A stretch of DNA of 34,886 nt, taken from contig OMXR01000011.1 in the NCBI GenBank assembly GCA_900315045.1, forward strand, positions 1 to 34,886. Reading direction: 5' to 3'. The position numbers and the translations under genes are program-made. The stretch comes from an uncultured Sutterella sp. Lineage in GTDB: Bacteria > Pseudomonadota > Gammaproteobacteria > Burkholderiales > Burkholderiaceae_F. Under the pieces are notes generated by a model, which was given only the letters and a program-made list of their open reading frames with translations, had not been told where the DNA came from and did no database searches. Positions within the stretch are counted from its first letter, which is position 1; each line of letters begins with the position of its first letter. Below are positions 1 to 34,886 of this stretch, one piece after another.

Positions 1-129
1 CTCATCGCAGTTCTGCTCTGGCCGCGCAATTCCTGGATCGCGATTCTGTACGGCGTCGGCTGCTCGGTCATCATCTACGCCGTCCTGCACTACTGCAAGC
101 GGGCCTGGATCGACATGGGCCGGGAGTAG
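1..129 (+). CDS. 3' end of a membrane protein, family not identified
   Basis: Reading frame 1 is open from the window edge to TAG at 127-129 and gives the last 42 residues of a protein. It contains one hydrophobic stretch (roughly WIAILYGVGCSVIIYAVLHY) followed by a basic and polar tail ending in DMGRE, as expected for the last membrane helix and cytoplasmic tail of a transporter or other integral membrane protein. Too little is present to name a family. The frameshifted LysR-type gene starts 21 nt downstream on the same strand. Confidence 0.55.
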   Translation, partial: LIAVLLWPRNSWIAILYGVGCSVIIYAVLHYCKRAWIDMGRE

Positions 130-150
130 GGCGGCAAAGCCCTTCAGAGC

Positions 151-1067
151 ATGGCCGCACGCGATCTTCCGCCCGCCAGAAGCCTCATCGCCTTTGACGC
201 GTTCGTGCGGTGCGGCACCGTGCGGGGTGCGGCAAAGGCGCTCGGCGTTCTTCCCTCCACGGTTTCCCGGCAGCTCGCCGAACTCGAGCAGGCCGCCGGC
301 GCAAAGCTCCTTCTTGCCGACGGGCGCACACTCAAACTCACGGACGAGGGCAGGCTCTTTGCCGAACGCATTGCGCGGAGCCTGCAGCTTGCCGAAGGCG
401 CCTTCCGCAATCTGAAGCAGGCCGCAGGCAGCCCCGGCTCGGCCTGGCGTCCGATCCGGATCCTTGCGCCTGCACCCCTTTATACTGGTTTGCCGGGCGC
501 ATCGCCGAGTGGCGCTCCCTGAATCCGGAAACCGAAATCCGCCTTCACGCCTTCAAGGAGGCTCCCGGCTGGGAGAACCTCGAGTTTGACATCGCCCTCG
601 GCACGGCGCCCTCGGGCAGGAGCGACTTCGTGAACGAATTTGCCGCGGCCGACGCGCCCACCCTGACCGCGCCGTGCAGCGTCCTTGCCAGGAGCGGCAA
701 GCCCGCCCGCATCTGGGAGCTTTTCGAAACGCTTCCGCTTGCTGTGTGCCGGGAGAACCTTGGGTGCACCGAGCAGTGGCTTGCGGACAACGGCCTGAGG
801 CCGCTCGCGCAGCAAAAAAGCACGCCCTGCGCCACGCTCCTTGAGGCGGCGGGGGCGGCCGCCGAGGGCTCGGCTTCGCTCGTCTGTCCGCGCCTTTTCG
901 TGCAGAGCCTCCTGGAGCAGGAGCTGCTTGCCGAGCCCTGGCCACACAGAAAAACCCGTCCGCTCTCCTGGTGGATCAGCATGCGCGAAGACTCAGCGCG
1001 CCGCGTCGCGGTGCGCGACTTCGCTTCGTATCTCTCCTCTGAAATCATCCGTTCGCTTCCGTCCTGA
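151..1067 (+). pseudogene. LysR-family transcriptional regulator, frameshifted
   Basis: The first frame (from ATG 151) encodes a typical LysR N-terminus: a winged helix-turn-helix with FDAFVRCGTVRGAAKALGV then STVSRQLAELEQAAGAKLLL, like the GcvA branch. That frame ends at 522 in unrelated sequence. The effector-binding half (WFAGRIAEWRSLNPETEIRL through to FASYLSSEIIRSLPS) continues in another frame from about 483 to the stop at 1065-1067. The two halves join without loss if two bases are removed at TTTATACTGG (479-488), giving LAPAPLYWFAGRIAEW, so a TA duplication is the simplest cause. The total, about 305 residues, is normal for the family. The rest looks intact, so the mutation is recent or is a sequencing error. 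No slippery heptamer suits programmed -1 shifting. It lies upstream of the TAXI-TRAP genes and could once have regulated them. Confidence 0.8.
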
Positions 1068-1118
1068 TATTTGACGCACCGCCCGGAGGCATGCGGCCTT
1101 TCTTGTCATGCACAAAAC

Positions 1119-1137
1119 TGGTGCGTATCGCGCACCA
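1119..1137. repeat. 7-bp inverted repeat, candidate activator site
   Basis: TGGTGCG and CGCACCA are perfect inverted arms separated by TATCG. The centre lies about 140 bp upstream of the sigma-54-like element, a suitable distance for an enhancer-binding protein. The binding protein is unknown. Confidence 0.45.
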
Positions 1138-1166
1138 ACGAGAAGCACGTCTGTCAATTGCCTAGT

Positions 1167-1181
1167 GCATAATTTTTATGC
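1167..1181. repeat. 6-bp inverted repeat GCATAA-TTT-TTATGC
   Basis: Perfect 6-bp arms with a 3-base centre, in the AT-rich part of the region upstream of the TAXI-TRAP genes. It could be a second operator or simply part of an AT-rich promoter region. Confidence 0.35.
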
Positions 1182-1264
1182 TCATACCGACCTCAGTGCA
1201 TCATATCTTTTAATGTCCCTGTTTTTCGCAGTTTTTTACGTAAGCGCAAGTCCTTAGAGAAAAA

Positions 1265-1281
1265 CTGGCACGGTTTATGCA
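1265..1281 (+). promoter_or_regulatory. sigma-54 (-24/-12) promoter candidate
   Basis: CTGGCACG-GTTT-ATGCA matches the RpoN consensus YTGGCACG-N4-TTGCW at every position but one (A for the first T of TTGC). The invariant GG and GC dinucleotides are correctly spaced. The predicted start of transcription is near 1293, giving a leader of about 80 nt before the ATG at 1376. No good sigma-70 promoter was seen between here and the gene. Confidence 0.65.
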
Positions 1282-1375
1282 TGCAGTATGGACAAGGGCG
1301 GGCTGTTTAGCCCTGTTGGAAATGGATTCATCAACTCACTACCTTTTTTAATTTCGGAGAATGGAGGACACCCCC

Positions 1376-2344
1376 ATGTTCAAGAAACTTGCTCCCGCCG
1401 CCTTTGCCGCGGCCATGCTTCTCGGCTCCTCAGTGTGCGCTGCCGGCGATACGTTCGTGACGATCGGCACCGGCGGCATCACCGGCGTGTACTACCCTAC
1501 GGGCGGGGCCATCGCCAAGATCGTCAACGCCAAGAAGTCCGTCTACCACGTGCGCGCCTCCGTGGAATCCACGGGCGGCAGCAAGTTCAACATCAACGCC
1601 ATCGACGCCCGGGATCTTGACTTCGGCATCGCCCAGGCCGACACGCAGTACCTCGCCTACAACGGCAAGGGCCCCTGGAAGGGCAAGGCCGTGAAGAAGC
1701 TCCGCGCCGTGTTCGCCCTGGCTCCCGAAGCCGTGACGTTCATTGCCGCCGATGACACCGGCATCAAGAGCCTGAAGGATGTCAAGGGCAAGGTGATCAA
1801 CCTCGGCGACCCGGGCTCGGGCAACCGCGTGAACGCGCTTGACGTCTTCAGCACGACCAAGCTCGTGCCCGGCAAGGACTTCAAGGACGAGAAGCTCAAG
1901 CCCGCCGACGCCCCCCGCGTTCTGCAGGACGGCCGCATCGACGGCTTCTTCTACACCGTGGGCCACCCGAACGGCAACATCAAGGAGGCGACCTCGGGCA
2001 AGCGCAAGGTGCGCATCGTTCCGATCACCGGGCTTGACAAGCTCCTGAAGAACGCCCCGTACTACGCCATGACCACCATTCCCATGGATCAGTACCCCGG
2101 CGCCGTGAACTCGGGCGAAAAGGTTGAGACGCTCGGCATGCTGGCCACGCTCGTGACGAGTTCGGACACCCCCGAGGATGTCGTCTACGCCATCACCAAG
2201 GAAGTGTTCGAGAACCTTGACTCGTTCAAGAAGCTCCATCCCGCTCTGGGCGGCCTCACCGCCAGGGGCATGCTCGAGGGCCTCACGGCTCCCATCCACA
2301 AGGGCGCCCTGAAGTACTACAAGGAGGCCGGCCTGATCAAGTAA
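1376..2344 (+). CDS. TAXI-family TRAP transporter substrate-binding protein
   Basis: A 322-residue periplasmic binding protein. MFKKLAPAAFAAAMLLGSSVCAAGD is a signal peptide with a likely cut after CAA or AGD. The mature protein begins with FVTIGTGGITGVYYPTGGAIA, the hallmark TAXI-family start, followed by STGGSKFNINAI and LGDPGSGNR, which are typical of the family. Size fits (about 320 residues). An ATG 15 nt upstream is in frame, but GGAGG at 1363-1367 lies 8 nt before the chosen ATG and decides the start. The protein captures an unidentified small solute (TAXI proteins are associated with glutamate or other carboxylates) and delivers it to the fused permease encoded next. A hairpin and a terminator-like hairpin separate the two genes, which should favour excess binding protein. 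Confidence 0.93.
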   Translation: MFKKLAPAAFAAAMLLGSSVCAAGDTFVTIGTGGITGVYYPTGGAIAKIVNAKKSVYHVRASVESTGGSKFNINAIDARDLDFGIAQADTQYLAYNGKGPWKGKAVKKLRAVFALAPEAVTFIAADDTGIKSLKDVKGKVINLGDPGSGNRVNALDVFSTTKLVPGKDFKDEKLKPADAPRVLQDGRIDGFFYTVGHPNGNIKEATSGKRKVRIVPITGLDKLLKNAPYYAMTTIPMDQYPGAVNSGEKVETLGMLATLVTSSDTPEDVVYAITKEVFENLDSFKKLHPALGGLTARGMLEGLTAPIHKGALKYYKEAGLIK

Positions 2345-2364
2345 ATACCCAGTCCGACTCAGCC

Positions 2365-2391
2365 GGGAAGCCTCGCGCGAAGTGGCTTCCC
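2365..2391 (+). repeat. intercistronic hairpin behind the binding-protein gene
   Basis: GGGAAGCC and GGCTTCCC form a perfect 8-bp stem with an 11-nt loop just after the binding-protein stop codon. There is no U-tract, so it more likely protects the mRNA 3' end than terminates transcription. Confidence 0.5.
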
Positions 2392-2406
2392 GCGCATTCC
2401 CAAGGA

Positions 2407-2434
2407 GCCGGCCGCTGTTCAGGCCGGCTTTTTT
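2407..2434 (+). terminator. intrinsic terminator between binding protein and permease
   Basis: GCCGGCC-gctgttca-GGCCGGC is a perfect 7-bp GC stem followed by six T. It lies between two genes of one transporter, so it probably acts as a partial terminator that sets their expression ratio. Confidence 0.75.
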
Positions 2435-2507
2435 GGAACGCGCAGAACACGATCCGACCTTTATTTCACGAATGCACAAGACGCGCGATTAACCGGAGAA
2501 AGAAGCA

Positions 2508-4643
2508 ATGACCCAGACAGAAGACCCGATACTGGAAGTGGTGCCCGATGCGGCCGCAGACAAAACCTCCTCGGCCGATGTGATCGGCGAGTACAAGAAG
2601 GAGGTCACGCACGGCGACCACGGCATCAAGGGCGACAAGACCAACATCACCAAGCGCATCACGTTCATTGTGGCGCTTGCCTGGGCGCTCTTTCAGCTTT
2701 CCACCGCGAGCTGGCTGCTGCTTGACTCGCTCTTTGTGAAGAGCTTCCACCTGGCGTTTGCCATGACGCTCGTCTACCTGAACCTGCCCACGCTCAAGTC
2801 TGGCACGAAATCGCGCTGGGACCTGCGCATCCTGCTCGCCATGAAGCGCGTCACGCTCGTGGACTGGGCGCTCGGCGCCCTGGCGGCGCTCTCGGCGCTC
2901 TACATCTTCCTTGACTACGCGGGCATCAGCGAGCGTCCCGGGCAGCCGATCGGCCGGGACCTCATCTTCGGCGTCATGCTGATCGTGCTCATGCTCGAAG
3001 CCACGCGCCGCGTTCTGGGACCGGCGCTTCCCATCATCTGCGGCGGCTTCATGGCCTACGTGTTCCTCGGCCCGTACCTGCCCGACCTCGTCGCCTTCAA
3101 GGGCGCCACGCTCTCGCGCTTCATCTCGCAGATCACCATGGACACGCAGGGCATCTACGGCGTGCCGCTGCACGTCTCCGCAACGGTCGTGTTCCTCTTC
3201 GTGCTTTTCGGCACCATGCTTGACCGGGCAGGGGGAGGGGCGTTCTTCACCCGCATCGCCATCTCCGGCCTCGGCCAGTACCGGGGCGGCGCCGCCAAGG
3301 CAGCCGTCGTGAGCTCGGCGTTCTCGGGGATGGTCTCGGGCTCCTCGATCGCCAACGTGGTGACGACGGGCACCTTCACGATTCCGCTCATGAAGCGGCT
3401 CGGATATCCCGCCCAGAAGGCCGCCGCCATCGAAGTGGCCTCCTCGGTGAACGGACAGCTCGCGCCACCCGTGATGGGCGCCGCGGCCTTCATCATCGCC
3501 GAATACGTCAACGTGCCCTACGTGGAAGTGGCCAAGGCGGCCGCCATTCCGGCCTTCGCCTCTTACATGGCGCTTTTCTGGATCACGCACATCGAGGCCT
3601 GCAACCTCGGCCTGAAGGGCCTGCCCAAGAGCGAGCTGCCGCGCTTCTGGATCGAGCTGCGCAACGGGCTGCACTTCCTGCTGCCCCTTGCCGTGCTGAT
3701 CTACGAGCTCGTCTGGATGCAGCACTCGGCCGAACTCTCGGTCTTCAACGCAATCGTCGTGCTCTCGGCCATCATCGTGATGCAGCCCGTGTGCATCGCC
3801 AGAGTGAAGAGGGAGCCGCTTGCCCCGGCCTTCAAGGCGGGCGTGAAGGCGCTTGTCGAATCCCTGGCGGCCGGCGCGAACAACATGTCGGGCGTTGCCC
3901 TTGCCACGGCCTCGGCCGGCATCATCGTGGGCTGCGTCTCGCTCGGACTCGGCCAGCAGATCACGAGCTTTGTCGAAGTGCTCTCGATGGGCAACATCTT
4001 CCTGCTCATCCTGATCACGGCTCTTGCAAGCCTGCTGCTCGGCATGGGCCTGCCCACGACCGCCAACTACATCATCATGGCTTCGCTTACGGCGCCCGTC
4101 ATCGTCGAGCTCGCCACGGGCCTGAACGTGCACGGCACGGAAATCGCCATTCCGCTCATCGCCGCACACCTGTTCTGCCTGTACTTCGGCGTGCTTGCCG
4201 ACGCAACGCCCCCGGTGGGGCTCGCCGCCTACGCCGGCGCCGCCATCGCCAAGGCAGACCCGATCCGCGTGGGCGTGCAGGGCTTCATCTACGACATCCG
4301 CACGATGCTGCTGCCCGCGGTGTTCCTCTTCAACGCCGACCTGCTGCTGCTTGGCATCGACAGCTGGCTCGAAGCGCTGCTCATCTTCCTGATGACGAGC
4401 CTCGGGATGATGACCTCGGCAAGCGCCATGCAGGGATTCCTCGTGTGCCGCACGAACCTGCTCGACCGCGTGCTGCTGCTCGCAGCCACGGTGCCGCTCG
4501 TCTTCCCGTACCTGGTCACCGGTTTCTTCCTGCCGTACGAGATGCGCTGGTGGGGCTACCCGGTTGGCGTCGCGATCACCGCACTTGTCTGGATGATGCA
4601 GCTCGCGCGCATGAAGCGCAACCCCGAGCTGCGCCTCGCATAG
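2508..4643 (+). CDS. TRAP transporter permease, fused small and large subunits (TAXI type)
   Basis: A 711-residue inner-membrane protein. After a polar N-terminus of about 50 residues come four hydrophobic segments (DctQ-like part, to about residue 190) and then a DctM-like part with many helices. That part includes the signature LLLGMGLPTTANYIIMASLT and the duplicated-fold motif FSGMVSGSSIANVVTTGTFT. Length and fusion are normal for TAXI-type TRAP systems, which use a sodium or proton gradient to import the solute bound by the upstream protein. The ATG at 2508 follows GGAGA with good spacing. The gene shares its strand and presumably its promoter with the binding protein. The substrate cannot be told from sequence. 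Confidence 0.93.
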   Translation: MTQTEDPILEVVPDAAADKTSSADVIGEYKKEVTHGDHGIKGDKTNITKRITFIVALAWALFQLSTASWLLLDSLFVKSFHLAFAMTLVYLNLPTLKSGTKSRWDLRILLAMKRVTLVDWALGALAALSALYIFLDYAGISERPGQPIGRDLIFGVMLIVLMLEATRRVLGPALPIICGGFMAYVFLGPYLPDLVAFKGATLSRFISQITMDTQGIYGVPLHVSATVVFLFVLFGTMLDRAGGGAFFTRIAISGLGQYRGGAAKAAVVSSAFSGMVSGSSIANVVTTGTFTIPLMKRLGYPAQKAAAIEVASSVNGQLAPPVMGAAAFIIAEYVNVPYVEVAKAAAIPAFASYMALFWITHIEACNLGLKGLPKSELPRFWIELRNGLHFLLPLAVLIYELVWMQHSAELSVFNAIVVLSAIIVMQPVCIARVKREPLAPAFKAGVKALVESLAAGANNMSGVALATASAGIIVGCVSLGLGQQITSFVEVLSMGNIFLLILITALASLLLGMGLPTTANYIIMASLTAPVIVELATGLNVHGTEIAIPLIAAHLFCLYFGVLADATPPVGLAAYAGAAIAKADPIRVGVQGFIYDIRTMLLPAVFLFNADLLLLGIDSWLEALLIFLMTSLGMMTSASAMQGFLVCRTNLLDRVLLLAATVPLVFPYLVTGFFLPYEMRWWGYPVGVAITALVWMMQLARMKRNPELRLA

Positions 4644-4656
4644 CGGGAAGCGCCAC

Positions 4657-4690
4657 TTCGGGCCGCCTGAAAGGGCGGCCCGAATCGTTT
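4657..4690 (+). terminator. terminator after the TRAP permease gene
   Basis: TTCGGGCCGCC-tgaaag-GGCGGCCCGAA is a perfect 11-bp stem 14 nt after the stop codon, followed by TCGTTTC. The stem is very strong but the T-tract is short. Confidence 0.65.
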
Positions 4691-4758
4691 CAGAAGGGCG
4701 CCCAGGCCGCCATCCCGGCCGAGGCGCCTTTATTGCGCCCGCCGCCCGGGCCGCATTG

Positions 4759-4776
4759 CGGAAAAAATATTTTCCG
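4759..4776. repeat. 7-bp inverted repeat upstream of the hydrogenase operon
   Basis: CGGAAAA-AATA-TTTTCCG is a perfect dyad about 10 bp upstream of the candidate -35 box of the hydrogenase operon. It does not match the FNR or Rex consensus. It could be an operator for an unknown regulator. Confidence 0.4.
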
Positions 4777-4784
4777 GCAGGCTC

Positions 4785-4811
4785 TTGCCGAGCCGTTTTT
4801 GGCTCTAAAAT
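4785..4811 (+). promoter_or_regulatory. possible sigma-70 promoter of the hydrogenase operon
   Basis: TTGCCG and TAAAAT are separated by 15 nt, a short spacer. The spacer itself carries a small dyad (GAGCC at 4790-4794, GGCTC at 4801-4805). The -10 box is good and the -35 box weaker. It is the best candidate in the 290-nt gap, with a leader of about 120 nt. Confidence 0.3.
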
Positions 4812-4937
4812 CCCATAACATGAAACCTTAGAAAACCAGGGGAATCAATAGCTTTCCGCCTTTAACCTCCATAACTTGAATGTTACAAGGCCAAGGAATC
4901 CCCCTGACAGAAAAACGACCCCGAAGGACCCCAACGC

Positions 4938-6950
4938 ATGCGCAAACTCCAATACGGCGTTTGGAAAGGCGTCAAGTACGACAACACCCAGGGCGGCGAG
5001 AGCGCCCCGGACGACATTTCCCTTTCCGAGTTCAACCAGTTCAACCCAGGCAATCCGGTCGACGCCATCATCACGGGCTTTGGCTTTCTTGTGTTTGACA
5101 GGAATGTGTCCCTTGCCGGCATCCTCGCCCGGTACTACACCCGGGTGCGGGAAACCTCGTGCGGGCGCTGCACGCCGTGCCGCACGGCAACGCTCCTCAT
5201 CGAGGAGGCGATGGACAAGCTCGTGGCCGGCAAGGCCGACGAGGTCGACTGGGTCAAGTTGAAGGACGACGCTCTGCAGATGCGCATCTCGAGCATGTGC
5301 GGCATCGGCAAGACGACGCCCACGGCGCTGCTCGGCGCCCTCGAACACTTCCCCGAGCGGCTCTTTGAGAGCGCCCGCGAGCTCACCGGCGACATGTACA
5401 CGACGGTCACCGCCAAGTGCATCGAGGCGTGCCCGGCGCACGTGAACGTGCCGCGCTACATCGACTACGTCCGCGACGGCCGTCCGGATCTTGCCGCGGG
5501 CGTTCTGCTGCATCACTATCCGCTCGTTGCAACCTGCGGGCGCGTGTGCGTGCGTCCGTGCGAAAAGGCCTGCCGCAGGGGGCTCGTCGATGCGCCGATC
5601 GCGATCAAGGACATCAAGCGATACGTGGCGGACAACGCGGGCGACTCCATCGTCAACCTGTTCTCCAGGATGGAGCCGCTCATCGACGACACCAAGGCAA
5701 GGGTCGCCGTGGTGGGCGCCGGACCCGCCGGCCTGAACTGCGCCTATCACCTGCTCATGAAGGGATACCCGGTCACGATCTACGACAAGGACAACCAGGC
5801 AGGGGGCATGGCGCTGCGCGGCATTCCGCCGTACAGGCTCCCCAAGGGGCTGCTTGCCAAGGAGACGAGCGCCATCGGAGAGCTCGGCGGCAAGTGGAAG
5901 TTCGGCCAGAAGCTCGGCGAAGACTTCACCGTCTCGCAGCTTTTCGAAGAAGGGTACGGAGCCGTGTTCCTCGGCATCGGCTGCGCCGAGGGCGCCTTCC
6001 TCGGCCTGCCCGACGAGGACCGCTCGATGCCCGGCTACCAGAACGGCATCGACTTCCTGCTCAACATTGAAAAGGGCGTGCACGCCGGCACGCCTCCCGT
6101 GATCGAGGGCGACGTCGTGATCGTCGGCTGCGGAAACGTGGCCATGGACTGCTGCCGCTCGGCGCGCCGCATCGCCACGGGCTCGGTGCACGTCGTGTAC
6201 CGCCGCACCGCGGCCGAGGCCTCGGCCGACGCCGAAGAGATCGAGGCCGCCCAGGCCGAGGGCGTGCAGTTCCACTTCCTCACCAACCCCGTGCAGATCC
6301 TCTCCGAGGGCGGCCGCGTCTGCGGCGTGCGCCTCACCCGAATGGAGCTCACCGAGAAGGACGCCCGCGGCCGCCGCGGCGTGCAGCCCGTGCCGGGAAG
6401 CGAGTTCGACCTCCCGTGCACGACGCTCATCGCCTCGATCGGCCAGAAGGTCGAGCGCAATGTCTTTGCCGATGCCGACGGCGTGCTCCTTGACCGCCGA
6501 GGCAACATTTCCGTCACGCCCGCGCTCGCGACGAGCCGCCCGGGCGTGTTCGCGGGCGGAGACTGCGCAACGGGCCCGACGACGCTCATCGGGGGTCTCG
6601 CGCAGGGCAAGCTCGCCGCCGAGTCGATCGACGAGTACCTCTCGCGCGGCTCGGTGGGCTTCACGCCCCGCAACCGCATGGGCGAGATCATCCGCAAGTG
6701 CCATCTGCTCGAGGACGGCGCGCCCTACATTCCGCGCGTGAAAAAGCCCCGCAACAAGCTGCCCAGCATTCCGGTCGCCGAGCGCGAAGGCAACTTCCGC
6801 GAGGTCGACATCACCTTTTCCAAGGATCAGGCCGAGAACGAAGCCGACCGCTGCATGCGCTGCTACCGGCTCTTCTCCGTCGTCACCCCGCGCCCGATTC
6901 CGGGCAACCACAGCACGCTGCCCATGAGCGGCGATGCGGCAAAAAAATAA
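4938..6950 (+). CDS. NuoF-tail / GltD-like fusion, probable NAD(P)H partner of the [FeFe] hydrogenase
   Basis: A 670-residue iron-sulfur flavoprotein. Residues 40-145 resemble only the C-terminal part of NuoF/HydB: GFLVFD, then SCGRCTPC (Cys75, 78, 81) with Cys121 as the fourth [4Fe-4S] ligand. The FMN- and NADH-binding N-terminal domain of NuoF is absent. Residues 155-240 are the cysteine-rich helical domain of GltD and dihydropyrimidine dehydrogenase (Cys161, 165, 200, 204, 208, 212). Then come an FAD-binding GAGPAG (260-265), a second dinucleotide site with GCGNVA (near 397) and GGDCATGPTTLIGGLAQG (near 539). The C-terminus has a CMRC pair (near 639). By analogy it passes electrons between NAD(P)H and HydA, encoded 18 nt downstream. 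The start follows GAAGGA. The NuoF-like fragment is an in-frame domain, not a frameshift product. Pyridine-nucleotide choice and any bifurcation cannot be read from the sequence. Confidence 0.85.
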   Translation: MRKLQYGVWKGVKYDNTQGGESAPDDISLSEFNQFNPGNPVDAIITGFGFLVFDRNVSLAGILARYYTRVRETSCGRCTPCRTATLLIEEAMDKLVAGKADEVDWVKLKDDALQMRISSMCGIGKTTPTALLGALEHFPERLFESARELTGDMYTTVTAKCIEACPAHVNVPRYIDYVRDGRPDLAAGVLLHHYPLVATCGRVCVRPCEKACRRGLVDAPIAIKDIKRYVADNAGDSIVNLFSRMEPLIDDTKARVAVVGAGPAGLNCAYHLLMKGYPVTIYDKDNQAGGMALRGIPPYRLPKGLLAKETSAIGELGGKWKFGQKLGEDFTVSQLFEEGYGAVFLGIGCAEGAFLGLPDEDRSMPGYQNGIDFLLNIEKGVHAGTPPVIEGDVVIVGCGNVAMDCCRSARRIATGSVHVVYRRTAAEASADAEEIEAAQAEGVQFHFLTNPVQILSEGGRVCGVRLTRMELTEKDARGRRGVQPVPGSEFDLPCTTLIASIGQKVERNVFADADGVLLDRRGNISVTPALATSRPGVFAGGDCATGPTTLIGGLAQGKLAAESIDEYLSRGSVGFTPRNRMGEIIRKCHLLEDGAPYIPRVKKPRNKLPSIPVAEREGNFREVDITFSKDQAENEADRCMRCYRLFSVVTPRPIPGNHSTLPMSGDAAKK

Positions 6951-6968
6951 ACGAGCGGAGAGAGAGAA

Positions 6969-8771
6969 ATGAAAGCCTGGATCAACAACAGAGAAATCGA
7001 ATTCACCGAGGGCGAGACCATCCTTGAAGCCGCCAAGCGCACGGGCATCTTCATTCCGACCCTGTGCGCGTACCTGCCGCTTGACCACACGCCCGGCACC
7101 TGCCGCATGTGCCTGGTGCAGGTCGACGGCATGAACGGGCATCCCGACGGGCTGATCGTGCCCGCGTGCACCTCGGCCCTGCAGGAGGGCATGCGCATCT
7201 TCACCCGCAGCGCCCGCGTGCGCGAGATGCAGCAGAGGCAGGTGCGCTGGCTCTTTGCCGACCACGATCAGGACTGCTCGAGCTGCGCGCGCCACGGCAA
7301 CTGCGAGCTGCAGGACGTGGCCCTTTACGTCGGCATTCAGCGCAACCCCTGCAACGGCAGGTTCCTTGTGAAAAGGAACGTGGACACCTCGAGCCCGAGC
7401 CTCGTGCTCGACGCCACCAAGTGCATCCGCTGCGGCCGATGCGTCGAGGTCTGCCGCAAGATTCAGGGCCTCGGCTGCCTCACGATTGACGACATCGGCG
7501 CCCACTGCTCGGTCGGCATCAGCCAGGCCGACAAGTGGAATGACTCGCCCCGGTGCGTGAACTGCGGCCAGTGCTCGATCGTCTGCCCGACGGGCGCGAT
7601 CGGCGAAAAGGATGAAACCGAGACCGCGATCGACTGGTTCATCGATCCCGACATCAAGACCGTCGTCGCATTCGCCCCGTCCGTGCGTGTCACGATCGGC
7701 GACTCGTTCGGCATCCCGGCTGGCGAGAACTGCGAAAAGCGTCTCATCGCCGCATTGAAGCACATGGGCGCCGACTACGTGTGCGACGTGAACTGGGCAG
7801 CCGACGTGACGATCATGGAGGAGGGCACGGAGCTGCTTGAGCGCATTCAGAACGGCGGCACGCTGCCCATGATGACGAGCTGCTGCCCGGGCTGGGTGAA
7901 CTTTGCCGAAAAACTCCATCCGAAGGTGCTGCCGAACCTCTCGACCACGCGCTCGCCTCAGGCCATCTTCGGCGCGCTCGCCAAGACGTGGTTTGCCAAA
8001 GAGCACGGAATCGACCCGAAGAAGCTGCGCTTCATCTCAATCATGCCCTGCACGGCGAAGAAGGATGAATGCGCGCGCGAGCAGCTCTCGCGCGACGGCG
8101 TTCGCGACACCGACCTCGTGCTCACGGTGCGCGAGCTCTCGCGTCTGCTGCGCCGCCACGGACTGCGCCTTGACACCATGCGCGAGGAAGCCGACTACGA
8201 CTCGCCATTCATGAGCCAGAACACGGGCGCCGCGGTAATCTTCGGCGTCACGGGCGGCGTGATGGAAGCGGCGATCCGCACCGTGCACCACGTCGTCATC
8301 GGCAAGGAGCTCGGCCCGGTCGAATACCAGCCCGTGCGCGGCATGGACTGGCTCAAGGAGGCCGAAGTTGATCTCGGCGAGAAGGGCAAGGTGAGAATCG
8401 CCGTGGTCCACGGACTGAGAAACGCCGAAAAGATGTGCCGGCAGATCGAGGAGGGCAGCAGCCCGTACCACTTCATCGAAGTGATGGCGTGCCCCGGCGG
8501 GTGCGTCGACGGCGGCGGCAACCCGCGCAAGAAAAACAGCTACCTTGAGACGCAGGCGGCGCGCACCGAGGGCATCTACAAGCTCGACCGCGAGCGGCCG
8601 ATCCGCCAGAGCCACAACAACCCCGACGTCGTGCGGCTTTACAAGGAGTTCCTCGGTAAGCCCTGCGGACACCTCAGCCACGAGCTGCTCCACACGCACT
8701 ACAAGGACAGGACGAGCAAGGGCAAGGTGATGAGCATCACCGATATCTGGAAGGAAGTGAAGCTCGGATAG
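6969..8771 (+). CDS. hydA: [FeFe] hydrogenase catalytic subunit, group A
   Basis: A 600-residue cytoplasmic enzyme that reversibly reduces protons to H2. Domains in order: a [2Fe-2S] ferredoxin fold (Cys33, 45, 48, 67); a His-ligated [4Fe-4S] site (His99, Cys103, 106, 112); two [4Fe-4S] clusters (CIRCGRC at 152-158 with Cys162, and CVNCGQC at 196-202 with Cys206); then the H-cluster domain. All three H-cluster signatures are intact: TSCCPGW (303-309, including the proton-relay Cys305), MPCTAKKDEC (359-368) and MACPGGCVDGGG (506-517). A C-terminal small-subunit-like domain follows (YLETQAARTEGIYKLDRE and onward). This architecture matches NAD(P)H-linked enzymes such as HydA of multimeric complexes. 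The gene follows the flavin partner and is closed by a strong terminator. The maturases HydE, HydF and HydG are not in the window and must be encoded elsewhere if the enzyme is active. Confidence 0.95.
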   Translation: MKAWINNREIEFTEGETILEAAKRTGIFIPTLCAYLPLDHTPGTCRMCLVQVDGMNGHPDGLIVPACTSALQEGMRIFTRSARVREMQQRQVRWLFADHDQDCSSCARHGNCELQDVALYVGIQRNPCNGRFLVKRNVDTSSPSLVLDATKCIRCGRCVEVCRKIQGLGCLTIDDIGAHCSVGISQADKWNDSPRCVNCGQCSIVCPTGAIGEKDETETAIDWFIDPDIKTVVAFAPSVRVTIGDSFGIPAGENCEKRLIAALKHMGADYVCDVNWAADVTIMEEGTELLERIQNGGTLPMMTSCCPGWVNFAEKLHPKVLPNLSTTRSPQAIFGALAKTWFAKEHGIDPKKLRFISIMPCTAKKDECAREQLSRDGVRDTDLVLTVRELSRLLRRHGLRLDTMREEADYDSPFMSQNTGAAVIFGVTGGVMEAAIRTVHHVVIGKELGPVEYQPVRGMDWLKEAEVDLGEKGKVRIAVVHGLRNAEKMCRQIEEGSSPYHFIEVMACPGGCVDGGGNPRKKNSYLETQAARTEGIYKLDRERPIRQSHNNPDVVRLYKEFLGKPCGHLSHELLHTHYKDRTSKGKVMSITDIWKEVKLG

Positions 8772-8793
8772 AGCGGCACGCTCCCCGGCGCAC

Positions 8794-8822
8794 AGAGCCC
8801 CGAAATTCGGGGCTCTCTTTTT
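8794..8822 (+). terminator. intrinsic terminator of the hydrogenase operon
   Basis: AGAGCCCCGA-aat-TCGGGGCTCT is a perfect 10-bp stem followed by CTTTTT, 22 nt after the hydA stop codon. Confidence 0.9.
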
Positions 8823-9056
8823 CAGCGCCGGTTCTCCGCGCCGGACTCGAAGGATCGGAAACCGGGGAGAGGGCGACGGAGGAAAGACGGTTCGGCCAAA
8901 ATACGATTGGATCGAGTTTTAGCAGAGACCCGGACCGGGACAGGGGCGGCAAGGAAATCCAGGCCTCGAACTCCCGGCCGACGCAGGCACGAGCGCAGCA
9001 GCCGGAAGAGGCGGCACGGGGAGGCATGCTTCCGAAAGGCTCGTCGCTCTTGTAAC

Positions 9057-9104
9057 TGGTGCAACTTCAAGCATCAGATGAATTATTCTTATTTATTTTC
9101 AATA
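9057..9104 (+). repeat. 48-bp AT-rich repeat, copy 1
   Basis: This segment aligns without gaps to 11294-11341. By hand count 37 of 48 positions agree, including CATCAGA and the 16-mer TTATTTATTTTCAATA separated by exactly 10 nt in both. The two copies lie in the same orientation on either side of the PAS-GGDEF gene. Confidence 0.55.
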
Positions 9105-9140
9105 TCCTGAAATTGATGCCTCTGCGCCGTCCAGTTCCCG

Positions 9141-9263
9141 CTAGGCGCCGAAACGCTCAGCCTCCATGCCTTCCCGGTAGAGCGTCCAAGGCTCGGCCAG
9201 ACGCGCCTGCCTGCAAAGCTTGAGAACGAAAAAACTCAAGGCACCGATTGTACCGAAGCGCCA
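9141..9263 (-). pseudogene. C-terminal remnant related to the adjacent PAS-GGDEF protein
   Basis: Read on the minus strand, 40 codons are open between an in-frame TGA (9264-9266) and a TAG stop (9141-9143). The translation runs RFGTIGALSFFVLKLCR, then QARLAEPWTLYREGMEAERFGA. The piece EPWTLYREGM matches SPWTLYEPGM near the end of the PAS-GGDEF protein encoded just upstream on the same strand. The rest of the gene is missing. The simplest reading is that a tandem relative was deleted, leaving its 3' end. The match is short, so chance or a shared C-terminal motif of unrelated proteins remains possible. Confidence 0.4.
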
Positions 9264-9330
9264 TCAAACCGTCTCAAGAAAAACTACCGTATTTCCGATA
9301 TGCGAACCGTCGCGGAGACGCATTCCGCGC

Positions 9331-11025
9331 TCAGCGCACTCTGCAGAGCGAATGCTTTTCGTCGCCGCGCATGCCGGGCTCGTACAGCGTCCAGGGCGAA
9401 GTCTTCATGCGCTGCGCGTCGCGCTGCGCGACAAGGTCCCGGATGTCGCTGCCCGCGACCGTCGCGGCGATCCGCTGCATGATGTCGCGGTTCATCTTGC
9501 GCAGCGCCGCCTTCTGTCGCTTGTTCGCATACATCGCCGCATCGGCCATGTGCATCAGATCGTCAAGCCCGCTCTTGCCTTCCTGGCCGATCACGGACAC
9601 GCCGATGCTGATGTGCACGTCCATCTCGCGCAGCTCCGGGCTGGCCTCGAACTGCCGGTTGATTTCCGTGGCAAGGCGGAAGATCTCCTCCTTGGGCGTG
9701 TCGGGCAGGTAGGCTGCAAACTCGTCGCCCCCGAGGCGCGCCACGCCGGGCACGATGGACTTGAGCAGCGCGGCGACCATCTGCAGGCACCGGTCTCCGG
9801 CCTTGTGCCCGTAGCGGTCGTTGAGCTGCTTGAACTGATCAAGGTCGGCCAGAATCACGCCGCCCACCTTGGAAGGCTTGGCGCTTTCATAGAAGTAGCG
9901 TCGGTTGAAGACGTTCGTGAGCTGATCGACATGGCTCGAGAGCCAGAGCGAATGGCTCGCGCGATGCTCGGTGGTCATGTCGCGCAGCAGCGCGATCTGC
10001 CCTGTGATCTCGCCCTTGGCGTCAAGGATGTCCCGGATGACATACCGGACGAAGGTCTCGCCGGCCTCCCGACTCATGGCATCGTTCAGGCTGATGTCGG
10101 GGAAGTCGCGACGGATGAGCTCGGAAAACTTCCCTTCAAAATCCCCGTTGGGCAGGCAGCGCATGTGCTCGAGCTCGGCACCCCCCACATTACGGAACAT
10201 CTGCTCGGCAAAGGGATTTGCGAGCCGGACGCGGTTCTGCCTGTCCAGAATCAGAGCGCCGAGCGGAATATTGGCAAGCAGGTGTGACAGCTCGGCCTGA
10301 ACGCGCCAGAAGTCGGTGACGTCGCGCGCCACGCCGCAGGTTCCAAGGATGGCGCCGTCCGTGTCCCGAATAGCATTCTTGTACGTTGCAAAGCGCCTGA
10401 TTTCGCTGCCGACGGCGACGGTTTCCTCGAAAACCCCCAGCTTTCCGGTATTGAGCACAATGGCATCGCTTTCCTTGCAGGCGATCGGGCTGTTCTCGAA
10501 CTCCTCTTCGGTAAGTCCCCAGATGAACGCATGGGACTTTTCCATGCATTCGGCTTCAGTCTTTCCCGCCATTTTGAGGAACGAGTCGCTCATCGCATAG
10601 TGCAGGCCGTCGCTTCCCTTGATCCAGGCGCAGTCGGGAACCGTCTTCAGGAACGTCCGGAAATAGAGGTTATTCCATTCCAGATTGGCAAGGCGGGTGA
10701 GGCGGGCGACAAGGGCGTTGAGCCGGCAGGCAAACTCGCGCTGACCGGGATTGACCCAGACGTCCATGAGCGCCTCCGTGCCGCTCTCGGGAAAGCCGCC
10801 CTCCGTGACGAGGATCAGTTCGGAGCAGGGCAGGGCGCAAAGAGCATCGGCATCCATCCCCCGGGCAATCACGACATCCCGCCTTCTGTGCGTCTGGGCC
10901 GAGAGTCCGTCAAGGGTCTGAACGACTTCAAGCGAAACACCGTGCTGCGGCTTTACAGCTTCGGCAATCCGGACATATCCGGCATCCAGCCCGATCAGCC
11001 TCAGGCAAATCGTCGTCACGCGCAT
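9331..11025 (-). CDS. PAS-domain diguanylate cyclase (GGDEF)
   Basis: A 564-residue soluble protein with no membrane segment. The first 110 residues look like a degenerate receiver-type domain (DVVIARGMDADAL, then LILVTEGGF). Two PAS-like regions follow, about 120-240 (FLKTVPDCAWIKGSDGLHY, ending GVARDVTDFWR) and 245-370 (HLLANIPLGALILDRQNRVR, ending RDMTTEHRASH). The GGDEF domain occupies about 380-535 with DQLTNVFNRRYF, DLDQFKQLND and an intact RLGGDEF near 430, so it should make c-di-GMP. No RxxD product-inhibition site precedes the GGDEF motif at the usual distance. The likely role is sensing a ligand or redox state through PAS and setting c-di-GMP. It is convergent with the hydrogenase operon and divergent from truC. 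Confidence 0.88.
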   Translation of the reverse strand: MRVTTICLRLIGLDAGYVRIAEAVKPQHGVSLEVVQTLDGLSAQTHRRRDVVIARGMDADALCALPCSELILVTEGGFPESGTEALMDVWVNPGQREFACRLNALVARLTRLANLEWNNLYFRTFLKTVPDCAWIKGSDGLHYAMSDSFLKMAGKTEAECMEKSHAFIWGLTEEEFENSPIACKESDAIVLNTGKLGVFEETVAVGSEIRRFATYKNAIRDTDGAILGTCGVARDVTDFWRVQAELSHLLANIPLGALILDRQNRVRLANPFAEQMFRNVGGAELEHMRCLPNGDFEGKFSELIRRDFPDISLNDAMSREAGETFVRYVIRDILDAKGEITGQIALLRDMTTEHRASHSLWLSSHVDQLTNVFNRRYFYESAKPSKVGGVILADLDQFKQLNDRYGHKAGDRCLQMVAALLKSIVPGVARLGGDEFAAYLPDTPKEEIFRLATEINRQFEASPELREMDVHISIGVSVIGQEGKSGLDDLMHMADAAMYANKRQKAALRKMNRDIMQRIAATVAGSDIRDLVAQRDAQRMKTSPWTLYEPGMRGDEKHSLCRVR

Positions 11026-11293
11026 AAACGGCCCTCGCTACTTGGAAATGGAATGATGGCGGCATTGTAGCCACTAATCGTTAACCCTGAGAACGCGGAT
11101 GATTGCCCAGGGAAAACAATGGACATTTTCCCAAGTTTGCGATCTTCCCCCGGGCCTTCCCGCATGCCGCTGCCCGGAGCAAAGCCGCTTGCGGCGGGCT
11201 GTCCCGAGCGCAAACCGCACGCGCGCCCCTCCGGACAGGCGGCAGGCCCCAAGCAAGCAGGTATACTAAAGGGAGCCTTTCCCGTCTTTTATC

Positions 11294-11341
11294 TGATGCA
11301 ACATTCTACATCAGAAGACTCTTTTTTATTTATTTTCAATA
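11294..11341 (+). repeat. 48-bp AT-rich repeat, copy 2
   Basis: Partner of 9057-9104. It ends 2 nt before the TTG that I chose as the truC start. It may belong to the truC upstream region, or it may be a mobile or recombined repeat that now supplies it. A TATACT box at 11262-11267 upstream could be a -10 element but has no good -35 box. Confidence 0.55.
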
Positions 11342-11343
11342 AA

Positions 11344-12081
11344 TTGTCTGACAACATTACTTTGAATCCGCTTGACGTGCTCTACCGCGACGAGCGCCTT
11401 GCCGTCATCAGCAAGCCCGAGGGCATGATGGTGCACCGCACCAAGATCGCAAGCCGCGAGACGGTGTTTCTCGTGGACATCGCCAGAGCACAGTTTGCTT
11501 CGCGCATCTACCCGGTGCACCGGCTCGACCGGGGCACCTCGGGCGCGATGCTCATCGCGTTTGATGCGCAGACGGCGCGGGCGCTTGGCGAAGAGATGAT
11601 GGCGGGCGCCATCAGCAAGACCTACCTTGCGCTCTGCCGGGGCTGGATAGAGGAGGAAACGCTCGTCGACAAGCCGCTTGGCGCCGTGAAGGACGATCTC
11701 ATCGCAGAAGGTGCTGAAGAGCTCAAGCCCGCGCGCACGCGCATCGTGCCGCTTGTCAAGACGGAGGTGCCGGTCGCCTGCAGCCCCTACGAGCGCACGC
11801 GCCTCACGCTCCTGGAAGCCCTTCCCGAGCACGGCCGCCGGCACCAGATCCGCCGTCATCTGAAGTCCATCTCGCACCCGCTCATCGGCGACGCAACCTA
11901 CGGCAAGGGTCCGCTCAACCGGGCGCTCTCCGAATACTTCGGCGGCGCAAGGCTCTACCTGCACAGCGCCAGCATCGGCTTTACCCATCCGGTCACAGGC
12001 GAGCGGATGCGCGTGCAGGCTCCGCTCACCGGACTCTTCAGGCGCGTCGCGGAAAGCCTGAGAGAAGGGGCCGCAGCCTAG
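11344..12081 (+). CDS. truC: tRNA pseudouridine synthase, TruC/RluA family
   Basis: About 245 residues of the RluA superfamily. The start of the conserved region, LDVLYRDERLAVISKPEGMMVHR, aligns with the TruC start (ILYQDEWLVAVNKPSGWLVHR in E. coli). The catalytic aspartate lies in HRLDRGTSG, and HGRRHQIRRHLK with HPLIGDATYGKG are typical. TruC modifies U65 in tRNA. The start is uncertain: no Shine-Dalgarno sequence is convincing. TTG 11344, TTG 11362 and ATG 11296 are all in frame, and the last would place repeat copy 2 inside the coding region. The stop codon shares the tetranucleotide CTAG with the stop of the convergent deaminase gene. Confidence 0.85.
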   Translation: MSDNITLNPLDVLYRDERLAVISKPEGMMVHRTKIASRETVFLVDIARAQFASRIYPVHRLDRGTSGAMLIAFDAQTARALGEEMMAGAISKTYLALCRGWIEEETLVDKPLGAVKDDLIAEGAEELKPARTRIVPLVKTEVPVACSPYERTRLTLLEALPEHGRRHQIRRHLKSISHPLIGDATYGKGPLNRALSEYFGGARLYLHSASIGFTHPVTGERMRVQAPLTGLFRRVAESLREGAAA

Positions 12082-12509
12082 AGCTGCTCGACCTTGATGC
12101 CGGCCTTTTTCAGAAACTGAATGCCCAGGTCGTCGCGGTAGATCTCGTGGTAATACACCGCCTCGATGCCGCATTTCTGGATGAGCAGGGCGCAGTGAAT
12201 GCAGGGGCTGTGCGTGACGTAAATGCTTGCGCCATGGCTTGAGTAGCCGTTGTAGGCGAGCTTGGCCACCGCGTTGAGCTCGGCATGCTGCACTTCGGGA
12301 CGGGTCACGAGCTTGCCGTCGACCTCAATCTCGCAGCAGTTGTCGTACCCCGTAGGCATGCCGTTCCAGCCAAAGGAAATGATCGAGTTGTTCTTGACGA
12401 TCACGCAGCCCACCTGAAGGCGCCTGGCGTAGCTGCGCTTGGCGGCGATCTGCGCGATCTGCATGTACATCTGGTTGTCTTTTCTGATATCCATCGCACT
12501 CAGGCTCAT
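12078..12509 (-). CDS. dCMP deaminase family protein
   Basis: A 143-residue zinc-dependent deaminase (ComEB-like). Zinc and catalytic motifs are intact: HAE (His75, Glu77) and PCIHC (Cys103, Cys106). GCVIVKNNSIISFGWNGMPTG is the typical substrate-side segment. It probably converts dCMP to dUMP for dTTP synthesis; a closely related cytidine-type deaminase cannot be excluded. A GAGGAGG stretch lies about 17 nt upstream of the first ATG, rather far, and Met6 is an alternative start. The gene converges on truC with stop codons sharing the palindrome CTAG (12078-12081). Confidence 0.85.
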   Translation of the reverse strand: MSLSAMDIRKDNQMYMQIAQIAAKRSYARRLQVGCVIVKNNSIISFGWNGMPTGYDNCCEIEVDGKLVTRPEVQHAELNAVAKLAYNGYSSHGASIYVTHSPCIHCALLIQKCGIEAVYYHEIYRDDLGIQFLKKAGIKVEQL

Positions 12510-12750
12510 GCACGGGGCCTGGCCTGCCTCCTCAAAACAAACATCCTGCCCGGGACTCGGCGCGCGCCCGCCCGCTCAGCACAGAATAGACATTTTGGCA
12601 CGAGAGGCACTCCTGCCGATAGGCCTGGAGCCATTCTATTTGAGGTTTCTCCGGAGACTTGAAGAGCAGGGGCACTGTTGCCAACCGCTGGCGCCTTCGC
12701 TAATATGAAGTAATACAAACCTTTAATACTTCTTACGCTAGGAGAGTATC

Positions 12751-13503
12751 TTGAAACTCAAGCTTGCCGCTCTGGCTGCCCTCGCGGCCGCATCCTTCGC
12801 CGCCGAGGCACACTTCGGGATGGTGATTCCCGACAAGGCCGCCGTGGCCGATCAGAAGGCTTCCACCGTGAATCTCACCATCGCCTTTGCCCACCCATTT
12901 GAGCAGAACGGGATGACGATGGCGAGGCCCCGCGCGTTCTACGCCGTGGCCGACGAGAAGAAAATCGACCTCATGAAGACCCTGAAGCCCGCCAGGTTCC
13001 TCGGCAAGTCCGCCTGGAAGAGCGCCTTTGCCGCGAAAAAGCCTGGCGTGTACCAGTTCGTCGTGGAACCCGAACCGTACTGGGAGCCCGCCGAGGACAA
13101 GTTCATCGTGCACTACACGAAGGTCGTGGTGCCCGCCTACGGCGAGGAGGAGGACTGGGATAAGCCCGCCGGCGTGAAGACCGAGATCGTGCCGCTTACG
13201 CGCCCCTTCGGCAACTGGGCCGGCAACACGTTCCAGGGCGTCGTTCTCGTTGACGGCAAGCCCGTGCCCGGCGCCGAGGTGGAGGTCGAGTACTACAACA
13301 GGGACGGCAAGAAGAAGGCGCCCACCGACCATCACGTCACGCAGGTCGTGAAGGCTGACAGCAACGGCGTGTTCACGTACACTGCCCCCTGGGCCGGCTG
13401 GTGGGGCTTTGCAGCGCTCACCGATGCCGACTACAAGCTCAAGCAGGACGGCAAGGACAAGGATGTTGAACTGGGTGCCGTTCTCTGGACCAAGTTCGAC
13501 TGA
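12751..13503 (+). CDS. nikK: periplasmic nickel/cobalt-uptake accessory protein (DUF4198, NikK-like)
   Basis: A 250-residue secreted protein, first gene of the ECF metal importer. The signal peptide ([20 protein letters not shown]) is followed by [15 protein letters not shown], so cleavage would expose a histidine at the mature N-terminus. Two beta-rich regions of DUF4198 type follow, including [49 protein letters not shown] and [15 protein letters not shown]. The start is TTG at 12751 with GGAGAG a few bases before it. The gene order that follows matches the NikKMLQO arrangement known for nickel transporters, which supports nickel, though cobalt cannot be excluded. Confidence 0.85.
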
Positions 13504-13517
13504 TCTGACTGACGCTC

Positions 13518-14126
13518 ATGCATATTTCTGAAGGCGTTCTCTCGGCTCCGGTGCTCATCGCCGGAGCCGTATTTGCGGCAGGGGGCATCGCTCTCGGGCT
13601 GAAGAAGCTGCGCGACGACCGGCTGATGACGGCCGGGCTGCTGGGCGCGGCCTTTTTCGTCGCTTCCCTCATTCACGTGCCCGTGGGCTTTTCGAGCGCC
13701 CACCTGATTCTGAACGGACTCGTGGGCGTTCTTCTCGGCTGGGGCGCCGTGCCCGTCATCTTCATCGCCCTGCTGCTGCAGGGGCTCATCCTGCAGTTCG
13801 GCGGACTCACGGTGCTCGGCGTGAACACCGTCACGATGGGGGCGGGGGCTCTTGCCGCGCACTACCTGTTCCGCGCCGTGAGCGGCGGGCAGACCGGAAG
13901 TCGCTTCACCGCTGCGGCCGCGCTTGCGGGCGCAGCGGGAATCCTTGTGAGCAGCCTGCTCACGGCTGCCGCGCTCGTATTCACCGAAGAGGGGTTCTGG
14001 GCAGCCGCTGCTGCGCTCCTTGCCGCGCACCTGCCGATCATGGTCGCCGAAGGCGTCATCACGGCAATCGTGTGCCGGTATCTGCTCAAGGCCGCTCCCG
14101 ATCTTTTCTCAGGAAATTCGCTGTGA
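13518..14126 (+). CDS. nikM: ECF nickel/cobalt transporter substrate-binding membrane subunit (NikM/CbiM)
   Basis: A 202-residue integral membrane S-component. It begins MHISEGVL, the diagnostic N-terminus of CbiM/NikM, in which the amino group and His2 take part in metal binding. Later motifs such as HVPVGFSSAHLILNGLVGVLLGW and LQGLILQFGGLTVLGVNTV are characteristic, and about six to seven hydrophobic segments are visible. It starts 14 nt after nikK, and its TGA overlaps the GTG start of nikL by four bases (GTGA), indicating coupled translation. Confidence 0.93.
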   Translation: MHISEGVLSAPVLIAGAVFAAGGIALGLKKLRDDRLMTAGLLGAAFFVASLIHVPVGFSSAHLILNGLVGVLLGWGAVPVIFIALLLQGLILQFGGLTVLGVNTVTMGAGALAAHYLFRAVSGGQTGSRFTAAAALAGAAGILVSSLLTAAALVFTEEGFWAAAAALLAAHLPIMVAEGVITAIVCRYLLKAAPDLFSGNSL

Positions 14127-14734
14127 AAAAACTCCTTTGCTCGGCGCTCATCGCGCCCGTCATCGCGTTTTCGGCTGAAGCGCTCGCCCACCGGGTGAAC
14201 CTTTTTGCCTGGGTCGAGGGCGACGCGGTTCAGGCCGAAGCCAAATTCTCCGGCGGCTCGCGCGCGAGAAACGCCAGGATCACGGCCACGGACAAGGCGA
14301 CCGGCAAGCTGATCGCAAGCGGCACGACCGACGGCAAGGGCGCCTGGCACTTTGCGCTTGACGCGAAGACGCGCTCGGCGGCGCACGACATCCTTCTGGT
14401 GATCGACGCGGGCGAGGGCCACCGCAACGAGTGGACCGTTCCCGCAAGCGACTTCGCCCAGGGCGCTGCCGCCCCTGAACCCCCTTCCGGGCAGCCCGCG
14501 CAGGAACCCGCGCCGCAGCCAAGCGCCGCCCCGGCGCCCGGCGTCTGCGTGAGCAGGGCCGAACTCGAGGCGATCGTCAGCCGCGCGCTCGACGCCAGGC
14601 TCGCTCCCGTGATGCGCGCCGTTGCGCAAAACCGGGACGAGGGCCCGAAGCTCTCCGAGATCGTGGGCGGCATCGGCTGGATCGTGGGACTGTTCGGCAT
14701 TGCAGCATATCTGCGCAGGCGCCGCTCCGAGTAG
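14123..14734 (+). CDS. nikL: NikL/CbiL-like membrane-anchored accessory subunit
   Basis: About 203 residues starting at GTG 14123, which overlaps the nikM stop. The signal peptide VKKLLCSALIAPVIAFSAEALA is followed by HRVNLFAWVEGDAVQAEAKF, so the mature protein also begins with His. A single beta-sandwich (carboxypeptidase-regulatory-like) domain spans about residues 25-110. It leads to a Pro/Ala/Gln-rich linker (115-140), a short helical region and one C-terminal membrane helix (GGIGWIVGLFGIAAYL) ending RRRRSE. This is the domain order of NikL/CbiL, a helper that works with NikM in metal capture. Confidence 0.85.
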   Translation: MKKLLCSALIAPVIAFSAEALAHRVNLFAWVEGDAVQAEAKFSGGSRARNARITATDKATGKLIASGTTDGKGAWHFALDAKTRSAAHDILLVIDAGEGHRNEWTVPASDFAQGAAAPEPPSGQPAQEPAPQPSAAPAPGVCVSRAELEAIVSRALDARLAPVMRAVAQNRDEGPKLSEIVGGIGWIVGLFGIAAYLRRRRSE

Positions 14735-14735
14735 G

Positions 14736-15458
14736 ATGATGGCGATCGACCCCAGAGTACGGATTACTGCCGGAGCCCTGCTTGCCTGCGCAAGCGCCGT
14801 GGTTCCGAGCATTGCCGCAGCGGCGCTCTCAGCCGCCTGCGCCGCGCTTTTTGCCGCCGCGCTGCCCGCGCCAGCGCGTGCAACCGCGCTCGGACGCCTT
14901 GCCTCGGTGAACGCGTTCCTCATTTTCATCTGGCTCTTCACCCCGTTCACCGTGCCGGGGGAAGCGGCCTTTCACGTGTTCGGCCTGCCCGCAAGCCGCG
15001 CCGGGCTCTCGATTGCGCTTCTGGCAACCCTCAAGTGCAACGCAGCCTTTCTCTGGTTCACGGCCGCTACGGGCACCATGACGCTCACTGAGTTCGCAAG
15101 GGGCCTCACGGGGCTTCGCTTTCCCGCAAGGCTCGTGTCGCTGCTGCTGCTCACCGCGCGCCAGATCGGCACCTTCTCGGAGATTTCCGCGCAGCTGCGC
15201 CAGGCGGCCAGACTGAGGGCCTTCCAGCCCCGGCTCGACCGGCGCACGTACCGCACGCTCGCGAGCTTTGTCGCCATTCTCCTGCTGCGCGCCTTCGGCA
15301 AAAGCCGCGCGATGCAGGACGCGCTCAAGCTTCGCGCCTTCAGCGGCACATGGCCGCGCCCCGAATCCGCAAGGCTCGCCGCAGCCGACTGGACCGTGCT
15401 CGGCCTTGCAGCCCTTGCCACCCTTATCATTGCCTGCGTCTCGATTCTTCTGCCCTAA
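14736..15458 (+). CDS. nikQ: ECF transporter transmembrane subunit (NikQ/CbiQ)
   Basis: About 240 residues and highly hydrophobic. It is the T-component of an ECF importer and couples the S-component to the ATPase. The coupling region contains QLRQAARLRAF and KSRAMQDALKLRAF, corresponding to the paired Ala-Arg-Gly type motifs of the family but with Arg-Ala-Phe in place of ARG. Two adjacent ATG codons (14736, 14739) could start it; both lie just after the nikL stop. Confidence 0.85.
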   Translation: MMAIDPRVRITAGALLACASAVVPSIAAAALSAACAALFAAALPAPARATALGRLASVNAFLIFIWLFTPFTVPGEAAFHVFGLPASRAGLSIALLATLKCNAAFLWFTAATGTMTLTEFARGLTGLRFPARLVSLLLLTARQIGTFSEISAQLRQAARLRAFQPRLDRRTYRTLASFVAILLLRAFGKSRAMQDALKLRAFSGTWPRPESARLAAADWTVLGLAALATLIIACVSILLP

Positions 15459-15464
15459 AGCGCC

Positions 15465-16151
15465 ATGTCCGGAAAACACCTTCTGCAAGTCAAGAACCTC
15501 TCGTTCGGATTCACGGGGACATCCCGTCTGTTTGACGGAGCCTCGCTCACGATCCACGAGGAGGACCGGATCGGTCTCTGGGCCGACAACGGCTCAGGCA
15601 AGACGACGCTTCTGCGCATCATCACCGGACTGCAGAAGGCCGACGCGATGGAATTCACGCTTGACGGCAAGCCGGTTACGGACGAGCAGGGATTCCGGCA
15701 AGTGCGCAAAAGCTTCGGCTTTGTTCTGCAGAATGCCGAAGACCAGCTCTTTTTCCCCGAAGTGATCGATGACGTGATGTTCGGGCCGCTCAATCTGGGC
15801 CTCTCCGAGACCGAGGCGCGCAAGGCCGCTCTTGAGGCTCTTTCCAGACTCGGCATCAGCCAGCTTGCTAACGCCGATTCCTTCCGGCTCTCGGGCGGTC
15901 AGAAGCGCCTTGTCTCCATTGCCTCGATCCTGGCGATGCGCCCGGTCGGGCTGCTGCTCGACGAGCCGACGACGGGGCTCGATGCCAAGGCAAGGGCGCG
16001 CCTGATCGAAGTGCTCGGCGCGCTCGACGGGCCGCGCCTCATCGTGAGCCACGACATGGCGTTTCTGCGCGCGGTTTCCAACCGCCTTGTGAGCATTGAA
16101 AACGGGCATCTGGTGCCCTTGAATTTCCCGGCCGGTGAGCACTTTTCCTGA
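15465..16151 (+). CDS. nikO: ECF transporter ATP-binding subunit (NikO/CbiO)
   Basis: A 228-residue ABC ATPase. The Walker A motif reads ADNGSGKT (40-47), with Ala in place of the usual first Gly. The Q-loop region is FGFVLQNAEDQLF, typical of CbiO. The signature is LSGGQ (near 142), Walker B is GLLLDEPT, and the switch histidine is in IVSHD. It starts 6 nt after nikQ and closes the nikKMLQO operon. I see no strong terminator immediately after it. Confidence 0.93.
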   Translation: MSGKHLLQVKNLSFGFTGTSRLFDGASLTIHEEDRIGLWADNGSGKTTLLRIITGLQKADAMEFTLDGKPVTDEQGFRQVRKSFGFVLQNAEDQLFFPEVIDDVMFGPLNLGLSETEARKAALEALSRLGISQLANADSFRLSGGQKRLVSIASILAMRPVGLLLDEPTTGLDAKARARLIEVLGALDGPRLIVSHDMAFLRAVSNRLVSIENGHLVPLNFPAGEHFS

Positions 16152-16283
16152 GCCAAACTGCAAAAATATCTCGCTTTTCACGGTTTTCCGCTCTCGTTTG
16201 CTGAAATCCCTAGCATTTTCAAGTGTTCTAAGCGTATATTTGGGAATCATCGTTTTCACTCTTATCCGAAAGGAGAATCACCC

Positions 16284-16589
16284 ATGAACAAAGTTGAACT
16301 GGTTGCCGCCGTTGCCGAGCAGACCGGCCTCACCAAGGCTCAGGCTCTGGCCGCCGTCAAGGCCTTCACGGACGTGGTCGTTGCCAAGGTTGCCGCCGAA
16401 GAAGACGTGCAGCTGATCGGCTTTGGCACGTTCGCAGCCAAGAAGGTTGCCGCCCGCACCGGCCGCAATCCCTCCACCGGCGCCGAGATCAAGATCGCGG
16501 CCAAGACGGTTCCCGTCTTCAAGGCCGGCAAGGCCTTCAAGGACGTGGTCAACGCTCCCAAGAAGAAGACCCGCGCCCGCAAGGCCTAA
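16284..16589 (+). CDS. hupB: HU-family DNA-binding protein
   Basis: A 101-residue histone-like protein that bends and compacts DNA. It begins MNKVELVAAVAEQTGLTKAQA, and the DNA-binding arm is GFGTFAAKKVAARTGRNPSTGAEI, both canonical. A Lys/Arg/Ala tail (PKKKTRARKA) extends a few residues beyond the usual 90, as in several betaproteobacterial HU proteins. A strong Shine-Dalgarno (AAGGAGA) precedes the ATG. An AT-rich upstream region with TATATT at about 16234 may hold the promoter. Confidence 0.95.
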   Translation: MNKVELVAAVAEQTGLTKAQALAAVKAFTDVVVAKVAAEEDVQLIGFGTFAAKKVAARTGRNPSTGAEIKIAAKTVPVFKAGKAFKDVVNAPKKKTRARKA

Positions 16590-16642
16590 TGGGTTTCTCC
16601 GCAAGCGCGCTTCCGAAGGGCCGAGCCCCGGGGGCGCGCATG

Positions 16643-16676
16643 AAGAGGGCGGCTCTTTCGGGGGCCGCTCTTTTTT
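16643..16676 (+). terminator. intrinsic terminator after hupB
   Basis: AAGAGGGCGGC and GCCGCTCTTTT pair over 11 bp with two G-U pairs, and the run of T continues to 16676. The loop is ten bases long. Confidence 0.85.
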
Positions 16677-16782
16677 CGTGTGGAGTGCGCCGATTCCGCC
16701 GATCGCATTGCTGGACTACAATGAGCAAAGGGCCGCGCAAATGGATATCAGCGCGCGGTTCGGAAACAGCAAAGGAGGGCGC

Positions 16783-17514
16783 ATGCAGAAACGATTCAAA
16801 CTCACACTGGCTGCGGCTTTCGCAGCTCTGATTCTGTCCGGATGCCAGACGATGCAGGACGTGCCGGCCGACGACAAGGCTCCCGTGGTCAACATCTCCC
16901 AGGTTCTTGATCCGCCGCCAGCCAAAGGAAGCATCCAGCAGAGAAACGACGAAAGGTTCAACGCTCTCGGCCAGGAACTGCGCAAAACGCCGCGCGGCAA
17001 GCGAATTCAGATTGACGCCGACCGCTGCTTCCCCGAGCCGCTGCGGCTCTGGATGGGCCAGACGATCGGCGTGGAACTGTCCAAGGAGAAGACGCCCGAG
17101 ACATGGCGCCTGATGGACATGGCCCAGCCCATTCTTCTTGTCTCGCAAAGAAAGGCCAAGAAATACTTTTCGCGTCCCCGGCCCTTTGCCGAGTTCAATC
17201 CCAAGGATCAGACCTGCAGGCCCGACCAGCGCAAAGGCCTAGGCAACTACAAGAGCTACCCCTCGGGACACACGATCACGGGCTGGTTCGCCGCTCTGGT
17301 CTTTACCTCGCTTGTGCCTCAGAAGGCCGAAGCCATTCTGCGCGAAGGCTACACGATGGGCGAGAGCCGCTGGATCTGCGGCGCGCACTGGAAGAGCGAC
17401 GTTGAGGCGGGACGCACTTCCGGCGCCGCGCTCTTTGCCCGCGCCGTGGGCGATCCCTCGTTCCGCACCCAGATGGATCGCGCCCGGGAAGAGTTGCAGA
17501 GCAAGCTGCAATAG
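16783..17514 (+). CDS. PAP2-family (class A type) acid phosphatase, lipoprotein
   Basis: A 243-residue predicted lipoprotein: signal peptide MQKRFKLTLAAAFAALILSGC with lipidation at Cys21. All parts of the nonspecific acid phosphatase signature are present: K126-x6-R133-P134, PSGH (160-163) and S195-R196 with His202 and Asp206. It should hydrolyse phosphate esters in the periplasm through a phosphohistidine. A Cys in TCRPD and one in WICG may form a disulfide. The start is fixed by AAAGGAGG upstream of ATG 16783. It is monocistronic, between the hupB terminator and its own terminator. A relative that has lost the catalytic residues lies at 19680-20426. Confidence 0.88.
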   Translation: MQKRFKLTLAAAFAALILSGCQTMQDVPADDKAPVVNISQVLDPPPAKGSIQQRNDERFNALGQELRKTPRGKRIQIDADRCFPEPLRLWMGQTIGVELSKEKTPETWRLMDMAQPILLVSQRKAKKYFSRPRPFAEFNPKDQTCRPDQRKGLGNYKSYPSGHTITGWFAALVFTSLVPQKAEAILREGYTMGESRWICGAHWKSDVEAGRTSGAALFARAVGDPSFRTQMDRAREELQSKLQ

Positions 17515-17532
17515 AAGCCCCGGGTGAGAGCA

Positions 17533-17569
17533 GGCCGCGGAAAACCGAAAGTCGGTTCCGCGGCCTTTT
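17533..17569 (+). terminator. terminator after the acid phosphatase gene
   Basis: A long hairpin, GGCCGCGG with AACCGA on the left and TCGGTT with CCGCGGCC on the right, has two bulged A and is followed by TTTTC. Confidence 0.8.
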
Positions 17570-17756
17570 CCGTCTTGAGAGGCCGGATCCGAAGCGCCAA
17601 GCCGCCTGCCCGGATCCAGCCATGCAGCGCAAAGCGCTGGATCTTCAGCAGATGCGTCTGGTTGCAGGTGTTGATCCAATCGAGCGACGGATACCAGATC
17701 GAGCCTTCTGTCATGCTCGGGATCCGGCAGGAACCGGGCGGGGAGGGAGAGGCCGG

Positions 17757-19376
17757 TCAAGCTCCGGCAGCCGCGGCGTACAGGCTCTTGAGCCTGCGCT
17801 TGCTGACGTACATGCTGTGGTCTGCGCGCTCGAAGACGTCGTTCACGCAGCTGTTTGTCTCAAACCTGGCCATGCCGCAGGCGCAAATGGGCCGGCCGGG
17901 AGCAAATTCGCTTTCGGTATAGCTTTCGGCCTTCCGGACCAACTCGTCAATGTTCTCATAGTCCCGTCCCTGGCAGATCACGACAAACTCGTCCCCGCCC
18001 ATGCGGAAGACGGGGCTATGGCTGAACACGTTGCAGATGTGCCTGCCGGCTTCTCTCAGGTACTGGTCCCCGGCGCGGTGTCCTTGCGTGTCGTTGACCG
18101 TCTTCAGATCATTGAGATCCATCACTACCACGGCAAAATTCCCGACCGTCCGCTCCTTGATCTGCCGATCGAGCCGGGTTTTCGCCTCCGCGTAGGCGTT
18201 GCGGTTCTTCAGGCCGGTAAGCACATCGGTATGCGCCTCATCCCGGATCTGGGCAATGCGCCTTGCGTAGTCCTCCTCGTGGCGCACTGCGGCGTCAATG
18301 TCCTGCAAGCCCACGATCAGGCGCTTTTCGCCTTCTTCGGCAACCAGCACGGCCTTGAGCTGCACGTACTTCGCCCGCTCTCCGAAATGGATCCGGTAGC
18401 TCAGCGTAAAAATGCCGCAGCGCTCAATCTCGCGCAGGACGCTTTCCTTGCTGAAGAGGGAAAGGAACCGCTCCTGGTCCTCCTTCACGAGCACGCCGCG
18501 GATGTTCTCCCGGGATGCCTCGAAAAACCGTCCGCCTTCCTTGGGCACGGCAAAGGCTTCGTACTGGGCGACCGAGCGGTATTCCTGGTAGTAATCCGTT
18601 TCAGGATCCACGTCATAGATGCAGATGAACTCACCGACGAGCGCATTCACGCGGGCGTACGCCCTGTGCTCGCCCTTGAGCCGCTCGGCAAGGAGTCTTC
18701 TGCGCTCATCATCCTTTTCGCCGGCAATGACCCTGAAGCGCAGCACGCTGGTTCCCAGCATGAGCGCCATGCTGTAAAGCGGCAGGTACGGGAACCACAG
18801 CTGCAGAACCAGAAATGCCGAGGCGACCAGGCCGAAAAACGCAATGGCGCGGTAGCGCTGCCGCAGCTCTGCGGGGCGGCTGCGCTGGACGGCGGGGGAA
18901 AGCGCATAGATGGAAACGCAAAGAAGCAGCACGATCACGGCGGCAAGGAGCACGTACCGCGCCGCAAGCGCCTTGTACACGCACTGGGCATCAACGGAGA
19001 AGAGGACCGGCGCGAAGACATTCACGGCTACCGTCGCCGCAACGACCACGAAATACCCGCGGCCCACCAGATCGAGCACCCGGCCTTCGGCCCGGTCCGC
19101 CTCCAGATAGGCAACGGCAAACTGCGTCCAGAGCATGACGGCAAGCGCCATGCTGACGAAATAGAGCGAGGTGTCAACAAAAAGCAGCGAAGGGATCTTG
19201 AGGGACTCGATGATGCCCCAGAGAATGTCGGTCGCGTAGTAGGCAAGCACCGCCAGAAGAAACCTTCTGTACCTGCGCTGAGCCTTCAGGGCAAGGCCGG
19301 AGCGGTTGAGAAAGATCTCCTCGTTCTCAATCAGCAGCACTAAAACCGCGATCACCCCAATTGCTGAGTAGTACAT
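17757..19376 (-). CDS. membrane-bound diguanylate cyclase (GGDEF)
   Basis: A 539-residue protein. The first 220 residues form about six to seven membrane segments (for example FVVVAATVAVNVFAPVLF and YVLLAAVIVLLLCVSIYAL). A PAS-like region (about 230-370; LVGEFICIYDVDPETDYY, ending LIVGLQDIDAAVRHEEDY) leads into a GGDEF domain: HTDVLTGLKNRNAY, MDLNDLKTVNDTQGH and RMGGDEF near 455. The active-site motif is intact, so it should make c-di-GMP. No RxxD inhibitory site is visible. It is transcribed away from the downstream lipoprotein gene, with which it shares a 300-nt upstream region. Confidence 0.88.
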   Translation of the reverse strand: MYYSAIGVIAVLVLLIENEEIFLNRSGLALKAQRRYRRFLLAVLAYYATDILWGIIESLKIPSLLFVDTSLYFVSMALAVMLWTQFAVAYLEADRAEGRVLDLVGRGYFVVVAATVAVNVFAPVLFSVDAQCVYKALAARYVLLAAVIVLLLCVSIYALSPAVQRSRPAELRQRYRAIAFFGLVASAFLVLQLWFPYLPLYSMALMLGTSVLRFRVIAGEKDDERRRLLAERLKGEHRAYARVNALVGEFICIYDVDPETDYYQEYRSVAQYEAFAVPKEGGRFFEASRENIRGVLVKEDQERFLSLFSKESVLREIERCGIFTLSYRIHFGERAKYVQLKAVLVAEEGEKRLIVGLQDIDAAVRHEEDYARRIAQIRDEAHTDVLTGLKNRNAYAEAKTRLDRQIKERTVGNFAVVVMDLNDLKTVNDTQGHRAGDQYLREAGRHICNVFSHSPVFRMGGDEFVVICQGRDYENIDELVRKAESYTESEFAPGRPICACGMARFETNSCVNDVFERADHSMYVSKRRLKSLYAAAAGA

Positions 19377-19544
19377 GAATGAACTTCCCCCGTTGCAATG
19401 TCAACCGTCGCAAAAGCACCACGCGAACAGTCTCAAACCACTTTTTCCGCCTGTCTTCATTTCATTTTGACGATTATAGGCGCAAAATACGCCCCCGTTC
19501 CTTTTAATGAGTCATGTCGTGATTTTGTTCTGCGAGCCTCGCCA

Positions 19545-19575
19545 GCCAGAAGCCGCTTCAGTCTCGGCTTCTGGC
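19545..19575. repeat. 11-bp perfect inverted repeat
   Basis: GCCAGAAGCCG and CGGCTTCTGGC flank a 9-nt loop, 35 bp upstream of the candidate -35 box. Neither side carries a T-tract, so it is more like an operator or structured leader for the divergent GGDEF gene than a terminator. Confidence 0.55.
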
Positions 19576-19610
19576 GCAAAATGGAAACACTGCGCAGCGC
19601 AGGCGCGAAT

Positions 19611-19640
19611 TTGCCTTCCGGCGCGGTTAAAATCTAATAT
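19611..19640 (+). promoter_or_regulatory. sigma-70 promoter candidate for the phosphatase-like lipoprotein gene
   Basis: TTGCCT and TAATAT are separated by 18 nt, followed by a short leader to the GTG at 19680. Confidence 0.45.
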
Positions 19641-19679
19641 GGCTATTTTTGTTGCAAACTTGAATTGTCGAGGCTGACA

Positions 19680-20426
19680 GTGAAACTCAAACATTCCGCC
19701 GCCGTTCTTGCCTGCGCCATCCTGTGCCTGAATTCAACCGGCTGCTCGCTCTTTCAGACTGAGCCTGCCCCCGTTCAGGAGCCTGCGCCGCAGCCGCTCA
19801 AGATCGACGGAAGCAGTTTCGTTCCGCCGCCGCCCACGCAGGAATCCTCCACGCAGAAAACCGACGAGGACTCGCTTGTGATGAGCCTTGCGCTCCGGGA
19901 CACCGAGCGCGGGAAACGAGCAGCGCAGGACATGGATCTCACAAAGTTCTGGCGTCTGATGGTTCGGTATTCCAAGGTGAGCGGCCGTAACATCACGCCC
20001 AAGTCGCTGCCCGCAACGCACAAGCTGCTGGTGATAACCTGGCGTACGGCCAGGCTTGCCGCGGTGGCGGCCGACAAGCACTATCCGAGAAAGCGTCCCT
20101 GGGTCGACTTCCTTGCCGAGGACGAGACCTGCAGGCCGGATCTGAAGGCCTCTGCCGCGAGCGAGGATTCCTTTGCCTCGTCGTTCACGACGCGCATCTG
20201 GTCCGTTGCGCTTGCGCTCTCGGCCGTGCTTCCGAGCCGCTCGGACGCGATCGTGCGCGAAGCCGTGGAAATCACCACGAACCGCTGGATCTGCGGCCTC
20301 GCATGGAAGAGCGATGTCGAGGCGGGCAGGGTGCTCGGCTCGGCCGTATACAGTCAGCTGAGCGGCGAGCCCAAGTATCAGGAACTGCTCAGAAAAGCAC
20401 GTGCCGAACTTCTTGCCTCGCACTAG
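19680..20426 (+). CDS. inactive PAP2-phosphatase-like lipoprotein (pseudoenzyme)
   Basis: A 248-residue predicted lipoprotein (lipobox NSTGC, Cys22), followed by a Pro/Gln-rich linker. The core aligns with the active phosphatase at 16783: RPWVDF-DETCRPD against RPFAEF-DQTCRPD, and NRWICGLAWKSDVEAGR against SRWICGAHWKSDVEAGR. The catalytic set is lost: the PSGH histidine is Phe169 (ASSFT), the nucleophile-equivalent His202 is Ala208, Ser195 is Asn201, and the Lys-to-Arg-Pro spacing is one residue shorter. Asp212 remains. The frame is intact with its own promoter and GTG start, so this looks like a retained non-catalytic protein rather than decay. A binding or scaffolding role is inference. The large lipoprotein gene follows 49 nt later. 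Confidence 0.75.
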   Translation: MKLKHSAAVLACAILCLNSTGCSLFQTEPAPVQEPAPQPLKIDGSSFVPPPPTQESSTQKTDEDSLVMSLALRDTERGKRAAQDMDLTKFWRLMVRYSKVSGRNITPKSLPATHKLLVITWRTARLAAVAADKHYPRKRPWVDFLAEDETCRPDLKASAASEDSFASSFTTRIWSVALALSAVLPSRSDAIVREAVEITTNRWICGLAWKSDVEAGRVLGSAVYSQLSGEPKYQELLRKARAELLASH

Positions 20427-20475
20427 GCCATTCTTCCCGAGCCCTGCAGCAAGAACGTTGTTTAAGGTTGTTTCA

Positions 20476-22521
20476 ATGCGCACCAAAGTCTTCACCGCCT
20501 GCTTGTGCCTGCTCTTCGTTTCCGGATGCGGAAACGAGGACTACACGTCTCTGGTGCGCAACGGATTCTGGGCGGGAAACCGCGTCAGCCCGATCAGCAG
20601 CGCGGTCGACACCTGGCAGGGGTGCTTTTCCGGCAGCCAGAGCTGGAAGACGGTTCACGACAAGAACAATCAGGCAAGCGTCGTCTTCACCTGCCGCCTG
20701 GGCAAGAACTACACAAGGGGCCTTCTCGACCTGATGAAGAATCTCCATGCACTCGCTTCGCGCCACACGGACGCCAAGGGCGAATTCAGGAAAATCTTCG
20801 CCAAGGATCTTGCCGGGGCTTCGGATCTCAGGAACGTTACCTTGAAGCTCACTTTCCCGGTTGCCAATCCGCGCAGCTTCAGCGCCGACAAGACCACGCC
20901 CGCCTTCATCGGCGAGTGGGGCGACGGAACCGAGCTGCCGATCGGAACAGTCACGACCGAGGACATGGTCAATACGATGTTCCGCATCCCGATCGTCCCG
21001 GCCGGCGGAAGCCAGAAACGGGTTCTTGACGTGGGCAGGACTCTGCAAAACGAGATGCAGCGGCTGATCGGCGCCTATTTTGAGCACAAGAAGATCAATT
21101 TCGGCGTGACCAGCATCACCCAGGACGGCAAGACCTACGCGAACCTGAACGACAACAACGGCAAGCCGCTGCTCATCGAGTACCCGTACTACAAGGTCAC
21201 TTCCGAAAATGTCGAGCAGGCCGTCAACTCCCTGCTGGTGCCGAACACCCTGCAATGCAACCGGTGGTACGAATCGCGCATGCGGGGATTGCTCGGGAGC
21301 TCGGAAAAACGCGGCGAGTTCGAGGCTTTCAACTCGCTGTGCCGCATGGATCCGCGCATGGAGCCGGGATACTCGGCGACAACCCGGGTGGGCTACGAGG
21401 TCGTCTCCGACAGGCAGTATGCGATGGCCAGACGCTTCATGTACCAGCTCCACAACAGCGTCGTAAACGAAACCACCTGCAGGCCGGACTACTGGGATGA
21501 AGCCGTTGACGTCATCAATGAGTTCGGCAACGACGAGACCAAGGCACGGGCGGCCCGCGAGGTGGAAGTCTGGAAAAACAGATGCCTCACCCGAACCAGC
21601 GAGAACGGGTTCACCTACCTCAGAAAGGCGGCGCTTTTCCGGGCCGCCTCGCCCCATGTCTGCTCGAGCGGCGTGGCCGAAGCCATGTACGACCGCAGAA
21701 ACATGGTGCATCTGTCCGAGCGGGACAAGGCCTTCATTGACCGCAAATTCAAGGCGATCCGGGAGCAATGCGCTTCTGTCGGCAAAATCGCGGGCATCGC
21801 TTCGTCGCCCGAAGCAAGCGACCTGATCAGCCCTCCCGGCACCAAGGACGCCAAGAGCCTGCAGGAGGTCGCCGCCAACATCGACTACTACGTGTCCGTC
21901 TTCTTCTGCAAGGACAAGGACAATCCAGACAGTCCCTGCCACAAGCCCGGTTACATCGAACGGCTGAAGAGCGACGAATATGCCGCCTTCAAGCGGCTGA
22001 CTGATGCCAGCCCGGAACGATACAACCTGATCGAGGAGCTGGTTTGCGGCGAACTCGGCTACTGCAGCTACGGCGTTCTGAGCGACATCTACTTTGCCGA
22101 CGCCCTGAAGGCTGGCGAGAGCGCGGTGCCGCTCTCAAGCCATCAGACGGCCGGACTGGCATCCGTGCCAGAGACAGCCGAGCCGGCGGCTTCCGCAGCA
22201 GCAGGGGCGGGCGGACAGCAATCGGCTCAGGCCGAAGAGGCTGCCGCCAAAGACGCGGCGCCTCAGGCGAAAGCTCAGCCCAGTCAGGCGGCCTCGGTCA
22301 AGGCCGACGCCGCCCGGGTAAAGGCAAAGGCTGCGCAGCCGGCTTCCGCCAAAGGCCGGGTTGCTCAGGCGAAGGCCAAAGTTCAGCAACCCGCTTCCGG
22401 CAAGGGCAAGGCCGATCAGAAGAAGTCCGGCAACCAGAAGCCTGCCACCGCCAAGGGGAGCCGCGCTCGGAGCAAGACTCAGGCGCAGCGCTCCGCCTCC
22501 AGAAAGACGGAAAAGAAATAG
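20476..22521 (+). CDS. large lipoprotein of unknown function with a histone-H1-like basic tail
   Basis: 681 residues; I do not recognise the family. The signal peptide MRTKVFTACLCLLFVSGC gives a lipoprotein (lipobox VSGC, Cys18). Residues 20-560 are a mixed globular region with many scattered cysteines (for example WQGCF, VVFTCRLG, SLCRMD, TTCRPD, PHVCSSG, FFCKDKD, LVCGELGYCSYG), suggesting several disulfides. From about 575 to the end the sequence is low-complexity, first Ala/Glu-rich, then Ala/Lys/Gln/Ser-rich with repeats such as VKAKAAQPASAKGR and AKVQQPASGKGKA, ending in RKTEKK. Such tails bind polyanions (DNA, lipopolysaccharide, teichoic-type polymers); here that is inference. The gene lies 49 nt behind the inactive phosphatase and is probably co-transcribed with it. 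Confidence 0.8.
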   Translation: MRTKVFTACLCLLFVSGCGNEDYTSLVRNGFWAGNRVSPISSAVDTWQGCFSGSQSWKTVHDKNNQASVVFTCRLGKNYTRGLLDLMKNLHALASRHTDAKGEFRKIFAKDLAGASDLRNVTLKLTFPVANPRSFSADKTTPAFIGEWGDGTELPIGTVTTEDMVNTMFRIPIVPAGGSQKRVLDVGRTLQNEMQRLIGAYFEHKKINFGVTSITQDGKTYANLNDNNGKPLLIEYPYYKVTSENVEQAVNSLLVPNTLQCNRWYESRMRGLLGSSEKRGEFEAFNSLCRMDPRMEPGYSATTRVGYEVVSDRQYAMARRFMYQLHNSVVNETTCRPDYWDEAVDVINEFGNDETKARAAREVEVWKNRCLTRTSENGFTYLRKAALFRAASPHVCSSGVAEAMYDRRNMVHLSERDKAFIDRKFKAIREQCASVGKIAGIASSPEASDLISPPGTKDAKSLQEVAANIDYYVSVFFCKDKDNPDSPCHKPGYIERLKSDEYAAFKRLTDASPERYNLIEELVCGELGYCSYGVLSDIYFADALKAGESAVPLSSHQTAGLASVPETAEPAASAAAGAGGQQSAQAEEAAAKDAAPQAKAQPSQAASVKADAARVKAKAAQPASAKGRVAQAKAKVQQPASGKGKADQKKSGNQKPATAKGSRARSKTQAQRSASRKTEKK

Positions 22522-22552
22522 CCGGCGCATTCGGGCTGAATCAGCGCAGCAG

Positions 22553-22588
22553 ACTGCAGAAGGAGACCGCATTCTTCTGCAGTTTTTT
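22553..22588 (+). terminator. intrinsic terminator after the large lipoprotein gene
   Basis: ACTGCAGAAG and CTTCTGCAGT form a perfect 10-bp stem with an 11-nt loop, followed by six T. It also separates this operon from the convergent Wadjet operon, whose last stop is at 22601. Confidence 0.88.
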
Positions 22589-22600
22589 GTTTCTGGAGTT

Positions 22601-23773
22601 TTACGAGGCGAAGGCCTCGTTCAGGATCGCGATGGGAATGCGCTCCTGCTCAAGACGCAGCCGGCCCGAGCGCAGATAATCCCAGAGCGCAAGCTCGCTC
22701 TCGGTGAGGCCTTCGGCGGGGCACGGGATTTCGCGGGTGGGATCGGCAACCGCCAGGTGCGCAAAACGCTCGGCCGCAGACCGGTCCATCAGCACGGACT
22801 GCACGCCGGGCAGCCACCCCCGCAGTCTTGCCAGGATCGCAAGCCCGTGCTGGTCGAGATCACCCATGTAGCGGATGCAGGTGTGCTTCATCCAGCTCAC
22901 GCGCGCAAGCATGTCGACCGCGGCGCCCATGCCGATCACGACGAGCGTGTCCGGACGCACCCGAATGGAAAGCCCGGTCTGCAGGTTTTCCAGAACGGCG
23001 ACCCTTCGGGGCGGACGGATCGCCGCCTCGAACACTTCGGGCGGCAGAGCCACCATCGCCTCCGCGGGCAGCCCCGGCACCAGGATGTCGGCGTGCCGCA
23101 CCCGAATGAGAGGGCTCGGCGTGCGCAGCGCCCATCGCGTTTCGATGTCGGCCGCCCTGAGCGGCTCGGCAAGCCCCATCATCTCGGTGAGGATCGGTGC
23201 CGCCAGAGACCGATTGCGCTCCAGCCACTTGCTGTCGACGCCCTCGATGGGAAGCTCGCGCACGAAGCACCCGGCCTTCTCATGCCGGGACAGCCAGGTA
23301 ACGGCTACGCAAAGCCTGTCAAATTCATCCGGCTCGCTTTCCATCAAAAACCCCGTCTGATGCAAAAGCGCGGCGGCAAGGCAGGGAGACGCGCCGCGCA
23401 GCCGGACAAGCGCCCGGGCGTAGCGCTTTGCCAAAGCGGGGCCCTCAGGCATGAGAGCAAACGCTCCCCTGGCGCCCAGAACTTCAACCGCAGCAAGCGT
23501 TTCCCGGATCCCCGCCTGAAGCCAGCGCACGGGCTCGCTCTCCAGGCGCACCTCCTGCGGGCAGTCGGCCGCGATCCGCTTCCAGCTCTCGAGCCACGCG
23601 CGGTATGCGGCAATGTCGCCGAGCACTTCCTGGCGCTCGGGCTTGAGGACGAACCGGATCGGCGCCCAGGGCTTGCCCAGGTATTCGCGCGCGAGCCACT
23701 CGCTGCCGTGCTTTTGGAACGCGCGCGCAAGCCGACAGCCGATCTCCCGGCAGCTCCTAAGCATCGGGCGCAT
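22601..23773 (-). CDS. jetD: Wadjet nuclease subunit JetD
   Basis: A 390-residue protein of the DUF3322/DUF2220 type, the Toprim-fold nuclease of the Wadjet anti-plasmid system. The N-terminal half carries WLQAGIRETLAAVEVLG and HQTGFLMESEPDEFDRL. The Toprim metal ligands are visible: Glu262 in VLENLQTG, and Asp305 and Asp307 in GDLDQHG. In studied systems JetD cleaves circular DNA that the JetABC SMC complex has extruded and recognised as closed and small. It overlaps the end of jetC by 17 nt, so translation is coupled. Met4 is an alternative start. It is the last gene of the operon. Confidence 0.92.
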   Translation of the reverse strand: MRPMLRSCREIGCRLARAFQKHGSEWLAREYLGKPWAPIRFVLKPERQEVLGDIAAYRAWLESWKRIAADCPQEVRLESEPVRWLQAGIRETLAAVEVLGARGAFALMPEGPALAKRYARALVRLRGASPCLAAALLHQTGFLMESEPDEFDRLCVAVTWLSRHEKAGCFVRELPIEGVDSKWLERNRSLAAPILTEMMGLAEPLRAADIETRWALRTPSPLIRVRHADILVPGLPAEAMVALPPEVFEAAIRPPRRVAVLENLQTGLSIRVRPDTLVVIGMGAAVDMLARVSWMKHTCIRYMGDLDQHGLAILARLRGWLPGVQSVLMDRSAAERFAHLAVADPTREIPCPAEGLTESELALWDYLRSGRLRLEQERIPIAILNEAFAS

Positions 23774-26700
23774 CCTCGGGCGGCTGCTCTGCGGCCGGTC
23801 CGCCGAGCATGCTGCTCACGCGCTCGGGCGACATGTTGAGCACGCTTGAGATCCGCCGCTCGGCGCAGGACACGTACGAGAACGAGCCGATGTAGGGCTC
23901 GAGCGTATAGAGCGCCTTCTCGGGCGTTGCAATCACGGGCTGGAAGCCGAAGTCCATGAAGATGCGCATGGAGATGTCCGTGAATTCGCTGTCGGCCTTG
24001 TCAAAGGCCTCATCCATCACCACGGGCGCATACCTGGGCTTGACCGCCCGGGTGCCGCCAAGCTGGTAGCGCAGCGCTGCCACCAGGCACGTCATGGTGA
24101 GCTTCTGCCTCTGTCCGCCGGACTTGCCCGCGCCGCTGTCAAAGACCTCGATCGTGCCGCCCGCATCGTCGAACTCGATTCCCTGAAACGTGACGTGCTC
24201 GCGCACGTCGAGCACGCGCTCGCGCCACAGGCGGCTCTGGGGATTGTCCTCATTGAGCCGCGCGATCAGCTCGGAGAGCTTGACGAAGTATCTTTCGGCC
24301 TCGGCCTGTCCGTGCACATCGGCGCTTTCCTGCATGACCGCCCCCTGCAGTTCGCGGAATTCCCGCACTTCGGGCAGCTGCCTGTCGCGCACGGCAATGC
24401 GCAGGTGCGTCTCGCGTCCCTCGGTGCGGTTGAATGCGACCTCGGCAAGCGAGTCGTTCACCTCCTTCATGCGGGATTTGATCTGGCGCCGTTCGATGTC
24501 AAGCTCGCGCGCGAGGTCGATGAGATTCTGCCTAGCGTGGTTCTCGAGCAGATCCCTGAACCGCGCCTCGTACCGGGGCAGGCCGTCGGTCTGCAGATCC
24601 TCCAGGCGCGCGAAATAGTCGGCGGCAAAGAGCTCGCTTTCGCCCAAGTTGGCCGCCTCCGCAGGCCAGCGTTGGCGGAACCGGGCAAACAGCACGATCA
24701 TCTGGCCCTTTTGCTCCTCGCGCTGCACGGCCGCCTTCTGCTCGGCGCCGGCGAGCCGCTGTCCGAGGCCAGAGGCTCTGCCCGGAAGATTCTTTTCGGT
24801 GAGGGCCGCATCCGGGTGAGCATCAAAATCGTTTCCGTCCAGCGCTCCGAGCAGCTCTTCGCTCACCGGCTGCGCGCGCAGCAGAGCGCGCGCTTCCTCA
24901 AGCCGCGCCCGTTCGCTCTCAAGACTCATCTCAAGTTGGGCGCTGCGCGTGACAAACTCTCCTTCGACGCTCTTCACCTTCTCGATCTGCTCCTCGGTCT
25001 GCGCGATCTGCCCGGAGAGCTCCTGCAGGCGCTTGTCGGACTTCTTGATCTCGTCCATGCGGGCGGTGAGCTCGCGGATCCTTTCGGCATGCGAGGCCGA
25101 ATCGATGTCCTCCCAGGGCAGGCCGAGGATCTTGATGACGGCCTCGGCGCGGCGGGCGAGTTCCGAGCGCGCATCCGCACCCCGGCTGAGCTCGGTCATG
25201 AAGCCTGCGATCCTCTCGCTCACCTCGCCGGCCTCCTGTTCGTAGAGACGGCGCTTTTCCGCATTGCTGAACCCCGTGGACCAGGCCCTGCGGTCCGAGA
25301 CAGAGCGCCGGTCATCCTTCTCATGCCGCACCATGTTGTGCTTGACCTGTCCGGAAACCGTGACGGCGCGCTCAAAACCCGCAAAGCCGGCCGTGTCCTC
25401 GACGCATTCATAGTCAAAGCGCTCAGCGAGCTCGTTCATGAGCCAGAGGCGCATCGCTCCTGCCTTGAACTCGAACTTGCCGGGAACGGAGCTCCCGCTG
25501 AAGGCATCGGGGGTTTTCTGCACCCGTCCGACCCGGTTGTAGACCAGGCGCAGCCCGAGATTTCTCCGGTTCACGGCCCGGGCAAAGCGTGCATAATGCG
25601 CGTCAGGCACCAGAACCGAAAGCGCAAGAGGGCGCACGACGCGCTCGCAAGCTCCCTGCCAGCGCTCCTGTCCGGGCAGGATCTGCATCAGCTCTCCGGC
25701 AAAGGGCAGGTCGGCCGGCGCAAGTTCCAGCTCCTCGGCAATCCGGGCGCGCATTTCAAGCAGATCGGCGCGGATGTTCGAGGGCTGTGCGCGCATGGCT
25801 TCGATTTCCCGCCTGAGCAGCGCAAAGCGCTTTTCAGCCTCGGCCTTCTGCACCGTGAGCGCGTCATGCTCCTCGGCGAGCCGCTGCTCGCGCTCGGCTA
25901 GCCGGTCGCGCTCCTCACGCAGCCTTGCGCTCATGGCGCTGAACTGCGCTGCGGTTTCAGGCAGCTTGACCGAAAGCAGCTCCACCTCCCGCTGCAGGGA
26001 CTGCCTTCGCCTTGCCGCTCTCTCGTAATCGTCCCGGGCAACGCGCAGCTCGTGCCCGAGCCGCTCGATCATCTCGCCGCCGCTCTTGTAGTGCTCCTCG
26101 CGCAGACTGTCGCGCCGCGCGGAGAGGGTGCGCAGCTGCCCGCGGGCATCGGCGAGCCGGGCCTTGACAAGCGTGCTTTCGCGCTCGATCCCCGGCAGAC
26201 GCTTCTCGAGGAACCCCGCAAGCCTTGCGCTCTTCCACTGCTCGACGGCGCCGGCCAGCCGGCTCATGCGCGCCTGTTCCTGCTCGGCCTGCAGCATCCG
26301 GTCGTGCGCCTGCCTGGCAAGCTCGAGAACCTCAACCTGCTCGCGGGCCTTTTTCACCACATCGTAGGCCTGGCGCAGCTCCGTGAACTCCTCCACCAGC
26401 GTGCGGGCGATCTCGTACGTGCGGGGCACCTCGAGCATGAACTCGCGGAAAAAGAAGTTCACGTCCCCCATGTTCTTGGCCGACTGAGCCTTGTGCAGCA
26501 GATCAAGCACCTTGCGGTCGCTGATCCCGAAATACCTGCCGAAGCACTCGAAGTACGGGCCGAATGTTGCAAACATCTCGCTCGAAGGGGCGCGCTTTTT
26601 CACGAGGCGCACGTTGAAGTCCGCATCGGCGAAGTCGGCGATCGACTGGAGGTCGAACTCATCGGGGATCACGAAATAGTTGCGCCGCACGGACTGCTCG

Positions 26701-27113
26701 TCGCGGCTCGCGCCGCGCACATAGCCCACGAACATCAGTGTCACGACGGCACCCATGCTGCTGCGGTATGTGAGCAGCACGGCCGACCAAGTCGACTCGC
26801 TCCTCAGATACCTGGTGGCTGCCTTGCCCTCGGTATCCTGCTCGCTTGACCAGGCGCCGCGGATATAACTCATGAACGAGCGGTCGGAACGCCGCTCACC
26901 CTGCCGGGCGGCGGCGTTGAAGTTGATGCGCCCGGGCGTGAGCAGTACGCTGATCGCATCCAGAAGCGTAGATTTTCCCGACCCGGAACCGCCAACGAAA
27001 AGGTGCCCGCGCTCAGACAGCTCCACCGTGTGAATGCCGGAGAACGTCCCCCAGTTGGCAACCTGCAGCTTGCGCAGGAAAAACTGCTCGCTGCCCATGA
27101 AAAGCTCGTCCAT
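23757..27113 (-). CDS. jetC: Wadjet SMC-like ATPase JetC
   Basis: About 1118 residues, MukB/SMC-like. Walker A is GGSGSGKST (residues 41-49). Long heptad-rich coiled coils occupy roughly 230-500 and 600-900, around a hinge-like middle (VRPLALSVLVPDAHYARFARAVNRR onward). The C-terminal head has the signature KSGGQRQK and Walker B VVMDEAFDKAD. This is the motor that loads on and extrudes plasmid DNA. An in-frame ATG at 27137 would overlap jetB by 4 nt, but AAGGGAGG 7 nt before ATG 27113 makes that the better start. Every ATPase motif is intact. Confidence 0.93.
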   Translation of the reverse strand: MDELFMGSEQFFLRKLQVANWGTFSGIHTVELSERGHLFVGGSGSGKSTLLDAISVLLTPGRINFNAAARQGERRSDRSFMSYIRGAWSSEQDTEGKAATRYLRSESTWSAVLLTYRSSMGAVVTLMFVGYVRGASRDEQSVRRNYFVIPDEFDLQSIADFADADFNVRLVKKRAPSSEMFATFGPYFECFGRYFGISDRKVLDLLHKAQSAKNMGDVNFFFREFMLEVPRTYEIARTLVEEFTELRQAYDVVKKAREQVEVLELARQAHDRMLQAEQEQARMSRLAGAVEQWKSARLAGFLEKRLPGIERESTLVKARLADARGQLRTLSARRDSLREEHYKSGGEMIERLGHELRVARDDYERAARRRQSLQREVELLSVKLPETAAQFSAMSARLREERDRLAEREQRLAEEHDALTVQKAEAEKRFALLRREIEAMRAQPSNIRADLLEMRARIAEELELAPADLPFAGELMQILPGQERWQGACERVVRPLALSVLVPDAHYARFARAVNRRNLGLRLVYNRVGRVQKTPDAFSGSSVPGKFEFKAGAMRLWLMNELAERFDYECVEDTAGFAGFERAVTVSGQVKHNMVRHEKDDRRSVSDRRAWSTGFSNAEKRRLYEQEAGEVSERIAGFMTELSRGADARSELARRAEAVIKILGLPWEDIDSASHAERIRELTARMDEIKKSDKRLQELSGQIAQTEEQIEKVKSVEGEFVTRSAQLEMSLESERARLEEARALLRAQPVSEELLGALDGNDFDAHPDAALTEKNLPGRASGLGQRLAGAEQKAAVQREEQKGQMIVLFARFRQRWPAEAANLGESELFAADYFARLEDLQTDGLPRYEARFRDLLENHARQNLIDLARELDIERRQIKSRMKEVNDSLAEVAFNRTEGRETHLRIAVRDRQLPEVREFRELQGAVMQESADVHGQAEAERYFVKLSELIARLNEDNPQSRLWRERVLDVREHVTFQGIEFDDAGGTIEVFDSGAGKSGGQRQKLTMTCLVAALRYQLGGTRAVKPRYAPVVMDEAFDKADSEFTDISMRIFMDFGFQPVIATPEKALYTLEPYIGSFSYVSCAERRISSVLNMSPERVSSMLGGPAAEQPPEDAPDA

Positions 27114-27133
27114 CAAATGCCTCCCTTGTGCGT

Positions 27134-27880
27134 TCATTCCTCGGCCTCATCCTCGGAAGGGGCGCCGCCGGCCAGTTCGGCCGCCTCGAGCCTGCGCGCC
27201 TTCACGCCCTCGTAGGCCTCGGAAAGCTGCTCGACCAGCGAAGCGTCGAACACGACCTTGAGCACCGGGCTCACCTCCCAGTTCTCTCCGGTTCTGTCCA
27301 GCGGCAATAGCAGATGCCGCTCCCGCATGCGCTTGACGACCGCGTTCACGCGCGTGGCAAAGAGTGCCGTGTCGGCGCGCGCAGAAGGCTCGACCACGGA
27401 GAGCAGGGTGCGGATTTCGTCGAGCGACATCATCGCGCGCGAGCCGCTTTGCTGCGCCCGCATCAGCCTGTCGCGCATTTCGACAATCAGAACGGAATCG
27501 AGAAACTTGAAGCTGTAGCGGTTGAGCAGGCTGGGCAGCTGCTCGCCGGCAATCTCCGCAGCCCGCACGAACGCGACTCCGACCTCCTCGTCGAGCACCA
27601 GGCAAAGCAGGAGATTGTTCAGTCTCTGCTCGATCAGCTCGCGGTTGTTGAGAAGCATCTCCCAGGCATCCCGGCGCCTTTCCCTGAACAGGTACGGCCC
27701 CTTGAGGATCGTGACGAGCAGGCTGCGCAGGGGCAGGGAGAGATCCCCCCGGTCCCCCTCGAACAGCTCTGCCGGGCGGCAGCCCTCATGATCCATCTCC
27801 CGCCCGCCGTCCTGCGGCGGCTCCTGCGCGCCCGTCCCGTCCGGGACTTGAGTTGATTCGCTCTGCATCTGTTCGCTCAT
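27134..27880 (-). CDS. jetB: Wadjet subunit JetB (MukE-like, DUF4194)
   Basis: 248 residues. A polar, Gln/Glu-rich N-terminus of about 40 residues is followed by winged-helix-like segments: LRSLLVTILKGPYLFRERRRDAWEMLL, LLLCLVLDEEVGVAFVRAAE and MSLDEIRTLLSVVEPSARAD. The C-terminus is acidic. This fits the MukE-like kleisin partner of the JetABC condensin, which bridges JetA and JetC. Its ATG overlaps the jetA stop by 4 nt (ATGA), and its stop lies 20 nt before the preferred jetC start. Confidence 0.88.
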   Translation of the reverse strand: MSEQMQSESTQVPDGTGAQEPPQDGGREMDHEGCRPAELFEGDRGDLSLPLRSLLVTILKGPYLFRERRRDAWEMLLNNRELIEQRLNNLLLCLVLDEEVGVAFVRAAEIAGEQLPSLLNRYSFKFLDSVLIVEMRDRLMRAQQSGSRAMMSLDEIRTLLSVVEPSARADTALFATRVNAVVKRMRERHLLLPLDRTGENWEVSPVLKVVFDASLVEQLSEAYEGVKARRLEAAELAGGAPSEDEAEE

Positions 27881-29376
27881 TTGTCTGAATCCTTCTGTGT
27901 CTTGATGGCGGGGGCGGAGACCTCAAGGCACCCCTTGCGAAAGAGAAACACTGGGCAGATGCCGCGCACCTGCTCGCCAAGGCGGTTCTTCCAGCGCAGC
28001 GTTTCGGTGCGCCCCGCCGAGGAGCGCTCGGCATGTGCAACCGCCAGATGAATGTAGCCGACGATGCTGGCAAGCCCCTGGCGCGCGGGAAAGAGCGCGA
28101 GCACGTCGCCGATCGTCACGAACTCCCGTCCCTCCAGAGCCGCCCGGATGTTCGCACGCAGCGCTGCATAGTTGATCTCGGCCGCGGCGAGCCGCTCGGC
28201 CAGCGCTGCGAGGTCCACCTGCGCGGGCTGGGCGGCGGCGAGCGCTCCGCCCGTGGCCGCGCTCTGCGGGTCGAAAAGCGACAGCGCCCCGACGCTCTGG
28301 ATGGAGACGAAGCTCTGAACGGCTTCAAAAACGTCCGTATGGGCGTGCGCCGCGCCTTCCCTGGCAATCTGCAGCGAGAGCTTGCGGCACTTGTCGATGA
28401 GTTCCGTGAGGCGCCGGTTCTGCTGGTATTCGCGGCTCTGGACAAAATAGCGCAGAGACGTCGCCAGACGCTTCATCACGGCCTGGGTTTCACGCGCCCG
28501 CATGCTCAGATTGCCCTCCACCTCTCCGATGCTCTCGCGCCGCCGCTCGTCAAGCCCGTCCCAGAAGGGGCGCTCGGAGAGCTCCTGCACGAGCTCGTCG
28601 ATCTCGCGTGTGGCGAGCTCGCTGCTCAGGAAGCGGTAGAAGGCGTTGAACGTGCGGCCGGCGTCGCTCTCGGCGATGGAATCGTAGCCGGCAAAAAACT
28701 GCTCGATCACCTTGCCGCGGGATGCCTCGCTGTCCATGACGTCGGACTGGATCTTCTCGGCGAGTGCATAAAAGGCGTTGCGCACGCGCAGAAAATCCCC
28801 GTCCAGGTTTTCAATCATGGCAAGGATGTCGTAGACCTGAGCCTCGGTCTCGATTTCCGAGACCGGGTTCACGCGTCCGTCGCGCAGATCCCGGATGCGC
28901 TGGTCAATCGCCTTTTTCTCCTGCCTCAGGCGGGCGATGCGCTTGGAGACGTCCGCGTCCGTGTCGTCGACGAGCTTCTTGATAGCGTGGATGAGAATCT
29001 CCAGACGGCTTTCTGTGGGGGAGGTCCTGTCGACGCTTTGCGAGGAGACGAAGCGGATCGCCTCGAACGCCCCGACCGAGAGCTCGTACAGGGGTTCCGC
29101 GTCGTTTGCCGAGAGCGTGCGCACGACATATCCCTGCTGGCGCCACTGGATGATCTTCGAGGCCGCGGCCTCCCGGTCGACCGTCTGGGCGCTGGTCTGG
29201 TTCATGAGCCGCTGCAGACGGTCGACAAAAACGGAATTGGGCAGAGAGCGCTCGGAGTCGAAAAGCAGCGTCTGCAGGTACGCGAGCGTCTCCGGCCCCG
29301 TGTCGGCCGCAAGCAGCGACCAGGCCGTCTGTGCGCGCAGCACCCGATAGAGTTCGATTTGGGTGGCAATTCCCAT
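27877..29376 (-). CDS. jetA: Wadjet kleisin-like subunit JetA (MukF-like, DUF3375)
   Basis: About 499 residues. It begins MGIATQIELYRVLRAQTAWSLLAADTGPETLAYLQTLLFD, followed by helical, charged regions (LRQEKKAIDQRIRDLRDGRVNPVSE) and a MukF-like middle and C-terminus (SELATREIDELVQELSERPFWDGLDERR). It is the DUF3375-type kleisin of Wadjet and the first gene of the operon. A TTG 9 nt upstream is in frame, but ATG 29376 is preferred; neither has a good Shine-Dalgarno. It is not truncated. No clear promoter was found in the 266 nt upstream, which are AT-rich around 29545-29620. Confidence 0.9.
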   Translation of the reverse strand: MGIATQIELYRVLRAQTAWSLLAADTGPETLAYLQTLLFDSERSLPNSVFVDRLQRLMNQTSAQTVDREAAASKIIQWRQQGYVVRTLSANDAEPLYELSVGAFEAIRFVSSQSVDRTSPTESRLEILIHAIKKLVDDTDADVSKRIARLRQEKKAIDQRIRDLRDGRVNPVSEIETEAQVYDILAMIENLDGDFLRVRNAFYALAEKIQSDVMDSEASRGKVIEQFFAGYDSIAESDAGRTFNAFYRFLSSELATREIDELVQELSERPFWDGLDERRRESIGEVEGNLSMRARETQAVMKRLATSLRYFVQSREYQQNRRLTELIDKCRKLSLQIAREGAAHAHTDVFEAVQSFVSIQSVGALSLFDPQSAATGGALAAAQPAQVDLAALAERLAAAEINYAALRANIRAALEGREFVTIGDVLALFPARQGLASIVGYIHLAVAHAERSSAGRTETLRWKNRLGEQVRGICPVFLFRKGCLEVSAPAIKTQKDSDK

Positions 29377-29547
29377 TGCTGGCAAGTTGGAAAGAAGAGT
29401 AAAGGCTCGAGGATTCTATCTGGGATGCCGGAAAAAAACTGATTGCGTCCGAAGGCGGCTGGGGCGCCAACCTGCTTTGCCGGCGCAGGGCGGGCAGATC
29501 GGGCAGGGCGCAAGCGCGGAAAAGCTAGCCTCAAGCCTTCTCAAATC

Positions 29548-29595
29548 GATGAAAAATCATTCGCTGTATCAATTTTTCTATTTTAATTTCAATGA
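29548..29595 (+). repeat. possible third, diverged copy of the AT-rich repeat
   Basis: Position by position against 11294-11341, 28 of 48 bases agree by hand count, including GATG near the start and TTTCAAT at the same offset near the end. It lies in the gap upstream of jetA. AT-rich composition makes this match much weaker than that between copies 1 and 2. Confidence 0.25.
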
Positions 29596-29642
29596 TTATT
29601 TTCTCTGCTTTCCTGAAATCCCATCTCTATGAAGCCGCCCGC

Positions 29643-30527
29643 TCATTCCGGAAAACACTTGCGCAGAACGGGTGCAAAGGCATCAGCTAGCGTCGTCCCG
29701 GATCCTTTTTTCCAGAAGGCGCAGTAGGCCTTGCGGATCGCCTCGCCGTTCCTGAGCACGGGGATTCTGCGGACAGCCTCCTCTTCAGCGCTCGCCGGGG
29801 TGATGACATCGACGGGCAGGAAGGCTCTTCCCGTGACCACGCTGAGACGCGCCTCGGCGAGCGTTTCCGAAAACTGATATTCGGCCCTCAGGCCGAGCGA
29901 GAGGTCATAGTACAGACGCTCCTCATCCTGCTCGGATTTTGCGGCAATGAGCACGCAGGGCTGGCCCTCGAGCTCCCGGATGTCGACGCTCTCAAGCCGG
30001 CTCAGGGGCGATCTTGAGGAAACCTCGATGTGCAGCGCGCTGTATCCGAGCACGAGATTGTTGTACTCGGAGGAAAAAACCCTGCGCTGGTCGTTGACGA
30101 CAAGGTCCAGTGCATCGTCCCGCATCTGCAGGTACAGGCTCTCGTGACTGCCGCTCACGGCGGAGATGTCCGCCTGGGGATGACTTGCCGAAAACTCCGC
30201 GACGGCCTGCGTGAGTTCGCTTCCGAGATACGCGCGGTTGTACCCGAGGCGCAGGGCGGGCCGCAGCGGCGCATCGATGCGGCGCGTCTCGGCGATGAGC
30301 TGCTCGAGCAGGGAGGCGAGAAAGAGGCTGCGCCGGTAAAAGTGCGCGCCCGCGGCCGTCAGGCTGAACGTGCGGTTGTGCCGGGCAAGCAGGGGAACGC
30401 CCACCTCGTCCTCGAGTTTTTTCACCTGCTGGGAGATTGCCGACTGCGACACGTGGCACTTTGCGGCCGCGTCCTGAAAATTGCCGCTCTCGACGACGGC
30501 CTGGAAATACTGGATTCTTCGGAGCAT
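29643..30527 (-). CDS. LysR-family transcriptional regulator
   Basis: 294 residues with a complete N-terminal winged helix (MLRRIQYFQAVVESGNFQDAAAKCHVSQSAISQQVKKLEDEVGVPLLAR) and a full effector domain (LRLGYNRAYLGSELTQAVAEF to the end). The start at 30527 follows GGAAGGG with good spacing; an upstream in-frame start at 30548 is less likely. It is divergent from the flavodoxin and SDR genes, the classical arrangement in which the regulator controls its neighbours through a site in between. The effector is unknown. It has no connection to the Wadjet operon beyond proximity. Confidence 0.92.
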   Translation of the reverse strand: MLRRIQYFQAVVESGNFQDAAAKCHVSQSAISQQVKKLEDEVGVPLLARHNRTFSLTAAGAHFYRRSLFLASLLEQLIAETRRIDAPLRPALRLGYNRAYLGSELTQAVAEFSASHPQADISAVSGSHESLYLQMRDDALDLVVNDQRRVFSSEYNNLVLGYSALHIEVSSRSPLSRLESVDIRELEGQPCVLIAAKSEQDEERLYYDLSLGLRAEYQFSETLAEARLSVVTGRAFLPVDVITPASAEEEAVRRIPVLRNGEAIRKAYCAFWKKGSGTTLADAFAPVLRKCFPE

Positions 30528-30564
30528 CGCGCAAACCCTTCCGACCAAGTCTTCATGGAATATC

Positions 30565-30581
30565 GATTAGAAAATCTTATC
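30565..30581. promoter_or_regulatory. LysR-type binding site candidate
   Basis: GATTAG-AAAAT-CTTATC is an imperfect dyad (5 of 6 pairs) containing T-N11-A (T30567, A30579), the LysR box signature. It sits in the divergent region between the LysR gene and the flavodoxin gene. Confidence 0.5.
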
Positions 30582-30699
30582 AAAACTTAGAGAAAATGGA
30601 ATTGTTTGTCGGATCTTTGCTAATTAGACTCGCCTCCCATGAACGGAACCCGTGGGTTCCGCCACTTCTCAGGAAACCGAACAGCAAGGAGCATCAGCC

Positions 30700-31218
30700 A
30701 TGAGCAAAACGCTTGTGATCTTTTTTTCCCGTGCAGGCGAGAACTACGTCCAGGGGCGCATCGAAAACCTGCCCCGGGGCAATACGGAAATCGCCGTCGG
30801 CTTCGTCCGCGAGGCAACTTCCGCCGATGTCTTTCGCGTGGAGACCGTGAAGGAATACCCGGCCAGGTACCGCGAATGCACGGACGAGGCGGCGCTTGAG
30901 CAGGAAAGCGGCGAAAAGCCGGAGCTCAAGAACCGTCTCACGGACATCTCCGTCTACGACAAGGTCGTCCTCGCCGGCCCCATCTGGTGGGGGACCTTCC
31001 CGATGGCGGTGCTCTCAGCCGTGCAGGATCTGGACTTCTCCGGCAAGACCGTGTACCCGCTTGCCACCCACGAAGGCACCGGCCTCGGCGGAACGGCCGA
31101 CTTCGTGCGCCGCCACTGCAAGGGCTGCACCGTGGGCGAGGGGCTTGCCATCCAGGGGGCATCCGTCGGCTCCAGCCGCGCCCGGATTGCCGAATGGGCG
31201 AAAAGGAACGCGCTGTAG
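30700..31218 (+). CDS. flavodoxin-family protein
   Basis: A 172-residue cytoplasmic FMN protein. The phosphate-binding loop is FFSRAGENYVQG at the N-terminus. GPIWWGTFPMAV and THEGTGLGG are the two other FMN-contacting loops of long-chain flavodoxins of this type. The start ATG 30700 has AAGGA upstream. It probably carries electrons for, or acts as a quinone or flavin reductase with, the SDR enzyme encoded 21 nt downstream. The partner and substrate are unknown. Confidence 0.88.
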   Translation: MSKTLVIFFSRAGENYVQGRIENLPRGNTEIAVGFVREATSADVFRVETVKEYPARYRECTDEAALEQESGEKPELKNRLTDISVYDKVVLAGPIWWGTFPMAVLSAVQDLDFSGKTVYPLATHEGTGLGGTADFVRRHCKGCTVGEGLAIQGASVGSSRARIAEWAKRNAL

Positions 31219-31239
31219 AAAACGGAAAGGAGTGAAGAC

Positions 31240-32079
31240 ATGGACAATCCCCAGAATGTCATGATCGTGACGGGCGCCGGGCAGATCAGCCTTGCCATCA
31301 CGCGCCGCATGGGCTGCGGCAAGAAAATCATCCTCGGCGACAAGCGCATCGAAAACGCCAATGCCGTCGCGGCCGTGCTCAACGCCGCCGGCTTCGATGC
31401 CACGCCGTTCGAGATGGATCTTTCCGACCGGGATTCGATTCAGAGAATGATCCGATTTGCGCAGACCTTCGGCCCCGTCAAATACCTCGTCAACGGGGCG
31501 GGCGTCTCGCCCTCGCAGGCATCGATCGAAACGATTCTCAAGGTGGATCTCTACGGCACCGCGGTGCTCCTTGAGGAAGCCGGCAAGGTGATCTGCCGCG
31601 GCGGCTGCGGCGTGACGATCTCGAGCCAGTCGGGCTTTCGCATGCCGGCGCTCACGGCCGAGCAGGACAGAGCGCTCGCGATGACGCCCTCGGAGGATCT
31701 GCTCGGACTGGATTTCCTGCAGCCGGGCAAAATCCGGGACACGCTGCACGCGTACCAGCTCGCCAAGCGCTGCAACGAGAAGCGCACCATGTACGAGGCC
31801 GTGCGCTGGGGCGAGCGCGGCGCCCGCATCAACGCCATTGCCCCGGGGATCATCGTGACGCCGCTTGCCATCGACGAATTCAACGGGCCGCGCGGAGACT
31901 TCTACAAGAACATGTTCGCCAAGTGCCCGGCCGGACGCCCGGGAACGGCAGACGAAGTCGCCGACGTGGCCGAGCTCTGCATGAGCGAGCGCGCCCAGTT
32001 CATCACCGGATCGACCTTTCTTGTGGACGGGGGCGCCACGGCAAGCTACTACTACGGTCCGCTCCAGCCAAAGGCCTGA
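31240..32079 (+). CDS. SDR-family oxidoreductase
   Basis: A 279-residue short-chain dehydrogenase. The dinucleotide-binding motif is TGAGQISLAI, later NGAG. The catalytic Tyr172 and Lys176 are in YQLAK, and a serine lies in TISSQSG (128-131). The C-terminal part (RINAIAPGIIVTPL, ITGSTFLVDGG) is typical of classical SDRs. It has a GAAAGGAG ribosome site. It is co-transcribed with the flavodoxin under the divergent LysR regulator. The substrate (a small alcohol, ketone or steroid-like compound) is not predictable from sequence. Confidence 0.92.
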   Translation: MDNPQNVMIVTGAGQISLAITRRMGCGKKIILGDKRIENANAVAAVLNAAGFDATPFEMDLSDRDSIQRMIRFAQTFGPVKYLVNGAGVSPSQASIETILKVDLYGTAVLLEEAGKVICRGGCGVTISSQSGFRMPALTAEQDRALAMTPSEDLLGLDFLQPGKIRDTLHAYQLAKRCNEKRTMYEAVRWGERGARINAIAPGIIVTPLAIDEFNGPRGDFYKNMFAKCPAGRPGTADEVADVAELCMSERAQFITGSTFLVDGGATASYYYGPLQPKA

Positions 32080-32109
32080 CCGGAGCCGGCAGGCGGCTCG
32101 GGCACTTTC

Positions 32110-32714
32110 CGAACCTGAGCTGCCAGAGCCATGCCCCGGGGCTTCAGGAGCTGTATCGAAAAGCGGCAGCAACGCGCAAATGCGACCACGGACAGCTGAT
32201 CAATCTGCTGCTCTGCCTGGCCGGGGAGATCCGCATCGCATTTCAAAGGAGTCATTTTGGAAAGAGTCTGGGCAAGAGTGCAGTAGCAGGCTGCCTGAGT
32301 CAACTCAAGGCAAAGGCTGAAAGCGCCGGTCTGAAAGTGATTGAAGCAGCTCCATACAAACTCAAGCTCAGTCAATATGATCCGTATACGGACTCATTCC
32401 GAAAGAAGCAGCTCAACGAGCGGTGGCATCGTGCAGGGACGGGTGACGAATACATCCAGAGGGATGTGCTGAGCGCCGCCCTTTTGTACTGTGCCGATCT
32501 TGAAACACAAAGCCATATTCCGAAAGCAGCCCTGGCGCTGCTTGAAGGTGCGAAACAGCTCCTGAAAGACGCGGGATATTGGGTAAGCAAGCCGACGAGT
32601 AGCCAGGATCCTTGTGATCCGAGGTTTGATCAAAAGGAGCGGAAGGAAAAGTCAGTGCTTGTTCCAAGGAAACCTTCCCGCTTGAGCAGGGAGTTGTTTA
32701 GTCCCTTGGCCTGA
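32110..32714 (+). pseudogene. 3' part of a TnpB-like transposase or RNA-guided nuclease gene
   Basis: An open frame of about 200 codons without a proper start. It encodes a C-terminal TnpB-like segment: LYRKAAATRKCDHGQLINLL, FGKSLG, LKLSQYDPYTDSFRKKQLNERW, then a QRDVLSAALL piece that corresponds to the last RuvC aspartate motif. The N-terminal two thirds, including the first two RuvC acidic residues, are missing. Base composition is visibly lower in GC than the flanks. A hairpin (TCCC 32676-32679, GGGA 32689-32692) near the right end resembles IS200/IS605-type end structures. The stop codon at 32712 lies in the interrupted cytochrome gene, so the native C-terminus is also altered. Confidence 0.7.
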
Positions 32715-32800
32715 TGGCGATCCGCAAGAAACTGGTCGGCGGCCTGTGCCGAAAAGGCAAGCAGAACCGATGCAGCGCAAAGCAGAATCCGGGTTCTCAT
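32696..32800 (-). pseudogene. 5' fragment of a periplasmic cytochrome c (c3-type) gene
   Basis: Starting at ATG 32800, with GAGGAG 6 nt upstream, the frame reads MRTRILLCAASVLLAFSAQA (signal peptide) and then ADQFLADRHQAKGLN. FLADRHxAKG is the stretch that precedes the first CxxCH in small multiheme cytochromes c of flavocytochrome systems. Here the sequence passes into transposase-derived sequence before any heme motif. No CxxCH codons occur on the far side of the element (32080-32110), so the rest of the gene was lost. The gene sits 110 nt downstream of the Tat flavoprotein gene on the same strand, the usual position of its electron-donor partner. Confidence 0.65.
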
Positions 32801-32875
32801 CCACATCTCCTCTTCAGGGAAGAGACGGCGCAGGCAAAACGCGCCACACGCCGCCTGAAGAAACAGATCGTCTCT

Positions 32876-32899
32876 GGTGCGGGAGTCATTTCCCGCACC
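32876..32899 (-). repeat. intercistronic hairpin between flavoprotein and cytochrome genes
   Basis: GGTGCGGG and CCCGCACC form a perfect 8-bp stem with an 8-nt loop, 12 nt after the flavoprotein stop codon. No U-tract follows in the minus-strand direction. It probably stabilises the upstream mRNA or attenuates read-through. Confidence 0.5.
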
Positions 32900-32910
32900 C
32901 CTAGATTCCG

Positions 32911-34515
32911 TTACTTCCAGGCCTTTAGCTTCGCTGCATTCTCTCCGGCAATCTTGCCGAAAATGATGGCGTCGGCGTTGGCGCAGGCTCCCTGATAGGT
33001 GAGGCCCCAGGTCGAGCCGAGCTCGCCGGCAACATACAGGCGCGGAATCGGCTTGCCGAACGGATCGACAACCTCGGCCTTCACGGACTTCTTCGGGCCG
33101 CCCATCGTGTGGTACATCACCGGCACGAGCTTCATCGCGTAGAACGGCGCCTTCTCAATCGGAGCGGACCAGGCCTTCACATCGCGCCCGATGAACACGG
33201 CCTTCATCTTCGGGTCGGCGGTCACGGTGCGTCCGTATTCCGTATCGATGCCCTCGGTCTTGAAGTCCTTGTTCCAGCGCTCCACCTGTGCCACGAGCAC
33301 CTTGGGATCGGGCATGCCGAGCTTTTTGGCGAGTTCCTCAATCGTATCGGCCTTGACGATGACGCCGCTTTCGATTTCCTTGCTGTTGTCCTTGCTCCAC
33401 TTGTAGCCCTCGCGGTTGATGGCGTAGCCCGAGGCGCCGGCGCTCATGATGGAGCCGGCCTCGATGTAGGTCGAGTCCATGATCATGAAGCACGGGATGC
33501 GCGGATAGCGGTGCTTGATCGCATCAAAGACGTTCACGCTCATCCACGAGCAGTGGTAATCGAGCTTCTTTTCGTTGACAAAGCGTCTGCCGTCCTGATC
33601 AACCCAGATGAATGCAGGCTGCCGGGTGACGAGCGCCATGCCGGCCTTGATGCCAGGAACCTGCACGCCGAGCGGAGCGGAGACCGAGTTCATGTGCCAG
33701 AGCGCAGCGCCTGCTCCCTGCGCCATCAGCAGTCCGTCGCCCGTGTGGCCGGGGCTGCCGAGGAAGCTCATCGGATTGCCGTAGATGTAGTTCTTCAGCA
33801 GATCCGGATTGCACTGGAAGCCGCCCGTGCAGATGATGACGGCCTTGGTGGCGCGCACATTGATGGGCTTGCCGTCCTGCAGAGCCTCAACGCCGATCAC
33901 CTCGCCGCCGCGCATGATCAGGCGCCGGGCGGGCGTGTTGAAGAGCACGGGAATCTTGCGGGCCTGGCAAGCGCGCTCAAAGATGCCGAAAAGCCTGTCA
34001 CCGCCCTTCTTGCCGGGAACCTTGCGCGGAGTGAGCTTGTTCACGCAGCCCGCTCCGGGCAGCTGCTGGTAGCCTGCGTGGCCATAGACGAAGAGTTCGA
34101 CGTTGGGGTCAAGGCTTTTCACATATTTGTCAAGCGTCATCGACTCGTGGCAGAAGATGCGCAGCAGTTCCGGATCCCACTCCGAGCGGGAAAGCTCATA
34201 AAGGGACTTCTGGAACTCGTAGTATTCCTCCTCGTTGGTCGGCACCACAAAGCCGCCTGCGGAAACGGAAACATTGCCGCCGCCCACATCAAGCTTTTCC
34301 AGGATCAGCACGCTTGCACCGGCATCCTTGGCGGCAATTGCAGCATTCGTGCCGGAGTTTCCATAGCCAAGGATCACCACCTCGGCAGTTTTCGCCCACT
34401 TCAGGCTCGAAGCATTCTTGACATTCTTGGCGCTCGCCATGCCTACCGGAGCGGTCATCGCAGCGGCAGCGGCGCCCTTGAGCAGCGTACGGCGAGAGGT
34501 CTTCATCATGTCCAT
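32911..34515 (-). CDS. Tat-exported FAD-dependent reductase, fumarate-reductase-like flavoprotein
   Basis: 534 residues. The twin-arginine signal KTSRRTLLKGAAAAAMTAP marks export of a folded, cofactor-loaded protein. The FAD-binding GYGNSG follows at about residue 50, with VLILEKLDVGGGNVSVSAGG, CTGGF, GHTGDGLLMAQGAGA and YHTMGGP. These match the FAD_binding_2 family of fumarate and urocanate reductases. The C-terminal active-site segment reads TYQGACANADAIIFGKIAG rather than NRLGGNA, so the arginine that serves as proton donor in fumarate reductases is absent. The substrate is therefore probably not fumarate. There is no fused heme domain, so it needs a separate electron donor; the likely partner gene downstream is truncated. 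ATG 34515 follows GGAGGA. Confidence 0.88.
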   Translation of the reverse strand: MDMMKTSRRTLLKGAAAAAMTAPVGMASAKNVKNASSLKWAKTAEVVILGYGNSGTNAAIAAKDAGASVLILEKLDVGGGNVSVSAGGFVVPTNEEEYYEFQKSLYELSRSEWDPELLRIFCHESMTLDKYVKSLDPNVELFVYGHAGYQQLPGAGCVNKLTPRKVPGKKGGDRLFGIFERACQARKIPVLFNTPARRLIMRGGEVIGVEALQDGKPINVRATKAVIICTGGFQCNPDLLKNYIYGNPMSFLGSPGHTGDGLLMAQGAGAALWHMNSVSAPLGVQVPGIKAGMALVTRQPAFIWVDQDGRRFVNEKKLDYHCSWMSVNVFDAIKHRYPRIPCFMIMDSTYIEAGSIMSAGASGYAINREGYKWSKDNSKEIESGVIVKADTIEELAKKLGMPDPKVLVAQVERWNKDFKTEGIDTEYGRTVTADPKMKAVFIGRDVKAWSAPIEKAPFYAMKLVPVMYHTMGGPKKSVKAEVVDPFGKPIPRLYVAGELGSTWGLTYQGACANADAIIFGKIAGENAAKLKAWK

Positions 34516-34563
34516 GGTCGTCCTCCGATGAGAGAGATAGAAATCGAACTGAGCAACGCCAGC

Positions 34564-34593
34564 ATTCCACAAGGGCAATTGCCCTTTGGACAA
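34564..34593 (-). promoter_or_regulatory. promoter with palindromic operator in its spacer
   Basis: On the minus strand, TTGTCC (34593-34588) and TGGAAT (34569-34564) are separated by 18 nt. The spacer is filled by the perfect 16-bp palindrome AAGGGCAATTGCCCTT (34571-34586) with one base on each side. This placement suits a repressor that blocks RNA polymerase or a MerR-type activator. Transcription would start some 40-45 nt upstream of the flavoprotein ATG. The boxes match consensus at four of six positions each. Confidence 0.6.
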
Positions 34594-34886
34594 TGTCTGT
34601 CGTTGATGCAACCAAGTCTGCGTCCGTGGGGCAACGCGCCAGATCCCGCCCCATGAGCCAAAAACTGCGGATCGTCCGTATCAGGGGAAAGCGGGAGACT
34701 GCTTTTTGGAGGATTGCAGCGCCCGAACTGAATTCGTGTTACGAAATTCCAGATTCTGGCCCCCTCCGAAGCGTCCCGCCGTCAGCAGAAAAGCCTGAAG
34801 CCAAAGGCGGGACGCTCCCCCACCGGGCACCCCCGCAAGGCGGTGCCCGGAGCCGGTCTCAAAGCCCGCTCTACGGCTGCTTGCCC
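34594..34886. other. right-end intergenic region with two strong hairpins
   Basis: No gene is visible. Two strong stems occur: AGCGTCCCGCC/GGCGGGACGCT (34770-34780, 34806-34816) and CCGGGCACC/GGTGCCCGG (34823-34831, 34842-34850). Neither has a clear T-tract on either strand. A minus-strand stop (34871-34873) preceded by only a few codons at the edge could be the end of a gene outside the window, for which the hairpins would be the 3' structures. That cannot be confirmed here. Confidence 0.4.

Follow-up and report, generated by a model that had tools for sequence, protein, structure and literature searches.

A GltD-like flavoprotein with a NuoF-tail domain paired with an [FeFe]-hydrogenase in Sutterella: a probable NADP(H)-linked enzyme

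The hydrogenase locus in a 34,886-nucleotide stretch of DNA from an uncultured Sutterella sp. (the whole stretch analysed, hereafter the window) raises the question of how a group A HydA exchanges electrons with pyridine nucleotides when its partner gene encodes a GltD-like fusion protein. Both reading frames are open, at 4938–6950 and 6969–8771. Terminator-like stem-loops lie on either side of the pair, 9 such elements being found against 4.8 expected in shuffled sequence. The name SfrB-like for the first product is based on its architecture and on published descriptions, not on direct comparison with SfrB. The features of the locus are as follows.

4775–4790, + strand: terminator-like stem-loop in the gap that separates the TRAP permease gene from the pair (consensus match only)
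4938–6950, + strand: predicted NADPH oxidoreductase subunit of SfrB/GltD-like type, with the NuoF-tail domain at its N-terminus, 670 aa
5124–5360, + strand: NuoF-tail [4Fe-4S] (N3-type) domain, PF10589, residues 63–141, ligands C75, C78, C81 and C121
5409–5639, + strand: GltD/DPD-type two-cluster domain, PF14691, residues 158–234, with C161, C165, C200, C204, C208, C212 and K227
5700–6608, + strand: FAD and NADP(H) Rossmann domains, residues 255–557, with GAGPAG, GCGNVA and YRR (421–423)
6771–6872, + strand: C-terminal segment of the fusion with C639/C642
6951–6968, + strand: 18-base intergenic gap with a purine-rich, ribosome-binding-like stretch
6969–8771, + strand: catalytic subunit (HydA) of a group A [FeFe]-hydrogenase, 600 aa
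6981–7637, + strand: ferredoxin-like part of HydA, residues 5–223, with [2Fe-2S], His-ligated [4Fe-4S] and two [4Fe-4S] clusters
7656–8711, + strand: H-cluster domain and small-subunit domain of HydA, residues 230–581
8794–8816, + strand: terminator-like stem-loop and T run 3' of hydA (consensus match only)

The 6969–8771 product has every part of a group A [FeFe]-hydrogenase subunit. Domain profile searches identified Fer2_4, NADH-G_4Fe-4S_3, Fer4 (two stretches), H (287 bits) and small-subunit domains, and the cluster ligands and all of the H-cluster motifs are present (TSCCPGW, MPCTAKKDE and EVMACPGGCVDGGG). With the H-cluster site intact, the protein scores 480 bits against TIGR02512, above the cut-off of 406, and its nearest NCBIfam model is that of the NADH-dependent group A6, at 711 bits, below the curated cut-off of 765.

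In the fusion, residues 63–141 match PF10589 with 62 bits (cut-off 23.5), PF14691 (158–234) and Pyr_redox_2 (255–557) follow, and the same profile search reported no Complex1_51K FMN/NADH domain. The NuoF tail is thus present and the FMN domain absent; the score against nuoF_fam is 41 bits with a cut-off of 559, and the HydB chains of known structure (7p5h, 7q4v, 8a6t) match fusion residues 34–142. All 19 aligned fusions keep the cluster ligands without variation (L053 being cut at its N-terminus), which indicates that the architecture is not a product of chance. NuoE/HydC was sought as PF01257 (E ≤ 0.001) in 12 genomes, the source and 11 relatives, and gave no match, the same profile matching in 7 of 14 control genomes. 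With neither a HydB FMN domain nor HydC, the GltD part is left as the only place for the nucleotide chemistry. A preliminary description of this locus had proposed a NuoF-tail/GltD fusion beside HydA, lacking NuoE/HydC and the FMN/NADH domain and with NAD(P)H chemistry at the GltD part; the open frames, the domains matched in both proteins and these negative searches bear it out.

AlphaFold was given the fusion and HydA as a single chain, obtained by translating across the stop codon, and the best of five models (mean pLDDT 75.4 to 84.6) had a pTM of 0.80 and a mean pLDDT of 84.6. The fusion folds well. The HydA part is only moderately confident (47–86 in 10-residue blocks), and in the underlying alignment 26–29 N-terminal residues of the HydA rows are misaligned. 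Foldseek superpositions on NfnA and StnC gave an rmsd of 12–13 Å over 749–768 columns, so the domain arrangement either differs from that of these proteins or is not settled by the model.

A same-strand HydA gene follows the fusion in 21 of 21 fusion-bearing genomes, including the source genome, and HydA adjoins the fusion in eight loci of other lineages. A survey of genomes for the gene pair had been suggested, and by these counts the fusion is not special to this betaproteobacterium. Nor is it altogether new, since the kind has already been named as HydDB [FeFe] group A2, to which, by its gene content, the source pair appears to belong. As described in PMC5037454, this group has GltD next to HydA and carries the label 'glutamate synthase-linked (putative)'. 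Under the rule given there, the gene product next downstream of HydA has to contain a GltD-type domain. In the source locus the GltD-type gene is immediately upstream, so that if nothing but this rule were applied, its HydA would be classed as A1; a GltD-type neighbour as such, on whichever side, is present. The A2 neighbour is also one that is not a NuoF, and the fusion has the NuoF tail but no FMN domain. The pair thus shares with A2 a group A HydA and a GltD-domain neighbour, and differs from the available description in that its GltD gene lies upstream and adds a NuoF-tail [4Fe-4S] domain together with a permuted CxxC. A second precedent is Pcar_2502-2503 (HndD-1/SfrB-like) of Pelobacter carbinolicus, for which the 2012 genome paper predicted an SfrB-like NADPH-oxidising partner for HndD-1 (PMC3543383). 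Likened to the source pair by description and not by sequence, it is also a two-gene [FeFe]-hydrogenase with such a partner, predicted from the genome. Given the HydDB class and the Pelobacter proposal, the earlier view that the fusion is little described is only partly right.

The flanking genes were dropped as a clue to function. Over the approximately 4 kb or less compared, with some flanks ending early at a contig end, the source shares TRAP genes only with G002 (L036) and GGDEF/RluA-type matches only with G001 (L035) among loci L035–L053; the GGDEF gene of the source lies directly downstream of HydA on the opposite strand. No close copy was found on plasmids: among 168 matching records, 3 reach 80% coverage of the query, and all are at <60% identity.

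The A2 label (PMC5037454) suggests that electrons from H2 might feed glutamate synthase, and the GltD homology of the fusion agrees with it. However, no glutamate synthase large subunit (GltB) is present among the 25 window proteins scanned, and the nearest PDB relatives of the GltD part are NfnA of NfnABC, StnC and NfnL (321 to 253 bits), with GltD of glutamate synthase lower at 143 bits. In related loci, moreover, the same module adjoins NuoG/molybdopterin-type proteins, which makes it behave as a plug-in NADPH module, and a link to glutamate synthase is extremely unlikely. In SfrAB, the NADPH:Fe(III) oxidoreductase of Geobacter, NADPH is handled by SfrB, a GltD-type subunit whose partner is of the NuoG/Mo type. 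An SfrAB-like layout of the module with a NuoG/Mo-type partner is found in loci L076, L079 and L080 and probably in L082; the source pair, likened to SfrB by this layout only, differs in having HydA as the partner.

In the GltD part, the C639/C642 segment has a strong counterpart at the same position in StnC and in NfnA of NfnABC (8oh5_C, 9bov_A, 9n5u_A), and a similar segment stands N-terminally in NfnB/NfnL, a circular permutation seen in low-scoring alignments of a second domain (5 and 12 bits; 4ylf_B, 5jca_L). At the position of K227, all 30 fusion-type proteins (L081 and L052 being identical in sequence) have Lys and all 28 proteins classed as plain GltA/NfnB-type have Glu, and K170 of StnC aligns with it. 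As judged from these alignments, the FAD-proximal cluster is of the StnC type with an invariant Lys, not of the NfnB type with Glu. R300, which corresponds to NfnB R201 and StnC R239, does not discriminate between the types.

These residues bear on electron bifurcation, which the preliminary description had considered possible. In a bifurcating or confurcating enzyme the GltD FAD would act as in NfnB and couple NADPH to H2 and ferredoxin (or NAD), and the GltD fold and an N5-contacting Arg are indeed common to the fusion and bifurcating NfnB. However, the FAD of StnC, with which the fusion shares its Lys, has been shown to be non-bifurcating (available text of PMC10482914). A domain search of the pair itself found no second flavin, no NfnA-like domain (the second flavoprotein of NfnAB), no HydB FMN domain and no HydB-type C-terminal ferredoxin domain, and NuoE was not found in the source genome. 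Bifurcation at the GltD flavin is therefore not favoured; it was rejected as a lead and is very unlikely, and the earlier suggestion is not supported.

We propose instead that the two proteins probably form a cytoplasmic NADP(H)-linked [FeFe]-hydrogenase of two subunits that works reversibly and does not bifurcate. In a scheme whose FAD, NADP(H) preference and order of electron transfer are modelled on homologues, hydride exchange would take place between NADPH (or NADP+) and the FAD held by the GltD-like domain, and single electrons would then cross the two GltD-like [4Fe-4S] clusters, of which the C-terminal CxxC completes one and the FAD-proximal one has a Lys ligand as in StnC. They would next reach the NuoF-tail [4Fe-4S] cluster, which we infer to dock on HydA as NuoF does on NuoG, and finally the clusters of HydA would pass them to the H-cluster. 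StnABC and NfnABC (8oh5, 9bov, 9n5u) share with the source pair the GltD module, the C-terminal CxxC, the Lys at the FAD-proximal cluster and a NuoG-like acceptor part, although their GltD lies inside the NuoG-like chain and that of the source sits on a NuoF tail; StnABC also has NuoF (FMN) and NuoE partners and no H-cluster, whereas the source pair has neither partner. Bifurcating HydABC (A3; 7p5h, 7q4v, 8a6t) has the same HydA anatomy and NuoF-tail [4Fe-4S] cluster, but the source lacks its FMN/NADH domain, HydC and ferredoxin domain. From NfnAB the pair differs in K227 in place of Glu, in a C-terminal rather than N-terminal CxxC and in having no NfnA-like domain.

As to direction, the couple is near equilibrium at gut H2 pressures, and oxidation of H2 to yield NADPH seems somewhat the likelier. 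The H2 couple, calculated from textbook values, is approximately −355 mV at 0.01 atm H2, so evolution from NADPH would be at best near equilibrium. This also weighs against the same module serving in vivo as a one-way NADPH-driven H2 producer for fermentative redox disposal. In another variant of that reading, NADH is its electron partner in vivo. Disposal of NADPH electrons is what the Pelobacter paper proposes (PMC3543383), and the nearest NCBIfam model for HydA is NADH-dependent, though the protein scores below its cut-off. However, a second motif of the form GxGxxA is taken as a sign of NADP(H) (PMC7483475, which, like PMC3543383, also names SfrAB of Geobacter), and together with the YRR motif, invariant among the aligned fusions, it indicates NADP(H). 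Either variant is quite unlikely.

The H-cluster of any such enzyme has to be matured, and HydG produces its CO and CN ligands. The check for hydEFG that had been suggested succeeded for hydE and hydF and failed for hydG: HydE and HydF were found in the source genome (96% complete) and HydG was not found over cut-off, leaving the canonical set incomplete. HydG is likewise absent over cut-off in 15 of 41 HydA-bearing family genomes, among them the source genome and a two-contig assembly, and some of these 15 are assembled in two or three contigs. In the other-lineage genomes with the pair, 4 of 8 (completeness not stated) have neither HydF nor HydG over cut-off. HydA activity is consequently not assured, and in HydG-lacking lineages the protein might be inactive as a hydrogenase, whether as an apo-enzyme, decaying or moonlighting; in G013, which belongs to the 15, the HydA frame is interrupted by an internal stop. 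Against this, the H-cluster cysteines and ligands are invariant in 19 of 19 aligned HydAs, including those from HydG-lacking genomes (L053 of G013 lies outside this set), and the HydG-lacking genomes keep HydF in 15 of 15 cases and HydE in 14. This HydA is the only one (E ≤ 1e-20) in 6 of 10 HydG-lacking and 0 of 12 HydG-bearing genomes (p 0.003, not corrected for kinship), so that HydE and HydF in those six have no other visible client. Inactivity is, on balance, unlikely.

When HydG presence is mapped on a quick tree of the fusion, a minimum of four changes is required across 19 family rows, as though repeated loss of the gene were possible. Several whole Sutterellaceae-type genera may, as a tentative suggestion, have an A2-type hydrogenase with a normal H-cluster site that is matured by HydE and HydF without HydG, in which case the CO and cyanide ligands would come from another source. 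A scan for a HydG substitute beside hydE/hydF covered ten proteins, four of them HydE or HydF themselves, and the remainder (a sulfatase, FeoB, a cytochrome b561-type protein, a weak LppC match and two proteins with no match) offered nothing telling.

Group A2 hydrogenases were described in a 2025 gut hydrogenase paper as moderately abundant, with roles that still need study (PMC12578642). The anatomy of the present pair gives the loose 'glutamate synthase-linked' label a definite content that experiments can test, that of a predicted minimal non-bifurcating NADP(H):H2 oxidoreductase consisting of HydA and a plug-in NADPH module. A number of carriers of this class appear to be without HydG, a gene thought essential for active-site assembly, and these genomes form a natural set for asking whether the H-cluster can form without it. 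For the host, a gut bacterium of the Sutterella family, the locus would represent a compact two-gene hydrogen enzyme of a class whose function has so far only been guessed.

The window, contig 60 of a 2.19-Mb assembly (161 contigs, 96% complete), contains the following features:

1361-4643, forward strand: a TAXI-family TRAP solute-binding protein and a fused TRAP permease
4775-4790: a terminator-like stem before the hydrogenase pair (consensus match only)
4938-6950, forward strand: the NuoF-tail/GltD fusion, 670 residues, ATG start
6969-8771, forward strand: HydA, 600 residues, ATG start
8794-8816: a terminator-like stem behind the pair (consensus match only)
12751-16148, forward strand: a cobalt/nickel-type uptake system (DUF4198, CbiM, CbiQ and an ABC ATPase)
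22601-29385, reverse strand: a Wadjet-type cluster (JetD_C/DUF3322, a 1126-residue SbcC/SMC-like ATPase, DUF4194 and DUF3375)

Wadjet is an anti-plasmid defence system. The TRAP genes upstream of the pair are shared with only one genome (G002) among the relatives' loci compared.

The fusion and HydA genes lie on the same strand, separated by 18 bases. Pfam places the NuoF iron-sulphur domain (PF10589) at fusion residues 63-141, a two-cluster domain (PF14691) at 158-234 and Pyr_redox_2 at 255-557, and finds in the fusion neither a NuoF FMN domain nor a second flavin site or ferredoxin-type domain. HydA comprises [2Fe-2S], NuoG-type [4Fe-4S], two ferredoxin, H and small-subunit domains. The open reading frames and domains, with the FMN domain absent, confirm the preliminary description of a NuoF-tail/GltD fusion beside a complete HydA. 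NuoE was found in none of the 12 genomes tested.

AlphaFold was applied to a single read-through chain of the fusion and the first 223 residues of HydA with a 34-row alignment. The mean pLDDT of 84.6 (75.4-84.6 over five models) and pTM of 0.80 describe the fold of the chain rather than subunit contact; pLDDT was mostly above 90 in the fusion and 47-86, in blocks of ten, in the HydA part. The prediction argues neither for nor against docking of the fusion on HydA. Foldseek matched NfnL with a TM score of 0.80 of the target at 2.6 Å, while its long alignments to NfnA and StnC were at 12-13 Å.

In a PDB search the best matches of the GltD region were NfnA of NfnABC (9bov, 321 bits; also 9n5u), StnC (8oh5_C) and NfnB/NfnL (4ylf_B, 5jca_L), compared with 143 bits for GltD of glutamate synthase. 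The alignments to StnC and NfnABC run unbroken through the C-terminal CxxC of the fusion, whereas in NfnB/NfnL the CxxC segment precedes the shared part and aligns weakly (5 and 12 bits) to fusion residues 614-642 or 598-642. The GltD module is therefore circularly permuted in the StnC/NfnABC manner. The FAD-proximal cluster of StnC, whose flavin is described as non-bifurcating, is bound by three cysteines and Lys170, where NfnB has Glu (PMC10482914). The fusion shares this lysine (K227). Among 100 aligned GltD-type proteins, all 30 of the window's kind carry Lys at this position, and all 28 plain GltA/NfnB-type proteins, a class assigned by length and lack of additional domains, carry Glu; His is present in four others, and a further Glu occurs in a paralogue on contig 93 of the window's genome. 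The second Rossmann motif, GCGNVA, has the GxGxxA form assigned to NADP(H) (PMC7483475).

We propose that the pair is a reversible, non-bifurcating NADP(H)-linked hydrogenase, a reading drawn from K227, the GCGNVA motif, the lack of a second flavin or ferredoxin-type domain and the failure to find NuoE. Electrons would be exchanged with NADP(H) at the FAD of the GltD module, and would pass between the FAD and the two [4Fe-4S] clusters of that module, between these and the NuoF-tail [4Fe-4S] cluster, and onward between that cluster, the HydA clusters and the H-cluster. The same residue and domain evidence speaks against the electron bifurcation that had been considered possible. The H2 couple, computed from textbook potentials, lies at -384 to -325 mV between 0.1 and 0.001 atm, and the NADPH potential is close to it at those pressures, so both H2 uptake and H2 evolution are possible.

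A survey for the same gene pair, as the preliminary description had suggested, covered the window's genome and 60 relatives. The fusion is present in 21 of these 61 genomes at an identity of at least 46% (contig ends truncate the G006 and G013 copies). In every one of the 21, with coordinates compared by eye, a HydA homologue lies 3' of the fusion in the same orientation; contig ends truncate this HydA in G004 and G006. In G001 HydA stands at the edge of a contig, with no space there for the fusion. A single stop interrupts the HydA frame of G013 (G013:C37:1996-3786; assembly 80% complete), which may reflect decay or assembly error. Across 19 aligned fusions the NuoF-tail cluster ligands (C75, C78, C81 and C121), the GltD-cluster residues (C161, C165, C200, C204, C208, C212 and K227) and C639 and C642 near the C-terminus are invariant, as are the accessory-cluster Cys/His ligands and H-cluster cysteines in 19 aligned HydAs, a set without that of G013 (L053). 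One HydA (L038) has TSCCSGW where others have TSCCPGW. The fusion region is identical between L052 (G022) and L081, a Turicimonas locus. G084 and G062 agree in HydG coordinates and scores with the genomes that contain the named Sutterella (L069) and Aphodousia (L083) loci. The window is therefore probably from a gut bacterium of the Sutterellaceae type.

The fusion alignment was used to scan 84,980 species genomes, and the best 80 of at least 594 matches were kept. Among these, the fusion adjoins HydA in eight loci outside Sutterellaceae: Ancalomicrobiaceae, Xanthobacteraceae, Geminicoccaceae, Rhodovulum sp. PH10, Pleomorphomonas koreensis, a Desulfobulbaceae, a Desulfovibrio and a Verrucomicrobium assembly (L075), the last placed among Alphaproteobacteria on the tree and possibly misbinned. 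The fusions of L075 and L077 are cut at contig edges. All eight HydAs have the H-cluster cysteine motifs, with SSCCPAW replacing TSCCPxW in two. At L076, L079, L080 and L082 the fusion adjoins a NuoG-like protein rather than HydA; the three such partners scanned with Pfam (L076, L079 and L080) have [2Fe-2S] and molybdopterin domains, and L079 (4001-8369) and L080 (3866-8389) resemble SfrAB in layout. L089 (2732-5758, 1009 residues) and L094 (2654-5797, 1048 residues, His at the K227 position) encode a complete NuoF, including the FMN domain, joined to GltD and adjoining HydA, possibly an ancestral or three-site form. In Enorma, Olsenella, Pseudoramibacter and a Lachnospiraceae (L102, L123, L110 and L133) a GltD protein of 606-641 residues adjoins HydA; L102 and L133, the two scanned, contain the NuoF-tail domain. 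The HydAs beside long NuoF-GltD proteins (L086, L089, L094 and L129) have TSCSPGW, not TSCCPxW, as their first H-cluster motif.

After removal of 29 of 100 rows, 71 GltD regions were placed on a quick tree (short search, SH-aLRT support only), which groups the 28 fusions of the window's kind in one clade (support 99); an adjoining HydA is seen for 27, and L069 ends at a contig edge. A branch with support 100 separates this clade and the four NuoG-paired fusions from the rest of the tree. The Enorma/Lachnospiraceae group is separate, with L089 as its sister (support 97), and L086, L094 and L129 group elsewhere again (support 100), the FMN domain being shown for L094 of these. Because the three groups lie apart, fusions of a NuoF piece with GltD that serve HydA seem to have arisen more than once. 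L089 is a form that still keeps the FMN domain.

A search of the window's genome for the maturation genes bore out HydF and HydE: HydF is on contig 121 (508 bits, cut-off 326; dimer and tetramer domains confirmed) and HydE on contig 108 (269 bits, cut-off 255), but HydG was not found at E <= 1e-10 in this 96% complete assembly. In a sample of 67 family genomes, HydA (E <= 1e-120) occurs in 41 and HydG over cut-off in 28, with both in 26; 15 of the 41, including the window's, have HydA without HydG over cut-off. Ten of the 15 were searched for HydG at E <= 1e-10, and G077-G080 and G087 only at E <= 1e-60. Completeness is 90% or higher for eleven of them, and the assemblies of G078, G077 and G027 consist of about 2, 3 and 7 contigs. 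HydF is over cut-off in all 15 and HydE is found in 14 (13 over cut-off, G029 just under), with none in G013. Weak HydG-query matches (40-49 bits) in G002, G010, G014, G027 and G034 fall on HydE genes. All examined members of three genera lack HydG over cut-off (g2, 5/5; g6, 3/3; g14, 2/2), and HydG presence needs at least four changes on the quick fusion tree (19 family rows). One genome without HydG over cut-off, G010, has a second, short HydA clustered with a cytochrome b561-type protein, HydF and HydE (L057, 4578-9784).

HydF and HydG were also counted in the 19 genomes (three from the family; completeness unstated) that contain the named loci: seven have both over cut-off, one HydG alone, three HydF alone and eight neither. 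One HydF-alone genome, G098, has HydG pieces just under cut-off. Of the eight other-lineage genomes that carry a pair of the window's kind, three have both, one is G098 and four have neither (G093, G094, G095 and G097). In clostridial acetogens hydG was not found in five of eight, where atypical HydG proteins are suspected, and HydA activation by HydF matured with HydE alone is cited as ~1% (PMC9431212). Our literature search found no paper on natural HydG-less maturation. HydG may have diverged or been replaced in the HydG-minus genomes; a working enzyme without any HydG is hypothetical.

HydDB assigns a hydrogenase to group A2, labelled 'glutamate synthase-linked (putative), undetermined role', when the protein encoded directly downstream of HydA is of GltA/GltD type and NuoF is absent (PMC5037454). 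Since the GltD-type gene here is upstream, the pair falls outside the printed rule as written but agrees with what the class is meant to cover. For HndD-1 of Pelobacter carbinolicus, the authors of the genome paper proposed that it works with an adjoining SfrB-like NADPH-oxidising partner (PMC3543383); likened by description, that pair embodies the same idea and is probably of the same kind. A 2025 study of gut hydrogenases lists group A2 with the enzymes whose characterisation is still needed (PMC12578642), and no biochemical work on a pair of this sort was found in a literature search that reached few subscription papers. The pair belongs to a known kind that is, as far as we have seen, uncharacterised, and the 'glutamate synthase' label of group A2 is probably misleading.
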